Below, in pieces: positions 1 through 64,000 of a stretch of DNA of 64,000 bases. How positions within the stretch are numbered: the first letter of the stretch is position 1; each line of letters opens with the position of its first letter. The notes beneath the pieces were generated by a model. That model made no database searches. It was given only the letters and a program-made list of their open reading frames with translations, and was not told the origin of the DNA. Position numbers and translations under genes: made by a program. Origin of the DNA: Ogataea parapolymorpha DL-1 (lineage: Eukaryota > Ascomycota > Pichiomycetes > Pichiales > Pichiaceae); contig NC_027866.1 in the NCBI RefSeq assembly GCF_000187245.1, positions 891,767 to 955,766 of the forward strand, given 5' to 3'.

Positions 1-576
1 ACGGTAGGTGACCGGCTTCTCTCCCTTCTTCGGCGGCACGTACTCCTTTCTGTATTTGGTAAGGAGTGGCAGCTCGTATGCGGCCACTCTGTTGAACTCC
101 AGGTGGTCTCTAAAGTTTTCGACCACTTCCTGGACGTCTGTTGGGTATTCATCGTATTCATCCTCTTCAATCTCATCGGCCATGAAGTTACCTCTGTTGT
201 GATACATCTTCGACTGGTAGTTGAGCTGGTTTCTGAACATATCTCCTTCCTCAGCAGTGTACGCGTGTGCAGCCATCTCTGCCGTATGGATATCTGAGGA
301 GGCAGCAATTAAAGCGGTGAATTCATCTTTGTTACGCCGGTAGTGCTTTCCGAGATTAATCTTTCTCTGCTGGTACAACTCTAGGACTTTTTGGTCTGGC
401 AGACCTTGCCAAAGTTCCGGTCTGTCAAGCAACGAGTTGTCTTCGGGACTCAGCTGGGCTTCCTTCTGTAACTTTTTGATTCTATTATCAATAGCTTCCA
501 GAGCTGATGAGGCGTTCAGCGTCGGCCGCACGCACGAAAAGTGTCTGGCGGAAGGCCTCAGTAGTCGTCCAAACAT
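1..576 (-). CDS. RSM24: Mitochondrial small-subunit ribosomal protein mS35-like (Rsm24), C-terminus missing
   Basis: The reading frame starts at an ATG at 574-576 and runs off the left edge of the window after 192 codons, so the C-terminal part is missing. The first ~20 residues are basic and hydroxylated with no acidic residue (MFGRLLRPSARHFSC), as in a mitochondrial presequence. The middle is hydrophilic and acidic. The last visible residues, YVPPKKGEKPVTYR, look like the entry into the MRP-S28/mS35 domain, which in Rsm24 homologues follows with a YTSYLGE-HPAE type motif beyond the window. If correct, it is a structural protein of the 37S mitochondrial ribosome. It is divergently transcribed from the next gene over a 364-bp spacer. 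The family assignment comes from a short match and is moderate; the gene itself is secure. Confidence 0.55.
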   Translation of the reverse strand, partial: MFGRLLRPSARHFSCVRPTLNASSALEAIDNRIKKLQKEAQLSPEDNSLLDRPELWQGLPDQKVLELYQQRKINLGKHYRRNKDEFTALIAASSDIHTAEMAAHAYTAEEGDMFRNQLNYQSKMYHNRGNFMADEIEEDEYDEYPTDVQEVVENFRDHLEFNRVAAYELPLLTKYRKEYVPPKKGEKPVTYR

Positions 577-940
577 GCTTTGTTAAAAATTTTGTCGAAA
601 CTTTTTACTGGGTCGATCGACCGGAATGGATGATGGTCACGGCTGAGTCTCATTACTCGCAAATCTGCTCCTTGGATAGGTGATTCCAAACACTATGGAG
701 ATGCTGAGATTGAGACGGCCCAAATGGTTCAGCTTGTCCAGTGCTTCCATTTTTAATACCCTCACTCACGTCCCTTACTCTTTTTCTGCGACCATAAAAT
801 TTAAACCTCCTTTTTATATATTTGGTATCCCCTTTTTTTCTGAAGCACTGATATATTGTTGCTGGCTAACACAACTTCGCTCCAATAACGCCCATCTTGC
901 TTGAAAACTTGCTCTGAAGTCACAGCTGTACATTTTTGCC
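577..940. promoter_or_regulatory. Divergent intergenic spacer
   Basis: This 364-bp stretch separates two divergent genes and should carry both promoters. It holds pyrimidine runs and an AT-rich TTTATATATTTGG stretch near 821-833 that could serve as a TATA element for the rightward gene. No conserved coding segment or RNA gene was seen in it. Confidence 0.4.
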
Positions 941-1768
941 ATGTCCTTTCTGAAATCGCTGAAAATCAACGACCCAGAAAAACTCAAGGATCCAGATTTC
1001 GTTTCTTCGCTGAATCAAAAGGAGGTTATTTCCAAGCTGTTACTTGCTGTATTCTCGCTTCAGGGCCAGGTTGATAAGCTGAACGAGAAACTTGAAAAAT
1101 ACGAGAACTTGGATAGACTCTTGAACGGGGAGGATCTGTCAGAACCACCAGTTCCAGACCCTAAAAAGGAAAGTCTTGTTGTCGAAAAAGTGTCCAGAAC
1201 CCCTTCAGACGATAGCATACCTATCGGATTCACACCCCTCTACTCGACGCCGGCTTTATCCGAGTCGGAGATCATGGACAAACCAGCGAAAAGAAATGTT
1301 GTGGTGAAGCCATGGCCAGAAGTATCGCTCAACCAGTTGGCACAAAGGTTCAAGGTTCCTCGAGAACAGCTGATGCTGGCTAACAAGACGCTAAATAAGG
1401 ATAGAAAGGGACATCTGCGCCCACTGAAGCCCAACGTCGAGACTGAAACGCTGTCGCCTAGTGACTCTAAAGAGTCTACTCCTCAACCTACGAAGCTGAC
1501 TAAACCATCAAAAAGGAAATTCGACCAAGCCATTGAATCGCCGAGTTCAAATGAGGCGAACTCTTCCAATAGTTCGGACCCTACAAGCGAAACAACTTCG
1601 ACGACAACGAAAAAGCCACTCAAATACACAATCACCAGCCTTGGACTCTACAAATGTGACGCATGCTTGAACGATGAGATCTACTCAAGTTATCCAGCAT
1701 TGTACGAACATAAAAAGAGCAGCCACCCTGACGAGTTTGCAAGCATCAAGCTGGAAAAGTCAAGCTGA
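941..1768 (+). CDS. Hypothetical protein with a C-terminal C2H2-like zinc finger
   Basis: This is a 275-residue protein of unrecognised family. Residues ~1-65 form a charged helical, possibly coiled-coil segment (LFSLQGQ, then KLNEKLEKYENL). A low-complexity Ser/Pro/acidic stretch follows. Around residues 120-165 lies a more ordered basic patch (PWPEVSLNQLAQRFKVPREQ), then a Ser/Thr-rich linker. The C-terminus reads YKCDACL ... HKKSSHPDEF, with a Cys-x2-Cys pair followed ~20 residues later by His residues. This spacing fits a single C2H2-type finger. The layout suggests a nuclear protein or a subunit of a chromatin or transcription complex, but that is inference. ATG at 941 is the first in frame. 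The 3' end lies 100 bp from the convergent HMO1 stop. Confidence 0.6.
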   Translation: MSFLKSLKINDPEKLKDPDFVSSLNQKEVISKLLLAVFSLQGQVDKLNEKLEKYENLDRLLNGEDLSEPPVPDPKKESLVVEKVSRTPSDDSIPIGFTPLYSTPALSESEIMDKPAKRNVVVKPWPEVSLNQLAQRFKVPREQLMLANKTLNKDRKGHLRPLKPNVETETLSPSDSKESTPQPTKLTKPSKRKFDQAIESPSSNEANSSNSSDPTSETTSTTTKKPLKYTITSLGLYKCDACLNDEIYSSYPALYEHKKSSHPDEFASIKLEKSS

Positions 1769-1868
1769 AGAAATTGATTCTACTCTTACACAGAAAACTA
1801 ATATAACAAAGCGACAAAAACAGGCAGAGAACCGCGATTTATCAGAATTTGGTCACAAGTTCGTCAGT

Positions 1869-2547
1869 CTATTCGCTCATAAGGAGTTGCTGTTGTTGCT
1901 GCTTTTCCTTCTTCTTCTTCTTCTTCTCCTTTTTCTTCTCGTGGTCGCTCTTCTTCAGGCTCGATGGAGTGGGAGCAGTCTCTGGTTTCTTAGGAGCAGT
2001 ATATGCAGCGCCGGTTTCCTTTGCCAGAAGGTACTTCTTGTTTTCCTCCTCATACATGGCTTTCTGCTCTTCATACAGCTCCTTCCATTTGGCTTTCTCG
2101 CTTTCACTGAGCTCCTTCCACCTCCTGGAAGTCTCCTGAGCGATCTCAGGTTGTGATAGGCTGCTTTCGCCCGAGAGCATTCTCTCCTTGACGATAATAT
2201 CTCTCATGGCGTTTGAGTACAAAAAGAACGAAGTTAAAGGCTTCTTTGGAGCATTAGGGTCCTTAGGGGCCCTTTTCTTCTTCTTGTCCTCCTTTTTGTC
2301 GTGGTGTCCCATGTTCGCAAGCATAGGGACCGAGTCGTGCCCCACGATAGGAACCATCAGGTCTTCGAACAACGACCGGTCAGTGTTGTTGTTTTCCAAC
2401 GCGTTGAAGAACAGGAACGTGGCTTTCGACGCATCACTGGCTGCCTTGGACAGCTCCACGAGAGCAGACACAAGCTATTTTGTTAGAAACGCGTTATTTC
2501 ATGCGTGCACCTACCGCATCTTTAGCACTTTTGACCTCGTCAGTCAT
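1869..2547 (-). CDS. HMO1: HMG-box chromatin protein Hmo1 (two exons)
   Basis: The exons are 2515-2547 (ATG at 2545-2547, 11 codons) and 1869-2474, giving 212 residues. Spliced, the N-terminus reads MTDEVKSAKDALVSALVELS, which closely matches the start of S. cerevisiae Hmo1 (KSAKDSLVSSLFELS). A TAG directly upstream of exon 2 in its own frame rules out an unspliced protein with that N-terminus. A degenerate box A is followed by a canonical HMG box at ~residues 75-150 (DPNAPKKPLTSFFLYSN ... WKELSESEKAKWKELY) and a long Lys-rich tail encoded by a TTC/CTT repeat. Hmo1 coats rDNA and ribosomal-protein gene promoters, bends DNA and cooperates with TORC1 signalling. A short QQQQQLL segment ends the protein. 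Nhp10 is the alternative, but the N-terminal match favours Hmo1. Confidence 0.85.
2475..2514 (-). other. HMO1: Predicted 40-nt intron of HMO1
   Basis: On the minus strand the intron runs from GTAGGT at 2514-2509 to AATAG ending at 2475. A CTAAC branch-point-like pentamer lies about 7 nt before the 3' AG. Splicing joins GCG (Ala11) to CTT (Leu12) and restores the conserved Hmo1 N-terminus. Without splicing the exon-2 frame is closed by TAG and has no nearby ATG. Confidence 0.75.
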
Positions 2548-2674
2548 TTTTCGGTTATCGTGGTGGAAATAAAAAGAGCGGCGGAAAATCTGCTGCAGCA
2601 GGCTGCCCCCCTCTGGCCGGCCGTAAATTCGCGCACACCAGGGACCAAACACGCTAAAAAAAAATATTGTAGGT

Positions 2675-2706
2675 TATAAATAAATAAATAATATAAATAA
2701 ATAAAG
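2675..2706. repeat. TAAA microsatellite
   Basis: This is a run of ~7 imperfect TAAA/TAAT units in the 5' region of ERF2. It is purely AT and may form part of the nucleosome-poor promoter between HMO1 and ERF2. Confidence 0.8.
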
Positions 2707-2723
2707 ACAATTTACGCCACCAG

Positions 2724-2753
2724 ATGAACGGCGATGACCTTCAGCAAAAGTAA
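2724..2753 (+). other. Upstream ORF overlapping the ERF2 start
   Basis: An ATG at 2724 opens a nine-codon frame ending in TAA at 2751-2753. It overlaps the assigned ERF2 ATG (2734) in a different frame. If transcription begins upstream, ribosomes would meet this ATG first, so it could dampen translation. Its A-rich/CAG context (ccagATGaac) is not obviously weaker than that of the main start. Confidence 0.4.
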
Positions 2754-3753
2754 AATTTGGGAGGCTGCTGAGCTCAAGCCAGTCGGGTCTCGGCTGAAAA
2801 GAGCGCTGTTTTCCAATTGGTGTGTCACCTGGACATCGCCGGAGGATCCAGTCTACAATTACCAAGCCTATACTGAATCTCAATATTTTCTCTTTGGAGG
2901 CAGATTGCGCGGTCTGAGACTTGTTGACTTAAATGAATATGTCTCATTCATTACCACCATAGTACTTCACATTGTATCCTTGCCGCTGTATATTATCTTT
3001 GAGGCGAGATACACATGGACTCATATTTCACCCGCTATCATTTTTATTTTCTGCTACCTTTGGTGCCTGTCAGCCTCGTGTCTTATTCGGGCAGCCTTTC
3101 ACGACCCAGGATTACTTCCGCGGAATGTTCATCTGGTGGATAACGTTGTCCGCAATGGGCTGCCCACCGAGTACATTAACAATCAACTTGTGGATGGACC
3201 AAAATCAAAGGTGGAGCTAAAATACTGTACAACATGCTACATTTGGAGACCTGTACGTTCGTCGCATTGTTCCATGTGTAATGCTTGCGTCCTGAATATG
3301 GACCACCACTGTCCTTTTCTGGCCAATTGCATAGGACAGAGGAATTACTGGCATTTTCTATGCTTCCTAACATTTACTGTGCTGCTCTGTGCATTTGTAT
3401 GCGCACAGACAGCTTATAGAATCTCACGGCAGAATATAGCTGACACCCCAATGAGCCTCTTTTTACTCATATACGCCGGGCTGTGCATTCTGTTTCCCGC
3501 ATCACTGTTATTTACCCATTTGTGCTTTGGTTTGACAGGCATTACCACCAGAGAGTTTTTTGCGACAGACAAAGTAGACGGTCATTTCTTCTTGAAAGAT
3601 GTGTGTCTGAATCCGTTCAATTCGGGAAATTTGATTGCAAATTGGCTGCGCCAGTGGCTACGGCCTCGCGGCTTAAGTACGCTTCCGTTGCGTCAGCATT
3701 TTACCGAGACGGATACCAGATTCCAGGAGTACGTTATCGGCTCGCTGACGTAA
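2734..3753 (+). CDS. ERF2: DHHC palmitoyltransferase, Erf2-like
   Basis: This 339-residue polytopic membrane protein should transfer palmitate from palmitoyl-CoA to cysteines, as Erf2 does on Ras together with Erf4 at the ER. Order of elements: an N-terminal region ending in FGGRLRGLR (the GGRL motif typical of Erf2), two membrane spans (~75-125), the cysteine-rich domain (KYCTTCYIWRPVRSSHCS ... NACVLNMDHHCPFLANCIGQRNYWHF, ~165-215) with an intact DHHC, then two more membrane spans (~210-275) and a cytosolic tail. Length and topology match Erf2/Pfa-type enzymes. The start at 2734 is the first in-frame ATG. Another DHHC paralogue is possible, but the GGRL element points to Erf2. Confidence 0.85.
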   Translation: MTFSKSKIWEAAELKPVGSRLKRALFSNWCVTWTSPEDPVYNYQAYTESQYFLFGGRLRGLRLVDLNEYVSFITTIVLHIVSLPLYIIFEARYTWTHISPAIIFIFCYLWCLSASCLIRAAFHDPGLLPRNVHLVDNVVRNGLPTEYINNQLVDGPKSKVELKYCTTCYIWRPVRSSHCSMCNACVLNMDHHCPFLANCIGQRNYWHFLCFLTFTVLLCAFVCAQTAYRISRQNIADTPMSLFLLIYAGLCILFPASLLFTHLCFGLTGITTREFFATDKVDGHFFLKDVCLNPFNSGNLIANWLRQWLRPRGLSTLPLRQHFTETDTRFQEYVIGSLT

Positions 3754-3897
3754 GCAGAGAATCCGAGAGTAAAAAATGACACTACCGATACACCGATACG
3801 GCTTTTCTTTTTTTAGACCGTTCCGGTTTTCACCGCCACCAAAAATTTTTATTTCAAAAGAGGTATTTAACTCGCTCGCCAGTCTCTTGATATCGTC

Positions 3898-4542
3898 ATG
3901 AAGGTGTTCAATTCGACGCAATTTTACAACTACTCGTGGGATTATGTAAGCGCTGCCAACTGGTGCAAGTACCCAAACGAGCTGAGTACTCATGTCGTGG
4001 GCGTTGATGTTCTTCGTCGGGAATTTGATCCGGACAAGGGCACTTTGACCACAGAACGCCTTATCACATGCAAACAACCTATTCCACGCTGGCTGATGTT
4101 TCTTGTTGGCGGACAAGACAAGTCGTATGTGAGGGAGGTGTCGGTGATTGACCGGAACCAGCGGACCCTGACCATGCGGTCTTGCAACCTAACCATGTGC
4201 AAGCTTTTGAGAGTCTACGAGACGGTGGTTTACAGGCCAGACCCTGTGTCTCCGGTCACGCGTACGCGGTTTGACCAGGTGGCCGAGATCACTGCCTTTG
4301 CCTCTTTGCGCCAGCTTTGTGACAAGTTGGAGGACTGGTCGGTTGAGCGGTTTGGCCAGAACGCGCGCAAAGGAAAGCTTGGATTTGATTCAGTCTTGAA
4401 AAATTTGGAGGAACAGTGGCACGGACTTGCCGATAAAACGCAGATTTTACTTGATGAGGTTAACGAAAAAACAAACGATGTCATGTCAGGAGTCAACGAG
4501 AAAACCGGGGCTTTGGCGAAAGTATTCGGATACAGAAATTAG
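3898..4542 (+). CDS. UPS2: PRELI/MSF1 lipid-transfer protein Ups2
   Basis: This 214-residue protein of the PRELI/MSF1 family aligns over nearly its whole length with yeast Ups2: MKVFNSTQFYNYSWDYVSAA at the N-terminus, then CKYPNELSTHVVGVDVLRRE, VREVSVIDRNQRTLTMRS and CNLTMCKLLRVYETV. Ups2, with Mdm35, moves phosphatidylserine across the mitochondrial intermembrane space for conversion to phosphatidylethanolamine. The Ups2-specific phrases separate it from Ups1 and Ups3. The last ~50 residues form a charged helical tail, as in the yeast protein. There is no presequence, in line with Mdm35-dependent import. The AT-rich 5' region contains GGTATTTAA about 35 bp before the ATG. Confidence 0.93.
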   Translation: MKVFNSTQFYNYSWDYVSAANWCKYPNELSTHVVGVDVLRREFDPDKGTLTTERLITCKQPIPRWLMFLVGGQDKSYVREVSVIDRNQRTLTMRSCNLTMCKLLRVYETVVYRPDPVSPVTRTRFDQVAEITAFASLRQLCDKLEDWSVERFGQNARKGKLGFDSVLKNLEEQWHGLADKTQILLDEVNEKTNDVMSGVNEKTGALAKVFGYRN

Positions 4543-4584
4543 AATTGATAGAGCGCATGCATAGCATATAAACGATTCGAATTA

Positions 4585-5484
4585 TTATAACGTAGTGATT
4601 TTAGCTTTTCTTAATTGTCTCATGTCGGGTGGTTTCTCTATGCCGAGCTCGTTTCTAAGTTGGTCCACATCGCGGTCCAAAATCTTTTCCCAATAGACGT
4701 TGATGAGAGGTTTACAGGTGAAACTGTTTTTCAGGGCCCAGGGGTAGTATATGTTGAACAGGCGGCTTCGCTGGGCTCTTTTGATTGGAATTGGGGCAAA
4801 AAGAGCACCCAATCCTGCAAACGGGATCTTGAGGTTGAGGAATTCAAATAATTTCAATGCAATCTCTCCTTCTCTGACAATAGGCAGTCCTGTAATTGCA
4901 TGGTAGAAATCGTGGCATTGGCGGTACCTCTGGAAAATGAATGCTAGTTCCTCGTCATCGATAAATCGGACAGGTTCTCTGGTGTCTGGGGACACCCCTT
5001 CCTTCTCAAGCCAGTCAACATAGGCTCTTGCCAGTGTATTATCCGGATACTGCTTGAGCTTGGCCAGATTCAAGGACTCGGAGGTTATGTAGGGGCGTTC
5101 TTTGAGAATTTGACGGCCAACTGGATCGTTCAGCATTTGCACTTTGAGCTGCTTGAGAAAGTATGGGAATGCAGTAGACTCTCCAAGAGCAACAATGAAT
5201 TCGTTTCTCTCGGGGTGAAAAAAGGCGCCAATTGCAGATCCAGCAAATAGCAGAGCTTTTTCAAACCCGTACAATGGCACATGCTGTGGATAATTGGGCT
5301 CAGGCCGGACAAACAGTGGGGCCTTCTTCCTGGCCAATAGTTCGTCATGGTTTGGACCTCGGTGGATTTCGCCGCGCTCCAGCTGATCCGCTAGAGACGT
5401 GCTCTTGTAAAGCTGAGATGCGGCCGTGAACGCCAGTGTGAAGAACTGGCGCGAAGGCGCCACCTGGGGTTTAACTAGTGGCAT
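4585..5484 (-). CDS. COQ4: Coenzyme Q biosynthesis protein Coq4
   Basis: This 299-residue matrix-side mitochondrial protein scaffolds the CoQ synthome on the inner membrane, and Coq4 is now linked to C1 decarboxylation/hydroxylation of the quinone ring. The N-terminus is basic and lacks acids until ~residue 33, as in a presequence. Family signatures are HPERNEFIVALGESTAF, GRQILKERP, PVRFIDDEELAFIFQRYRQ and the zinc-binding HDFYHAITG ... EGE (HDxxH-x(n)-E) motif, which is intact. The length is normal for the family. It is convergent with UPS2 (43 bp between stops) and divergently placed from nothing: PLP1 upstream runs in the same direction. Confidence 0.93.
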   Translation of the reverse strand: MPLVKPQVAPSRQFFTLAFTAASQLYKSTSLADQLERGEIHRGPNHDELLARKKAPLFVRPEPNYPQHVPLYGFEKALLFAGSAIGAFFHPERNEFIVALGESTAFPYFLKQLKVQMLNDPVGRQILKERPYITSESLNLAKLKQYPDNTLARAYVDWLEKEGVSPDTREPVRFIDDEELAFIFQRYRQCHDFYHAITGLPIVREGEIALKLFEFLNLKIPFAGLGALFAPIPIKRAQRSRLFNIYYPWALKNSFTCKPLINVYWEKILDRDVDQLRNELGIEKPPDMRQLRKAKITTL

Positions 5485-5577
5485 GATAAAATCTTGAAAA
5501 TAATTTATGCAAAAAGGGATTGGTATATTTTATAGAAATATAATGCCTTGGGTTTCACGTTTTTCGTTCCCTGCTCC

Positions 5578-6081
5578 TCAATGCTTCATGTCCAGGACTC
5601 TTGGCTTGATAACGTGGCACTTGAGAAAATACTTTTCCAGCCTCTGGGTTGTGAAAGTGCCGATATCTGTTCCATCGATGAGACTTTCGAGTCCTACCAC
5701 TCTTTGGATTTCCTTGCCGTCACGATATATCACAATGCATGGCAGAACTTTGATTTGCAACTTAACAGCGAGAAACGGTGCTTCTGTGGCTTTTATCTTG
5801 TAGAACTGTGTATCGTAGTATCTGGAAGCTATCTCTCTAAGAGCGCTGTCCACTATCTGGCATGTCTGGAATTCTGGATTATGAAATAGTATTACCACGG
5901 TCTGGGTGGAGACCGTTTTGCGCATCAGCTCTCCCTCGTCATGAACCTCTTGGTACGCGTCCTCGCCGCGCTTTGCGTGCTCTATCTCCCTTGCCAGTTC
6001 CTCCATCCGCTGCTCGCGGTAACGGCCTAAATAGTCGTCCATTTCTTCTTCCAGCTCTCTGAGTGACTCTGAGTCTGACAT
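5578..6081 (-). CDS. PLP1: Phosducin-like protein Plp1 (TXNDC9 type)
   Basis: This 167-residue protein has an N-terminal acidic helix (LRELEEEMDDYLGRYREQRM) and a thioredoxin-like fold lacking the catalytic CxxC. The phrases VVILFHNPEFQTCQIVD, YKIKATEAPFLAVKLQIKVLP and FTTQRLEKYFL match the TXNDC9/Plp1 group. These proteins assist the CCT chaperonin in folding beta-tubulin and act in G-beta signalling. The length is slightly short relative to Plp1. The start ATG (6079-6081) is 83 bp from the divergent neighbour's start, so the two share a very short promoter. Confidence 0.85.
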   Translation of the reverse strand: MSDSESLRELEEEMDDYLGRYREQRMEELAREIEHAKRGEDAYQEVHDEGELMRKTVSTQTVVILFHNPEFQTCQIVDSALREIASRYYDTQFYKIKATEAPFLAVKLQIKVLPCIVIYRDGKEIQRVVGLESLIDGTDIGTFTTQRLEKYFLKCHVIKPRVLDMKH

Positions 6082-6164
6082 GGTGGTAAAAGATTGTTTT
6101 ATTTTTTACTGACGCAGCCTGCCTATTTATTTATCTACAATTATTATTTTTGAATAATTCCACA

Positions 6165-7442
6165 ATGTCTTCTCGGCTAAAATATAGGCGACGGCGAAAT
6201 GATAAGGACGACACTAAGCCATTGTGCGATCAGCCGCAGCGTGACTCTCCCGAATATTTGCAAAAACTCATAGCCGAATTGTATGGAGTGCAGCAGGAGT
6301 CGCTTCCTGCCTTCACGTCGTCTTCTACAGTAGACAACGAGCTTCACGCGTTGGTGGGGCTCTTCCTACGCCAGTTTGTGCTCGGGTGGTACAAGAATGT
6401 TGCGTTTGATGAGAACGGGGAGTTCCTAAATGAAATAGTTGCACTGATCGCTCATTTGACTAGAGATCTCCAGCAGAGGTGTTTAAGAATTGACTGGAGC
6501 CAATTGTTGCTAGACGACCTATTCGTGGTACTCGGTAAACACATGGAAGCACTGAGAGAAGCCAAGACACGAGTAGGAACAAAATTTAGCATCCAGGACG
6601 AAAACGAGTTGATTGCCAACTATCTATCTCTGAACGGTCACTTTGCTATCCAATTAGACACCCCTGAGCGCGAGCGGCAATATATGCAAGTCTTGGTCAA
6701 AAAGCTGATGAAAATGATGCTACCGAACGAGGAGGCAGAGTCCAACTTGAGCCGAATGTTTGCAGAAACTATTTTCGGAGACCTCATTCTGCGAAACGTT
6801 GTGGAGAACCTCACAGACAACTTCATGCTCTGGAACATGATCAAGGCCGTCAGCGAAGCTTCAAGCAGGCGTCCGAAGACGAAGAGGCCCTTTTTCGAGC
6901 AATTATCTGCCGGAAGCCGTCAGGTGGGCCATATAGTAGCATATTGCACCTCTGTCTTCTCCTCCAAGCCGGCTCCCCAAACCTTGGTAACGCAATACGC
7001 TGTGTTCCCATTCATAAACAGATTGGTCCATTTCAGCAACAGATATCCACTAGCACATGTGGTTGTCACGACGACAGCGGCATTGCTCCAGAAATCCAAA
7101 AAATTCAATCACCTATGCAGTAACGTTCTTAATAACTTGATTTACAACAGATTGCTCACTAGCGAGACGATATCCAGTGCAGTACGGGCTTTGCGCCATA
7201 TTATGTTCCCAACGGATGAGTACTTCAACACAACGCCTAGATACGTGCCCCAAACCACACAAGAACTCGAAGAAATCAAGCTGAATGCCAAAATTGCCAT
7301 GGACAAGGTGTTCTTCCATCCTTACCTCGATACAGAGTCCTTTCTAGGCTCCTTTGAACACAAGACCATCAACAAGTCCTTAATGTGGAACATACTCGAT
7401 TTGCTGCTCATAAATGTTTTTCCAGAACTGAAGGAAATGTGA
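6165..7442 (+). CDS. PXA-domain protein
   Basis: The start is set at the first ATG (6165), giving 425 residues; an earlier in-frame codon at 6150 is TTG and is rejected. After a basic N-terminus (RLKYRRRRNDK), residues ~30-220 read as a PXA domain, the helical module of sorting-nexin-like proteins: ALVGLFLRQFVLGWYKNV, LTRDLQQRCLRIDW, FAETIFGDLILRNVVENL. No PX, RGS or nexin-C domain follows. Instead there is a ~180-residue helical region. Short PXA-only proteins in yeasts (for example Nvj3) bind Mdm1 at nucleus-vacuole contact sites, so an organelle-contact role is possible but inferred. It converges on the next gene with 6 bp between stops. Confidence 0.75.
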   Translation: MSSRLKYRRRRNDKDDTKPLCDQPQRDSPEYLQKLIAELYGVQQESLPAFTSSSTVDNELHALVGLFLRQFVLGWYKNVAFDENGEFLNEIVALIAHLTRDLQQRCLRIDWSQLLLDDLFVVLGKHMEALREAKTRVGTKFSIQDENELIANYLSLNGHFAIQLDTPERERQYMQVLVKKLMKMMLPNEEAESNLSRMFAETIFGDLILRNVVENLTDNFMLWNMIKAVSEASSRRPKTKRPFFEQLSAGSRQVGHIVAYCTSVFSSKPAPQTLVTQYAVFPFINRLVHFSNRYPLAHVVVTTTAALLQKSKKFNHLCSNVLNNLIYNRLLTSETISSAVRALRHIMFPTDEYFNTTPRYVPQTTQELEEIKLNAKIAMDKVFFHPYLDTESFLGSFEHKTINKSLMWNILDLLLINVFPELKEM

Positions 7443-7448
7443 TGCGTA

Positions 7449-8555
<1,107 letters not shown>

Positions 8556-8674
8556 AGCTGTTGCGTGGAGGGGTTGATTGTCTATATAGCAGGCTAATTG
8601 ATTACCATCCGGTGTTAAATAATTTCACCCTTACGTAATAACATTTTCTCCCCAGAATCAGATAAGTGGTTAAG

Positions 8675-9790
8675 ATGGGACAACAAATTTCGCGGAGTAA
8701 TAGCTCTCCGTGCCGCGATTCGGACGCGCAGACCACACGGTCCAGTGCGTCCCAAAAGTCTGGTTTCTTGCATTCTACAGCTGTTTCGTCCCCACGCAAA
8801 TGGCGCAAATTCACAGGGTTGCTGAGACGAAGGCGGGCCCCTGAAACACTATCGGAACCGACCCGAATGGTGAGTAGAAGTCTTCTGTCGCCGGCCCAGT
8901 CGTCTGTGGACGCGCTGCGCAGCGTTTCGTCCAACATCAACGCGTCTAGCGGGTCTGTGGCGGAGTCTCCTGACGAGCCAGAACAAAACGAGTTACTCAC
9001 GTCTCAATTTAGATCATTGTCGAGTTTGCTCGAAACAGTCACCATGAGCACCCTCAGACGTCTTATAAACGTCAACGTTGACTACGTGGGCGAAAGAATA
9101 TATCCGGAGGACAATTTGGACGGAAGCATGGACACCGACTTTGCCAGCTTCGTTCGTAGCCTGACCACCGAAGACCTTTTGCAGCATGCTCTGGGAAACC
9201 AGATGGAGCTCGGCCGCACATTGAGTTTCTTCAGAGCGTTCAGATTCGACAACAGCTCCCATCTGGGCTACAACTCGTCTTTGCACGAATTTGAACGTCT
9301 GGTGCCTGTTCTGATAGTCGGGGTGGTAGGCCTCAATGTTCCTCAAGCGCAATCGGAGCACTATCGATCGTGGGTGATCATTGTGATGGCACACCATTAC
9401 TCGGCCTCAGACCCGGTTCTCAGCTCCATGGCCATATTTATAGGACTTCTGGCCAGCTATGTGGCCAGCACCAGCAACATGACACTGGCCCAGCACGATG
9501 ACAATTCCGACACGCGGATTAGCACTTTCAGAGACTCGCTTTATCGGATATTCCGCGGAAACAAGCTCTCGCAGTCCGTTCTGGACGATCACACAGAGTC
9601 CGTCTTCGACATCCAAACTACGCTCGACAGGTGTCCGATATGTCTGGTCGACTACGAAATGGGCGAGCAGGGCCGCCGTTTACAGTGCGCGCACGAGTTC
9701 CACAAAGACTGTGTTGACCAGTGGCTACTTACAGACAACAGCTGTCCGATCTGCCGTCGGCGTGCGATTGATACCGAGATGGAATTCTAA
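8675..9790 (+). CDS. RING-H2 E3 ubiquitin ligase candidate with N-myristoylation signal
   Basis: The first ATG in frame is 8675, giving 371 residues. The N-terminus MGQQISRS fits the MGxxxS N-myristoylation consensus, so the protein may sit on a membrane surface. Residues ~10-110 are Ser/Arg-rich and disordered. The centre (~120-290) is an unrecognised conserved-looking helical region ([34 protein letters not shown]). The C-terminus is a RING-H2 finger, [27 protein letters not shown] ... SCPIC, spacing C-x2-C-x14-C-x-H-x2-H-x2-C-x10-C-x2-C. It should bind an E2 and ubiquitinate an unknown substrate. Its TAA overlaps the stop of the convergent subtilase by 3-4 bases. Confidence 0.8.
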
Positions 9791-10923
9791 CTATTGAGGA
9801 TCTGGCCCAGTTTTCCACCATAATTGTTGAGGATCCGGTTCGGCGTTCCTGGCCGGTACAAAAAATTGTGCGCTGGGATGCTGCCTGATTCTGCCAGGTT
9901 GCGCACTTTCGCAAGAGCCTCGACGCTGGTATCGTTCATTGACATATACGTTGCCACAAGGCCTGCTGCTATGGCGGCGGACATCGAGGTGCCCGATTTT
10001 TGTGTCACTCGCTCGGCCATCGGCGACAGCGTGGCCACGTTGATGCCGTCGCCGAACACGTCGACGCAGTCTCCCCAGTTTGTGAAAAAACCCAGGTTGT
10101 CGCCGTGTGTCTCTATGGACCCAACGGTGAGCCCTGACTCGAACGCTGCTGGGGAATAGAGACACGCGCTGCTGTTGAAGTTTCCCGCGGCAGAGACTAT
10201 CGCGAAACCGCGGTCTGCCAGCTGCGAAAGCGCAGAATGGAAGATCTCGTTGCGCTCGGTGACCATCGCCAACAGCACGACGCCAGGCGTCTCGTGGTCG
10301 TGAATCAACTTCAGTGCTTCCAGTACCGTCGACAACTGGGCCGTGCCGCTCTCGTTGAAAACGCGGTAGTCCACCAGAACACACTGTTTGCTGACACCGA
10401 ACGTCTCGGAGCCAATGATGCCTGCAACCGCCGTGCCATGGCCGTTGGGGTCGCCGTACAAGTTGTCCTGGACCAAACTGGCGCCCAGTCTCGCTCTGGC
10501 GTTGAAGTCTGGATGGTCAATCTTGATGCCCGTGTCGACGATGTACGCGCTCACGTTGGACCCTGCGCCGGGCTCGTAAGTGTAGTCCATCAGCTGGCGG
10601 CGGTTGACAGTTCCCAGCTGAGATATGCGCACCAAGTGTTTGGGCGCAAACTCTTCTACATCGGAGATTTGCACGGTGCGGTCCAGACTGATCCGCTTGA
10701 CGGCCTTGTCGAAGTACGCGGACTTGACGAAGTTGAGATTGAAAGCGCCGTGGCACAGCTTTATTTTTCCCAGGTCGAAGCATTTGTACGATTCAGAAAG
10801 CAACGGATGGTATCTTTCGATAAATTGGCGCTGGTCCTGATTGTCCTCAAGCTCCAGCACCAAGTTGACCAGCTCTGTGCAGTGACACAGCCATGCAAAT
10901 AACGCAAATAACAACAGTCTCAT
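9787..10923 (-). CDS. Secreted or vacuolar subtilisin-like serine protease (proteinase K family)
   Basis: This 378-residue S8 peptidase starts with a signal peptide ([15 protein letters not shown]), followed by a short I9-like propeptide to ~residue 100. The catalytic domain carries Asp130 (VDTGI), His162 (GHGTAVAG), oxyanion Asn248 (AAGN) and Ser313 (SGTSMSAA), so all active-site residues are present. N-glycosylation sequons (NVS, NSS) fit passage through the secretory pathway. It is much shorter than Prb1 (~600 residues) and lacks a long acidic pro-region, so it is closer to Rrt12/Ysp3-like or secreted enzymes. It converges with the RING gene: its TAG is 9787-9789 and the neighbour's TAA is 9788-9790. 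Confidence 0.88.
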
Positions 10924-10976
10924 GAATTTATACGGGATGGATTAGGATTAATTATTTCAGGGCTAAAGCCGCATAG

Positions 10977-11432
10977 CTACCACCCTTCGAAGCCGAGCTC
11001 GTCCTCATAGTTGAGGAAGTCTCCTTCTGCGTCGTCGCCGCGCTCCTCATTACCTTCAGCGTCGCTTCCGTTGTCGTCGTCAGCGTCTGCCGTTAGTCCT
11101 TTTCGCTGTCGGTACTTCTCTCTTCTGGCTTCGCTCTCCAAAAGCTCGTACTGACGGTATTTGGCAAGATATATTTTCAGTGTCTCCGCGTAGTTCTCAA
11201 ACCCGAGAGAGTACATCGAAAACAATATGTCCTCCCCATTGAGCGTTTTCCTCTTTTCCAAAGAACATTTTTCAGCTGCTTGGGAGGTGATGAAGGAGAT
11301 AAATTCAGACACACACTCTTGCATGCACTGTTTGGCCTCTTTCGAGAGCTTTCCGTGAGGTGGAAGGGCCTGTCGCATCACGCGGCCAACGTTGGCTATG
11401 GGCAGCCAGCGGTCCTGTTCGCGGATATCCAT
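10977..11432 (-). CDS. HAP3: CCAAT-binding factor subunit Hap3 (NF-YB)
   Basis: This 151-residue histone-fold protein has the conserved NF-YB core at residues 4-95: [60 protein letters not shown] and [16 protein letters not shown]. With Hap2, Hap5 and Hap4 it binds CCAAT boxes and activates respiratory genes. The tail after residue 100 is acidic ([15 protein letters not shown]), which is common in yeast NF-YB proteins. The ATG at 11430-11432 lies just four residues before the core, so the protein has almost no N-terminal extension. Confidence 0.95.
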
Positions 11433-11676
11433 AGGTTGTAACGGTGTTATCGATTTTAAAGAGAGGAATTTTCTATTGACTGGACGTTTGCTTTTTCAAT
11501 TGTACACGAGCTATGCGGTGGACCAGGCTTAAAGAGAACACCGATGATTTGAATTAATCGAGAATTTAGTTCTGTGTGCAAAGCCAGGTAATTATTTCTG
11601 CTACCACAAGTCTTGACTCTGCGTCGTCGCGTCTGTGTTTTTCGCTTCTGCGCATTATATATTTTCTATTTATATG

Positions 11677-13098
11677 CTATTCATTATCAATCGCCAAATC
11701 TATCCCACGCGAGTGCTCTATCACATACTTCCCGTTCACCATGTCGTTTCCGTCGGCCCGCTGCTCTGCCTCCTCTTTGGTCTTGCTGATCCCGGCCTCC
11801 AAATGCCGCCGCACAATTCTCTCCCGAATCAGCTCGGGCCGCGCGACGACCATCCAGCTCGCGTCGGCAATTTGCGAGATCTTACTCCACGGCTCCTTGT
11901 CCAAACAAACGTAGTTGCCTTCGAGAATAACGATCTCGTTCTCAGGACGAATCACGATCGAATCTTCGACTGGATCCTTGATTTTGTGGTCAAAGCTCGG
12001 CGCATATATTTCCTCCTCGGGATGCTCTCTAATCCGCCTCACTAAATCAACCAGTCCCTCAGCGTTGAACGTAAAATCTGCACCCCGTCGAGCAACCATG
12101 GTTTCTGGATCGTCCATCTGCAACAATTCTTTCATGTAGTAGTGGAACCCGTCCTGGGGGACCACAACGCCAATCCGCTTGCCAAAGCGCTCATTCAGAC
12201 GGTTAATAACCCTCTCTGTGATCAAAGACTTGCCACTGCCCGGCGCACCGCACACGGCAACAATAACACGCTGTCCTGAGCATTTCTGCTCATGAAGACG
12301 AACCAAAATATCAACTAGATGATCGATGTCCTTGCCGCTCACGTGCCGAACCATTTCAGCGTCTCCTGCATCCAGGAACAGCGGCTTCTTTTTATACTCT
12401 TCACAGGTATTCTGCGCTCCGCGAACTTTACCCCAGACACCATCAGTTTTCGCGGTCTTATCAACCCCGAGGTTGCTGACGTAAGCGCGCAACTCGAGCC
12501 ACCACTTGAGTTTTTCCTTGTAGCTGATGGTGACGAGGCCGGAGGTGCTGGGTATCACAAAGATAGTGCAGCCCTCAAGCTCGAGCTGTTGCCGTCCCCA
12601 GCCAAAGTTCTTCAAGGCGTCTTTGTTTCCCAACGTCTTGCACACCTGTTCCCAGATTCCCTTCCCCACGAAGCAGGCCACCGCAGGCTGGTTGCTCCTA
12701 AGTTCGGCGCACAGTCTCGGTACGTTGTGGGCCATTTCCGTTTTAGTCAGTTGCCCCGCGTTCTGCGTGGGGCGCAGCACCAGATCCGTGAACCCGATGC
12801 CGTATTGGAGCAGATCCCAGTCGTCCTTGGCGGCGCAGGGGTGAGAGTGTACCCCGTTAGTCACGGTGCTCAATATTCCCGACTCGTTAAATAATTTCCA
12901 AAACAGGTTAGTGGGGTGAGCGTAATGATGCTGCAAGGACGAGGAGCGGATCGAGGGGTTGTAGCCGATGAACACCACGGCTAGGCCCGGGCGAAGTGAA
13001 GGGTTCAGGTCGGGCAGTTTAGGCGACACAGGACTGGGTCTTTTACTCCGGATTACACGTTTTTGCTGTTTTTCTTCATATCCATATTTTTTCAACAT
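11677..13098 (-). CDS. Fusion of MUG/TDG-type DNA glycosylase and Yfh7-like P-loop kinase
   Basis: The start is set at ATG 13096-13098 (473 residues); an earlier in-frame codon at 13149 is TTG and would run into the neighbour. Residues ~38-205 match the mismatch-specific uracil/thymine DNA glycosylase family: VVFIGYNPS (with the catalytic Asn47), HPTNLFWKLFNESGI, GIGFTDLVLRPT, FGWGRQQL, IPSTSGLVTISY. After a ~45-residue linker, residues ~255-473 form a uridine-kinase-like P-loop domain akin to yeast Yfh7: Walker A GAPGSGKS (284-291), VPQDGFHY, RRGADFTF, APSFDHKIKDP, VILEGNYVCLD, RERIVRRHLEAGI. One frame is open throughout. The glycosylase would excise U or T opposite G; the kinase substrate is unknown. 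S. cerevisiae lacks the glycosylase but S. pombe has Thp1. Confidence 0.82.
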   Translation of the reverse strand: MLKKYGYEEKQQKRVIRSKRPSPVSPKLPDLNPSLRPGLAVVFIGYNPSIRSSSLQHHYAHPTNLFWKLFNESGILSTVTNGVHSHPCAAKDDWDLLQYGIGFTDLVLRPTQNAGQLTKTEMAHNVPRLCAELRSNQPAVACFVGKGIWEQVCKTLGNKDALKNFGWGRQQLELEGCTIFVIPSTSGLVTISYKEKLKWWLELRAYVSNLGVDKTAKTDGVWGKVRGAQNTCEEYKKKPLFLDAGDAEMVRHVSGKDIDHLVDILVRLHEQKCSGQRVIVAVCGAPGSGKSLITERVINRLNERFGKRIGVVVPQDGFHYYMKELLQMDDPETMVARRGADFTFNAEGLVDLVRRIREHPEEEIYAPSFDHKIKDPVEDSIVIRPENEIVILEGNYVCLDKEPWSKISQIADASWMVVARPELIRERIVRRHLEAGISKTKEEAEQRADGNDMVNGKYVIEHSRGIDLAIDNE

Positions 13099-13136
13099 AG
13101 AAAAAAAAAAAAGTTTTAGCCATTTTTGGGCAACAT

Positions 13137-13958
13137 TTATGGGCAGCAATAACCACCGTCAATGATGAGGTCAGCGCCGGTGGTGAAGGTTGAGGCGTCC
13201 GACGCAAAGTACAGGTATGCGCCCACAAGCTCTTGAGGAAGCCCCTCTCTGCCCATTGGGATCAACGTGCACCACTTGACTTTCTCCTCGTTAGGCACAT
13301 CTTTCGAGATAGGGGTGACAATGTACCCTGGAGAGATCGTATTGACACGGGCGAAGCCGACCCATTCCATTGCCAGACTCTTGGCAATCTGGATGCACGC
13401 TGCCTTGCTGGCGTTGTAAGCCGCTTGCCACACGTGAGCCGTGACAATATGGGCTGCCTGTGAGGTGGTGATGATAAAGGAACCCTTGCCGTGCTTCTTG
13501 AAAATTGGACCCACGCACTTGGCGCAGTAGTACACGCCGTCCAAATTCGTGTTCATGATTGCCCGGTATTTTTCCAGCGACGCATCGATCACAGGCACCG
13601 ATTGGGAGCCAATCCCCGCATTTGCAACAAAAATGTGAATCGTGCCAAAGTCAGACTCAATGGCATCGATCGTGGCCTTGACCTGGTCAAAGTCGCCGAC
13701 TGCGCACTTGTAAGCCTTGGCACGGATCCCGTACGTCTTGGACAGCCTCTCAGCTTCGTGGTCAGCGTTTGTGCTGTTGTACCAGATGGCCACGTCTGCG
13801 CCTGCCTGAGCATACGCTTCTGCCACAGCCAGACCAATTCCCGTCGAGCCACCAGTAATGCTGGCCACCTTGCCTTTCAGGGAGAACAGGCTGAAAACGT
13901 TGGAAGGCAATTGAGGAGCCTCGGTTGGTAGTTTGTCGTAATTTCCGATAATGTTCAT
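13137..13958 (-). CDS. Short-chain dehydrogenase, sorbose reductase (SOU1)-like
   Basis: This 273-residue classical SDR has the NAD(P)-binding motif TGGSTGIG near residue 37, NAG at ~112 and the catalytic YNASKAA with an upstream Ser. SPGYIVTP and a C-terminal FTTGADLIIDGGY complete the family picture. The phrases match Candida Sou1/Sou2 and NADPH-dependent carbonyl reductases, which reduce L-sorbose or other ketoses and ketones. It stands only 38 bp upstream of the glycosylase-kinase start in the same direction. It is divergent from the FAD oxidase gene over 138 bp, so the two may share regulation. The exact substrate cannot be read from sequence. Confidence 0.88.
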   Translation of the reverse strand: MNIIGNYDKLPTEAPQLPSNVFSLFSLKGKVASITGGSTGIGLAVAEAYAQAGADVAIWYNSTNADHEAERLSKTYGIRAKAYKCAVGDFDQVKATIDAIESDFGTIHIFVANAGIGSQSVPVIDASLEKYRAIMNTNLDGVYYCAKCVGPIFKKHGKGSFIITTSQAAHIVTAHVWQAAYNASKAACIQIAKSLAMEWVGFARVNTISPGYIVTPISKDVPNEEKVKWCTLIPMGREGLPQELVGAYLYFASDASTFTTGADLIIDGGYCCP

Positions 13959-14096
13959 GTCTGCTGCTTTTTTCGGTACTTGAAAAAATCTGGGGAAAAA
14001 CTTTGGTACCCTTCACCGTCTTTGCGACCCGCGTCGTGTGCCACTCAACCTGGCTAGGAAAAAAAAGCTGAAGCTATCAATTCTTCGTATCGGATC

Positions 14097-15368
14097 ATGT
14101 CGTTGTTGATTGTCGGGGCTGGCGTTTTTGGGCTTTCGACGGCCATCCAAGCGCAAAATAAGGGATATACAGTCACTGTGATTGATAAACACACTGTGCC
14201 GTCTCCGTACTCTGCCGCATGCGATATCAACAAGATTATTCGGAGCGAGTACGACTCGGACTTCTACGCCAGGATGAGTCTTGATGCAATTGAAGCCTGG
14301 AAAGCCGATCCAGAGTATTCAGAGACGTACTTTGAGTGCGGCAGATTGTCTGTTTGTCCAAAATCTAACACCAGCAGACGAAGATTTGACGATATAAGTA
14401 TCGCTGTTCTTAGTGAGCTGGGCAAGGCTGATAAAATTACCAGGTACGACAACGTTGCATCTCTGAAACGGGACCTGCCCTCTCTGGGGGACTGCAAGTT
14501 TTCGTCGGAGGACGTTTATGTTTACAACGGCAGGGCCGGATACGCACATTCGTCTAACGCTCTAAAAGCAGCTTGGAGAAAAGCTGTTCGGTGCGGAGTC
14601 CACTTTGTTTTTGGTGAGGCCGGAGAGGCCGTCGGAATAGAGCAGACCGATGGCAAGGCCACGGTGGTTGTCAAGTCTGGAGCCAGCTACTCTGCAGACA
14701 AAATTCTTGTTGCGTGTGGTGCGAGCTCTGGATTTGTTGTGAATGTCGCTGGCGTGCAATCGGCCACTGGGCTTTTTGTCACGCATATTCAGCTGACTCC
14801 TGGCGAGGCCGCAAACATGCAAGATATTCCGGTGATTTTCGACGCGGGTCTTGGGTATTTTTTCCCGCCTGATAAGGAAACCGGGCTTATGAAAGTCTGC
14901 ATATCTGGCGTGGCAGCAGCCAACACAGTGACGAATCCTCACGCTTCGGGCACAGTGTCCTTGCCGCGCTACAAATATGATATGGCAAAGGACACGATTC
15001 CGCAAACTTGCCTTTCCCAGGCACGCAAGCTGCTGACCAAGTACTTTCCCGAACTGGCTACCAAGCCTTTTATAAGAAGCAAAACTTGTTGGATAGCAGA
15101 TAGTTCAAACTCCGACTTCATCATAGACAAGGTTCCTGGCCATTCGGACGTATATCTTGCGTCTGGAGACTCTGGCCACGGATTCAAGTTTCTTCCGAAT
15201 ATCGGGATCTATATATTGGAGATGCTAGAAGGCCGTCTGGATGCCGCAACTGCAGAAAGATGGAAATGGAGAAGTGAGCCAGAAGGGCTGGAAAAGTACA
15301 AAAACACGGATTGGAAACTGACCAAGCAGCTTTTGGAGTTTGACCAGATCTCTTTTGCCAAAGAGTGA
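14097..15368 (+). CDS. FAD-dependent amine oxidase, amadoriase/sarcosine oxidase family
   Basis: This 423-residue flavoprotein begins with the dinucleotide motif LIVGAGVFGLSTA. The C-terminal signature CWIADSSNSDFIID (Cys331, the likely covalent flavin attachment) and SGDSGHGFKFLPNIG match fungal fructosyl-amino-acid oxidases better than bacterial sarcosine oxidase. Such enzymes oxidise the C-N bond of glycated or N-methylated amino acids, releasing the free amino acid and H2O2; some relatives act on saccharopine or L-pipecolate. The protein ends QISFAKE, so it lacks a classical PTS1. It is next to a sugar-porter gene and divergent from an SDR, a context that fits use of sugar-amine compounds, but this is inference. 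Confidence 0.82.
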   Translation: MSLLIVGAGVFGLSTAIQAQNKGYTVTVIDKHTVPSPYSAACDINKIIRSEYDSDFYARMSLDAIEAWKADPEYSETYFECGRLSVCPKSNTSRRRFDDISIAVLSELGKADKITRYDNVASLKRDLPSLGDCKFSSEDVYVYNGRAGYAHSSNALKAAWRKAVRCGVHFVFGEAGEAVGIEQTDGKATVVVKSGASYSADKILVACGASSGFVVNVAGVQSATGLFVTHIQLTPGEAANMQDIPVIFDAGLGYFFPPDKETGLMKVCISGVAAANTVTNPHASGTVSLPRYKYDMAKDTIPQTCLSQARKLLTKYFPELATKPFIRSKTCWIADSSNSDFIIDKVPGHSDVYLASGDSGHGFKFLPNIGIYILEMLEGRLDAATAERWKWRSEPEGLEKYKNTDWKLTKQLLEFDQISFAKE

Positions 15369-15481
15369 CACTCCCGCAAATGGTGCAGGAGGGTCGGAAA
15401 TCAAACATTTTAGGAGATTCTTTTTATCTAAATTTTTGACGCAGGCGTATGCGCGCGCATTAAAAAACTATTTCGCGAAAT

Positions 15482-15487
15482 CTTATC
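15482..15487. promoter_or_regulatory. GATA-factor box upstream of the sugar porter
   Basis: CTTATC (GATAAG on the minus strand) lies ~55 bp before the permease ATG, in the sequence TCTTATCAG. The same CTTATCAG octamer occurs twice before the first 5-oxoprolinase. GATAAG is the known target of fungal nitrogen-regulatory GATA factors; activity here is inferred. Confidence 0.4.
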
Positions 15488-15542
15488 AGTTGCAACGCAA
15501 TGATCCAATCTATAAAACGCTCTGAAACCTACACCTCTTATT

Positions 15543-17120
15543 ATGACTGGCTCATTCAACCTGGCGGGGGAGAAGATCTCTGCCGCTCTTCCAAACGACG
15601 ATCGCAAATGGTACCAAAGACGCAATCTAGTAAAACTGAATTTTTATATGTTCAGCTTCATCCTCTACGCTGCAGCGATTGGCTACGACTCTGCGCTGAC
15701 GAACGCCATACAGGCTCTGCCTCAATGGCAAGAATTTACAGGATACCCCACCGGAACCTGGCTAGGATTTATTAATTCGTGTCCCTTTATCGGTACCTGT
15801 GCTATTATTTTTTTCGTGCCCTACTTCTGTGACAGGTTTGGCCGCAAACTGGTGATTTTTGCAACCTCATTCTTTATTTGGGTTGGCGCAATTGTGGCCG
15901 CGTCAGCCAAAAACAACGCAGCGTACATTATGGGTCGGATCATGATTGGGTTTTCGTTTGCCTGCAATTACGCTGCCTCATTGTATATCAACGAGATGGC
16001 ATTTCCAACCACCAGAGGAAAATTCTCGGCAGCCTACCACTCAATGTTTTACTTTGGCGCGTTGATGGTTGCGTGGATTGTTTTTGGAACCAGATCGCTT
16101 CCAAACAGCAACAGTTGGAGGATTCCACTCGCCTTGCAGGCGTTTCTCCCCTCTGCTCTCATGCCATCTCTGCTAATGGCCCCCGAATCACCAAGATGGC
16201 TTGCATCGAAGGGAAGGATGGAAGAAGCACGAGAGATTCTTATGAAATATCACGCAGACTACGAGGAAATGTACGTCCCGCTCGTGGACCTCGAGATTGC
16301 CGAGATCGTGGCTTCTATCGAGGCCCAGAAAGCCAATAACGTGGCTTCCTGGAGATCGCTCGTGGCTACTCCAGGAAACAGGAAACGGATGTTTGTTGGG
16401 TGTTTCACTGCTGCTTCGTGTTCCTGGTGTGGAACAGGAATTGTCTCGTCGTATCTCAGCACGGTGCTGGACGCCGTCGGGATCACAAACACTCTCCAGA
16501 AAACTCTGATCAACGCCTGTCTACAGCTGTCTAACTGGCTGTGCGCGGTCACAGGTGTGATGCTGGTGGACAAGGTGGGAAGACGGACGCTTTTGCTGAT
16601 GTCCATGATCTCTCTATTTATTTTCTATATTCCGCTGACTACCATCACCGCAGTTTACCAGGAAACAGGCAAGAATGTGGGCCAGGGCATCATCGTGTTC
16701 ATTTTCCTGTGTCTAGGGTTTAACAACGTGGCCTTCAGTCCTCTCGTCACAGCGTATCCGGCAGAGCTGTGGCCACAGGTGACGAGATCAAAAGGGCTTT
16801 TCTCAGCAATGTTTGTCCTCAATGCCACCACGTTCTTCAATATTTTCGTGAACGGAATTGCGCTGAACGCAATCCACTGGAAATACTATTGTGTGTATCT
16901 TGCAGTGCAGCTGGTGATCATCGGTGTCATTTACTTTGTTTTTCCGGAAACCAGAGGCCACTCTTTGGAGGAGATTGCACTTATTTTTGACAAGGACGAT
17001 GTCACCCAGAACGCGCTAGGATCGATCCAGGTGATCAAATCAAAGTCTGCCGGCGGCAAGGTGGAGGCTATTGTGTCTGTGACGGAGGTTCCTGTCGGAT
17101 CCGATGTAAGTCAGGTTTAA
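15543..17120 (+). CDS. Sugar porter, LAC12/lactose-permease-like MFS
   Basis: This 525-residue twelve-span transporter of the sugar porter family has the landmarks DRFGRK between spans 2 and 3, PESPRWLASKGR before the central loop, DKVGRRT between spans 8 and 9 and FPETRGHSLEEI after span 12. The start IGYDSALTNAIQALPQWQEF and the long N-terminal tail resemble the Lac12 subgroup, which carries lactose, cellobiose or related disaccharides in fungi. Expected location is the plasma membrane. It follows the FAD oxidase by 174 bp on the same strand. Pairing with an amadoriase suggests uptake of a glycosylated nitrogen compound as one option; a plain disaccharide is the other. Confidence 0.88.
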   Translation: MTGSFNLAGEKISAALPNDDRKWYQRRNLVKLNFYMFSFILYAAAIGYDSALTNAIQALPQWQEFTGYPTGTWLGFINSCPFIGTCAIIFFVPYFCDRFGRKLVIFATSFFIWVGAIVAASAKNNAAYIMGRIMIGFSFACNYAASLYINEMAFPTTRGKFSAAYHSMFYFGALMVAWIVFGTRSLPNSNSWRIPLALQAFLPSALMPSLLMAPESPRWLASKGRMEEAREILMKYHADYEEMYVPLVDLEIAEIVASIEAQKANNVASWRSLVATPGNRKRMFVGCFTAASCSWCGTGIVSSYLSTVLDAVGITNTLQKTLINACLQLSNWLCAVTGVMLVDKVGRRTLLLMSMISLFIFYIPLTTITAVYQETGKNVGQGIIVFIFLCLGFNNVAFSPLVTAYPAELWPQVTRSKGLFSAMFVLNATTFFNIFVNGIALNAIHWKYYCVYLAVQLVIIGVIYFVFPETRGHSLEEIALIFDKDDVTQNALGSIQVIKSKSAGGKVEAIVSVTEVPVGSDVSQV

Positions 17121-17123
17121 CCG

Positions 17124-17172
17124 CTTATCAGCTCCCGATCTCCTTTTGTGGAGCTTATCAGTGCGCGGATAA
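17124..17172. promoter_or_regulatory. Cluster of three GATA-factor boxes
   Basis: CTTATC stands at 17124-17129 and 17154-17159, each inside an identical GCTTATCAG, spaced 30 bp apart. GATAA follows at 17168-17172. They lie ~120-170 bp before the 5-oxoprolinase ATG. Paired GATAAG boxes are the usual signature of nitrogen-catabolite-repressed yeast promoters. An AT-rich block at ~17178-17200 may act as the core promoter. Confidence 0.5.
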
Positions 17173-17294
17173 AATTTCTACTTTATTTAATTTATTTTTT
17201 TGCGTATCTATCAGTGGAAGCGGAGTTACCTAAAATGGCGCATCAGGCACAAAGATAAATACCCATCCCCAACCTGTGTATCCGTCAAATCCTC

Positions 17295-20200
17295 ATGTCT
17301 GACATTAAAATTGCCATTGACCGTGGCGGAACATTTACCGACTTCCTAGCTATCATTCCGGGCCAGCAAGACTACGTCTTTAAGCTGCTTTCTGTTGACC
17401 CTGCCAACTACGAGGATGCCAACATTGAAGGGATCCGCAAAATTTTGGAACATGTCCAGGGAAAGAAAATTGCCCGTGGCGAGCCGTTAGATACCTCAAT
17501 CGTCAGCAGCATCCGTCTGGGAACCACCGTTGCAACAAACGCTCTTCTGGAAAGAAAAGGAGCCAAGTGCGCTTTTGTCACCACCAAGGGCTTCAAGGAT
17601 CTTCTGAGGATTGGCGACCAGAGCAGACCCGACCTATTTGCTCTCAAGATTGTCAAACCGGGCGTGCTGTACGAAGAGGTCGTTGAGATCGACGAGAGGG
17701 TCACAATGCCTGCGTACACCGAGGATCCACAAATGAACGATTGCAGAGAGCTACTTGACGGCACAAAATTCGTTGAGGGTACCACCAGGGAGGTGTTTGA
17801 GATTCTGAGGCCTATTGATCTTGATGCCGCCAAGCACGAACTGCTGCGGCTCAGATCCAACGGGTTCAAGTCCGTGGCTATTTGCCTGATTCACGGCTAC
17901 AATTTCCAGGACCACGAAAAAAAACTGAAAGAACTAGCTATCGAGCTGGGCTTCGAGTTCATCACCACGTCCCACGAGATCATCCCTATGATCAAGGCTG
18001 TGCCACGAGCACAGTCTGCCGTGCTCGATGCGTATTTGACGCCTGTGGTGAAAGAGTACATCCACGGACTGCTGAAAGGCTTCAAGCCTGGCTTTGAAAA
18101 GCACACGAGAATCGAATTCATGCAGTCGGACGGCGGTATGTGCACGGCAGAGCATTTTACAGGCCTCAAAGCCCTGCTGTCTGGCCCTGCTGGCGGTGTT
18201 GTGGGCGAGGCAGAAACTTGTTACGACGCCGACTACGGCGTCCCCATCATCGGCTTCGATATGGGCGGAACTTCCACGGACGTGTCGCGTTATGCTGGCC
18301 AGTACGAGCACGTTTTTGAGACCAACACGGCTGGAATCAACATTACCGTGCCCCAGCTCGATATCAACACTGTTGCTGCCGGCGGAGGCTCTATTTTATT
18401 CTATAAGAACGGCATTTTCGTTGTCGGTCCTGAGTCCGCTGGATCGCATCCCGGACCCGCATGCTATCGTAAAGGCGGTCCCCTCACGGTCACCGATGCC
18501 AACCTGGTGACTGGCCGGATTGTTCCTGAACAGTTTCCGAAAATATTTGGGCCTGACGCAAACGAGCCGCTGGACGTGGAGATTTCAAAGAAAAAATTCA
18601 GAGAGCTCACAGATCTCATCAACAAGGACAATCCGGGCTCACCAAAGACGGTCGAGGAGGTTGCTCTTGGCTTTCTCACCGTTGCTAACTACAACATGGC
18701 AAAGCTAATCAGAACACTTACCGAGTCCAAGGGCTACGACATCACGAGACACAACCTTGCTTCCTTTGGCGGAGCAGGCGGGCAGCATGCGGCCCCGATG
18801 GCCGAGATTCTGAAAATCAAGCGTGTTGTCATCCACAAGTACTCGTCTATTCTCTCAGCCTACGGTATAGCTCTGGCTGACACCGTGGTGGAGAAACAGA
18901 TCCCATCCAGCGCCGTCTACAAGGAGGACGCTGTTTCGGAGTTGTTGGAAAAATGCGAAATTTTGAAGGAGGAAGCTAAACAGAAGCTTCTATCTCAAGG
19001 TCTGAGGGAGTCTGATATTCGCTTTGAGGTCTTCTTTAACATGGGCTACCATGGTTCAGAAACGAAGCTGATGATCAACCAGGACGCAGAAAAGGATTTC
19101 TTCACATCCTTCAGGGAATCGCATCTCAGACAGTTCACGTTTGTGGACGACGAAAGAGACGTGATTGTGCATGATTTGCGGGTCAGGGGCACTGGGGCGT
19201 TATCCAAGGTGGTGGAACGGTCACCGTATAAGGATTTGGAAACGGTTGCACAGCAGCCTGTCAAAAGTGGCGTCGAAGTGAGCCAGCAGGAAATCGCTTT
19301 TGATGAAGGAAAAATGATGTCCAAGGTGTACTTCATGAAAGACCTCAGCATGGGCGATATCATAGCCGGACCTGCAATGATACTGGACGAAACTCAGACT
19401 ATTCTGGTCACACCGGGTGCACGAGCCATCAATTTACCCAGACACATCATTATCGACGTGGACAACGAGAAAACGCAGGACGAAATTTCCCTGGACCATG
19501 TCGATCCAATTTTGCTTTCCGTCTTTTCCAACAGGTTCATGTTCATTGCTGAGGACATGGGCAGAACGTTGCAGAAAATTTCTGTTTCGGCCAACATTAA
19601 GGAACGCATGGACTTTTCTTGTGCGCTGTTTGACGAGGATGGAAATCTGACGGCTAACGCGCCTCACGTTCCTGTCCATTTAGGATCCATGAGTTTCTCC
19701 ATCAAATACGCTATTGAGTATTGGAAAGACAATATCCACGAAGGCGACGTTCTTGCTACCAACCACCCCGTGGCAGGCGGAACACATCTTCCTGACATTA
19801 CCATTATTTCTCCAGTCTTCATCGAAGGGAAGATCCGATTCTTCACCGCCTCCAGGGCACACCACGCAGAAATAGGAGGACTCACTCCTGGTTCTGGCTC
19901 TACAATGGCCACCAGTTTGGCTGAGGAAGGTGCGCAGTTTGAAGCATGGAAAATTGTTTCCAAGGGTCAATTTGATTACGAAGGGCTACACAAGTACTTC
20001 ATGGAAGTCCCTGCAGAGGCTCCTGGCTGTTCACCAACCAGAAAGCTCGAAGACAACGTTTCTGATCTCAAGGCGCAGATTGCCGCAAATCAGCGTGGTG
20101 TCAACCTGTTGGTGGATTTATTCAAGGAGTACGGCGTTGAGACAGTGTTGTTCTACATGCGCAACGTCAAAAAGACGGCTGAAATGGCCGTGCGTGCAGC

Positions 20201-21206
20201 CCTTAAGAAACTTGCTAAAACGCACCGCGGAAAACTCCCGCTGCGGGCAGAAGAGGTGCTGGACACAGGCTCTAAAATTGTGGTGTCCATAGATATCAAC
20301 GAAGAGGACGGCTCTGCTGTTTACGATTTCACTGGCACAACAGAGCAGGTGTACAGCCCGCAAAACTCGCCGATTGCAGTGACCCACGCCTGCGTCATTT
20401 ACGGGCTGCGGTGTATCATCAACTCGGACATCCCTCTGAACGAGGGTTGTCTTGTGCCGATCGAGATTATTGTTCCAGAAGGCACGTTGTTGAACCCGTC
20501 CAAGGAGGCGGCTGTGAGCTCCGGAAACGGCAGTGGTTCCCAAATTCTTACCGAGACCATTTTCAAGGCCTACCAGGTGGTGGGTAGCGGGCCTGGATCG
20601 ATGAATGCACTACACTTTGGTGTTGGAGGCTTGGAAAACGGCCAGCTTGTTAAAGGATTCGGTATGGTTGAGACTATCGGCGCCGGCAGCGGTGCAACAG
20701 AAGGAGCAGACGGATTTTCGGGCACTCAGTGTCACATGACCAACACGAAAATCACAGATCCTGAGGTGCTTGAAAAACGGTATCCGTGTATTCTGTGGGA
20801 CTGGAGTATTCGTAAAGGGACTGGTGGAGACGGTAAATGGAAGGGAGGCGACGGATTGCAACGGATTATTCAATTCACCACGAAAGTGGAAGCGTCGATT
20901 TCCTCGTTCAGGCGTGCTACGTCTCCCTATGGTATGGCTGGCGGATGTTGTGGTGCTCGTGGTATCAACAAAATTGGGAAGCAGATGAAGGACGGGTCAG
21001 TCCAATGGTTTGGGATTGGAGCCTTTGCCGATATCGTGCTCCAGAAAGGTATGTATATCGCGATTCTTACTCCAGGAGGAGGTGGTTACGGCGACCCGAA
21101 AGAAAGAGAAAAAGTCGTGATGAAGACCGGGCACGAGTTGCCAAGAGCCCCACTGGCCGGAGGGACGCTCTCTAACATTGTTGAGGCCGCAAACACCTCT
21201 CAGTAA
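17295..21206 (+). CDS. ATP-dependent 5-oxoprolinase/hydantoinase A-B fusion, paralogue 1
   Basis: This 1303-residue protein has the full eukaryotic 5-oxoprolinase layout. A HyuA N-terminal domain (AIDRGGTFTDFLA at the very start, RLGTTVATNALLERKG) is followed by the HyuA ATPase core (GFDMGGTSTDVSR, AAGGGSILFYKNG, HPGPACYRKGGPLT, FGGAGGQHA) and, from ~residue 740, the HyuB domain (DFSCALFDEDGNLTANAPHV, ATNHPVAGGTHLPDIT, PGGGGYGDP). Known members cleave 5-oxo-L-proline to glutamate with ATP in the cytosol; close relatives act on hydantoins. Length matches yeast Oxp1 (~1286). The gene is intronless, unlike the second paralogue at 58.0-61.9 kb. Three GATA boxes precede it. Which substrate it prefers cannot be decided by eye. 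Confidence 0.92.
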   Translation: MSDIKIAIDRGGTFTDFLAIIPGQQDYVFKLLSVDPANYEDANIEGIRKILEHVQGKKIARGEPLDTSIVSSIRLGTTVATNALLERKGAKCAFVTTKGFKDLLRIGDQSRPDLFALKIVKPGVLYEEVVEIDERVTMPAYTEDPQMNDCRELLDGTKFVEGTTREVFEILRPIDLDAAKHELLRLRSNGFKSVAICLIHGYNFQDHEKKLKELAIELGFEFITTSHEIIPMIKAVPRAQSAVLDAYLTPVVKEYIHGLLKGFKPGFEKHTRIEFMQSDGGMCTAEHFTGLKALLSGPAGGVVGEAETCYDADYGVPIIGFDMGGTSTDVSRYAGQYEHVFETNTAGINITVPQLDINTVAAGGGSILFYKNGIFVVGPESAGSHPGPACYRKGGPLTVTDANLVTGRIVPEQFPKIFGPDANEPLDVEISKKKFRELTDLINKDNPGSPKTVEEVALGFLTVANYNMAKLIRTLTESKGYDITRHNLASFGGAGGQHAAPMAEILKIKRVVIHKYSSILSAYGIALADTVVEKQIPSSAVYKEDAVSELLEKCEILKEEAKQKLLSQGLRESDIRFEVFFNMGYHGSETKLMINQDAEKDFFTSFRESHLRQFTFVDDERDVIVHDLRVRGTGALSKVVERSPYKDLETVAQQPVKSGVEVSQQEIAFDEGKMMSKVYFMKDLSMGDIIAGPAMILDETQTILVTPGARAINLPRHIIIDVDNEKTQDEISLDHVDPILLSVFSNRFMFIAEDMGRTLQKISVSANIKERMDFSCALFDEDGNLTANAPHVPVHLGSMSFSIKYAIEYWKDNIHEGDVLATNHPVAGGTHLPDITIISPVFIEGKIRFFTASRAHHAEIGGLTPGSGSTMATSLAEEGAQFEAWKIVSKGQFDYEGLHKYFMEVPAEAPGCSPTRKLEDNVSDLKAQIAANQRGVNLLVDLFKEYGVETVLFYMRNVKKTAEMAVRAALKKLAKTHRGKLPLRAEEVLDTGSKIVVSIDINEEDGSAVYDFTGTTEQVYSPQNSPIAVTHACVIYGLRCIINSDIPLNEGCLVPIEIIVPEGTLLNPSKEAAVSSGNGSGSQILTETIFKAYQVVGSGPGSMNALHFGVGGLENGQLVKGFGMVETIGAGSGATEGADGFSGTQCHMTNTKITDPEVLEKRYPCILWDWSIRKGTGGDGKWKGGDGLQRIIQFTTKVEASISSFRRATSPYGMAGGCCGARGINKIGKQMKDGSVQWFGIGAFADIVLQKGMYIAILTPGGGGYGDPKEREKVVMKTGHELPRAPLAGGTLSNIVEAANTSQ

Positions 21207-21213
21207 GATTTTA

Positions 21214-21284
21214 GATAAGGCTTTAAAAATTGCACCATTTATTTATCTCTCGCGAGATCTCCGGTTATCAACTTCCGAGATAAG
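21214..21284. promoter_or_regulatory. GATA boxes upstream of the Dal5-like permease
   Basis: GATAAG occurs at 21214-21219 and 21279-21284, with a TTATC core at 21265-21269, all within 145 bp of the permease ATG. Between them lies CTCGCGAGATCTCCGG, rich in CGG/CCG half-sites of the kind bound by Zn2Cys6 regulators. Function is inferred. Confidence 0.45.
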
Positions 21285-21354
21285 AAATTCTACGAGACTA
21301 ATACAGATCAAATATTTAAATCAAGCACGAAGTGCAAACTTTCACTAAATTCTA

Positions 21355-22863
21355 ATGTCCGAAAAAGAAACAGCTACGCACAATCTGGACGAGGTGAGCA
21401 GCGTGGAGAACCGCGAGTGGGCAGACGTGGATCAGGCTATGGCCCTAGCTAAGGAGTCCAAGGAGGTGACTCTCGACAAAAAGGCCAACGATGCTCTTCT
21501 TCGGAAACTCGACTTTTTCCTGATGCCTTTGGTCTCCTTTCTGTACTCTTTGTTCTACATTGACAAGGCCTGCAATGGTTATGCAGCAGTTATGGGAATT
21601 AAAACCGACATGAACATGGTCGGTAACCAGTACGCATGGACCTCCTCAGCTTTCTACTTGGGATACCTATGTTTCCAGCCGATTGCCGGCTACACGCTCC
21701 AACGATTCCCTCTTTCGAGAACATTCAGTATATACATGTTCTCGTGGGCAGTCATCATTTGCCTACAAGCTTCTAATCACAGCTACGCAGCGTTCATATT
21801 TTTAAGAACACTTCTGGGCTGCTCGGAAGCATCTGCCTCTGTCTTCACCACTATTCTGACGTCTCAGTACTACCGCAAAAAAGAGGCGTTTTTGAGAGTG
21901 TCCTTTTGGCTCAGTACCGCTGGGTTTGGAGTTTTCTTTGGGTCGTTGATGTCTTACGGTATAGCTATTCGAGCAGACCAGTTTTCGATCGAGCCTTGGA
22001 AAATCTTGTTTATTGTGGTGGGGCTTATATCGCTGACGACCGGAATAATTGTCTTTATTCATATTCCAAACACTCCTGGTGAAGCATGGTTCTTGTCCAA
22101 AAAAGAGAAACTGCTTGTGGTGGAGAGACTGAGAGAGAACTTCCAAGGTTTTGGAAACAAAAAGTTCAAAAGATACCAGTGCATCGAGGCTCTGCTCGAC
22201 GTGAAAACCTGGCTATTCTTTTTCTACGCCGTGTCGTTCAACATTCCCAACGGTGGAATCAGCTCTTTCGGATCAATCTTGTTGAACTCCGACCTCGGAT
22301 ACTCCGCTACCGACGCATTGCTCTACGGATGTCCTCAGGGAGTGGTGGAATTTATTGGACTTCCTATTATCGCGTATCTGATCCAAAGATACAACTGGCC
22401 ACGGTTGCTGACCACGAGTATAGTTATTGTGGTGTGCCTTCCGTTTGCTTGTATGCTTGCTTTCTGTGAAGCAACGCACGCAAAGCTCGCTGGTTACTAT
22501 CTGTTGAACCTGATGCAAATTGGACCTATTGGATGTTTCTCTTATTTCGCTAGCAACACGCCTGGCCACACGAAGAAAATCACTGTCACTGGAGTTTATC
22601 TGATTGGATACTGTGTTGGCAATCTTATTGGTCCCCAGACCTACCGCGCTTCAGATGCTCCTCACTACGTGCCAGCAAAGATCGCTATAGTTGTGTGCCT
22701 GGCTGTCGCATCCTCTTGTATTTTGGGAGTTTACCTTCTTTGCAGGAGAGAAAACAAGAGGCGTGACCGCATGGAGGAAGCACGGCCAGAGCTGGCTCCA
22801 GAGAATATCGAGTTTTCGGACTTGACCGACAAGGAGAACATTTTTTTCAGATACACCCTCTAG
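21355..22863 (+). CDS. Dal5/Tna1-like anion:cation symporter (MFS)
   Basis: This 502-residue permease of the allantoate/nicotinate (ACS) family has a cytosolic N-terminus ending in LRKLDFFLMPLVSFLYSLFY, the family's first span with ..DKACNGYAA in place of the usual DR-N-GNA. LLGCSEASASVFTTILTSQYY follows in span 4, and IPNTPGEAWFLSKKEKLLVVERLREN in the central loop. Twelve spans can be counted. Relatives import allantoate, ureidosuccinate, dipeptides, nicotinate or pantothenate with protons. Its place between a 5-oxoprolinase and a CPS1-like peptidase suggests uptake of an acidic amide or small peptide for that pathway. The GATA boxes in its promoter fit nitrogen control. Confidence 0.88.
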   Translation: MSEKETATHNLDEVSSVENREWADVDQAMALAKESKEVTLDKKANDALLRKLDFFLMPLVSFLYSLFYIDKACNGYAAVMGIKTDMNMVGNQYAWTSSAFYLGYLCFQPIAGYTLQRFPLSRTFSIYMFSWAVIICLQASNHSYAAFIFLRTLLGCSEASASVFTTILTSQYYRKKEAFLRVSFWLSTAGFGVFFGSLMSYGIAIRADQFSIEPWKILFIVVGLISLTTGIIVFIHIPNTPGEAWFLSKKEKLLVVERLRENFQGFGNKKFKRYQCIEALLDVKTWLFFFYAVSFNIPNGGISSFGSILLNSDLGYSATDALLYGCPQGVVEFIGLPIIAYLIQRYNWPRLLTTSIVIVVCLPFACMLAFCEATHAKLAGYYLLNLMQIGPIGCFSYFASNTPGHTKKITVTGVYLIGYCVGNLIGPQTYRASDAPHYVPAKIAIVVCLAVASSCILGVYLLCRRENKRRDRMEEARPELAPENIEFSDLTDKENIFFRYTL

Positions 22864-22958
22864 CTTATCTTCGGGATTGCCGAATCGGGTGCTTTTTTTC
22901 GGTTCTAGATATCCGATATAATTTAAATAAATATGAACAGTTTGAACAAATTTAGGTA

Positions 22959-24647
22959 ATGAATTTCCAGGCCTATGTCAGTTTGTGGGCCGCGTGCTTT
23001 GTGGGTGGTCTTCTTGTACTCTACACAATTTATTCAGCTAAAGAAGCAGTAGACTACATGCCTCAATGTCCCATGGTCGAACCTTATAGACCTTCGACCT
23101 ATCTCGCCAACAGTCAGGTCATAGACACCATTTTACATGACCATGAGTTCCGCAACCAATCTCTTGTCAAGTTACAAAATGCAATTCGTATAAAAACAGA
23201 AACCCACGACGACGACCCGGCTACTGTAGAGGATGACCCTGAATACTGGTCAAAGTTCGATATTTTTGAAAGTTACTTAAGGTCGACTTTTCCTTTATTC
23301 TATCAAAACACGGAGCTCCATAAGGTTAATCATCATGGTCTTGTTTACATCTGGAGAGGTACAAATACAACCCTAAAGCCACTGCTTTTAATGGGACACC
23401 AAGACACCAGCCCAGTGCCGGAGTCGACCCTCCCCTTGTGGACGTATCCTCCTTTTGAGGCACATTACAACGGCACGCATCTTTTTGGCAGGGGATCTTC
23501 AGATTGCAAGAACCTGGTCATTGGCTATTTTGAGGCTGCTGAAGAGCTTATGAAGACGGGTTTTATTCCTCGTCGTACCGTTGTATTTTCGTTTGGTTTT
23601 GACGAGGAAGTGAGTGGTGTGCGTAATAGGAACGCCCAGTGGCTGGAGCAGAAATTTGGTTCCAAGTCCATGTATGCAATTTGCGATGAAGGAGGTGTTT
23701 CTTTAACCACACTGGACGGGACTACCATGGCTGTTCCTGGCACAGGAGAGAAAGGCTTTTTGAATCTGTGGATTGACCTAAAGACCCCAGGTGGCCACTC
23801 TTCTGTGCCTCCTGACCATACCTCATTGGGAGTCATGGCAGATCTCATGGTAAAAATTGAAAACGATCCATTTCCTTCCTATTTCACGCCACAAAATCCC
23901 ACATACTACCAATATGTTTGTCTTGCTGAAAATTCTGCTACCATTGACAAAGAGCTGAAGAAAAATATTCTCAGCAGCCAAGCTAGTCCTTTGTCAAATA
24001 AAAAGGTCAGAGAGTACATCGAATCGAGTCGGTGGCTGAAATACTATATTAAAACATCGCAAGCACTTGATGTGATTCATGGAGGATCAAAGTCTAATGC
24101 GTTGCCGGAATTTGTCCAGTTGACCATCAATTCGCGAGTTGCCATTGAGGAATCCATCCACTCAGCACTAGAAAAGTATCTGCGGAACGTTAAAAATGTT
24201 GCCCAAAAGTACGATTTTGGCCTGAGCTACCAGCTGAAAAACGAGCCAGCCGTTGAAATATTTCCTCCAACACCTCAAGGTGACTTTCTGGTTCACACCG
24301 ACGAGTATTTCGATGTTGCGCCATTGACTCCCATAAACGACAACCATTGGAAAATATTTGCAGGGAACATTAAACACGTGTATGAAGAGCTCATCTGGCC
24401 AGACATATATCAAGGCCCGAATGCCCACAACCCTATAATTGTGTCTCCAGGGATTGCTCCCGGAAACACAGATACAAAATACTACTGGAACCTTTCTGAT
24501 CACATCTATCGGTATAGGCCCGGAGAGTATACGAGTGTCGAGACCTCTGCCCACGGAGTGAACGAATGGATTAAATTCGACAGCCATCTCCAGATCATCG
24601 TGTTTTACTTTCAGTACATCCAGAGTGTAGATGAGATCGACGATTGA
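22959..24647 (+). CDS. M20 carboxypeptidase S (CPS1)-like, membrane-anchored
   Basis: This 562-residue zinc metallopeptidase has an N-terminal signal anchor at residues ~5-27 and then a lumenal M20A domain. Metal and catalytic residues are visible as His147 and Asp149 (MGHQDT), Asp182 (GRGSSDCKN) and Glu216-Glu217 (GFDEEVSG); the dimerisation domain includes TPGGHSSVPPDHT. Yeast Cps1 is delivered to the vacuole by the MVB route and removes C-terminal residues from Gly-X type peptides; length and topology match it. A CTTATC box (22864-22869) directly follows the upstream gene's stop. With the second M20 gene nearby it suggests peptide breakdown in this cluster. Confidence 0.9.
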   Translation: MNFQAYVSLWAACFVGGLLVLYTIYSAKEAVDYMPQCPMVEPYRPSTYLANSQVIDTILHDHEFRNQSLVKLQNAIRIKTETHDDDPATVEDDPEYWSKFDIFESYLRSTFPLFYQNTELHKVNHHGLVYIWRGTNTTLKPLLLMGHQDTSPVPESTLPLWTYPPFEAHYNGTHLFGRGSSDCKNLVIGYFEAAEELMKTGFIPRRTVVFSFGFDEEVSGVRNRNAQWLEQKFGSKSMYAICDEGGVSLTTLDGTTMAVPGTGEKGFLNLWIDLKTPGGHSSVPPDHTSLGVMADLMVKIENDPFPSYFTPQNPTYYQYVCLAENSATIDKELKKNILSSQASPLSNKKVREYIESSRWLKYYIKTSQALDVIHGGSKSNALPEFVQLTINSRVAIEESIHSALEKYLRNVKNVAQKYDFGLSYQLKNEPAVEIFPPTPQGDFLVHTDEYFDVAPLTPINDNHWKIFAGNIKHVYEELIWPDIYQGPNAHNPIIVSPGIAPGNTDTKYYWNLSDHIYRYRPGEYTSVETSAHGVNEWIKFDSHLQIIVFYFQYIQSVDEIDD

Positions 24648-24652
24648 TAAAA

Positions 24653-25978
24653 TTATATACCTTCGGCCACAACAGCCTCGAATGCACTCTTTATTATAGC
24701 CAACCCTTCATCCATCTCCTTCTTGGAGATAGAAATAGGCGGTGCCATTCTGAAAGTGGTGCCAAAAGATTTGACTGCAATCAGATTAGCAGACAGCCCA
24801 AGGTCCATCATCTTGGTTGCTAATTTTGAAGCGAGCTCGGGATAAGGCTCTTTTGATTTGCGATCCTTAACCAGCTCCATTCCGCACATGAGACCTTTTC
24901 CCCTGACATCCCCGATCCAAGGATATGTTTTAGCCAAGTCTCGTAGTCCGTTTCTGAACTGTTCACCGCGTTCAGTAGAGTTTTGCACCAAATTCTCTCT
25001 CAGCACAATATCCAGCACCTTTGACCCAACAGCGGCAGGAATCGGGTCATTCACGTGAGTGGTGTAGAACAGGAATCCTCGTTCCTCAGTTACCTTGGCT
25101 ATCTCGTTCGAAGTCATCACAGCTGACAAAGGCAGCCCGTTTCCAAGAGTCTTGCTCAAAGTCAAAATGTCGGGGACAACGCCGGAATCAATGCACGAAA
25201 ACATGGATCCTGCACGGCCAATTCCTGTCTGCGCTTCATCAACAATGAGCAACATGCCACGCTTCTCGCACTGTAACTTCATTTCCTTCAGATAGCCATC
25301 AGGAAGGACGAGCATTCCACCCGAAGACAGCACAGGCTCCAAAATCACAGCAGCAAGAGATCCAACAGAGGCAGAATCAACAAGAGACCACCCATACAGC
25401 ATTTCTGTCTTCCAATCGTAGGACCCATCTGGATGTCTGAAAATTGAGCGGTACTCATTTGGGGCTGGGAGGATCAGCTGACCCGGCACGGTTGGGCCAT
25501 GCCCAATTCTTCCTGACTGGTAGGTGCAGGATCCAGCATTTCCGGTCATGCCATGCCAAGAAAGCGAAAGGCCAACTATTTCAAACTTTTGAGTGAAAGT
25601 TTTGGCTAGTTTGATGGCGCACTCGTTGGACTCTGCTCCGGTGCTAAGAAAAATGGCTTTGTCCAGTCCGTCAGGTGTCAGGGAGACCAATTTGGAAGCA
25701 AGATCTACAACTGGTGGAGAGAGCATGCCGGAAAAGATATGATCCAGATTCTCGGCGTAGTATGTAATAACCTCCGAGATCTCGCTATTGCAATGGCCGA
25801 TCAAGCACGACATTTGGCCTGAGGTAAAATCGAGGATCTTTTTGCCTTCATTTGTGTACACATACAGGCCTTTTGAGCCAACTATGATCTCTCTCACAAA
25901 CTCGCCTCCGTACTTGAGAAGACAATTATCGGCCTTTTCCCAAAAATTGGAGAGTTCTATTTCACTTCCGACAGTCAT
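24653..25978 (-). CDS. PLP-dependent 2,2-dialkylglycine decarboxylase-like aminotransferase
   Basis: This 441-residue class-III (omega) PLP enzyme follows bacterial dialkylglycine decarboxylase (DgdA) almost phrase by phrase: KILDFTSGQMSCLIGHC, FSGMLSPPVVDLASKLVSL, STGAESNECAIKLAK, SWHGMTGNAGSCTYQSGR, PDILTLSKTLGNGLP, LFYTTHVNDP. Lys276 is the Schiff-base lysine and Asp248 (DEAQTG) binds the pyridine nitrogen. Gln55 and Trp141 occupy the positions of DgdA Gln52 and Trp138, which direct decarboxylation. The bacterial enzyme turns 2-aminoisobutyrate plus pyruvate into acetone, CO2 and alanine. No targeting signal is evident, so it is probably cytosolic. It is convergent with the CPS1-like gene (5 bp between stops). 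Another transaminase specificity remains possible. Confidence 0.82.
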   Translation of the reverse strand: MTVGSEIELSNFWEKADNCLLKYGGEFVREIIVGSKGLYVYTNEGKKILDFTSGQMSCLIGHCNSEISEVITYYAENLDHIFSGMLSPPVVDLASKLVSLTPDGLDKAIFLSTGAESNECAIKLAKTFTQKFEIVGLSLSWHGMTGNAGSCTYQSGRIGHGPTVPGQLILPAPNEYRSIFRHPDGSYDWKTEMLYGWSLVDSASVGSLAAVILEPVLSSGGMLVLPDGYLKEMKLQCEKRGMLLIVDEAQTGIGRAGSMFSCIDSGVVPDILTLSKTLGNGLPLSAVMTSNEIAKVTEERGFLFYTTHVNDPIPAAVGSKVLDIVLRENLVQNSTERGEQFRNGLRDLAKTYPWIGDVRGKGLMCGMELVKDRKSKEPYPELASKLATKMMDLGLSANLIAVKSFGTTFRMAPPISISKKEMDEGLAIIKSAFEAVVAEGI

Positions 25979-26042
25979 CGCTGCGCACCTACTGCAAATT
26001 GCAGCTTTTTATAGTTTATGCAACGGCTATCAAAATCCGAAA

Positions 26043-27938
26043 TTATTTTTTGATAAGCGGGTCTAATGGTTCCTCGAGATCGTAGTCGGGAAACAGTGAA
26101 CCCCAAATATCAATATCTTCGGAGGTCATATATAGTGGTGGACCACCAAAAGTACTATCGAGCGGGTTTGGGTCACGGGGAGTTTGGCTCATGGGCGTTG
26201 GTTGGGGAAGCGAAGCCTGGATATGCGCCGCATAGCCGAGATCATAGTCGTAGCTATAATCATTGAGCAATCTCGAGCGTATCATGGTGTAAGATTTCTC
26301 TGCCAACTTCCAAGTCTTGCCGGCTTTGCGAAGAACGTCCATGAAGTCAAAAAATTGTGATCCGGCCCCAGGGTTCTCTTCTAAATATTTGGCAACGTTT
26401 TTGCCAGATGATAGCAGAATAACAGAGACGGATAAAATAGAGGAATAGATAATCAGGATTGAGCACCGATTATATCCATGCAGCCCTGTAAATGTCATGA
26501 CGGCCATATAGAGATCATCGATGGTGGATTCGCAGATGGAAACTGATTGTGGACATTTTTCTCGATGGCTGATAAAGGGTCTATTGAGACAGAGAACGAC
26601 AATATAATAGTAATATTTGAGTCCCATTTTTGTTGGATCTGTGCCCTCTTCAAGCAAGCCCTCAGTATGCCAACTGATTTCAGATGGCAGACGCTCTTTC
26701 CAGTGGACTAGCTGCCGGTTATATTTTTGAAGAAGTGCTAGTTTCTCCGACAGTAGAAACGACTGTTCTTTTAAACCAGTGCCAGTAAAGATATCATGCA
26801 ACATGCCTTCTGTGATGTTTATGAGATCAATTGTTGCTTTCAGAGGATTGGCTATGTCAATCCGTTTTGGTGTGTCACCGACCTTCTGTGGATCGGTATA
26901 AGTAAATTCCTTGATCCAGTACAGGTCAGGCATGGTGTTGGACTCTTCCATTGTTGCCTGGCTCATTTTAAGAACACTAGGACGACCCAAAATAAGACTG
27001 ATGAAATGGTCCACCACATACGAGCCCCAGAGAACACGACTGCGGATCCCAATATTTGTTTCGTTGACTTCTTCATTGGCTTCTGGATGATAACTTTTTG
27101 GACTAAGCTGGAAACCCAGATTGAAACCCATACGTAACCCAATACCTGTGAGCATCCAACCTCCGTTGTTGCGTCCATTATAGATATCGTACAAACCCAA
27201 AATTAGAAAGCTTTGCAGAGAAGTAATTGTAGGGTGATCAATTTTATTGAGTAGACTCTGGCGTGCCCTTTCGTAAAAAGTTTTTGATTTCTGCCTTATT
27301 TGCTCATTTTCAGAGAGCAGCGAGCCGATAGAGCATATCGAAAAGACCAGCTCTTTCGAACAATATGAAAAGTCAATTTTTGGATGAAAAAAGTCCAAAA
27401 GAAAGGCCTCCCGATAAAGAAAATAATGCATATCGGGATAAAGCCATCTGAAAAACAGTTTGATGCACTCCAAAATCTCAGAGTTGGAGTTGAGGTGCTT
27501 CAGCTGATCGACTTCGTCCATCTCTGAGTTTGGGATCGAGACGCTATCGAAAATACTTGTGGGTCCGTAAACGGCGAGTGACTGATTTTTGTACTGCGGA
27601 AACGACTCTGTCCATGGATACAACGCATTTCTGTCTTCTTTGTCTTCTGTCGGCTTTGAAACAGTGCTCGGAGTTGTTGTCCTCTCAGAAATGAGCCGTG
27701 TAATTTCCGTACTGTGCCTTTGAAGTTGCGCTAGGACGTCTTTCTGCAGCTTGACCTCCTCCTCGAGCGACTCAATATATTTACTATCGTGTCTCTCCTT
27801 CCGTCTGTCTTTTTCAAACTTGATGCACTCAAAGCCATGCTTTCTGCATGAGGAGCAAGGATGTGAGACACTGACATCGCACTTGATCTTCTTTGAACGA
27901 CATTTCAAACAAGTCACCGTAGCCCGTCTTCTTTCCAT
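26043..27938 (-). CDS. Zn2Cys6 transcription factor
   Basis: The start is placed at ATG 27936-27938 (631 residues). A longer frame reaching 28337 has no support and would overlap the divergent neighbour. The zinc cluster is at residues 10-38 with cysteines 10, 13, 20, 28, 31 and 38 (canonical C-x2-C-x6-C-x8-C-x2-C-x6-C), followed by a basic linker and a coiled coil (YIESLEEEVKLQKDVLAQLQ). The middle-homology (fungal_trans) domain spans ~residues 130-480 (FRWLYPDMHYFLYREAFL, SRVLWGSYVVDHFISLILGRPS). It is nuclear and is the only regulator within the 14-31 kb catabolic stretch, so it is a candidate pathway-specific activator. It is 77 bp from the divergent M20 gene and 64 bp downstream-adjacent to the decarboxylase-like gene. 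Confidence 0.9.
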   Translation of the reverse strand: MERRRATVTCLKCRSKKIKCDVSVSHPCSSCRKHGFECIKFEKDRRKERHDSKYIESLEEEVKLQKDVLAQLQRHSTEITRLISERTTTPSTVSKPTEDKEDRNALYPWTESFPQYKNQSLAVYGPTSIFDSVSIPNSEMDEVDQLKHLNSNSEILECIKLFFRWLYPDMHYFLYREAFLLDFFHPKIDFSYCSKELVFSICSIGSLLSENEQIRQKSKTFYERARQSLLNKIDHPTITSLQSFLILGLYDIYNGRNNGGWMLTGIGLRMGFNLGFQLSPKSYHPEANEEVNETNIGIRSRVLWGSYVVDHFISLILGRPSVLKMSQATMEESNTMPDLYWIKEFTYTDPQKVGDTPKRIDIANPLKATIDLINITEGMLHDIFTGTGLKEQSFLLSEKLALLQKYNRQLVHWKERLPSEISWHTEGLLEEGTDPTKMGLKYYYYIVVLCLNRPFISHREKCPQSVSICESTIDDLYMAVMTFTGLHGYNRCSILIIYSSILSVSVILLSSGKNVAKYLEENPGAGSQFFDFMDVLRKAGKTWKLAEKSYTMIRSRLLNDYSYDYDLGYAAHIQASLPQPTPMSQTPRDPNPLDSTFGGPPLYMTSEDIDIWGSLFPDYDLEEPLDPLIKK

Positions 27939-28016
27939 ACGATAAATGAAAATGGAAATATTTGAGATAGAGTCCCGGTAAATAAAATCCGGCGAGATGA
28001 AAAATGTTAGCCAGCG

Positions 28017-29102
28017 ATGTTTTGGGCTTTCTTTTTGTACGTACTGGCTGCCGTTGCCATACAAGTCCCTTTGAGGGAAAGATCGCTGGTCGAGTTCCAT
28101 AAGGAGATCACACAGATTGACTCCGAGGTTGGGAACGAATACGACGTCGTGCATTATCTGGCTGATTATCTTTCTGCCCGGGGACTGACCGTTGAGTTGC
28201 AGCTCGTTGAAGAAGGACGCGAGAATGTTTATGCTTACTTGGGAGACCAAAGGAATACTAAGGTATTGCTGACCTCTCATATAGACACTAATCCTGCTGG
28301 AAAGATACCATACCATCTTGAAGGAGACGAAATACATGTGCGTGGAGCCTGCGACGCCAAAGGAAGTGTTGCTTCTCAGGTGTTTGCTTTTTTGGAGCTT
28401 TGGGACGAGAAAATTATTCGTGAAGGTGACTTGGCTCTCTTGTTTGTTGTGGGAGAAGAATATAACGGTATAGGCTCTTTCACTGCCGTCAACGACCTCA
28501 ATGCTTCCTGGTCAAATGCAGTCATTGTTGGTGAACCAACAGATAACAAACTTAGCGTTGGACACAAGGGTAATTTTCGTTTTGATGTCAATGCCGTGGG
28601 CGTGTCATGTCACTCAGGATACCCGGAACAGGGTTTCAGTGCTGTGGAGTACCTGCTTGGCAGAATAGAGCATCTTCTGCAGCAAGAATTTCCTTATTCC
28701 AGTCTCCTCGGTCCAACTACAGTCAATATTGGCACTTTTCATGGCGGGTTAGCTGCCAATTTACTTGCTCCTTCAGCAAAGGCAGAAATATACATAAGGG
28801 TGGCAGAAGACATTCAGCTAGTTAATCGGACTGTGGACAGGATTTTTTCCACTTCTCACTCTAACTACTCGATCGTTCAAATGCTGGAGCCACAATATTT
28901 GGACCACGACGTTCCGGGCTTCGAATTGGTGGCATGCTCCTATGCCACTGATATTCCTTATTTCAAGGGCAAGACTGCCAAGCGGTATTTATACGGTCCA
29001 GGCTCCATTCTTGTGGCACATAGTGCCGAGGAGTACATTCTGCCTGGAGATTTGTATGAGGCTGTCCGCGGATACAAGTCCATTGTGAAATATAATATAT
29101 AG
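28017..29102 (+). CDS. Secreted M20 metallopeptidase (ArgE/DapE/LysK type)
   Basis: This 361-residue protein starts with a signal peptide (MFWAFFLYVLAAVAIQ). Metal ligands and catalytic residues are His88 and Asp90 (SHIDTNP), Asp113 (GACDAKG) and Glu147-Glu148 (VVGEEYNG); GEPTDNKLSVGHKG and CHSGYPE are typical of ArgE/LysK-like M20 enzymes. Entry into the secretory route points to vacuole or periplasm rather than arginine synthesis, so a peptidase or N-acyl/carbamoyl amino-acid hydrolase is likelier than acetylornithine deacetylase. NAS, NRT and NYS sequons are present. It is divergent from the Zn2Cys6 gene. Two out-of-frame ATGs (27996, 28004) precede the start, so translation may be leaky. 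Confidence 0.8.
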   Translation: MFWAFFLYVLAAVAIQVPLRERSLVEFHKEITQIDSEVGNEYDVVHYLADYLSARGLTVELQLVEEGRENVYAYLGDQRNTKVLLTSHIDTNPAGKIPYHLEGDEIHVRGACDAKGSVASQVFAFLELWDEKIIREGDLALLFVVGEEYNGIGSFTAVNDLNASWSNAVIVGEPTDNKLSVGHKGNFRFDVNAVGVSCHSGYPEQGFSAVEYLLGRIEHLLQQEFPYSSLLGPTTVNIGTFHGGLAANLLAPSAKAEIYIRVAEDIQLVNRTVDRIFSTSHSNYSIVQMLEPQYLDHDVPGFELVACSYATDIPYFKGKTAKRYLYGPGSILVAHSAEEYILPGDLYEAVRGYKSIVKYNI

Positions 29103-29209
29103 CGGAGTAACAAGATCGGAAATTTAATTAAAGACGGAAATTGATCGCCGGGAGCTGAGATATTTTTTCATGACTAAGATGAAAAAGTCTCACTATCTAT
29201 TATTTTTCA

Positions 29210-30925
29210 ATGCCGGAAGAAACACCGCTTTTACAAGATCCTTCGGGAGGGTCTGCTGCCATTGTGGCTCGCGAGGTGGCGAAAGATATTGAAGGGGACA
29301 ACACGGATGAGTCGTCCTTGGCGTCTTTTGGGCAATACGGCGCCGTAGAGCTTCAGAAACCAGCTGGTGGAATATCACCCTCACATCTCAAAATTATTTT
29401 GTGCTGCCTTTTTGTCAATGTTTTCTTGTCCTCACTGGACGCTACCATTGTGGCCACTTTACTGAGTGTGATATCCAGCGACTTGAACCAGCTTACAAAT
29501 TCTTCGTGGCTCGCGACGAGCTATTTGCTAGCCTGTGCTGCCTTCCAGCCACTATTTGGGAAAATATCCGATATCTTTGGCCGCAGAAGCATCACCATCA
29601 TCTGTACTGTGCTATTTGGTTTTGGATGCCTACTCTGTGGAGTTACAAGCTCCTTCTGGGTTCTTGTCTTTGGAAGATTCATCACCGGTATAGGAGGTGG
29701 TGGCTTCAACACATTGTCCACAATCACGTTATCAGACGTGATCGCTACTCGTCAAAGAGGTTTATACCAGGGCTATATGAATATAGCGTTTGGCTTTGGA
29801 ACAGCAAGCGGCGGAGTTGTTGCTGGATTTTTCCACCACTACTTTGGCTGGAGGTCAGCATTTTTGGTCCAAGTGCCTATCTGCCTCCTTTCCGCTGTGC
29901 TCGTTTTCTTCTTTTTGGAGCTACCTAAAGGTTCACCAGGTCGTGGACTGGAGGGCCATGGTGTTTGGAAGAAGGTGAAGACGATGGACTTTGTAGGCTC
30001 CTCACTGCTAGTGGCGTCATTGTTGCTTTTAATGTACGCTGCCTCCTCAGGGGGCAAGGAGTTTGCCTATTCAAGTCTGGAGTTCAAGGCTCTACTGGTC
30101 TCGGGTACCATCTTCATGACGCTCTTCTATTTCTATGAGCTGAAAGTGGCTGCTGAGCCTGTTATTCCCGTCCAACTACTGGCCAACAGGACTGTCCTTA
30201 GCTCCTCATTGAACTGCTGGTTCACTTCAATGAACGTGTTTTCCATCATCTACTATGTTCCATTCTACTGGCTTTCAGTGAAAAACATGACATCCATGGA
30301 GAGCGGAATACGTCTGCTTCCAGCTGCAGTGGCCATTTCAGTGGGGTCGCTATATGCCGGTTACAGAATCAAAAAGACTGGAAAGTACCGAGTCGCGATG
30401 CACATGTACGGACTTCTTGCAATTTTGGGAAGCACGCTTGTGTACACGCTCAAGCCGGAGAGTAGCTCATTTTTTGAGTATGCAGTGCTGGTGCCGTCAA
30501 GATTAGGTACTGGTGCCGTGATCACAGTCGACCTGATTGCCATGATTTCTTCTGTCACTACCAAAGAGCAGGCCCTCGTGACTTCGATTCAATACGGATT
30601 CAGATCTACGGGATCAACAATTGGCGTGTCGATTGCCTCTGCAATACTGCAAGGCTTCTTATCGCGTGATTTGCGCAACAATTTTTCTAATCTCACCAAC
30701 GTGCCCCCAGAGTTCAACTCTCCTGAGAAACTCGCTCAGATAATAGATAAGGCACTGCACAGCACCATTTACGCCCACACAAAATGTCCCGAATTCGCCC
30801 GCAATGCAGTCATATCTGCCTACGACTCATCTTGTCATGCTGTCTTCATTTATATTGTGATCACAGCTATTGCGGCAACGGCAAGTACATGGTTTATCGA
30901 GGAAAACAACCTTGAAAATAAATAG
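29210..30925 (+). CDS. Fourteen-span MFS transporter, Vba/Fnx1-like basic amino acid or drug exporter
   Basis: This 571-residue member of the DHA2-type MFS starts at residue ~60 with FVNVFLSSLDATIVATLL, followed by SWLATSYLLACAAFQPLFGKISDIFGRRS (motif A) and GRFITGIGGGGFNTLSTITLSD, the signature of the vacuolar basic amino acid transporters Vba1/2 and S. pombe Fnx1. The N-terminal tail has EETPLLQDP, an acidic dileucine motif ([DE]xxxLL) of the kind that sorts proteins to the vacuole. A vacuolar amino-acid transporter would complement the two lumenal M20 peptidases upstream. A multidrug exporter is the alternative. Its 3' side runs into the CYM1 relic. Confidence 0.85.
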   Translation: MPEETPLLQDPSGGSAAIVAREVAKDIEGDNTDESSLASFGQYGAVELQKPAGGISPSHLKIILCCLFVNVFLSSLDATIVATLLSVISSDLNQLTNSSWLATSYLLACAAFQPLFGKISDIFGRRSITIICTVLFGFGCLLCGVTSSFWVLVFGRFITGIGGGGFNTLSTITLSDVIATRQRGLYQGYMNIAFGFGTASGGVVAGFFHHYFGWRSAFLVQVPICLLSAVLVFFFLELPKGSPGRGLEGHGVWKKVKTMDFVGSSLLVASLLLLMYAASSGGKEFAYSSLEFKALLVSGTIFMTLFYFYELKVAAEPVIPVQLLANRTVLSSSLNCWFTSMNVFSIIYYVPFYWLSVKNMTSMESGIRLLPAAVAISVGSLYAGYRIKKTGKYRVAMHMYGLLAILGSTLVYTLKPESSSFFEYAVLVPSRLGTGAVITVDLIAMISSVTTKEQALVTSIQYGFRSTGSTIGVSIASAILQGFLSRDLRNNFSNLTNVPPEFNSPEKLAQIIDKALHSTIYAHTKCPEFARNAVISAYDSSCHAVFIYIVITAIAATASTWFIEENNLENK

Positions 30926-30984
30926 ACACTATTTATCGATTTATATTTTTATTTTCTACTTTATTTAATTTTTTTCATTTGACT

Positions 30985-33246
30985 GCCTTGATTTCTTTGT
31001 AGCACGCGAAAAATACCATCTTTCCGACAGCCAGGACACAAAAATCGTCTTCAGCATGGCGTGAAAGACAAATCTAGCCGATAGAATGAGGTATTATACG
31101 CTACGCTGTGCGGATTCGAAAAATTCCCCGTGCGCGACCTGTTTTTCAAGATGCTCAACCAATCGCTCGCCGATTACATGAATGCCATGACCGGCCACAT
31201 CTACCTCTCTACCCACTTGCCACCTCACCCGACGGATTTATATAACTTGATTGATGTGTTTGGACATGGCATTGAACCTGCTACTGTTCGAGGACCACTT
31301 CTACCAGGAGGGTTAGCGGCTGGCATACGAGAAAGCCTAAACCGGGCCGGTCCGCTGTGATTCAAGGGCTGGTGTACGACGAGATGAAGCACCAGATGTT
31401 GGATTCTGGGAATTGATCCTTAGTCAGGCTCGAGGAGGCGATCTACCCCTCGCTCCATAACTCCAGGGGGCACTGGCCAAGACGACAAACCTGGTGTATG
31501 AGGATCTACTCGATTCCTACGCCAGACACGATCGTCCGTCCAACAATGCAACGCCTGGTTGTGCGTGGTGGGCCCCGTGGACCGCTTTTGCCGCTGGAAA
31601 GACAGCACAAGGGGTCGTTGACCTCGTACTGTGGCCGGCCGGACGACGTGTAAAGGACCAAAATGGCCGAATTTGCGGGGCAAATATCGATGCGACGATC
31701 CACCGGCGCGCCGTTGGGCTCAACCTGCTGAGCTCGCTTGTGCCGGGGTGGCTCAACAAGGTGGCCCATTCGAGAGACTCAAGTGCGACAGCGTGAATAC
31801 AGGTTTAGAGAGGAGCACGCTTTTCACGGCGACGCCCTGTCTACAGAGCGCATCGACAAGTACATTCTGGACGCTCCCTACTTCCACAATACGATGTCTC
31901 CGGACAATGGGCTGGAAGACAGATTTTTGCCGTAAGCAGCAGTAGTTGAAAAAGAAGATCGAAAGTCTGGACGACAAGGGCAGGCAGGTGCTGTCAGATA
32001 CTGCACAAGCGCGTACAAGCGTGTATTGAAGCTACTGGAGAACCAGAGCAAATAGGAAGACCTCTGAACCTAAAAAACACGGGCGGCACCAAGCTGCGGG
32101 CGAGAGGGCCGCCCAAGACGATCTCGTCTGCCGAGCTGTGGTTGGAGCTGGTGAACGGACTGTCTGACGAAGCTTTGCACGAAATCAAGTCCATGTTGCT
32201 GATCATGGACGAGATCCAGCAGTACACGGGTGAAATCTCGCCAAGGCGTTTTCGCACAGTTCGCCTGACGACGTGGTTATGAACTGGAACTTTGAATCGC
32301 TGCTCGACCTGTGCCATTTGCTGCTTGCAGAGACAAATTCCGACAAACCAGACAAGCTGAGCGTTCTGGTGAAGACCCGTTGAGCGAAGTTAGTGTGACC
32401 GCCAGCAGCGGCCACAGCTACGCACGGGTTTTTGAGTCAGCCAAGCTGCAGCGGCTATTGGGGGAACTGAGCAGGTATCGTTTTTAAACGACCTGCGGGC
32501 TTTGGACGAGCCGAATCGGCTGGAAAAAGTATGTGCTGCACTGAAACAAACTCAAAGCATTTTGCTTTTGGCCTGAAATTTCAAGATTATAGTCACGACT
32601 GCTAGCACAAATGTGTGGACACAGAAGAACCGGTTGCCCGATACGGCGAGCGATTCCAATTGGGGGCACGCAGTGGGTGCGTTGGAGATGGAGATGCAGC
32701 AGGCTGCGCAAGACAGGATTGTTAAGATTGGTGCCCAGGTGAGCTTTGCAGCAGCGGTGGCATCGGGGTCGTCGTATACCTGCGAGGACGGCCCGGTTTT
32801 GCAAATGCTGGCCCAGCTAAGCACGTTCAGACATCTGCACAGCGAGGTCTGCGAAAATGGAGAGGCTTATGGCGGAGGTGCGACGTACGGAGCACAGAAT
32901 GGGATTTTTACATACTTCAATTTCCGCAACCCAAATCCTATAGTCGATCGGAAGGTTTGCGCAGATCATGGGCTCTCTGTCGAGACCGGGCAGATTTAGC
33001 CGAATGATCTGGGACAGGCGAAGCTGAGCATCTTGCAGTGAGCGTGCGCAGCGAAGGCGCCACGAATTTCAATTACGATGTGGACGACGAAATGAAACAA
33101 GCCCGCAGAGAAAGTCTGCTCGATTGTGACTTGCATAGGGCTGCTATTGTGTGACGCAAGTGTTTCCCAACGCGGCTGAGCAATACGATAATTGTGATGA
33201 CCTGGGCGTGGACTGGACCAAGGTTACGCTTGGTTCTAGAGAATAA
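30985..33246 (+). pseudogene. CYM1: Decayed CYM1 (mitochondrial presequence protease) relic
   Basis: Pieces of the M16C protease Cym1/PreP appear in order across all three plus frames. They include IVFSMA ... KTNLADR (~31050), [19 protein letters not shown] then NAMTG (~31100-31190), EDHFYQEG followed by a TAG where the family has Trp (31314-31316), [14 protein letters not shown] (~31370), EAIYPSLHNS (~31430), NLVYEDLLDSYARH (~31490), TMSPDNGLEDRF (~31890), GPVLQMLAQLSTFRHLHSEV and EAYGGGATYG (~32790-32890). The frame changes repeatedly and several stops intervene. The HxxEH zinc motif expected just before TLCG is destroyed, and the N-terminal ~80 codons are missing. An active gene would degrade presequences in the matrix; this copy cannot. 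A functional copy should exist elsewhere in the genome. Confidence 0.88.
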
Positions 33247-34230
33247 TCGGGCTGGGAAGCCCCAATTCGTGGCATTAACAGATATTGTACATATGGAGGA
33301 TAATTGAAATTTGCAGAATTTCAGCTGACTGGTGCTTAGAGGCTCGTGAAAAACTTTGTATGCAGGCTGCGCAGTGCTCGAATCTGACTGGTTTCCATAC
33401 AGTTTCGCTGCATGACAGACCGTGCACGAGGGTATGCACATTCATGCGCGCGAACTCCAAAGAACAAAATCCCGCGTATTCGCACCGGCTTCAGCCGTGC
33501 AATCGGCTATCTCGTATTCTCTGTAGTAGGCTGCAAATTTCTGGATTGAATTTCGACAGTGTTCGCTGCATGAGGGCCCGAAAACCACACCGGACGCTGC
33601 CTTGACATGTTTAGGAAATTGCAAGTGGGGCAGTGACTGGTATTTGAATTGTGTGAACTAAGTGATTTCGCTGGTTGTATCCGTCCCAATTCTGCGCTTG
33701 CGTAGATGGGAATCTATCATGCCAGTCCCGGGAGCAAGCAAAATTGAATATTTTTAGCTGACCACCCCACCCTTATTCTGGGACTTGAATTGCTTTTGGT
33801 CCAAGCGTGGAGTAGGCGCAACGATGGTCGGTAAAGCCCGGATTTTGGGCTGGCAAGCGCGCCGAGAATTGAAGATGTATCACGTACAGCCAGAAATCTG
33901 GGATGTTTCCGCATTTGTGCGAGACGCAGATCATATGTTTGAATAAGGTCTCGGCTAGTAAGTGTTTGCAGAAACGGGACAGAAATGCAGTTTGACAATG
34001 CAGAATTTATGCATGGGGAGATGCGTTTTTCTATACATCCTGCAAACGCATCCTTTGGGTGCCAACATTTTGCTTGTCTCTCAAGCTTGAGAAGCCCCGA
34101 GACCTGCTCGTTTCCAGCAGTATCGAATGAGCCGCATTGTACGATGTCTCTCTTGGTGAGTGAATAAAAAGGCTCCATTTCCTCCCACCTTTGCAGCACC
34201 GTTCCAACTTTTCAAATCCCTAGATACCCC
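33247..34230. promoter_or_regulatory. Long intergenic region before the mucin gene
   Basis: This ~980-bp stretch has no frame with recognisable protein content; the longest (minus strand, ~33720-34180) looks random. It probably includes the promoter of the giant cell-wall gene, with a TATA-like GAATAAAAAGG at ~34162-34172, some 60 bp before the ATG. Long upstream regions are usual for FLO11-like genes. No RNA gene was seen. Confidence 0.4.
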
Positions 34231-37200
34231 ATGCTTTTCCACCTTGTGTTTTCGACTTTGCTTTTGGCAATGTCGGCCTCTGCCGCGGACTGGTGGTGTA
34301 GTCTTGACGGCATCCAGTGTGGAGGTGTTCTCTGGATTGGCCCAACCGACTGTTGCAGCGACGACTACTACTGTCAGTACCAGAGCGAATGGTACTCTGT
34401 CTGTGTGCCGGTGTCAGACACCTCAAATTCTACTAGCTCCAACTCTGGTTCGTCCACTATTTCCGGCTCGACGTCGCTTGTCTCATCTGTCTCCAACTCC
34501 GCCGGCTCTACCAGCTTGACGCAATCAGGTTCGACGCTTACCTCGGTGACTTATTCTTCCGGCTCCGGAGTTAACCCATCTTCCTCTGCCAGTTCTGCCA
34601 GCTCTGGCAGCTCTTCCACCAGCTACCGCAACTCGTCATCGGCCTCTACGGGATCCAGTTCCACCTTGAGTAGCCTCTCGGCCTCTAGCACGAGGTCTGC
34701 ATCCTCGACCGCCGCTTCGAGTTATTATTCTGCTTCGTCCAGACAGACTTCTGGCCAGACTTCTGGCCAGACAACGGTTTCCAGGTCTTCTTCAAGCCAA
34801 AGCTCAGCTTCCAGCCAGGCTTCAAACGGATCCAGCTCTGCTAGCTCTGCTTCAAGTAATGCCTCAAACTCTGCTACCACTGCCAGATCTGCATCAAGTA
34901 ACGGATCAGGCTCGTCCAGCCGTTCTAGCTCTGGCTCAGGTTCTGGATCTAGCACTGCTACCTCAGGTTCTAGCTCTTCCAGCTCTGCTACCTCAAACTC
35001 AGGTTATGCGTCAAGCACCGCCACCTCTAGATCAAGTTATGGATCTACCTCTAGCGGCTCAGGTTCCAGTTCTTCCAGCTCTGCTGTCTCTGGTTCTAGT
35101 GCCCCAACCTCTGGTTCCAGTTATGGATCAAGCTCTAGTGGCACTGGCGCAAGCTCTTCCAGCTCTGGCTCAGTTACGCATCAAGCAGTGCTACCTCTAA
35201 TTCAAATTCTTCCACCTCTGCTAGCTCGAACTCGGGTTATGCATCAAGCGCTGCCACCTCTAGCTCAAGTTATGGATCTACCTCTAGCGGCTCAGGTTCC
35301 AGCTCTTCCGGCTCTGCTAGCTCAGGGTCCAGTTATGGCTCTAGCACTACCCCTGCCTCAAGCTCTTCCAGCTCTGCTGTCTCTGGTTCCAGTGCCGCCA
35401 CTTCTGGCTCAAGTTATGGATCAAGCGCTACTGGCTCTGGCTCTAGCTCTGCTACGTCTGGCTCAGGTTATGCATCAAGCAGTGCTACCTCTAATTTGAA
35501 TTCTTCTAGCTCTGCCACTTCAGGCTCAAGTTATGCATCAAGCACTGTCAGTTCTGGTTCGACCTCTGCCACTTCTGGTTCCAGTTATGGATCAAGCACT
35601 GCCAGCTCTGGCTCTAGCTCTGCCACACCAGCCTCAAGTTATGGATCAAGCACTGCCGGCTCTGGCTCTAGCTCCTCCAGCTCTGCTAGCTCAAATTCAA
35701 GTTATGGCTCTAGCTCTAGCGCTGCCACCTCTGGTTCCAGCTATGCTTCGAGTTCCACTGGCTCTGGTTCAAGCTCTGCCACTTCTGGTTCTAGTTATGC
35801 ATCAAGCACTGCCAGCTCTGGTTCCAGTTATGGCTCAAGTTCCACTGGCTCCGGTTCAAGCTCTGCCACACCAGCCTCAAGTTATGGATCAAGCACTGCC
35901 GGCTCTGGCTCTAGCTCCTCCAGCTCTGCTGGCTCAAACTCAAGCTCAAGCTCTGGCTCTAGCTCTAGCGCCGTCACCTCTGGTTCCAGCTATGGCTCAA
36001 GCTCTTCCAGCTCTGCTACCTCAAGTTCTAATTCTTCAAGCTCTAGCTCAAGTTATGGATCAAGCACTGCCAGCTCTGGTTTGAGCTCTGCTACTTCTGG
36101 TTCCAGTTATGGCTCAAGTTCCACTGGCTCTGGTTTGAGTTCTGCCACCTCAGGCTCAAGTTATGGATCAAGCACCGCAAGCTCCGGTGCAAGCTCTTCC
36201 AGCTCTAGCTCTGCCTCAAATGCGGGCTCTAGCTCTTCCAGCCCTAATTCAAGTTATGGCTCCAGCACTGCCGCCTCTAGCTCAGTCTACGGATCAAGCA
36301 CTGCTACATCTGGCTCAAGTTATGGCTCTAGCTCTAGCTCTAGCTCTGCCTCAGCCACCTCGAGCAATGCCGCTTCTAACGCATCGTCTGCCTCAAGCCA
36401 GTCTTCCACTGCCTCCAACCAAGGATCCAGTGCATCGGCTACCAGCGGAACCTCTTCCGGCTCCAGCTCACAGATTTCCGGCTCCTCGTCTGGCTCCACT
36501 CAGTCGACCTCAGGACTTTCCAGCACTGCTAGCTACAGCTCTGTCCCGGTGACCTCAAGCCAAGCTAGCTCAACTGGTTCTAGTGGATCCTCAGCTTCCA
36601 CCTCGTCCGGCTCTGCAGGCAGCACTTCTGCCAGTGGAGCATCCAATGCATCTAGCGGAGCATCCAGCGGTGCATCCAGCTACGGTGCTTCGAGTGCAAG
36701 CTCTACTTTATCATCCAGTGGTACTTCTGGAAGCTCCAGCGCTCCAAGCAGCAGAGTTTCTGCTTCATCGGCTAGTGCTGGATCCTCGTCTTACCGGAGC
36801 TCCAGTACTTCCAGCGGAGTCTCCAGCCAGAACAGTGCAACTTCTGGCCAGAACTCTGCTTCTAGTGCAACCAGTGCAACGAGTGGTTCGAGCGGTTCTA
36901 GCGGTTCTAGTGGCTCCAGTGTCCTGAACACCAGTTCATACGCTTCCAGCTCTACCAGGGCCTCAAGTGTCGCTTCTGGCACCACAGGCACATCCAGTGC
37001 TTCTAGCCAAGCAGCCAACACTTCTGGCACTGCTTCCAGTGGCAGCTACAGCAGTGCGTCTGGCTCTTCGAATGCTGGCACTGGCCAATCAAGCAGTGCT
37101 TCCACTTCGGCTGGCTCCTCTGGCTCCTCTGGCTCTTCCAGGACCAGCGGCACTTCTAATGGCAGCAGTGCTAGTGCAACCAACTCTAACCAAAGTCAGT

Positions 37201-40200
37201 CTGGCGCCTCCAGCCGCACCCTTGGTCTTTCGTCTGTTGTCTCTAATACTCAATCCAGTGGAACCTCCAGTGGAGCCTCAAGTGGGGCCACCAGTGGAGC
37301 CAGCAGCGGAGCCAGCAGTGGAGTTTCCAGTGGCGCTTCCAGCAGCTCATCTGGAGTCTCTAGCCGACTCAGTGCTACTTCGAGCGGATCCTCTGGCATC
37401 TCTACTTCATCTGGCAGCTCTGGTGCATCCAGCAATGCATCTAGTGGCTTCTCCACTGTGACAGCTTCTGGCTCCAGCTCTGCAACCGGTGCTTCTAGCC
37501 TCACATCTGCTCAGAGCGGAGCTTCCAGCCAAAACTCGGCCTCGAATACTTCCACCACTAGTCGGGCGTCAAGTGTCTCCAGCTACAGCAACACCAGTGG
37601 AGCCAGCCAAAGCGGTGCTTCCAGTGCTACAAGTGGTGCCTCCAGTGCCAACTCTAGCCAAAGTACGGCATCAAGTGGAGTGTCGAGCTACAGCAGTGCC
37701 TCGAATGCCAACTCTAGCCAGACCACCGCCTCCTCTGGCTCCAACTCTGCTTCCTCGTCTGGCCAAACCTCGTCTGGCCAAAACTCTTCCAGTGCCGGCA
37801 ACACCTCTGCCAGAGCCTCCAGTACGGCGGGCACCTCTCAATCAGCTAGCCAGCCTGGCTCCACTGCTTCCAGCACTAATGGCCAGTCATCTGCCGTCTC
37901 TAGCAACACGGGGGCATCCAGTGGGGCATCCAGTGGAGCATCCACGTACGGCTCCAGCAGTGCTTCTGGCTCTAGCCAGATTACTGCAACGAGCGGCGCT
38001 TCCACCTATGGCTCCAGCTCTGCTTCAACAGGCACTTCAGGATACAATTCAAGCGGCTCTAGCGCAACCTCCGGAGCGTCAACTGCAACATCCAACCAAA
38101 ACAGCTCATCCAGCAGTGCTTCGTCTAACGGTTCTAGTTCAGTTGCTGTCTCTACCGCTTCTGGCAGTGTCTCTAGTGGATCTAGTGGAGCTTCCAGTGT
38201 TTCTACCGGCAGCTCCAGTGGTGTCTCCAGCGGTGTCTCCAGTACTGCCTCCAGCGCTATTTCCAACAGCGCTTCAAGCCAGGTCACAGGAGTGAGTACA
38301 TCTAGTGCTGCTTCTAGTGCTTCTAGTGCTTCCAGTGCAACCTCCAGCGATCCTAACACTGCCTCGAGCGGCTTCTCCAACTCCCTCACGGCAACGTCGA
38401 GCGGAGCGGGTAGCTCCTCCAGCAGCACCAACGGATCTAGTGGCTCTAGCAACACTGCTTCCAGTGGTTCTAGCTACGCTTCCGGCCAGACCAGCGTCAC
38501 ATCCAGCGGTTCTACTTACAGCTCTGCTTCCAGCGGCGATCCGTCAGGCGGCTCTAGCCAAAGTACCAGTGCATTGTCCTCTAGTGCCACCAACAGCTCT
38601 GGCCAAACCGCAACCTCAGGCCAAAGTACCAGATCGGGCTCTAGCAGCGCATCCAGCTCTGGCACCAGCTCTGGCACCAGCTCCGGTACCAGCGCCGCCT
38701 CCAGTCTAAGCTCTAGCTTCTCTGGCTACTTCAATACCTCATCCGTCGCTACTCCAACTGCCTCCTCTAGTTCCCGTACCAGCCTCAACTCGATTACCGC
38801 CTCCTCGGCGCCAGATTCGGCTACTAGCTCTAGTGGATCAGTTACCAGCAGCCTGAGCAGTTCCGCTGCCACCTCCCTGACTTCCGAATCTACATCCGGA
38901 CAACCACAGAGCTCCAGCTCGTCTGGCGCCTCAACAGGAGCCTCGTCTGGTGTGACATCCACGGCCACGGACACTGCATCCAGCAGCAGCTCTTCCTCAG
39001 CCACGTCAGGAAGTGGAAACGCCACATCTCTCGCCACATCTTCACAGGCCTCTGGCACAGACCCTGCAAGCTCGACTTCCTCTGCCACGTCCGAAAGTGG
39101 AACTGCCTGCCCAACATGCACATCATCCTCTACCGTGTGCCCAACGTGCACCAGCACCGTTTGTCCTACATGCACTTCCAGCTCTGAGAACACAAGCAGC
39201 AGCTCCGAAGCAAGCACCGTCTGCCCAACGTGCACACTGACTTCTGGCACGCAGTCGCAGACTGAGGCACAGTCCTCGCAGGCTACAAGCGGAGCTTCGA
39301 CAGATTCTGCTTCTGGAGCTTCAACGGGAGCATCCACCGAGGCTACCTCAGCTTCGACTGATCCTACCTCTGCGGAAAGTAGCACTGGAGCTTCGAGCGG
39401 CACTTCAACGGCAGCTGCTACGGGAGCTACTTCGGGAGCTACCTCAGGAGCCTCGTCTGAGACATCTACGGAGTCTGCTACCTCCGCCGGCTCGAGTTCC
39501 ACTGGTGCCAGCTCCACTGTCTCCAACTCCGCTTCCTCCAGCGACCCAAGCTCCACAGGCTCAGAGTCCGCAGGATCTTCCACTAACACTGGAGGATCCT
39601 CGACGGGCACTGGGGGACAGTCTACTGCAGGCACATCTACAGGAAATTCTAGCTCCTCTACTGGAACTGCTTCCACGGGATCTGGCACGTCATCTGCAGG
39701 CTCCTCAGATCCTTCCGCTGGCTCTACAGATAGCTCTGCGGGTTCTACAAACACCTCTACAGGCTCCTCCAGCTCCTCCAGCTCTTCTACTGAATCCTCC
39801 ACAGGAACCTCAAGTGACACATCGGCCTCTGGAACAGGAACTGGAGCCTCGGGTACCTCTGGCTCGTCTTCTGGCTCTGGCACAGACCCTGCTACCTCCG
39901 GCTCGGACTCTTCGTCCCAGACGTCTGGATCCGCAGCATCTGGAGCTTCAAATGTTGCTGACCCAGGAGCTTCGAACATTGCTGACCCAGGAGCAGCTTC
40001 TAACACTGCCTCTGCTTCCAGCTCCGACCCCTCTTCTGCTGGTTCCGGAAACTCTTCCAGCTCCGCTGGCTCTGGCTCTGGCTCTGGCTCTGGCTCTAAC
40101 TCTGGCTCTAACTCCGGCTCCGCTGGCAGCTCTGGCAGCTCCGCCAACTCCGATCCAGAAAACACGGCTGCAAATTCTCAGGCTACTGGTTCTCAGTCAT

Positions 40201-40757
40201 TGACTGCGGCATCAAACACCGCGTCCGTCGCCGCCCAAGCCAACGCCCAAACCACGGCTTCCGGTACCCCTCAGAACACCTCTACACCAGCAAGTGGCTC
40301 TGCAACCGGCTCGGGCTGGGGCTCTAATTCTACCTCGGGCTCAAGCTCTAACTCCGGCTCCAACTCCAACTCCAACTCCAGCTCCAACTCCAACTCCAAC
40401 TCCAACTCCAACTCTAACTCTGGTTCCAACTCCAACGCTAGCTCCAGCTCGAACTCCAGCTCCAGCTCTGCCTCTGCCTCTGGCGCTGGCTCCGGCTCAG
40501 GCTCAGGTTCCGGCTCAGGCTCCGGCTCCGGCGCCAGCTCAGGCTCGTCCTCTGCGCAGACAACTTCGTCTGCTGCTTCCGGCAGTGAAACTTCTCACTC
40601 TGCCAGCCAATCTACCCTCTACACCAGCACGGTCTCAAGCAGTGCGTCTGGCTCTTTCACCACTGCCAGCTCGGTGGCCACTTTCGAAGGTAGCGCAGCC
40701 CGCTCTGCAACCCCTTCGCTCTTCTTCGGGTTCCTGGCACTTCTTTACTTCGTCTGA
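34231..40757 (+). CDS. Giant Ser-rich GPI-anchored cell-wall protein with CBM1-like head, frameshifted
   Basis: A signal peptide (MLFHLVFSTLLLAMSASA) precedes a cysteine-rich CBM1-like module (residues ~21-60). Then come ~2,100 residues dominated by Ser with Ala, Gly, Thr, Asn and Tyr, including SGSSYGSSTA-type units, a VCPTCTS repeat block and SN/SG dipeptide tracts. The C-terminus ends in a hydrophobic GPI-attachment signal (SLFFGFLALLYFV) after a small-residue site. The architecture is that of a Flo11-like mucin adhesin: heavily O-mannosylated, wall-linked, projecting a binding head. The frame opened at 34231 is lost near 35172, where the repeat GGCTCAAGTTA appears as GGCTCAGTTA, one A short. 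From AGT at 35172 the other frame is open to 40757. So the gene is either broken, phase-variable, or carries an assembly error. Conceptual length is ~2,175 residues. Confidence 0.85.
34291..34410 (+). other. CBM1-like carbohydrate-binding domain at the head of the mucin
   Basis: Residues 21-60 read WW-C ... QCGGVLWIGPTDCC ... YYCQYQSEWYSVCVP. The QCGG-x-x-W-x-GPT-x-C order, the aromatic residues (Trp35, Trp54, Tyr55) and the final C match fungal family-1 carbohydrate-binding modules, which bind cellulose or chitin. There are six cysteines (23, 30, 41, 42, 48, 58) rather than the minimal four. Binding specificity is inferred from family. Confidence 0.7.
34980..36350 (+). repeat. Minisatellite coding for SGSSYGSSTA-type units
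   Basis: Imperfect tandem units of ~36-60 bp are built on GGTTCCAGTTATGGATCAAG / GGCTCTAGCTCTGCC. They encode GSSYGSS and SSS(A/S)TSG. The one-base deletion at ~35172 lies inside this block. Such arrays expand and contract by recombination or slippage, so length should vary between strains. Confidence 0.75.
39106..39240 (+). repeat. CPTCT repeat block in the mucin
   Basis: Four copies of (V)CPTCT occur within 45 codons, the only cysteines in the stalk. Similar TVCPTCT motifs occur in yeast wall proteins, where they may form disulfide cross-links. The role here is inferred. Confidence 0.75.
40353..40445 (+). repeat. TCCAAC hexanucleotide repeat
   Basis: A run of TCCAAC/TCTAAC units encodes alternating Ser-Asn. 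It is followed at ~40485-40535 by GGCTCAGGCTCC-type Ser-Gly repeats. Both are slippage-prone coding microsatellites near the C-terminus of the mucin. Confidence 0.75.
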
Positions 40758-41304
40758 TATAATACGGAATCCTACAGTATATGTTTAATACTATCTACTC
40801 TTAGATGATAACACCGTTAGTACCATAAAGTCACTGACACTCTTTCGTGACACTAAGTCACGCCCTTGCAATACTAATCTCCAGTATATAAATTCTAGAT
40901 ATATCAAATCAGGGAGAATGATTTTCTGTCTTTTGACTCGATGCAGCACGCCGCGCGATGTCTTGGACGAGACCTTCAAAAGAGAGACGATTACGGTACA
41001 ATGGTGTTGGCTGATAGGATATTCGGGAAATGAAGTCGTAGCTTCCAAAAGGGATAGCCCGGGAGCTATCTGATACAGACATGAATCTCTCCACAGATAT
41101 GGCTCTAGCCGGTGCCAAGAAATTTCTGCGAACACTGGCTCAGCCAGTAGAACCGAAGGACCAGGAACAGGGCATTAGTGTCTGGACCCTGAACCAGATG
41201 GAAAAATACCAAACAGAACCCTTTTCGGTGACCAAAATCGAGATCCTGAGTTAGATATTAAATAGGTATGTATTTAAATTATTTTCGCACCCTATTTTTT
41301 CATC
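40758..41304. promoter_or_regulatory. Spacer between the mucin and the nitrate cluster
   Basis: This 547-bp stretch holds the mucin 3' end, the short frame at 41081-41254 described separately and the promoter of the first nitrate regulator. An AT-rich ATTAAATAGGTATGTATTTAAATT at ~41256-41281 precedes that ATG by ~25-50 bp. No RNA gene was seen. Confidence 0.4.
41081..41254 (+). CDS. Short ORF of unknown origin, possible gene remnant
   Basis: A 57-codon frame from ATG 41081 to TAG 41252-41254 has a protein-like composition (MALAGAKKFLRTLAQPVEPK, ISVWTLNQMEKYQTEPFSV) and stays open in frame upstream of the ATG for a further ~8 codons. It does not resemble its neighbours. It may be the C-terminal end of a lost enzyme gene or a genuine microprotein. 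I do not recognise it. Confidence 0.25.
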   Translation: MNLSTDMALAGAKKFLRTLAQPVEPKDQEQGISVWTLNQMEKYQTEPFSVTKIEILS

Positions 41305-43149
41305 ATGTCCGCTTCCGTCCCTGGAAGGCCGCCAAAATTGCTTTCCAACGCCTGCTTGTTTTGCAAAAGACGAAAGAGAAAGTGCGACGGAGCACGACCA
41401 TGTGCAACATGTATCAAGTATAACAACGCTGATGGCTGCGAATACAGCTCCGAGAACGATCGGCGCAAAAAAAAATACGACTCGACTCACATTGACTATC
41501 TGGAGGTCAAGGCCGACCTTTTGGAGCTGCATGCTGCTAATCTCATCAAGCGAACCGAATCGCTGAAAGATTTTGATCTCAGTTCAATCCTCCCGCAGCC
41601 ACCGCAGTTGACTCAGAATAACGACTTTGCTCAGCTAGGACACATGGGAGAACAATACACCAACATCAACGCCCTGGAAGAAATAGTGTCCACCGCATGG
41701 AAGGTGAGGAAGCACGGAGACAAAACGGAGTTTTATGGGCCGCTTTCCGGACGACAGGGTGTGGAGGAGGACGGAGACGAGAAGTTTTTGAATCCGGAAA
41801 CTGAGCTGCTGGATATCGATTTTTGCTCACCACAGTTCAGAGAGCACCTCTTCAACGTGTTTGAGGAAAACTTTGGCAAATTTTTCTACGTTTCTCAGCT
41901 CACACTGGACATGGTGCGATCCTGGCCGTATCCATGTGTTGAGCCGGACCACCGTTTATTGATGTGCTCGATTTTTGCTTACGCCTCAGCTTATGTCAGA
42001 CCATCTATCACACATGCGTTTCTTGAAAGTGCCGAAAACGCTGCAATCACTGCGTGTAAAGAAGCTTTGAACGAAAACACCTTACAGGGACTGCTTATAT
42101 TGTCATGTTTTGAGCTTGGGATGGCCCAAGACTCAAGTTCTTGGCTGTTTGACGCCATGTGTGCTTCTCAGGCCCAATACATTGGTCTTCATACTATTGA
42201 GAAGCCTACCAAATCTAGTATCCCAACAAGTGTTGTGCCCATATCGCCACTAAAGAGTGCGCTTTTTTGGTCCATCATTCTGCAGGACAGGTTCATTACC
42301 ACTGTGTTAGGTCGCGGCTGTAGAATTCAGTATTTCAGAATCATGACCCCATTTTATAGCCCGAAAAACTCCCCGGAGAACGTTGATAGATATATCAGCG
42401 AGCTGACGTTCTCTTTCCACTCAAGACTGTGGTATCTCCATGACCGGTCCACTCAACAAATATACTCTTTCCGAGCTGACTATTTGCACAATTCCCATCG
42501 ACAAATGCTGCTTGAGCAGGGTTTTTCCAATCTCCGTGCGCTTTATGAATCATTCCCCGATGCAATAATGTTAAAGCCCGTCACGAAAGATAAGCGGATT
42601 CTCCTTTTACACCTATCGTACTACGTTGTGCTCCTGTTGCTGCACAGGTCCTACCTTATTCAAAACCCCAAAACTATCATTGAGCTGATGGTCAAGCTAT
42701 GTACCTCAGCATCCAAGGTTACGGAAAGATATTCCGAACTTCATGGATTCAACAACGCCCCGTACTTTGTCGGTTATCTCCTGTTCCAATGTGCCATGTT
42801 TGACTTGTTCATTCTAGCCAACAAAGATGAGTCGTTCCAGGCAGCAGCAAATTCTCAATTTGTGAAATTCGTGGCTGCTTTGAGCGAATACGCAGATGTT
42901 TGGACCCGAGGAATAAAGGATATCAAGGTTTTGGACAATCTTGCTAAACAGTGGAATGTGAGTGTTCCCATTCTTGATCAGTTAAGACAGGGAAGTCAGC
43001 CACCACCTGAGACTGTGATTGCTCAGAACGATGTTTACCAAAACTATTTGAGAGCCGAAATGGATCGAGACTTTGCAACGGACGCCCCTGTTCTTGATAT
43101 CTACAACATACCCACGTTTCTTGATAGTTTTGATTTCGATTTCGCTTAG
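41305..43149 (+). CDS. YNA2: Nitrate-cluster Zn2Cys6 activator, probable Yna2
   Basis: This 614-residue regulator has zinc-cluster cysteines at 17, 20, 27, 33, 36 and 45 (CLFCKRRKRKC ... CATC ... GCEY). A basic linker (ENDRRKKKYDSTHIDYLE) and a middle-homology region (~180-480; WSIILQDRFITTVLGRGCRI) follow. It is convergent with YNR1, one base between stops. In Hansenula polymorpha the cluster carries two such genes: YNA1 lies between YNI1 and YNR1, so this outer one corresponds to YNA2. Both are needed for nitrate induction of the structural genes. It resembles the 45.8-kb regulator in the linker and middle region (DRRRKYHTDYTQYLE; SICTQDRIITSRIG), suggesting an old duplication. The assignment uses position and family. 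Confidence 0.85.
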   Translation: MSASVPGRPPKLLSNACLFCKRRKRKCDGARPCATCIKYNNADGCEYSSENDRRKKKYDSTHIDYLEVKADLLELHAANLIKRTESLKDFDLSSILPQPPQLTQNNDFAQLGHMGEQYTNINALEEIVSTAWKVRKHGDKTEFYGPLSGRQGVEEDGDEKFLNPETELLDIDFCSPQFREHLFNVFEENFGKFFYVSQLTLDMVRSWPYPCVEPDHRLLMCSIFAYASAYVRPSITHAFLESAENAAITACKEALNENTLQGLLILSCFELGMAQDSSSWLFDAMCASQAQYIGLHTIEKPTKSSIPTSVVPISPLKSALFWSIILQDRFITTVLGRGCRIQYFRIMTPFYSPKNSPENVDRYISELTFSFHSRLWYLHDRSTQQIYSFRADYLHNSHRQMLLEQGFSNLRALYESFPDAIMLKPVTKDKRILLLHLSYYVVLLLLHRSYLIQNPKTIIELMVKLCTSASKVTERYSELHGFNNAPYFVGYLLFQCAMFDLFILANKDESFQAAANSQFVKFVAALSEYADVWTRGIKDIKVLDNLAKQWNVSVPILDQLRQGSQPPPETVIAQNDVYQNYLRAEMDRDFATDAPVLDIYNIPTFLDSFDFDFA

Positions 43150-43150
43150 G

Positions 43151-45730
43151 TCAGAAGTACACTACATACTGTTTATCCAAATTGCGCGCTTTGCACCAGT
43201 TTTCGACCACACCGTTCATTCCTGGCGGTCCACATACCAGTAGCATATACTCTCCCATATTTTTTCCCTGAACGTAGCTGTCCAGAATATTGAATGTTAA
43301 CCTGCCTTTCAATCCGCTCCAATTCTCCGGTAGATGATGCAGATCTGATAGCGAGTAATCAACTTTGAATTGTTCTGGATGTTTTATCTGTAGACAGTCA
43401 AGCTCTTCTCGAAGCAGGATATCGTCAACTTTCTTATTACCAAAAAACAACTGCACGCTTGTTGTATCTTCAGGATCGCTGAAAATAGCTTGCAGAACCT
43501 GGTAAGTTGGGGTGATGCCCGATCCTCCCGAGATCATAACAAAATGCTTCATTTGATAAGGCTTGTTATTGAAACTGCAGTGCCCGCACTTGACATACTC
43601 AAACTCGCCGACAGGTCCTTTGACCTCGATCTGGTTTCCCACTTGGAGGTTTTCGATAAGATTTGTCATAATTCCGCCGTTGGGGTATTCCCTATTTGGG
43701 AAATAAACCTTTATCAATATCTCTAGACGACCCCGCAAAGAATTGCTCGATTTAGGGGTGTATGCCCTCATCACATACTTGCCAGATGAATCTTTTAGCC
43801 TCAGAAACAGGTGTTTACCCGTTGGAAGACCGATAAGCTGTTCTGGATGCTCAAGGTCGAACTTGAATATTCTCGAGTCGGAAGAGATAATCTCTTTTTC
43901 CGCAAGTGTTATCTTGTGCCATTTTCGCGGATCGAGCAAAACTTCTCGCTTGACATTTTCCTCGACAGACTTTACTTTTGTAACAGAGCTGACCTCTTCG
44001 AGTCTTCCCAAGTGCATAGGAGGGAGCAGCTTTTTGGCATAAGATGAGTGAATTGCAATGAAATCGTCGGTAGCGTCTTCGCCGCTCACCATCAAGATCG
44101 ACTGGGCACCTCCTGGATGGTCTTCCAAATACGAGCTACCATCAAATACGTGGCCCTTGACAGCAAACCATGGTTCTGTCTCGCTGTCCTTGTGTGCTTC
44201 AAACTCTGAGTATTTGATAATGACGTCCATTTTCTCCGGGTTGCACATCATCTCGATATCCTCATCAACACGCGGCTTCCTTTCAGCCTGCTTGACCGTA
44301 TCGTCCACTTCTCCCCAATTATTATCTAAAATATCTCCACCTTCTGCCTTGACCCTATCCATCCAACCGCCAGGCTTGTTGGCCACCACTGGATGCTCAA
44401 ATCGAAGAGCGTCACCCTCGCGGATAATGGCGACTCGATACCACCAATTGTTCAACATGGACGTTACATTCCAGTACATTGTGCGCGGCTGGACCACCAT
44501 ACGCTCATCCATGCCACGGACGAGAATATCTTTTGACGTTGCTAATTCAGAAAGAGGAACCTTGAGCTTCCAGAAACACCAGCACAGACAGCTCATTCTG
44601 TCGCAAACGTTCACAAGTCCGCCAAACAATCTGAAATAACCTGCCTCCCTATATCTGTCTTCCGGATAGTCGATCTCTGTCAGCTTCCAGGTCTTCCCCT
44701 TGTCAAGACTGATTTCGATTCGGCCTATTCTGATCCCACCTCCATTGTAGCCAAAACCTGCAATTTCGTACTCGTCGTCTGAAATCTTGATAACCTGCTG
44801 ATTTTCGGGCTTGCAAATGATAGTTTGCAAGTTCAGATCATAGATGGCATATCGCTCGTCTTTCCACCACCTGTCATCACTTTTGGCCATTTCTGGCGTC
44901 ACCATGGTCGGAAGAACCCGATTATCAAAATAATGATACCAATTTTCAGACGGCCGGTCGCTCACCACTAACTTTCTTAGCCATTTGACTGATCGTCCAC
45001 CAATGACACCGGGGATGACTACTCGAAGGGGCTTTCCATGGTCAGGATGCAACCACTCGCCGTTTTGTTTGTATGCCATCATGATGCATCGTTCAGGGTC
45101 CATAGCCCAGCTTAGGCGGACACAGGTGCCGTATGCGCCATTTGCCGGGTTATCTGCACCCTCCATCCATATGTATCTTGCCCGCTTTGATGGTCTGGCT
45201 TTGCCTATCACATCTCCAAGCATGCATCCGGTCCAAAGAGAAGTAGATGTTCCAGCTGCTCCCCAATTGAAACCGGTCCCCTTTTTCACCATGTTCTGCT
45301 CCTTTCTTCTGTTTCCAGCACAGACCATAGTAACTGGGGTTGTATAGATATCGAACTGGTCCATTATGTCTGACAGTTTGATCTTATAAGGCGTTTCAAC
45401 CATGCCTTCAATCGACACTTCCCAGTCCAAAATATTTTCATCAGGAACGTAAGGAACGGGGCCGTGATTTCTCACAAAATGAAGACTCACTGGAGTGAGA
45501 AACCCCGAATCGTAGAGCTTTGCCAGTGGTGGCTCAGAATTGAATGGGTGTGAACCAGTAAGTCTAAGAAGGTCAGGATCTCTAGCGACGAAATTATCTT
45601 TGGTCTTCAGATCTGTAGGAAGCACCTCGCTTAAAGGAGAGTCTTGCCTGACTGGAAAAGGCAGCTCCGTGATCTCCTTGATTTTCTTAATCTCCAGACC
45701 ATAGGTCACCTCAGTGACAACAGAGTCCAT
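43151..45730 (-). CDS. YNR1: Assimilatory nitrate reductase
   Basis: This 859-residue enzyme reduces nitrate to nitrite with NAD(P)H in the cytosol. The domain order is eukaryotic: a molybdopterin/sulfite-oxidase-type domain with the Mo-ligating Cys137 (MVCAGNRRKEQN), a dimerisation domain (~290-420), a cytochrome b5 domain with heme-binding HPGG (SYLEDHPGGAQSI) and second His (AIHSS), and a FAD domain (RAYTPKSS; GPVGEFEY). A NAD(P) domain follows (MISGGSGITPTYQV; LVCGPPGM) and the protein ends YVVYF. All key residues are present. It is transcribed with YNA1, YNI1 and YNT1 on the minus strand. The 110-bp spacer to YNA1 includes TAAGACGG-type and AT-rich promoter sequence. Confidence 0.97.
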   Translation of the reverse strand: MDSVVTEVTYGLEIKKIKEITELPFPVRQDSPLSEVLPTDLKTKDNFVARDPDLLRLTGSHPFNSEPPLAKLYDSGFLTPVSLHFVRNHGPVPYVPDENILDWEVSIEGMVETPYKIKLSDIMDQFDIYTTPVTMVCAGNRRKEQNMVKKGTGFNWGAAGTSTSLWTGCMLGDVIGKARPSKRARYIWMEGADNPANGAYGTCVRLSWAMDPERCIMMAYKQNGEWLHPDHGKPLRVVIPGVIGGRSVKWLRKLVVSDRPSENWYHYFDNRVLPTMVTPEMAKSDDRWWKDERYAIYDLNLQTIICKPENQQVIKISDDEYEIAGFGYNGGGIRIGRIEISLDKGKTWKLTEIDYPEDRYREAGYFRLFGGLVNVCDRMSCLCWCFWKLKVPLSELATSKDILVRGMDERMVVQPRTMYWNVTSMLNNWWYRVAIIREGDALRFEHPVVANKPGGWMDRVKAEGGDILDNNWGEVDDTVKQAERKPRVDEDIEMMCNPEKMDVIIKYSEFEAHKDSETEPWFAVKGHVFDGSSYLEDHPGGAQSILMVSGEDATDDFIAIHSSYAKKLLPPMHLGRLEEVSSVTKVKSVEENVKREVLLDPRKWHKITLAEKEIISSDSRIFKFDLEHPEQLIGLPTGKHLFLRLKDSSGKYVMRAYTPKSSNSLRGRLEILIKVYFPNREYPNGGIMTNLIENLQVGNQIEVKGPVGEFEYVKCGHCSFNNKPYQMKHFVMISGGSGITPTYQVLQAIFSDPEDTTSVQLFFGNKKVDDILLREELDCLQIKHPEQFKVDYSLSDLHHLPENWSGLKGRLTFNILDSYVQGKNMGEYMLLVCGPPGMNGVVENWCKARNLDKQYVVYF

Positions 45731-45840
45731 TACAACTATCCAAAGTTCGTGAGGAATTACATGCAGGGTTTTTAGTAGCTACTATATTCGTATCCGTGCA
45801 AGATAAGACGGAGAATAAAATTTAACAAGCGGAAATAAAA

Positions 45841-47430
45841 TTAAAATTTTGTCCATCTGGACGAGAGCGTTTCTAGAATTGGAACATTGATTCCGTGGCT
45901 TTGCGAAAACTCACATAGCATCTCCAGTTGCTGTGCGCCCCTTTTCCATCGTTGTCCAGAAATTTTCAGGGCCGTGACACAGGTTTCCAAGTTGAGAAGG
46001 TGTTCTGGACGTAGTTTCTCAGAGTATAGCACCAGATGTATCATCGCTGCTAAATAACAAATGAAAGCAAAATGGTAGGATGTTCGTTCAATGCCTCCTG
46101 TTTCAAGCAGGATCCGAATCAGTCTGGTTATTTCCTTGGCCGAGGCAACGCACTTGTTGTTGCTCAAGGGGTCGTCAATAAACAACCGGTGTAGCAATAC
46201 CACACAGGCTTCGTAGTTTAGCTGAAACATTATTATGTGATAATTTTTGGAGTGTTTTTCAGCTCGGAAGGGCAATGGTATTGAATTTTTCAAAGCTTGG
46301 AACGCAAGCTCTGCGGTTTTAAGCAGTTTTCCTCGTTCCTGCGTATCACCTAAATCACCTTGTATAGAGCATATTTGGTCTGTGAACCTGTCCATGATAT
46401 ACCACACACGAGTCGTGTAGCAAAAACAGAGCTCTTCCAAATAACTAGGGTCGCGCGGCGAGAGTTGCACTTCATAGACAGGAGAGATAATTCGCTTAAA
46501 GTGAATGCAAGAAGGCACACCAATCCTTGACGTGATAATTCTATCCTGTGTACAGATAGACCATAGAAGTGCAGATTGGAATGGAGTGGTTCGAGGTGCA
46601 AACTTGGCTGCTGAAGAATGCTCGTCATACGATATATGGAGCCCCATATGCTGCGTCAAAGAACATGCCATCGAAATGTACAGATAAGACATCGAGTCAT
46701 TGCCCATGCCCATTTCGTAGCAGGACAAGAGCAGAAGGCCCTGTAGCAGGTATTCGTCTAAATTGAACTTCGACGCATATACTGCAATTTGCGCAGCCTG
46801 GTTTATCAGTAATTTACTGATTTTGGACGCATGTGGATTTTTAGAATATAAGCAAGCAACCCCATACACGGTGAGCATAAGCAGCTGATGGGAAGGGTGC
46901 GTGTCGGTCGAAAAATCCCATGTCTCGAGGGTGGGTATTGTGAGCGTGATAGCATAGGCGATCTCCGAACAGTGTTTCTTGAATAAAGAAAGCAGTTCTG
47001 TTCTGAATATAGGATCAATATAGTACACATTGAGTCCAGATACTCCAACCAAGGGCCCAAGATCGTCGTATTGAAAATCAGGCTCCGGGGAGTGGTCGAG
47101 ACGCAGGTCATCCATCTCATTAAGAAGAGTGGTCAATTTTGCTTCTTCGTCTACCCGCTTCAAAAACCGAGTTTGAGATTCTTCGCCATTTTCACCCAGT
47201 TGTAACTGCGGGTCGTTTTTGGAGAGAAATTCCTGAAGAACGTGTATTTTTTTCTCCAGATACTGGGTATAATCTGTATGGTACTTTCGTCTTCGCTTAT
47301 CGCTGTCGACCTGATAGGTACATTCTCGCTTTCTTTTAATGCAGTTCAAACATGAAGGGACTTTGCCGTCGCAGTCCTTCCGTCGCAATACTTTACAAGA
47401 AGTGCAGATCCTCTGGGTCTGCGAGTTCAT
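45841..47430 (-). CDS. YNA1: Nitrate-cluster Zn2Cys6 activator Yna1
   Basis: This 529-residue regulator lies between YNR1 and YNI1, the position of H. polymorpha YNA1. The cysteines are at 9, 12, 20, 27, 30 and 37 (CTSCKVLRRKDC ... CLNC ... C). The spacing between the second and third cysteine is seven residues rather than the usual six. The linker DSDKRRRKYHTDYTQYLEKK and coiled coil follow, then a fungal-specific middle region (~150-450). It should bind promoters of YNT1, YNI1 and YNR1 on nitrate induction. The 44-bp gap to YNI1's stop means its promoter is short or overlaps that gene's 3' end. Confidence 0.9.
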   Translation of the reverse strand: MNSQTQRICTSCKVLRRKDCDGKVPSCLNCIKRKRECTYQVDSDKRRRKYHTDYTQYLEKKIHVLQEFLSKNDPQLQLGENGEESQTRFLKRVDEEAKLTTLLNEMDDLRLDHSPEPDFQYDDLGPLVGVSGLNVYYIDPIFRTELLSLFKKHCSEIAYAITLTIPTLETWDFSTDTHPSHQLLMLTVYGVACLYSKNPHASKISKLLINQAAQIAVYASKFNLDEYLLQGLLLLSCYEMGMGNDSMSYLYISMACSLTQHMGLHISYDEHSSAAKFAPRTTPFQSALLWSICTQDRIITSRIGVPSCIHFKRIISPVYEVQLSPRDPSYLEELCFCYTTRVWYIMDRFTDQICSIQGDLGDTQERGKLLKTAELAFQALKNSIPLPFRAEKHSKNYHIIMFQLNYEACVVLLHRLFIDDPLSNNKCVASAKEITRLIRILLETGGIERTSYHFAFICYLAAMIHLVLYSEKLRPEHLLNLETCVTALKISGQRWKRGAQQLEMLCEFSQSHGINVPILETLSSRWTKF

Positions 47431-47474
47431 TAAGTATTTAACTTTTTTTTCTGATATCTTTATCTAATAGAAAA

Positions 47475-50400
47475 TTACCAGTCGAACGATATTGCTTTGT
47501 CAACTAAATTTTTCTCCGTTGTTATCTTGCGCACCTGTTTAGCCTCTGTTTCCTGACTTGTCACCTTCCATTTAGAAGTTCCCAGGACCTCATCCAGCTC
47601 TGTTGTGGGCGGAAGTTTGGCATACACTTTGCCATTCTCCTCCTTAACCTCAAACGTCGCGATAGATAGCGCTTCATCGTTTTTGCAGGCACCGGACTTG
47701 AGGTAAAAATTTCGTTTATGCATCGGACACGATATGTAGCAGTTTTTGTCACCATCTTCCGAAAGAAGTCCCTGATTTAGCACAAAGGCACGTTTATGTC
47801 CGCACATGTTCTGAGAGCAATAGAGCTCGTTTTCGCTAGTTCTGAACAGAGCAATTTGGGTGTCCCCAACCAAAACCGTTGCCGAGGACCCTGCCTCTGC
47901 TAGAGGCAAATCTGAGCTCTCACAGACTTCCTGCCAGCTCACAGAAGACCACTTGATCTCATTGAATTTCTGGTTGGCCGCTTTCTCCGGCCACATTGCC
48001 GGTCTCGGTTGGCCTCTTTCTTTGACTATCTCCACAGTATCTTGGTTCTCAGATGTATTCACAAATTGCTTGAAAATTGGGTTGTCTTTCTCTTCAGAAA
48101 CGGCCTTGGCCCACTCATCGTAGTAACCGGCTACAAGCTGGCGCATTTGGGCTTCCAGATCCTTGCAAATCCCCAATTTATCGCGGATGATAACGTCCTT
48201 CAAATATTCGATTCCACCATCAAGGTTTTCAAGCCATCGAGCTGTCCGCTGCAGTCTATCTGCCGTGGTAATGTAAAACATTAGGTATCTGTCAAGAATA
48301 GGGATCACCTCGTCAGGACGCACATTGGTAGCAAGAAGCTGCGCGTGCGCTGGCTTCATTCCACCATTTCCACCAACATATATGTTGAATCCATCCTTCA
48401 CAGCGCAGAGACCAAAGTCCTTTGAGTGGAACTCGGCACAGTCTCTAACACACCCAGACACGCCCCCCTTCATTTTATGAGGCGAGCGTATGCCTTTGTA
48501 CCGTTCTTCCAACCTGACAGCCAAACCAACAGAGTCTCCAATTCCGTATCTACACCATGTTGATCCAACGCAGGACTTGACGTTTCTCAAACTCTTGCCG
48601 TAAGCCTGTCCACTCTCGAAGCCAGCTTCGTTGAGATCTTTCCATATTTTCGGCAGATCGCTCTTCTTGACGCCAAACAAATCCAGTCTTTGTGCCCCTG
48701 TGATCTTTGTGTAGACACCGTACTTCTTAGCAATTTGCCCAATAGAAACAAGCTTTTCCGGAGTGACCTCGCCGGCTGACATCCGAGGAACAACCGAGAA
48801 GGTGCCGTTTCGCTGTATGTTTCCAAGGTATCGGTCATTTGTGTCTTGCAGACCATGAACCTCCTTTTTCAAGAGGTGTCGGTTGTATAGTGTTGAGAGA
48901 ATGGAGCCAATGGTAGGCTTGCAAATTTCACATCCCGACGAGCTGGGGTTGTTTCCCAGCTCCTCCATGACCCTTCTAAAAGACCGGAAATTTTTGACCA
49001 TAATCAGTGAGAACAAGTCTGCTCTTGAATAGTCGAAGTGCACGCATAGGTTGTTGGAGACCTTGCCACCCAACTTTTTAACCTCTGTTTCAAAAATGAC
49101 CTTCACTGTAGGCTCGCAACCCCCGCAAGCTGTTCCCGCCTTAGTGCACTTTTTCAGATCTGCGAGACTGCTGCAACCATTTTTCACAGCTTCCACAAGT
49201 TTTCCCTTGGTGATATTGTGACAGGAGCATATTTGGGTCTCATCTGAAAGCTTCTCCATGTCATCTTCTCCCGCTTTTCCAATCAGAAGCTCGGATGGTG
49301 ACTTGGGTAATGGTTTCCTTATCATCGCGGAGAACTTGGTGTAGTTGCTTGTATCGCCAACCAGAATTCCTCCAAGCATGTACTTGCCATCCTTTGTGAA
49401 AAGCAACTTTGTGTAAGTTCCATCTATTGGATCCTCAAACACAAGGCCACGAACTTCTTTCTCATATCCGCGAGGAAGCCATTTAGGCCCATTTCTGTCT
49501 GCAAAAAAATCGCCAAAAGATGCAACATCCACACCCATCAGCTTGAGCCTGGTGCCCATACTAGGTTCAGAAAACTCCTTTGGCTGGTGGAGTTTTCCCT
49601 GAGTAAGGTTGAAGGCCAGTATATCAGCCATTTCATATCCGGGAGCAATCAGTCCAAAAGTCATGTTATTCCAAGAAGCACACTCTCCAATCGCATAGAT
49701 ATTTTCATCCGAAGTTTGCAACATGTTATTCACTTTAAATCCGCCCCTTGAGCCCGCATTCAGGCCACAGCTTGTAAGCTCATCTCTTGGTTTGATACCA
49801 ATAGTGTAGCAAAGAAGGGAGCATTCTTCAATTTCACCGTTATCGTATTTCACTCCTGTCAGATTTTGGTCTTCGTCAAAAAGCAGCTCTGACACAGTTG
49901 TTCCAGTTCGACAAGTAATCCCCAGCTCTTTCACCTTGCTGGTAAGTAGAGAACCACCCTTCTGGTCCATTTGTTGAGAAAGCAGCCAATGGGACCTATG
50001 GACAATGGTGATATCCTCAAACGACTCCATGTCGTAGAGAGCTTTGGCTGCTTCTAGACCGAGAAGCCCACCACCAACGACAATGGCTCTCTGTTTCTTT
50101 GCACCCTGGCAATAATCTATCATTGAATAGAGATCGTCGATGGTTCTGTAGACAAAGCATCCCATTTCACGGTAGCTTTTTCTAGTAGGAGGTGGTAGCA
50201 GATCGGTAGGAAGGATGGCCGTAGAGCCTGTGCAAAGAACAAGCACATCGTAAGACGCCCTGTTTCCTTTGTTCGTGGTGATAGTCCGAGCTTGCCGATC
50301 TATGTCAATCACCTTCTCATCAATGGCGTAGTTCCATTTTTCGCCGCGTAGCTGGTAGAACTCCTCTGGCGACAGAAGAAGATTTTTGAACTCACGGTGC

Positions 50401-50609
50401 TGGAAATACTCGGTGAGACCAACGCGGTTATAAGCAAGATATGGCTCCTCCCCATAAACCAGTATACTATACTCATTTAGTTTTGAGTCGTTCAAAAGTA
50501 ATTTTTCGAGAAATGACAGGCCGACCATGCCCAGGCCCACAATGACAAGCTTCTTCTTAGCGGCCGGAGGAGTGATGTCCTCTGGCAAGGGAGGAACAGA
50601 ACAAGTCAT
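47475..50609 (-). CDS. YNI1: Assimilatory nitrite reductase
   Basis: This 1044-residue enzyme carries out the six-electron reduction of nitrite to ammonium with NAD(P)H. Domains in order: FAD/NAD-binding pyridine-nucleotide reductase (VIVGLGMVGLSFLEKLL; ALYDMES region with GGGLLGLEAAKAL), a BFD-like [2Fe-2S] domain (CSCHNITKGKLVEAV ... CGGCEPTV), siroheme/[4Fe-4S] domains (SCVGSTWCRYGIGDSVGLAV and GCVRDCAEFHSKDFG), and a C-terminal Rieske-type domain (MCGHKRAFVLNQG ... CPMHKRNFYLKSG). This is the fungal/bacterial NirB-like layout with a NirD-like tail. The length equals that I recall for H. polymorpha YNI1. Its ATG is at 50607-50609; a 209-bp promoter separates it from YNT1. Confidence 0.97.
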   Translation of the reverse strand: MTCSVPPLPEDITPPAAKKKLVIVGLGMVGLSFLEKLLLNDSKLNEYSILVYGEEPYLAYNRVGLTEYFQHREFKNLLLSPEEFYQLRGEKWNYAIDEKVIDIDRQARTITTNKGNRASYDVLVLCTGSTAILPTDLLPPPTRKSYREMGCFVYRTIDDLYSMIDYCQGAKKQRAIVVGGGLLGLEAAKALYDMESFEDITIVHRSHWLLSQQMDQKGGSLLTSKVKELGITCRTGTTVSELLFDEDQNLTGVKYDNGEIEECSLLCYTIGIKPRDELTSCGLNAGSRGGFKVNNMLQTSDENIYAIGECASWNNMTFGLIAPGYEMADILAFNLTQGKLHQPKEFSEPSMGTRLKLMGVDVASFGDFFADRNGPKWLPRGYEKEVRGLVFEDPIDGTYTKLLFTKDGKYMLGGILVGDTSNYTKFSAMIRKPLPKSPSELLIGKAGEDDMEKLSDETQICSCHNITKGKLVEAVKNGCSSLADLKKCTKAGTACGGCEPTVKVIFETEVKKLGGKVSNNLCVHFDYSRADLFSLIMVKNFRSFRRVMEELGNNPSSSGCEICKPTIGSILSTLYNRHLLKKEVHGLQDTNDRYLGNIQRNGTFSVVPRMSAGEVTPEKLVSIGQIAKKYGVYTKITGAQRLDLFGVKKSDLPKIWKDLNEAGFESGQAYGKSLRNVKSCVGSTWCRYGIGDSVGLAVRLEERYKGIRSPHKMKGGVSGCVRDCAEFHSKDFGLCAVKDGFNIYVGGNGGMKPAHAQLLATNVRPDEVIPILDRYLMFYITTADRLQRTARWLENLDGGIEYLKDVIIRDKLGICKDLEAQMRQLVAGYYDEWAKAVSEEKDNPIFKQFVNTSENQDTVEIVKERGQPRPAMWPEKAANQKFNEIKWSSVSWQEVCESSDLPLAEAGSSATVLVGDTQIALFRTSENELYCSQNMCGHKRAFVLNQGLLSEDGDKNCYISCPMHKRNFYLKSGACKNDEALSIATFEVKEENGKVYAKLPPTTELDEVLGTSKWKVTSQETEAKQVRKITTEKNLVDKAISFDW

Positions 50610-50727
50610 CAGATTCTACAAAATGAAGAGATGACTTTTGCAACTGCTTTTATTTGTCAGGCTGCTCATCCCCTTAGAATACTACATAATTTCCGTCCCT
50701 ACAATTAATCTCCGCTTAGCAGATTTC

Positions 50728-50760
50728 TTTATCGCACGATCCACTATAAAAATTCTTATC
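50728..50760. promoter_or_regulatory. GATA boxes in the YNI1 promoter
   Basis: CTTATC at 50755-50760 (GATAAG on the transcribed strand) and TTTATC at 50728-50733 lie 120-150 bp before the YNI1 ATG. An AT-rich TATAAAAATT (50745-50754) is between them. This fits ammonium repression through GATA factors, known for yeast nitrate genes; the sites themselves are not proven. Confidence 0.45.
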
Positions 50761-50818
50761 AATAAGAAAAAAAATTACCTTGCATTGCATAAATAAAAAA
50801 GTGTAACCGAGATTTCAA

Positions 50819-52345
50819 TCAAATTTCCGCTTTCCTAGGCCTCTCCTCCCTAATTGGAATAAGCACACAGGCCAAATTCACAACAGTGCAAACAATTCCT
50901 ATGATCCAGAACGCCTTGAAGTAGTTGTTCACTCCATTTGCTATAGTGTACCTGAACACTAAACTAAACAGAATGCCTCCTAGGTTACCCATTGCTCCCG
51001 TAACTCCGCTCACAATACCACTGTGGTGTCTATTCACAACCGGAACACAGGCATAATTTGCACCGTTTCCCATCTCAAACCAAAGACACAAAAACGAAAC
51101 CGACACTATGAGTCCCGCGATGGACAATTCCGGAACCAGTCCAACCCAGATCAAAAAAATTCCCTGCATCAAGCCAGTGAATATCATCCAGAACTTTTTA
51201 GCCTTGGTGGTCTTGAATCTTTGGTATAGGAAATCGGAGATAATTCCTCCGGCTGGTCTTGTCACCACGTTGAGAAGTCCAAGCATTGAGCCCCATGCTC
51301 CAGCTTTAGAGGTGCTCCACTTTGTCATCTTTTGCCCGAATAGGTTGGATATAATAGACTCCACTGCAAGCTCAGTACCAAACGAGCACATGTAGCAAAG
51401 TCCGACCAGCATTGTGCGTGGGGAAAAACAGATCTTGACCACGTCTTTGAGAGTTGGGTCTTCGATGATTTCGTCCTCATTTATGATGTCTGCGACTTCA
51501 AAAATTTCCTGGTCCTGATTTGGCTCAACCACAACCTCATCGATTGCGTTAACAGGCTCAACACAGACAGAAGTGAGTTCTCCATCCTTAGAGAAGTGTC
51601 TTGTGACAGAGACAGACTTCACGAGCATATTATCCATGTTGATTCCAAGGATATCTCCACGAAGGGACCATCTGCCTCTCGGGCAGTCGCTGCCAAATAC
51701 AAAAATCACAATTGCTGTGATCATCAGAATCAAGAACGGCCCAATCACAAAAGAGTAGCTCCACGAATGGTGTAAAGAGTAACCTCTTTTTTCTAATGCA
51801 TTTGAAATGGCAGGCATGACAAAGAATGCCACACCCCCTCCAGCATTTCCCCAACCGGCAGAGACGGCATTTGCTGTTCCTATAATATTGTTATCAAAAA
51901 ATACAGCGCAGAATTGGGAGCAGCAAATAAACGAGGAGCCTAGGAAGCTGATAAAGAAACGGATGGCATGTAGACCTGCAACATTTGTAACCAAAGGAAC
52001 AAATGCAGTTGGAATTGCTCCTGCAACCAGCACGCCTACCAAAGTAATCCGAGGGCCATACTTGTCGTTAAGGGGCCCCAAAATAAATCTGCCTAGTAAA
52101 GTTCCGGTCAGTCCACATATGTTATTATTGGATATATCCACTGCGGTGAGCTTTAGGTCCTTCTTTAGCATACCATGAAGAAGAGGCGGAAAAGCAAACC
52201 AGGAAAGAAAGCACACAAAAAACCCAAACCACGCGAAAAAGAAGTTTCTTCCATAGACGTTCCACAGGTTAAAAATTGGTATCGAGGTCGCTTTCAGGTT
52301 TCTTGGATTCACCGTTGGCGGTTCCCATAAGGTAGAAAGTCGCAT
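50819..52345 (-). CDS. YNT1: High-affinity nitrate transporter
   Basis: The start is taken at ATG 52343-52345 (508 residues, MRLSTLWEPP); a longer in-frame extension begins with GTG and is rejected. The protein is a twelve-span NNP-family MFS permease. Signs are the nitrate-signature segments GWGNAGGGVAFFVMPAI in span 5 and GAMGNLGGILFSLVFRY in span 11, GRFILGPLNDKYGPR between spans 2 and 3, and a large hydrophilic, acidic loop (~240-300) between spans 6 and 7 as in fungal CrnA/Ynt1. The first span region NLWNVYGRNFFFAWFGFF is typical. It imports nitrate with protons at the plasma membrane. GATA boxes lie upstream. Confidence 0.96.
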   Translation of the reverse strand: MRLSTLWEPPTVNPRNLKATSIPIFNLWNVYGRNFFFAWFGFFVCFLSWFAFPPLLHGMLKKDLKLTAVDISNNNICGLTGTLLGRFILGPLNDKYGPRITLVGVLVAGAIPTAFVPLVTNVAGLHAIRFFISFLGSSFICCSQFCAVFFDNNIIGTANAVSAGWGNAGGGVAFFVMPAISNALEKRGYSLHHSWSYSFVIGPFLILMITAIVIFVFGSDCPRGRWSLRGDILGINMDNMLVKSVSVTRHFSKDGELTSVCVEPVNAIDEVVVEPNQDQEIFEVADIINEDEIIEDPTLKDVVKICFSPRTMLVGLCYMCSFGTELAVESIISNLFGQKMTKWSTSKAGAWGSMLGLLNVVTRPAGGIISDFLYQRFKTTKAKKFWMIFTGLMQGIFLIWVGLVPELSIAGLIVSVSFLCLWFEMGNGANYACVPVVNRHHSGIVSGVTGAMGNLGGILFSLVFRYTIANGVNNYFKAFWIIGIVCTVVNLACVLIPIREERPRKAEI

Positions 52346-52904
52346 CGTGTAAGATGTTGTTTGTATGGGAGCATTTCTACGTTGCAGTAACACCGTTATA
52401 TATGTACGCTATTGTACCAAAAAAATCTTATCAACTTTTTTCGTCGTTATCACAATAGCAGGGTAGCAAAAAGTATGCAAAAAAATCTCCGTCGACGATA
52501 TTTGAAGATAAAACACCAATTTCCGTAATGGGAATCTCTAATTTTGAGCAGAATATTCTCCGATGAGCTGGATGGTAGCCAAAAAGTCCATACATCAAAC
52601 ACCATAACATGTAACCGCGCCCATTATTGTGCCGCTCCCACGTGAGATATGCTATGAAAAATTATGCGATAGTGATTTCGAATAATTGTCTACTTCAGAT
52701 GGTTTTCGAGGAGATCTTTCCATAGATTACTATCAAAAACAAAGAACATCAATTTGGTCCATATCATGTACAGAGTTTTGAATAAAGTCCTAAACGGTCC
52801 GGAAGAATAATTTCAACTTGAAACCAGCTCATCCGTAATATCATCGGGCTATAGTTGGACTCTTGGGCACTTTTGCAGGACCACCTTCACCTCGATCACA
52901 CCCA
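52346..52904. promoter_or_regulatory. YNT1: YNT1 promoter region
   Basis: This 559-bp spacer is between the YNT1 start and the GST stop. CTTATC at 52427-52432, TTATC near 52447 and GATAA near 52508 are GATA-factor-type boxes within 170 bp of the YNT1 ATG. A run of A residues (52419-52425) and TTATATATGTA (52396-52406) may be the core promoter. The distal half, toward 52900, shows nothing recognisable. Confidence 0.45.
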
Positions 52905-53501
52905 CTAGTTCTCGTATGCCTTAGCAACAGCAGGACGGGCAAGGACCTTCTTCTGCCATTTGGCAACGTTTGGGAATTGCTCCCAGCTTTCAAGACGAAG
53001 TTTCTCCTTGCGTCTTTCGTCAACAAATGCAATCCATGCAATGTCTGCAATTGAGTATCCCGAATCGAGAATGTATCCACTCTTGGAGGATGCTAGCTTG
53101 TCTTCCAAAAGTCCCAAGTAGTGCTTAGCGTTACTGATCGCCTTCGCCGTCTGTGACTCGTCATCAGCATGGGCCAGTGACGAAATTGCCGATGACAAAC
53201 CATTCTGCAGGGAAACCCACGCGATGGCGTCGTATTTTGACTCGATGAATTTGCCTGATCCATGAACCTCCGCCAAATACTGCAATATGGCGGCAGACTC
53301 AATCACAGTGGTCTCGCCGTCTTTGAGCACAGGAACCTTACGGTCGGGATGAAGAAGAACGTACTCAGGGGAAGTACGGACATCGTTTCTTGGAACAGCT
53401 TCGCCCTTCCAGTCAACACCCAGCTCATTGAGGAGAATTGCAATCTTGCGCGCGTTGGCGCCGTATCCTTCAGCGTAAGGAAGATGATAAAGAGTAAGCA
53501 T
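52905..53501 (-). CDS. Glutathione S-transferase family protein
   Basis: This 198-residue protein has a thioredoxin-fold N-terminal domain (MLTLYHLPYAEGYGANARKI, then KVPVLKDGETTVIESAAILQYL with the ES motif that contacts glutathione) and a helical C-terminal domain (~85-198) with SGYILDSGYSIADIAW, the N-capping/hydrophobic-staple region of GSTs. It resembles the Ure2/theta-like fungal and bacterial group. Tyr5 or a nearby Ser may be the catalytic residue. It is presumed cytosolic and to conjugate or reduce electrophiles. It is not obviously linked to nitrate use, although it sits directly beside YNT1. Confidence 0.88.
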   Translation of the reverse strand: MLTLYHLPYAEGYGANARKIAILLNELGVDWKGEAVPRNDVRTSPEYVLLHPDRKVPVLKDGETTVIESAAILQYLAEVHGSGKFIESKYDAIAWVSLQNGLSSAISSLAHADDESQTAKAISNAKHYLGLLEDKLASSKSGYILDSGYSIADIAWIAFVDERRKEKLRLESWEQFPNVAKWQKKVLARPAVAKAYEN

Positions 53502-54129
53502 AACTTTTTTTAGCTATGGCAGCCACACAAAATCTCGAAACTGAAATACCGGACCACGGGATTTTCTCTGCGGCACGAGGCCGCGTGCTTGCAAGCGCCA
53601 CACTCCGAAAAATATCAGGGCTGCTATTCGCGAGGTCAGATTTCCACCTAGACCACTGAGTGCCTCAAAAAGGAGTCCTGACAATCTCAGGGTCGAGGGC
53701 ACGAACACTCGCTTTTTTCGGCTGGAATCTCGGCCAGAACCCAAATTCATTACCCAATCTTCGAGATCTGCACAACGGAAAATTAGCCTTTAGGTAGAAT
53801 TGAGCCGACGAAAATTGCCCAGTCTGCTGATGAGGATTCAGAATCACCTAAATGTTGCGGAGATTGAACGCACAGACTTCACTCCTGTAATTTCTGGATG
53901 CACCCAACCGATAGCTAAGGCCTCGTTTCGGATGCTACCAGACATAAGGGCTCAAAAGCTTGCAGAACCCTTGGAGGACAGCTTCCTGCAGAGGTTCTTC
54001 AAGGTCGTGAATTCGCGCTAACCGGTTATAAAGAAGGCAACAAGAAGGTCACGGGGTCGTCTAGCAACGAGGTCCGTCAAACTATATCCCAACTTTTGTG
54101 ACCGAGTAGCGAGTAAAACACGATATCCG
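53502..54129. other. Intergenic, possibly decayed coding sequence
   Basis: No intact gene is supported. Short open stretches exist on both strands; the best plus-strand one begins ATG 53830 and ends TAA at ~54021 (64 codons, LNVAEIERTDFTPVISG ... FLQRFFKVVNSR). It has a protein-like composition but no family match that I can see. It may belong to the same decayed locus as the relic that follows. Confidence 0.3.
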
Positions 54130-54810
54130 ATTAGTACAAACTGTCAGATCTTGTCGTGCATGCGCTGCCACTCTCCCAGGGTGCATAAACAATGCAGACG
54201 AGCTAGACAATACCTCACAAGCTAGATAGGCGGCGCGTGGCCGCTGCGCAGAGATGGGCCATCCCGCCGCACAAATAAAAGCATGAGACCGAGAGTCTGG
54301 TGAACAGATGGCTTGCATGAGAAATTGGCCTGTTTTCCATTCCCCACCGTCATACATCAACAACGACGACATCAGAGAGGCCAGCATAAGACTCCAAGTG
54401 GTGTAAAGATGTTTTCTAACCTGGTCCTGCTAGAGCAAGTGCTTGCAGACTTGCTCGACAGGGTGGACGCTATGGCTTATTTTCCAATAGATGGCTCTGT
54501 TGATACATTAGCATCTCTGGTGCGTGCAAGAATGGTACTGGTTGTACACTGCTCTCGTTTATTAGACGACTTTTTGCTCTGCGCCTCTCACGACAAAAGC
54601 GTTCTAGTATTCTCAATGTGTGCTTCGTTGGACAAGATTATAGCGAGCTATCAAGCTAATACACCGAAATGTGGATTTCGATTGTTGGAACTTGTACGCT
54701 TCATTCTACGTGATAACCCGCAAACGGGCGACAACCAGGTTTGTCAAGCTCTGGTCGAGTTATACAAAAAGAAACCTGTCCCTAATTGGTTAAAGGACAG
54801 GTATGACTAG
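54130..54810 (+). pseudogene. Possible relic of a Zn2Cys6 (AflR-type) transcription factor, C-terminal ORF intact
   Basis: An intact 133-codon frame runs from ATG 54409 to TAG 54808-54810. Its helical segments (NLVLLEQVLADLLDRVDAM, LLDDFLLCASHDKSVLVFSM) resemble the C-terminal region of AflR-type fungal regulators. About 250 bp upstream, in another frame, lies SCMRCHSPRVHKQCRRARQY (near 54154-54213), which looks like a damaged zinc-cluster start (canonically SCxRCHxxKVxC). The two are separated by stops and a short frame from ATG 54309. I read this as a broken regulator gene, but the similarity is by eye and weak. The alternative is a small standalone protein. Confidence 0.35.
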
Positions 54811-55326
54811 CCGTTGGCTACCGCCCTCTGTCAAGTAATATTTTAGTCCGTTTAATACTCTCGCTCTAAAGCAGTGGCAGTTCTACTATCCACAGATCCT
54901 GATCTTAGGTAAGTTTGTATCCACAGGGTGAGTCGCTTGTCAAAAAACTTGAGAATATCAAAAGAGTATATACTAATCTCCTTCTTTGGCATTCTTATCT
55001 TTAGTTGCACCCTGTTTTGTGAGGTCTAGTAAAAGTACACAATCTTTGTGTAATCCTTCCATACCCATGTAGACAGAGAAAATCATTCAGAATGCACTAG
55101 GCAAGGTTATCCGACTCATTTGTTTGACTGCTTAGTCACTAAAAACATGATTGACATTTACTTGAAGCATGGAAATTATTTTCAGAGAACGTTTCCTTCA
55201 AGATACACAGTCTTAATTTTAAAAATCAACAAAATTTGAAATGGCATTTAATAAATATTGATGGGAGCGTAGCTTGCTTTTATACAACCATACAATCCCA
55301 ATAGTGCAAGCATCACCAATCATCAG
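54811..55326. other. Intergenic, nothing recognised
   Basis: This 516-bp AT-rich stretch lies between the relic above and the stop of the sugar porter. It has no reading frame with coding character on either strand, no tRNA-like B box and no obvious repeat. Confidence 0.4.
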
Positions 55327-56865
55327 TCACTCCACATATTCGACAACGTCTTTAGTTTCAAAGGAAAGCTTCCTTTCCGGGTCGTAGTCAGCATCACCTT
55401 GAACTGGCATTGTCTTGGCTATCCGAACAGTGTCGAACAAGGTTTGAGACTGAATAAATATATCATCAATTTCCTCCAGGCTTCTGTCTCTTGTCTCCGG
55501 GAAGAATAGAATCAAGCAGGCTAGCAATACAAAAGCGACTGATCCATAAACAAAGTAATATTTGTAGCCAATATTGTTGAATGCCGTTGGAGAAGCTTCT
55601 GCAACTAAGAAATTGAATAGCCAGTTACACGCAGTACTGATAGCAGTGATCTGGGCACGGGACTCAAGGGGTGCAATTTCAGCCGCATACATGAAAACCA
55701 CAAGAAGAAGACCGACAGGAAAAGCATACATTGCGACAAAATAAAAGGCCACCATAGCCTTTGCCGTAGCTGGATTTTCGAGGTCTGACGCAAGCCCACC
55801 AAGGATAAACTGACAAATTCCCATAATTGCTGCGGCGTGAATCATTGCATACCGCCGGCCAAATATATCAATCAGGAAGATGGCCGCAAATGCACACATT
55901 GCTTGCCAGATCTGAAGACATCCCGAGAAAATACGAGCCTCCACAGAGCTATAGCCCAGCTGCTGTTCAAAGATGCTCGTGGAGTAAAAGGTAACAATAT
56001 TGATTCCGGTCATCTGAGCTCCAATGTTCAGACCAATAGCCATAAGACTACGCCTCAAATGCTTGTTTTTGGTTCTTGAAAACGGAGAAGCCTTAATAGC
56101 AGCTGGATCCTCCAAAAGAGACTGCTGAATCAGCGAGATTTCTCCTTGAACTTGGTCGCTCTCAACGGGTTTATCTTCCAGCCGAGCAAACACTTCTGCT
56201 GCTTCACCCGTACGCCCAACTTTCACCAGCCAACGAGGAGACTCTGGAAGGAAGAGAATCAGCGAAATACATATAATCGGAAAGAGCATCTGTAGTGCAA
56301 TTGGAAACCGCCAATTGACGGAACTGTGTTTGACAAAATAAAATCCAAAGTCAACCCAGGTAGCTAGTGCCACTCCAAAAATTGCTAGTGACCCGCAGAG
56401 AAGCACCAGCTTACCTCTCAAACGTGCCGGAGCACACTCCGAGATGTAGGTCGGCACCGTAGCTGTGATACCTCCAACGCCAACTCCAGTGATCACTCGT
56501 GCAACAATAAGCTGCACTATATGGTAAGAGGTGTCCTGGATAATAACACCGATAATTGTGACCGTACAAACAGTCATGATGAACCGGCGGCGGCCGAGCT
56601 TGTCACCGAAAAAGTAAGAGGCAACACATCCGAGCACACATCCCAGTTCATAAATAGCAACGACCGTTCCCTCAATCACAGTCGCATGCTCTTTGTTAAC
56701 TCCTGACCTACTGGTGTTCAACGTTGGGAACTGTGTCTCAAAAGTCTCCATTGTCAAGAGACCATTCATAATGGCTTGGTCGTATCCCTGCAAAATCCAA
56801 GCCGATGCACCAGCCAGAGCAATGGCAAGTGACAACTTATTACCTCTCAAATTTTGTAAAAACAT
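55327..56865 (-). CDS. Sugar porter, Stl1-like MFS
   Basis: This 512-residue twelve-span transporter has LQGYDQAIMNGLLTMETFET in span 1, ELGCVLGCVASYFFGDKLGRRR between spans 2 and 3, RVITGVGVGGITATVPTYISE in span 4, PESPRWLVKVGR in the central loop and FPETRDRSLEEIDDIF after span 12. The YELGC phrase and the GYDQ motif resemble the Stl1 glycerol/proton symporter subgroup, but yeasts have many such paralogues and the substrate is open. It is probably in the plasma membrane. It shares a 172-bp divergent promoter with the alpha/beta hydrolase gene, suggesting co-regulation. Confidence 0.88.
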   Translation of the reverse strand: MFLQNLRGNKLSLAIALAGASAWILQGYDQAIMNGLLTMETFETQFPTLNTSRSGVNKEHATVIEGTVVAIYELGCVLGCVASYFFGDKLGRRRFIMTVCTVTIIGVIIQDTSYHIVQLIVARVITGVGVGGITATVPTYISECAPARLRGKLVLLCGSLAIFGVALATWVDFGFYFVKHSSVNWRFPIALQMLFPIICISLILFLPESPRWLVKVGRTGEAAEVFARLEDKPVESDQVQGEISLIQQSLLEDPAAIKASPFSRTKNKHLRRSLMAIGLNIGAQMTGINIVTFYSTSIFEQQLGYSSVEARIFSGCLQIWQAMCAFAAIFLIDIFGRRYAMIHAAAIMGICQFILGGLASDLENPATAKAMVAFYFVAMYAFPVGLLLVVFMYAAEIAPLESRAQITAISTACNWLFNFLVAEASPTAFNNIGYKYYFVYGSVAFVLLACLILFFPETRDRSLEEIDDIFIQSQTLFDTVRIAKTMPVQGDADYDPERKLSFETKDVVEYVE

Positions 56866-57037
56866 AGTTGACTAATGAAGCCGACACGAGGCAGTTATAT
56901 ACATTTCGTTTTCGGGCCTGACGCGGGGTTAGTGCAACCATGCATGAGCCAAGAAAATTATAGTAAAAATCAATGTCCCGCAAGTTGCCAAGCCCTCGCG
57001 AAATCTGCGAATGCGGAGAAAAGGTACTTGACGGATA

Positions 57038-57742
57038 ATGTTTCTCATTTGCGTGCCTGGAAACCTGTGTCCCCCAGAAAGCTTTGATGCTTTGCCAGTA
57101 GATAAGTACGTCTACGAGTGGATGCGCCAAAATCCAGTTCCTTCTTTGGAAGAGACTGCTTTTGAACTGCTGAAAATAACTATGCTACACGATGACGTAG
57201 TCCTGGTAGGACACTCGACAGGAGGACTTATTTGTATGCAAGCAGCGCTCCTTGACTCAAAGGGAACCATCAAAGGCATGGTGCTTGTGAATACAGGGGC
57301 AAACACCAATGGTCACAAGGATATCAGAAGCCATGTAAAAGAGCTAAGCAGTCAGCCTATCACAGATGCTTTTATTGACCAATATATTGCCGCAAGAGTG
57401 CAGAGTATTGACTCCATCAGCACAAATATCATGGTTGCCTTCAGGGACTATTATAAGTCACTCACCGAGCCCAATATACGTGCCGCAAATATGCTCCAAT
57501 CTCAAGTGAACACGGATCTGATACCTGAACTGAACAAAATTAAGATTCCTACCCTTATTATCCATGGTAATCTTGACAGGGTGCGTCCAGTGCGATTTGC
57601 AGAGGAGATACATCGCTGCATCTCTAGTTCAAGACTCAAGACTTTGTCCTGTGGTCATTGTCCCAATATAGAGATGCCAGGTGAGTTTGCCCAGGAAGTG
57701 TTAGAATTTGTTTCCGAGTTGGGAGTCAGAAGTGTGAGGTAG
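57038..57742 (+). CDS. Small alpha/beta hydrolase
   Basis: This 234-residue protein opens with MFLICVPGNLCPPESFDALP (first beta-strand and oxyanion turn). The nucleophile elbow is GHSTGG with Ser60, and the acid Asp180 (HGNLDRVRP) and the base His207 (SCGHCPNIEMP) complete the triad. VLVNTGANTNGHKD follows the nucleophile. It has no signal peptide or targeting signal. The substrate is unknown: esterase, lactonase or amide/C-C hydrolase are all possible. It lies between a divergent sugar porter and the convergent second 5-oxoprolinase, so it may belong to that pathway. Confidence 0.8.
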   Translation: MFLICVPGNLCPPESFDALPVDKYVYEWMRQNPVPSLEETAFELLKITMLHDDVVLVGHSTGGLICMQAALLDSKGTIKGMVLVNTGANTNGHKDIRSHVKELSSQPITDAFIDQYIAARVQSIDSISTNIMVAFRDYYKSLTEPNIRAANMLQSQVNTDLIPELNKIKIPTLIIHGNLDRVRPVRFAEEIHRCISSSRLKTLSCGHCPNIEMPGEFAQEVLEFVSELGVRSVR

Positions 57743-58016
57743 AAAAGTACAGTATAATACATTTACAGTGGATATTAAAGAGACATACATGGCACAGACC
57801 AAAATTGAGGAGTACAAATCGTTACAGAGTGACCAATCTGGGACTTGAAAAAAAGCTGCACTCTGTATCACGGATAAATTGGATGCCGAAACTAAACTTG
57901 AAAACTTCCCCAAGAAAACAGAAAGCGGGGTAGCCCGTAATCAGTACTAGAACGTCCCACATTGGCAAGAAAAAATTTAATGCTGATTATCTAAGATTTA
58001 GGTAGTTTTGAAAGCC

Positions 58017-61000
58017 TCAGTTCGTTTCCGCTAATTCCCTCATTATTTCAATTGTCCCATTTGCTCTTGGTTGGAACTGATACTTGTCATTGGTAGGGAC
58101 TAACTCTGCGTTGCTACCACTGCCATATCCTCCTCCTCCAGGGGTCCTGATAATAATTCTATCCCCAGGGGCCACGGAAATGGAACTTTTTCCTCCGAGA
58201 TTGATAATGCTACCATTAACTCTCTTCACCACGGTCTCTCCTCGTTTTCCCTGGGAACCCCCAGCAAGCCCATAAGGCGCAAAAACTCTTCGTTCAGAAA
58301 GAATACAAGCGACCAGCGGAGTAGTGGCTTCGATTTCGCGCACTGCCCCATTTCCACCTTGAAAGTTGCCTGCTCCTCCACTACCTTCACGGATACCAAA
58401 CCTTCTCAAAACGACCGGATATCTCTGCTCATAACTCTCTGCATCTGTGATCTTGGTATTTGTCATATTTGTTTGTACTGCATCGACTCCGTGCCAGCCG
58501 GGTCCTGCACCACTTCCATTGCACACTGTCTCATAGTAGCCAAACCCGTCAGGCCCATCGACTCCAATAGTAAAGTTTGACATGTCACCACCACAGGCAG
58601 CTGCGTACTCAAATGCCCGGAAAATGACGTCAACAATACGCTGTGATGTCAGTCCGTTCCCAGCACATACTGCAACCTCTTCGTCAGGACGTAAAAGAGT
58701 TCCTTGAGGAACATTTATGCTAATAGGAGCAAGACACCCTTGATTAAGAGGTATATCGCCTTCGACCATACAGCGTAAAGCAAATATAATTGATGACTGT
58801 GTGACAGCTATTGGAGCGTTCCAATTACCATTCACCTGTGAGCCTGTTCCGGTAAAATCAAAAATAGCAGACCCACTTTCAGTATCGATATCAATGGCAA
58901 GATGGATGACAGTGCCATCGTCCATTCTGTCTTCTGCTTCTAAGTGTGATGTATCATACCTCTTACTAATATCTTTCAGCAAGTTTCTGATGGCTAGCTC
59001 CGAGGCGGATTGGATTTCGTTCATGTAAAGATGAACAACGTCCATCCCATACTCATTCATGAGAGCTTTAATGAGCGAAGTTCCTTTTGCATTTGCGGCT
59101 ATCTGTGCCTTAATGTCACAAATGTTGTCACCGAGGGTTCTAGTTCCATGATTGCCTGGTATGCTGGAAGGCTGGTCGTATAAATACTCTCGTATTGTCT
59201 GTTCGTCAAACTCTCCGTCTCTGATCACCTTGACTGCCTTGAAAATGGCGCCTTCTTGCCAAAGCTGGGTTGAGTTAGGTGGCATCGATCCAGGGAGAAT
59301 TCCGCCAATGTCGGCGTGGTGGCCTCTTGACGCCGTCCAGAATATAATACGACTCCCGTCTTCGTCAAAGACCGGTGTCATCAAGGTAATATCAGGTAAG
59401 TGCGTGCCACCAGCTATTGGGGAATTGGAAATAATAACGTCCCCAGGATGAATATTATTGCCCCAATGATCAATCTGCCATTTGACAGCATATGCCATGG
59501 AACCTATCATTGCGGGAACATGGGGGGCATTGGCCACTAACCCACCGCTAGCAGAAAACACAGAACATGTAAAATCCAAACGCTCTTTGATATTTGTGCT
59601 GATACTAGAACGCTGCAATGATCTTCCCATTTGCTCTGCAATACTCATGAATCGGTGATTAAAAACAGACAGCTCGATGGGATCCACTTTCAGTTTGGTC
59701 GACTGAGTTTCAAGCCTTGGTACATCTATAAGGATAGAAGTTGTAAGGACTTTTGCCGTTGCATTGGGGATAATAACCAAAGTTTGTATGTCGTTGACAA
59801 TGAAAGCTGGCCCAGGTATCAAATCACCGCGCTGTAAATCTTCTAAGACGTAGACAGGACAATCAACAAATTTTGAGTCAAAGTAGCTTTTTTGAACCTT
59901 TATAGCTTTTGCTCGTGTATTAATGAAATGCGTAGTCCTTTCTTCCTCCAAAGGATATGTAATCTTGCCAGCAATTCCGCTGGCTGTGGATCTTACCCGA
60001 AGACTCTCAACAACAACTTCACGATCAGATTTGAGACCAAACTCTTTAAAGTGCTGCTTCTCAAACTCGGAAATGACATCATTTGCGCCATTCCACTCAA
60101 TCATTAATGCGGTATTGCTACCCTTATATTTTAAATTCAGAAACAATTTTGATTCAAGAGTCTTACCATATTCATCAAGATCATTCTCAGTTTCTTTTTG
60201 GAGTTCCAAGAGACTGTGAAATATAGTAGAGCTGGTCTCTTCCGTGAAAACTTTTGAGCACGGCAATTGCTTTTCAACCACACTATCGGCCACCGATATT
60301 CCATAGGCAGATAGCAGGGAAGAATGCTTGTGTATGCAGACTTTGGTAATACCTAGACTCTGGGCAATATGGCAAGCATGTTGACCTCCAGCCCCGCCAA
60401 ACGAACATAAAACGTGGCCTGAAGCTTTATGTCCCTTTGATTCGGTCAGTTGTTTAATAGGTCTTGACATTGATACATTTGCAACCTTTAGAAATCCCTC
60501 CGCGACATCAAATACGGTAAAACTCTTACCTGTACTTTCATTGATCTCTTTGGTCAGCTCTTCAAATTTCTTCAGCGCACTGTCATAGTCTAAAGGCTCA
60601 TCTTCATTGGGACCGAAAGCTTTGGGAAAGAATTCTTTGATGAGTCTCCCCGTAACAAGATTAGCATCTGTCACTGTCAGTGGTCCATTTTTTCTGTAGC
60701 AGGCAGGTCCAGGATGGGAAGAAGCTGATTTTGGCCCTACAGTGAATAAACCGTTTTTCCATTCTAGTATTGATCCACCACCAGCGGCCACCGTGTTGAT
60801 GTCCAATTGAGGTGTCCTGATTGATACCCCTGCGGTGACAGTCTCGAAAACATGCTCCAGCTTACCATCATATCTTGAGACATCCGTGGATGTTCCGCCC
60901 ATGTCAAAGCCAATCAACGGGGTTTCAGAGCTGAATGTGCTTTTGCTATAGCCAATTACACCCCCAGCAGGGCCAGAGAGTAGGGAACGCAATCCATTGA

Positions 61001-61881
61001 TTTTTTCAAAGCTGATCAGACCTCCATCAGATTGCATAATCTGACATTTGACTCGATCAAAAGTACCAGAAACAAAACCACACGTGAAAGTCCTGATATA
61101 ATCTTTCATTACCGGAGTGACATATGCGTCGGCAACGGACGACTGTGTCCGGCTAACAAATCCAGGTAAAGCAGAGATCTGAGAAGACAGCACGATGTTT
61201 TTGAAACCAAGGCTTTCTGCAATTTTTGCAGCTTCCTGTTCATGCTTAGGATACAAATAAGAATGCAAAAAAGAAAATGCAACGGACTCATAGCCTTTCG
61301 CTTTAGCTTCCTGAAGCTTCCGAATTGTAGATTCAACATTCAGCGGCTCAATGATCCTCAGAGGCTGGCTTGTAAGACTCTCAATTTTTGCAAACTTTTG
61401 ATAGAAATCCAAGTTCGCTGCTTTATACTCGGAAGAGCTTTCAACAGTCACTCTTTCATCCACTTCCCAGATATCGGAAGCCAAAATGTCATGTTTATTG
61501 ATTTTGAAATCAAACATATAAGGGCGACTTTGATCACCAATATGCAACACATCGCGGAAGCCTCGTGTAACAAATAATGCTGCGTTGCTTCCCTTTCGTT
61601 CAAGAAGAGCATTGGTGCTAACAGTTGTGCCGAGTCGAATTTCCGAGACATCGTAAAGATCAAGTAGTTCCCCCCGGGGAATCTTGGTCCCCCTGTGCAT
61701 CTCAAGAACACGACGGATGGCCTCGACAGGTGCGTCTTCGTAACTTTTTGGGTCCACGGATAAAACCTTCAGGATTATTTCATTACCCTCGGTCGAGGTA
61801 GCAATACAATCGGTGAATGTTCCTCCACGATCTAATGTTAGATGAAGGATAAGATAACCTACCAATGGATATATTTAGCAT
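58017..61881 (-). CDS. ATP-dependent 5-oxoprolinase/hydantoinase A-B fusion, paralogue 2 (two exons)
   Basis: The exons are 61863-61881 (ATG 61879-61881) and 58017-61831, giving 1277 residues. The spliced start reads MLNISIDRGGTFTDCIA, matching the family's usual N-terminus. The unspliced frame has an upstream TAA and no ATG until about residue 50. Domains: HyuA_N (RLGTTVSTNALLERKGSN), HyuA (GFDMGGTSTDVSRYDG, TVAAGGGSILEWKNG, CYRKNGPLTVTDANLVTG, SFGGAGGQHACHIA) and HyuB (DFTCSVFSASGGLVANAPHV, ISNSPIAGGTHLPDIT, TPGGGGYGSG). It should hydrolyse 5-oxoproline (or a hydantoin) with ATP. It is divergent, 119 bp apart, from a D-glutamate cyclase gene, whose product would be 5-oxo-D-proline. It is clearly a paralogue of the 17.3-kb gene. 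Confidence 0.9.
61832..61862 (-). other. Predicted 31-nt intron of 5-oxoprolinase 2
   Basis: On the minus strand it runs from GTAGGT (61862-61857) to ATTAG ending at 61832, with CTAAC five bases before the AG. Splicing creates the Asp codon G|AT of the conserved IDRGGTFTD motif. Donor and branch sequences are the same as in the HMO1 intron. Confidence 0.75.
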
Positions 61882-61993
61882 GTTACTTCTGAAGGTTCCG
61901 GATAAAGTTCTGATATATGATGTTCACGCGTGTGGCTCTGAATTGTAGATCATTTTTTATGCACGCGGTGGTTGCATCCCGATGATTTCAACC

Positions 61994-61999
61994 CTTATC
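61994..61999. promoter_or_regulatory. GATA box between 5-oxoprolinase 2 and D-glutamate cyclase
   Basis: CTTATC ends one base before the ATG at 62001. A further GATAAA lies at ~61900. A factor site this close suggests that the working start of the cyclase may be a later ATG (62055). The boxes could control both divergent genes. Confidence 0.4.
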
Positions 62000-62000
62000 A

Positions 62001-62879
62001 ATGGTAAGAAAATGCGACTATATGATAAGAAAGCAAATGTCTCAAAAATCAAAGATGGCGGAATACGCTCAATTGGAGCCACATCAGTTCAGAAAGCTTT
62101 GTCGAGACGCAAAACATACCTCCCACACGTCGGGTGCTTGTGAAAAATATGCCCAGGCCAATCTTATAGTGCTCCCAAAAGAGTACGCAAACGATTTCGT
62201 CAACCTGTGCCTTCGTAACCCGGTGCCATGCCCACTACTATGCCAAACCCCTGTCGGTGATCCCTTTAAAGTAGACGACTCAAGGTATCTCCAGAAAGGC
62301 TTTGATTTGAGAACTGATTTTCCCTCGTACAACATTTACGAGAATGGAGAGCTGAGATTAACCAAAACGGATGTCAGGGATGAATGGTCCAGTAACCACA
62401 TAGGGTTCCTAATTGGCTGCTCACATTCCTTTGAACATGAACTTTGTGAGAATGGACTAGTTCCTAGGCATTTAACACTTGGACGTGGAGTACCTGTTTA
62501 CAAGACCACTAAAAGACTTGATCCGTCAGGTGTATTCATTAATTGCACGTATGTCGTCAGTATGCGTCCCTACAAACCAGAAGATGTGCCGAAAGTCCGT
62601 AAAATTACTTCAAGCTTTAAGAAAACACATGGAGAGCCAGTTGACTGGGGCTACGATGGAGCAGAGAGACTAGGAATTCCCGACTTGAAACGCCCAGATT
62701 TTGGTGGACAACCTGTCATTCATGACAATGAGGTTCCTGTGTTCTGGGGATGTGGGGTGACACCTCAGCTGGTAGTGATGCAGCAAAAGGACAAGATCAG
62801 AGGCCCAGTTATCTCTCATACTACAGGTGCGATGTTGGCGTTGGACATTACCAGCGAGGACATAAAACGTATAGGATGA
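62001..62879 (+). CDS. D-glutamate cyclase-like protein (DUF1445)
   Basis: This protein is 292 residues from ATG 62001, or 274 from ATG 62055 (MAEYAQLEPHQFR), which better fits the family's N-terminus. DUF1445 signatures run in order: ANLIVLPKEYANDFVNLCLR, NPVPCPLL, DLRTDFPSYNIYENGEL, HIGFLIGCSHSFEHELCENG, PVYKTTKRLDPSG, VVSMRPYKPEDV, GIPDLKRPDFGG and VPVFWGCGVTPQ. Mammalian DGLUCY of this family converts D-glutamate to 5-oxo-D-proline; bacterial relatives often lie beside 5-oxoprolinase genes. The adjacent divergent 5-oxoprolinase makes the same link here. The basic first 18 residues could be a weak mitochondrial signal if the long form is made. Confidence 0.88.
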   Translation: MVRKCDYMIRKQMSQKSKMAEYAQLEPHQFRKLCRDAKHTSHTSGACEKYAQANLIVLPKEYANDFVNLCLRNPVPCPLLCQTPVGDPFKVDDSRYLQKGFDLRTDFPSYNIYENGELRLTKTDVRDEWSSNHIGFLIGCSHSFEHELCENGLVPRHLTLGRGVPVYKTTKRLDPSGVFINCTYVVSMRPYKPEDVPKVRKITSSFKKTHGEPVDWGYDGAERLGIPDLKRPDFGGQPVIHDNEVPVFWGCGVTPQLVVMQQKDKIRGPVISHTTGAMLALDITSEDIKRIG

Positions 62880-63241
62880 TATCCGGTAAGACCGTAACCA
62901 AAAAAACAGTATCACGTTAGGAACCACGCATTACTTGATCAGCCTAGCAATGTTAATATCTTATCATCGGAAAACAGGCTCCACTTCTGCATATCTGCCA
63001 AAAATGACTTAAAATCGGACACTCAAACCGATTGTGAATGTAAGGAGCGTGCAGTAAAGTATGCAAAATACAAAAGCGCATAATTTTGATAGGCACAATT
63101 GCCATAGTATTTCCTATTTGGGAAACAACACACGTCTGTCACAGAAACGCAGTGCATAATTTTCCGTGTCAGATAAGAAAACCTTATCGAAATGGACACT
63201 CGAAATATAAAAGCCTCACCAAATATCTTTGAGATTGACTT
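62880..63241. promoter_or_regulatory. Promoter region with inverted GATA boxes
   Basis: This is a 362-bp spacer between two plus-strand genes. GATAAG at 63172-63177 and CTTATC at 63183-63188 form an inverted pair ~55-70 bp before the permease ATG, inside an imperfect palindrome (AGATAAGAAAACCTTATC). Another TTATC is near 62960. This arrangement fits strong GATA-factor control, inferred. Confidence 0.5.
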
Positions 63242-64000
63242 ATGCTTAAGTCAGAAGATTCTGTGAAGGGGGCTGGAGTTGTGGTTGAGATCGCACCCTC
63301 GGTCTCCACAGAGTGCCCATTTCCTTCTGCGCACAAGCGATTGATTCGCCGCATGGATTTAAGAATAATGCCCATCCTTTCGGCAATGTATTTCTTCTCC
63401 GCTTTGGACAGATCCAATATTGGAAACGCCAAAGTTGCCGGTATGAACACTGATCTTGGAATCTCTGATGCACAGTATTCGACAGCGGTCTCGATAGTTT
63501 ATGCTACCTATCTGCCATTCATGCTTCCAGGCGTTTTGCTGATGATGCGCTACTTTAACAATAAAAAACGCGAGTACCTTGGGTGCATGGTCGCATTATG
63601 GTCATTGGTTTCTATTTTTACAATGTTTGCCAGTGGATACGGATCACTTATAGCATGCCGACTGTTGCTTGGGCTTTTCGAAGCCTCGTTCTTCACTTCA
63701 ATTTCTCTCATCATTTCAGACTTTTATTTCCAGTCCGAACTTTCACAGCGTGTCTCATATTTGTTTGCAGCATCTGCATTTTCCAGTGCTTTTGGGGGCC
63801 TCATTGGAACTGGAATTACAAAAATCAATTCCGGCTTGGCTCCATGGAGATACATCTACTTGATCGAAGGACTCTTGTCTTTTGCAGGGAGCTTTTGGAT
63901 GATGTTTGGAATGCCAAACACTCCAGAAGAGGTCGCCCATGGAGAAGAAGAAATGAGAGTGCTTGAGTGGAGAAGCGAACAGCGGAGGTTATTCATGATG
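63242..64000 (+). CDS. Dal5/Tna1-like anion:cation symporter (MFS), C-terminus missing
   Basis: The frame from ATG 63242 is open to the window edge (253 codons). After a short cytosolic tail, LIRRMDLRIMPILSAMYFFS then ALDRSNIGNAKVAGM gives the canonical ACS-family first span with D-R-S-N-I-G-N-A. ACRLLLGLFEASFFTSISLI forms span 4, WRYIYLIEGLLSFAGSFWM span 6, and MPNTPEEV the start of the central loop. It is a different subgroup member from the 21.4-kb permease, which has a diverged first-span motif. It likely imports an organic anion or small peptide. Proximity to the cyclase and 5-oxoprolinase suggests uptake of D-glutamate, 5-oxoproline or a precursor, by inference. Confidence 0.88.
   Translation, partial: MLKSEDSVKGAGVVVEIAPSVSTECPFPSAHKRLIRRMDLRIMPILSAMYFFSALDRSNIGNAKVAGMNTDLGISDAQYSTAVSIVYATYLPFMLPGVLLMMRYFNNKKREYLGCMVALWSLVSIFTMFASGYGSLIACRLLLGLFEASFFTSISLIISDFYFQSELSQRVSYLFAASAFSSAFGGLIGTGITKINSGLAPWRYIYLIEGLLSFAGSFWMMFGMPNTPEEVAHGEEEMRVLEWRSEQRRLFMM

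What the first reader, a model, noticed from the sequence alone, without database searches (positions are those of the whole stretch)
58017..62879. Divergent D-glutamate cyclase and 5-oxoprolinase: a compact D-glutamate salvage module in a yeast
A DUF1445 gene and a full-length HyuA-HyuB 5-oxoprolinase start ~119 bp apart in opposite directions with a GATA box between them. In animals DUF1445 (DGLUCY) turns D-glutamate into 5-oxo-D-proline; ATP-dependent 5-oxoprolinase opens 5-oxoproline to glutamate. Together they give a plausible two-step route for D-glutamate from bacterial peptidoglycan or poly-glutamate. A permease (63242) and a hydrolase (57038) flank the pair. If 5-oxoprolinase 2 has shifted to the D-form, this explains keeping two paralogues.
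Basis: partly seen in the sequence, partly recalled or inferred. Interest (0 to 1): 0.75.

Follow-up and report, generated by a model that had tools for sequence, protein, structure and literature searches.

The report
Yeast DUF1445 and 5-oxoprolinase gene pair
A methylotrophic yeast carries, side by side and facing apart, two genes for handling the ring form of glutamate; bacteria often keep the same kinds of gene together, but the proposed two-step recycling of D-glutamate would lead back to D-glutamate, so a step is missing or one enzyme does something not yet known.

Summary
The pair is real: DUF1445 (62001-62879, +) and an ATP-dependent 5-oxoprolinase (58017 to about 61881, -) lie head to head about 120-155 bp apart, close to the right end of contig C1 of an Ogataea genome. 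The link looks more than chance: O. haglerorum has consecutive locus tags for both genes, and of the 80 best bacterial DUF1445 loci 55 hold an ATP-dependent 5-oxoprolinase, 50 of the unrelated PxpABC type and 5 of the Hyu/OPLAH type found here. (1) Opening 5-oxo-D-proline leaves the chiral carbon untouched and returns D-glutamate, so the proposed route is an ATP-burning circle unless something inverts or oxidises; no PF01177 racemase is linked. (2) D-glutamate cyclase activity was shown for a mouse protein with DUF1445 plus DUF4392; DUF4392 was not found in this genome. (3) The genome has six such 5-oxoprolinases, not two. (4) In 7 of 8 comparable fungal assemblies the closest relatives lie apart. 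Both genes have long Ogataea stems and the 5-oxoprolinase changes cluster in one motif, so a specificity shift is possible. Most novel open reading: DUF1445, with two cysteines invariant in 191 of 191 sequences, itself inverts the stereocentre.

The parts
62001..62879 (+). DUF1445 / PF07286 gene (292 aa from this ATG; the O. angusta model starts at the equivalent of 62037), the only PF07286 match in the genome
   Evidence: AlphaFold model of residues 24-292, pLDDT 94.9
58017..61831 (-). main exon of the fused HyuA-HyuB ATP-dependent 5-oxoprolinase
61832..61862 (-). proposed 31-nt intron (GTAGGT...CTAACATTAG); prediction only
   Evidence: splicing it out gives MLNISIDRGGTFTD, like the N-terminus of P0123 (LRISIDRGGTFTD)
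61863..61881 (-). proposed first exon of the 5-oxoprolinase (MLNISI); prediction only
61882..62000 (.). intergenic region, 119 bp; GATAA at 61901, CTTATC (= GATAAG on -) at 61994
63242..64000 (+). MFS permease (best NCBIfam match TIGR00893, below its cut-off), truncated by the contig end
57038..57742 (+). alpha/beta hydrolase, tail to tail with the 5-oxoprolinase; membership in the module not supported
55327..56865 (-). sugar-transporter-type MFS gene; membership not supported
17295..21206 (+). another of the six 5-oxoprolinase-family paralogues, in a different cluster with an FAD oxidase-like gene and MFS genes

Best explanation
An accessory nitrogen-scavenging pair near a contig end that acts on the glutamate / 5-oxoproline couple. 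The 5-oxoprolinase opens 5-oxoproline to glutamate with ATP (family inference). [quoted passage not shown] The two can deliver L-glutamate only if the stereocentre is inverted, most simply at the lactam stage, or if D-glutamate is oxidised; no such step was found next to the pair. The functional link between the two families is well supported; the direction of flow, the stereochemistry and the co-regulation are inferred.
Against: No enzyme activity or expression data. No DUF4392 found in this genome. In 7 of 8 fungal assemblies in which both genes could be compared by tag or contig they lie apart, though only the closest 5-oxoprolinase homologues were compared. 25 of 80 bacterial loci show no 5-oxoprolinase, 10 of them among the 49 longest. 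DUF1445 scores below the NCBIfam cut-off for the bacterial 'putative hydro-lyase' (278.7 against 324). The ATG-started ORF of the 5-oxoprolinase lacks the first phosphate motif.
Confidence: 0.4

Rival explanations
1. One reading: DUF1445 makes 5-oxo-D-proline from D-glutamate and a D-specific 5-oxoprolinase opens it to usable glutamate.
For: Family assignments; linkage; the mouse enzyme makes 5-oxo-D-proline.
Against: Ring opening at the amide does not touch the alpha carbon: the product is D-glutamate, so the pair only burns ATP (established chemistry). No linked PF01177 racemase.
Confidence: 0.05
2. DUF1445 is the inverting enzyme: a cofactor-free two-cysteine epimerase acting on 5-oxoproline (or coupling cyclisation to inversion), which feeds an L-specific 5-oxoprolinase; together they turn 5-oxo-D-proline or D-glutamate into L-glutamate.
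For: C140 and C251 are invariant in 191 of 191 fungal and bacterial sequences; each ends a strand and precedes a helix in the model; linkage to two unrelated 5-oxoprolinases without a linked PF01177 racemase.
Against: The full-length mouse protein gave 5-oxo-D-proline and showed no glutamate racemase activity. No profile similarity to the two yeast PF01177 proteins compared. No coordinates were available to measure the Cys-Cys distance.
Confidence: 0.13
3. The nutrient is exogenous 5-oxo-D-proline or mixed 5-oxoproline; the 5-oxoprolinase opens it to D-glutamate, which a D-amino-acid oxidase or transaminase deaminates; DUF1445 buffers or detoxifies excess D-glutamate by closing it again.
For: D-amino-acid transaminase-like genes in 14 of 80 bacterial loci, all 14 with Pxp genes; one of the eight DAO loci tested here (of 15 DAO matches) bears a D-amino-acid oxidase signature (L028; signature recalled); an MFS permease next door. 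Another yeast, Cryptococcus humicola, uses D-aspartate through a D-aspartate oxidase that acts on acidic D-amino acids (abstracts of PMC7831105 and PMC8708985, search listing).
Against: No oxidase or transaminase next to the pair in this window; the direction of DUF1445 then opposes the flow.
Confidence: 0.15
4. The 5-oxoprolinase has moved to another lactam or hydantoin and DUF1445 is a hydro-lyase of that pathway.
For: Six paralogues; long Ogataea stems in both trees (0.52 and 0.77); 7 of 21 altered conserved sites fall within positions 1083-1130 (permutation p 0.007); HyuA/HyuB relatives act on hydantoins and caprolactam (passages of PMC8453981).
Against: DUF1445 is linked to 5-oxoprolinases, PxpABC included, in 55 of 80 bacterial loci; in the Ogataea DUF1445 trio only two columns conserved in at least 90% of the other fungi are changed; the 5-oxoprolinase has fewer altered conserved sites (21) than four of the five other Ogataea paralogues (38 to 55).
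Confidence: 0.2
5. Chance neighbours in a chromosome end.
For: 7 of 8 fungal assemblies compared have them apart.
Against: Consecutive tags in O. haglerorum, and the same families are neighbours in bacteria.
Confidence: 0.07

Closest known systems
Bacillus subtilis pxp operon (ycsF, kipI, kipA = pxpABC, with ycsG and the DUF1445 gene ycsI)
   Same: DUF1445 beside an ATP-dependent 5-oxoprolinase; operon described in passages of PMC10448178; the same order is seen in Bacillus tequilensis L096
   Different: PxpABC is unrelated in sequence to the HyuA-HyuB enzyme here (PMC8453981 passage); operon, not divergent pair
Mammalian DGLUCY (9030617O03Rik / C14orf159), D-glutamate cyclase
   Same: DUF1445 domain
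   Different: The mouse protein also has DUF4392 and is mitochondrial (PMC5339696; domain pairing also in PMC5132392 passages); DUF4392 not found here
Eukaryotic 5-oxoprolinase (OPLAH, yeast OXP1)
   Same: Fused HyuA-HyuB architecture and motifs
   Different: One of six paralogues; the nearest named relatives outside Ogataea in the best 120 are Lachancea dasiensis and filamentous ascomycetes; long stem
Bacterial loci with DUF1445 and a Hyu/OPLAH-type 5-oxoprolinase (L061 Goleter, L069 Methylobacterium MAG, L057, L058, L095)
   Same: Same two families; L069 also divergent
   Different: TRAP-transporter-like neighbours in L057 and L069 (by eye); separate HyuA and HyuB genes in L058 and L061

Membership tests
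ATP-dependent 5-oxoprolinase (fused HyuA-HyuB) | HyuA N, HyuA and HyuB domains in one chain | tested here: met
ATP-dependent 5-oxoprolinase (fused HyuA-HyuB) | First phosphate-binding motif DxGGTxTD present in the protein made | tested here: inconclusive
   Near-match DRGGTFTD lies in the open frame and in the spliced prediction but not in the ATG-started ORF; no transcript data
ATP-dependent 5-oxoprolinase (fused HyuA-HyuB) | Second phosphate motif, adenosine motif and the four metal ligands of CapB | tested here: met
   residues named in PMC8453981 (abstract and passages)
ATP-dependent 5-oxoprolinase (fused HyuA-HyuB) | Acts on 5-oxo-L-proline (or the D form) | not testable with these tools
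   needs an enzyme assay
D-glutamate cyclase, DGLUCY type | DUF1445 domain | tested here: met
   PF07286 E 1.2e-51
D-glutamate cyclase, DGLUCY type | DUF4392 (PF14336) domain or partner gene | tested here: not met
   no match in the genome by family or by protein; the family search rings in 3 of 12 bacterial genomes but in none of the 14 control genomes; introns could hide a weak match
D-glutamate cyclase, DGLUCY type | D-glutamate to 5-oxo-D-proline activity | not testable with these tools
   needs an enzyme assay
Bacterial YcsI 'putative hydro-lyase' (NCBIfam PRK05463) | Score over the curated cut-off | tested here: not met
D-glutamate to L-glutamate salvage module | A linked inverting step of the PF01177 kind | tested here: not met
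   three PF01177 matches in the genome, on C5 (two) and about 220 kb away on C1; none by phmmer with these proteins in the 80 bacterial loci; other racemase families and oxidases not searched in the bacterial loci
D-glutamate to L-glutamate salvage module | Conservation of the pair in other yeasts | tested here: inconclusive
   consecutive tags in O. haglerorum; apart in the other 7 of 8 comparable fungal assemblies, closest homologues only

The most novel reading that the evidence does not exclude
DUF1445 is the missing inverting enzyme: a cofactor-free two-cysteine epimerase on 5-oxoproline, so that DUF1445 plus an L-specific 5-oxoprolinase (of either of two unrelated types, in bacteria and yeasts) form a cyclise-invert-reopen route from D- to L-glutamate without PLP or flavin, much as hydantoin racemase and hydantoinase do for hydantoins.
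Probability: 0.12. Interest if true: 0.8.

Novelty: new variant of a known kind. Interest (0 to 1): 0.42.

Why it matters
DUF1445 was found here beside 5-oxoprolinases of two unrelated types in bacteria and beside one in this yeast, yet nothing I read shows its own reaction, and the obvious reading is stereochemically circular. A tractable laboratory yeast with one DUF1445 gene beside one 5-oxoprolinase makes the question directly testable.
Full report
What is there. The window is the right end of contig C1 (955,766 bp) of an 8.87-Mb, seven-contig yeast genome. The nearest proteins are from Ogataea angusta (94% for DUF1445, 93% for the 5-oxoprolinase) and O. haglerorum (84% and 90%), so this is the O. 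polymorpha group; the exact species is not shown. DUF1445 (62001-62879, +) is the only PF07286 match in the genome. The 5-oxoprolinase on the minus strand has the HyuA N, HyuA and HyuB domains. Its ATG-started ORF begins at 61700 and lacks DRGGTFTD; the frame stays open upstream to that motif, and a 31-nt intron (61832-61862) joined to ATG 61881 would give MLNISIDRGGTFTD, close to P0123's LRISIDRGGTFTD. The intron is very short and unproven; the database models of the two Ogataea relatives start differently (P0122 MHRGTK; P0121 MQPPHRGGTFTD), so this start is unsettled. If the exon is not used, the protein lacks the first phosphate-binding motif, whose aspartate matters in caprolactamase (PMC8453981, abstract and passages).

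More than chance. By simple arithmetic a single gene would fall within 500 bp of any of six 5-oxoprolinases with a chance of about 0.4%. In O. haglerorum the two genes have consecutive tags, KL911_002987 and KL911_002988. In fungi at large the link is not general: of eight assemblies where tags or contigs could be compared (O. haglerorum, Lachancea dasiensis, Penicillium waksmanii, P. brevicompactum, Cirrosporium, Aspergillus wentii, Xylona, Tricharina) only the first has them together; other paralogues could not be checked.

The bacterial comparison carries most weight. By tblastn, 50 of 80 contain at least one PxpA, PxpB or PxpC gene and 49 all three; 5 more contain a Hyu/OPLAH-type 5-oxoprolinase (L057, L058, L061, L069, L095); 25 contain neither. 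Among the 49 loci of 14.7 kb or more it is 39. An earlier ORF-cluster count gave slightly lower numbers (49 with any Pxp gene and 4 with a Hyu type). As background, PxpA occurs 11 times in 12 of these genomes, about 56 Mb, and most of those copies are the ones beside DUF1445. In L061 DUF1445 lies between HyuA and HyuB on one strand; in L069 the pair is divergent, with under 225 bp between the called 5-oxoprolinase start and the DUF1445 match, as in the yeast. PxpABC and the HyuA-HyuB family are unrelated in sequence (PMC8453981 passage), so the association with both argues that DUF1445 shares a metabolite with 5-oxoprolinase. The B. subtilis pxp operon with ycsI is described in PMC10448178 (passages); Niehaus et al. 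2017 is not held and is known to me by recall and citation only.

What is wrong with the route. D-glutamate cyclase closes D-glutamate to 5-oxo-D-proline. A 5-oxoprolinase breaks the lactam amide bond and leaves the alpha carbon as it is, so a D-acting enzyme gives D-glutamate back and spends ATP. Salvage needs inversion or oxidation. The genome has three PF01177 (Asp/Glu racemase) matches, two on C5 and one at C1:728783, some 220 kb away. phmmer with these three yeast proteins found none in the ORFs of the 80 bacterial loci (a weak test, since the seeds are distant). One search found PF01177 matches in 34 of 40 Pxp-bearing genomes; in the seven genomes shared, where contigs can be matched, none of them lies in the DUF1445 locus; for the other 33 contig names could not be matched. 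The missing step is therefore unlinked, of another family, or done by one of the two enzymes.

What DUF1445 is known to do. Ariyoshi et al. 2017 (PMC5339696, parts 1 and 2 of 4 read) showed D-glutamate cyclase activity for the purified mouse protein 9030617O03Rik, which has two DUFs, found no glutamate racemase activity, and linked DUF4392, not DUF1445, to racemase-like sequence. PMC5132392 (passages) describes DUF4392 joined to DUF1445 in vertebrates and says DUF4392 seems unnecessary for fungi and plants. In the bacterial loci the two are separate neighbours: DUF4392 in 19 of 80, 12 of them with Pxp genes; 38 Pxp-bearing loci show no DUF4392. No PF14336 was found in this genome by family or by protein, while the family search finds it in 3 of 12 DUF1445-bearing bacterial genomes and not in the other nine. 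So DUF1445 often occurs without DUF4392, but its own reaction is not shown in anything I read.

Signs of a shift. In the DUF1445 tree the three Ogataea sequences share a stem of 0.52, while O. polymorpha KL936_004552 (56% identical) sits elsewhere in the same clade; other stems there are as long or longer (Schizosaccharomyces 1.0). In the 5-oxoprolinase tree the same three species share a stem of 0.77 beside Lachancea dasiensis and P0124. Of about 375 columns conserved in at least 95% of 137 other sequences, 21 are changed in the Ogataea trio, 7 of them among the 24 conserved columns of positions 1083-1130 (hypergeometric 1e-4, not corrected for choosing the stretch; permutation over windows p 0.007). 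Against this, the five other Ogataea paralogues have 16, 38, 42, 44 and 55 such changes, so the trio is not unusually altered overall, and DUF1445 has only two changes (M166V, P275T) at columns conserved in at least 90% of 118 other fungal rows. A specificity shift is open, its direction unknown.

Paralogues. Six full-length copies: C1:1225, C1:909223 (window 17295), C1:949786 (this one), C3:93144, C4:42731, C6:1085673; four lie within 43 kb of a contig end. Three (C1:1225, C1:909223, C4:42731) form one clade and each lies near an FAD oxidase of the DAO family and an MFS gene.

Print status. Searches for DUF1445 (5 papers), D-glutamate cyclase (26, 25 listed), 5-oxoprolinase with D-glutamate (11, 10 listed), 5-oxoprolinase or YcsI (400, 30 listed), DGLUCY (57, 20 listed), 5-oxo-D-proline (31, 25 listed), oxoprolinase with Hansenula polymorpha (0), D-glutamate and D-amino acids as nitrogen source with yeast (8), oxoprolinase with N-methylhydantoin (10) and DUF4392/UPF0317 (16) gave no listed title or abstract start on this yeast pair. 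Opened beyond the listing: PMC5339696 (two of four parts); passages of PMC13398684, PMC10448178, PMC8453981, PMC6131576, PMC12344293 and PMC5132392; PMC13274462 (term search, no occurrence).

Noticed in passing
window 13137-22863; L011 (C1:1-9000); L013 with C4:39128-40249: Three related clusters near contig ends join a 5-oxoprolinase-family gene with an FAD oxidase of the DAO family (in the two scanned with NCBIfam closest to N-methyltryptophan/sarcosine oxidase models, below cut-off) and MFS transporters; two also have an SDR gene (one by eye), one a Zn2Cys6 regulator. This could be catabolism of hydantoins or lactams to N-methyl or other amino acids.
   Followed up: partly
C2:17678 (L015), C4:1273094 (L016), C2:27021: Three more HyuA-like genes of about 980 aa; the two scanned fuse HyuA to S-Me-THD domains and have permease-like neighbours (by eye).
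   Followed up: partly
window 41305-52345: A nitrate-assimilation-like cluster: nitrate reductase-like (43151), nitrite reductase-like (47475), MFS transporter (50819) and two Zn2Cys6-type regulators; only the regulator at 45841 and the transporter were scanned, the rest is by eye.
   Followed up: no
bacterial loci L035, L054, L077, L081, L102 and others: Operons join DUF1445, PxpABC, DUF4392 and a D-amino-acid transaminase-like gene (12 of 80 loci have both DUF4392 and the transaminase-like gene).
   Followed up: partly
P0166, P0197, P0217 and P0213, P0215 (fungal 5-oxoprolinases): Some fungal gene models join the 5-oxoprolinase to an aminotransferase (PF00155) or a fungal transcription-factor domain (PF04082), which may mark neighbours or real fusions.
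   Followed up: no
window 34231-39979: Long Ser-rich low-complexity repeats with overlapping open frames on both strands, likely a cell-surface protein gene (by eye).
   Followed up: no
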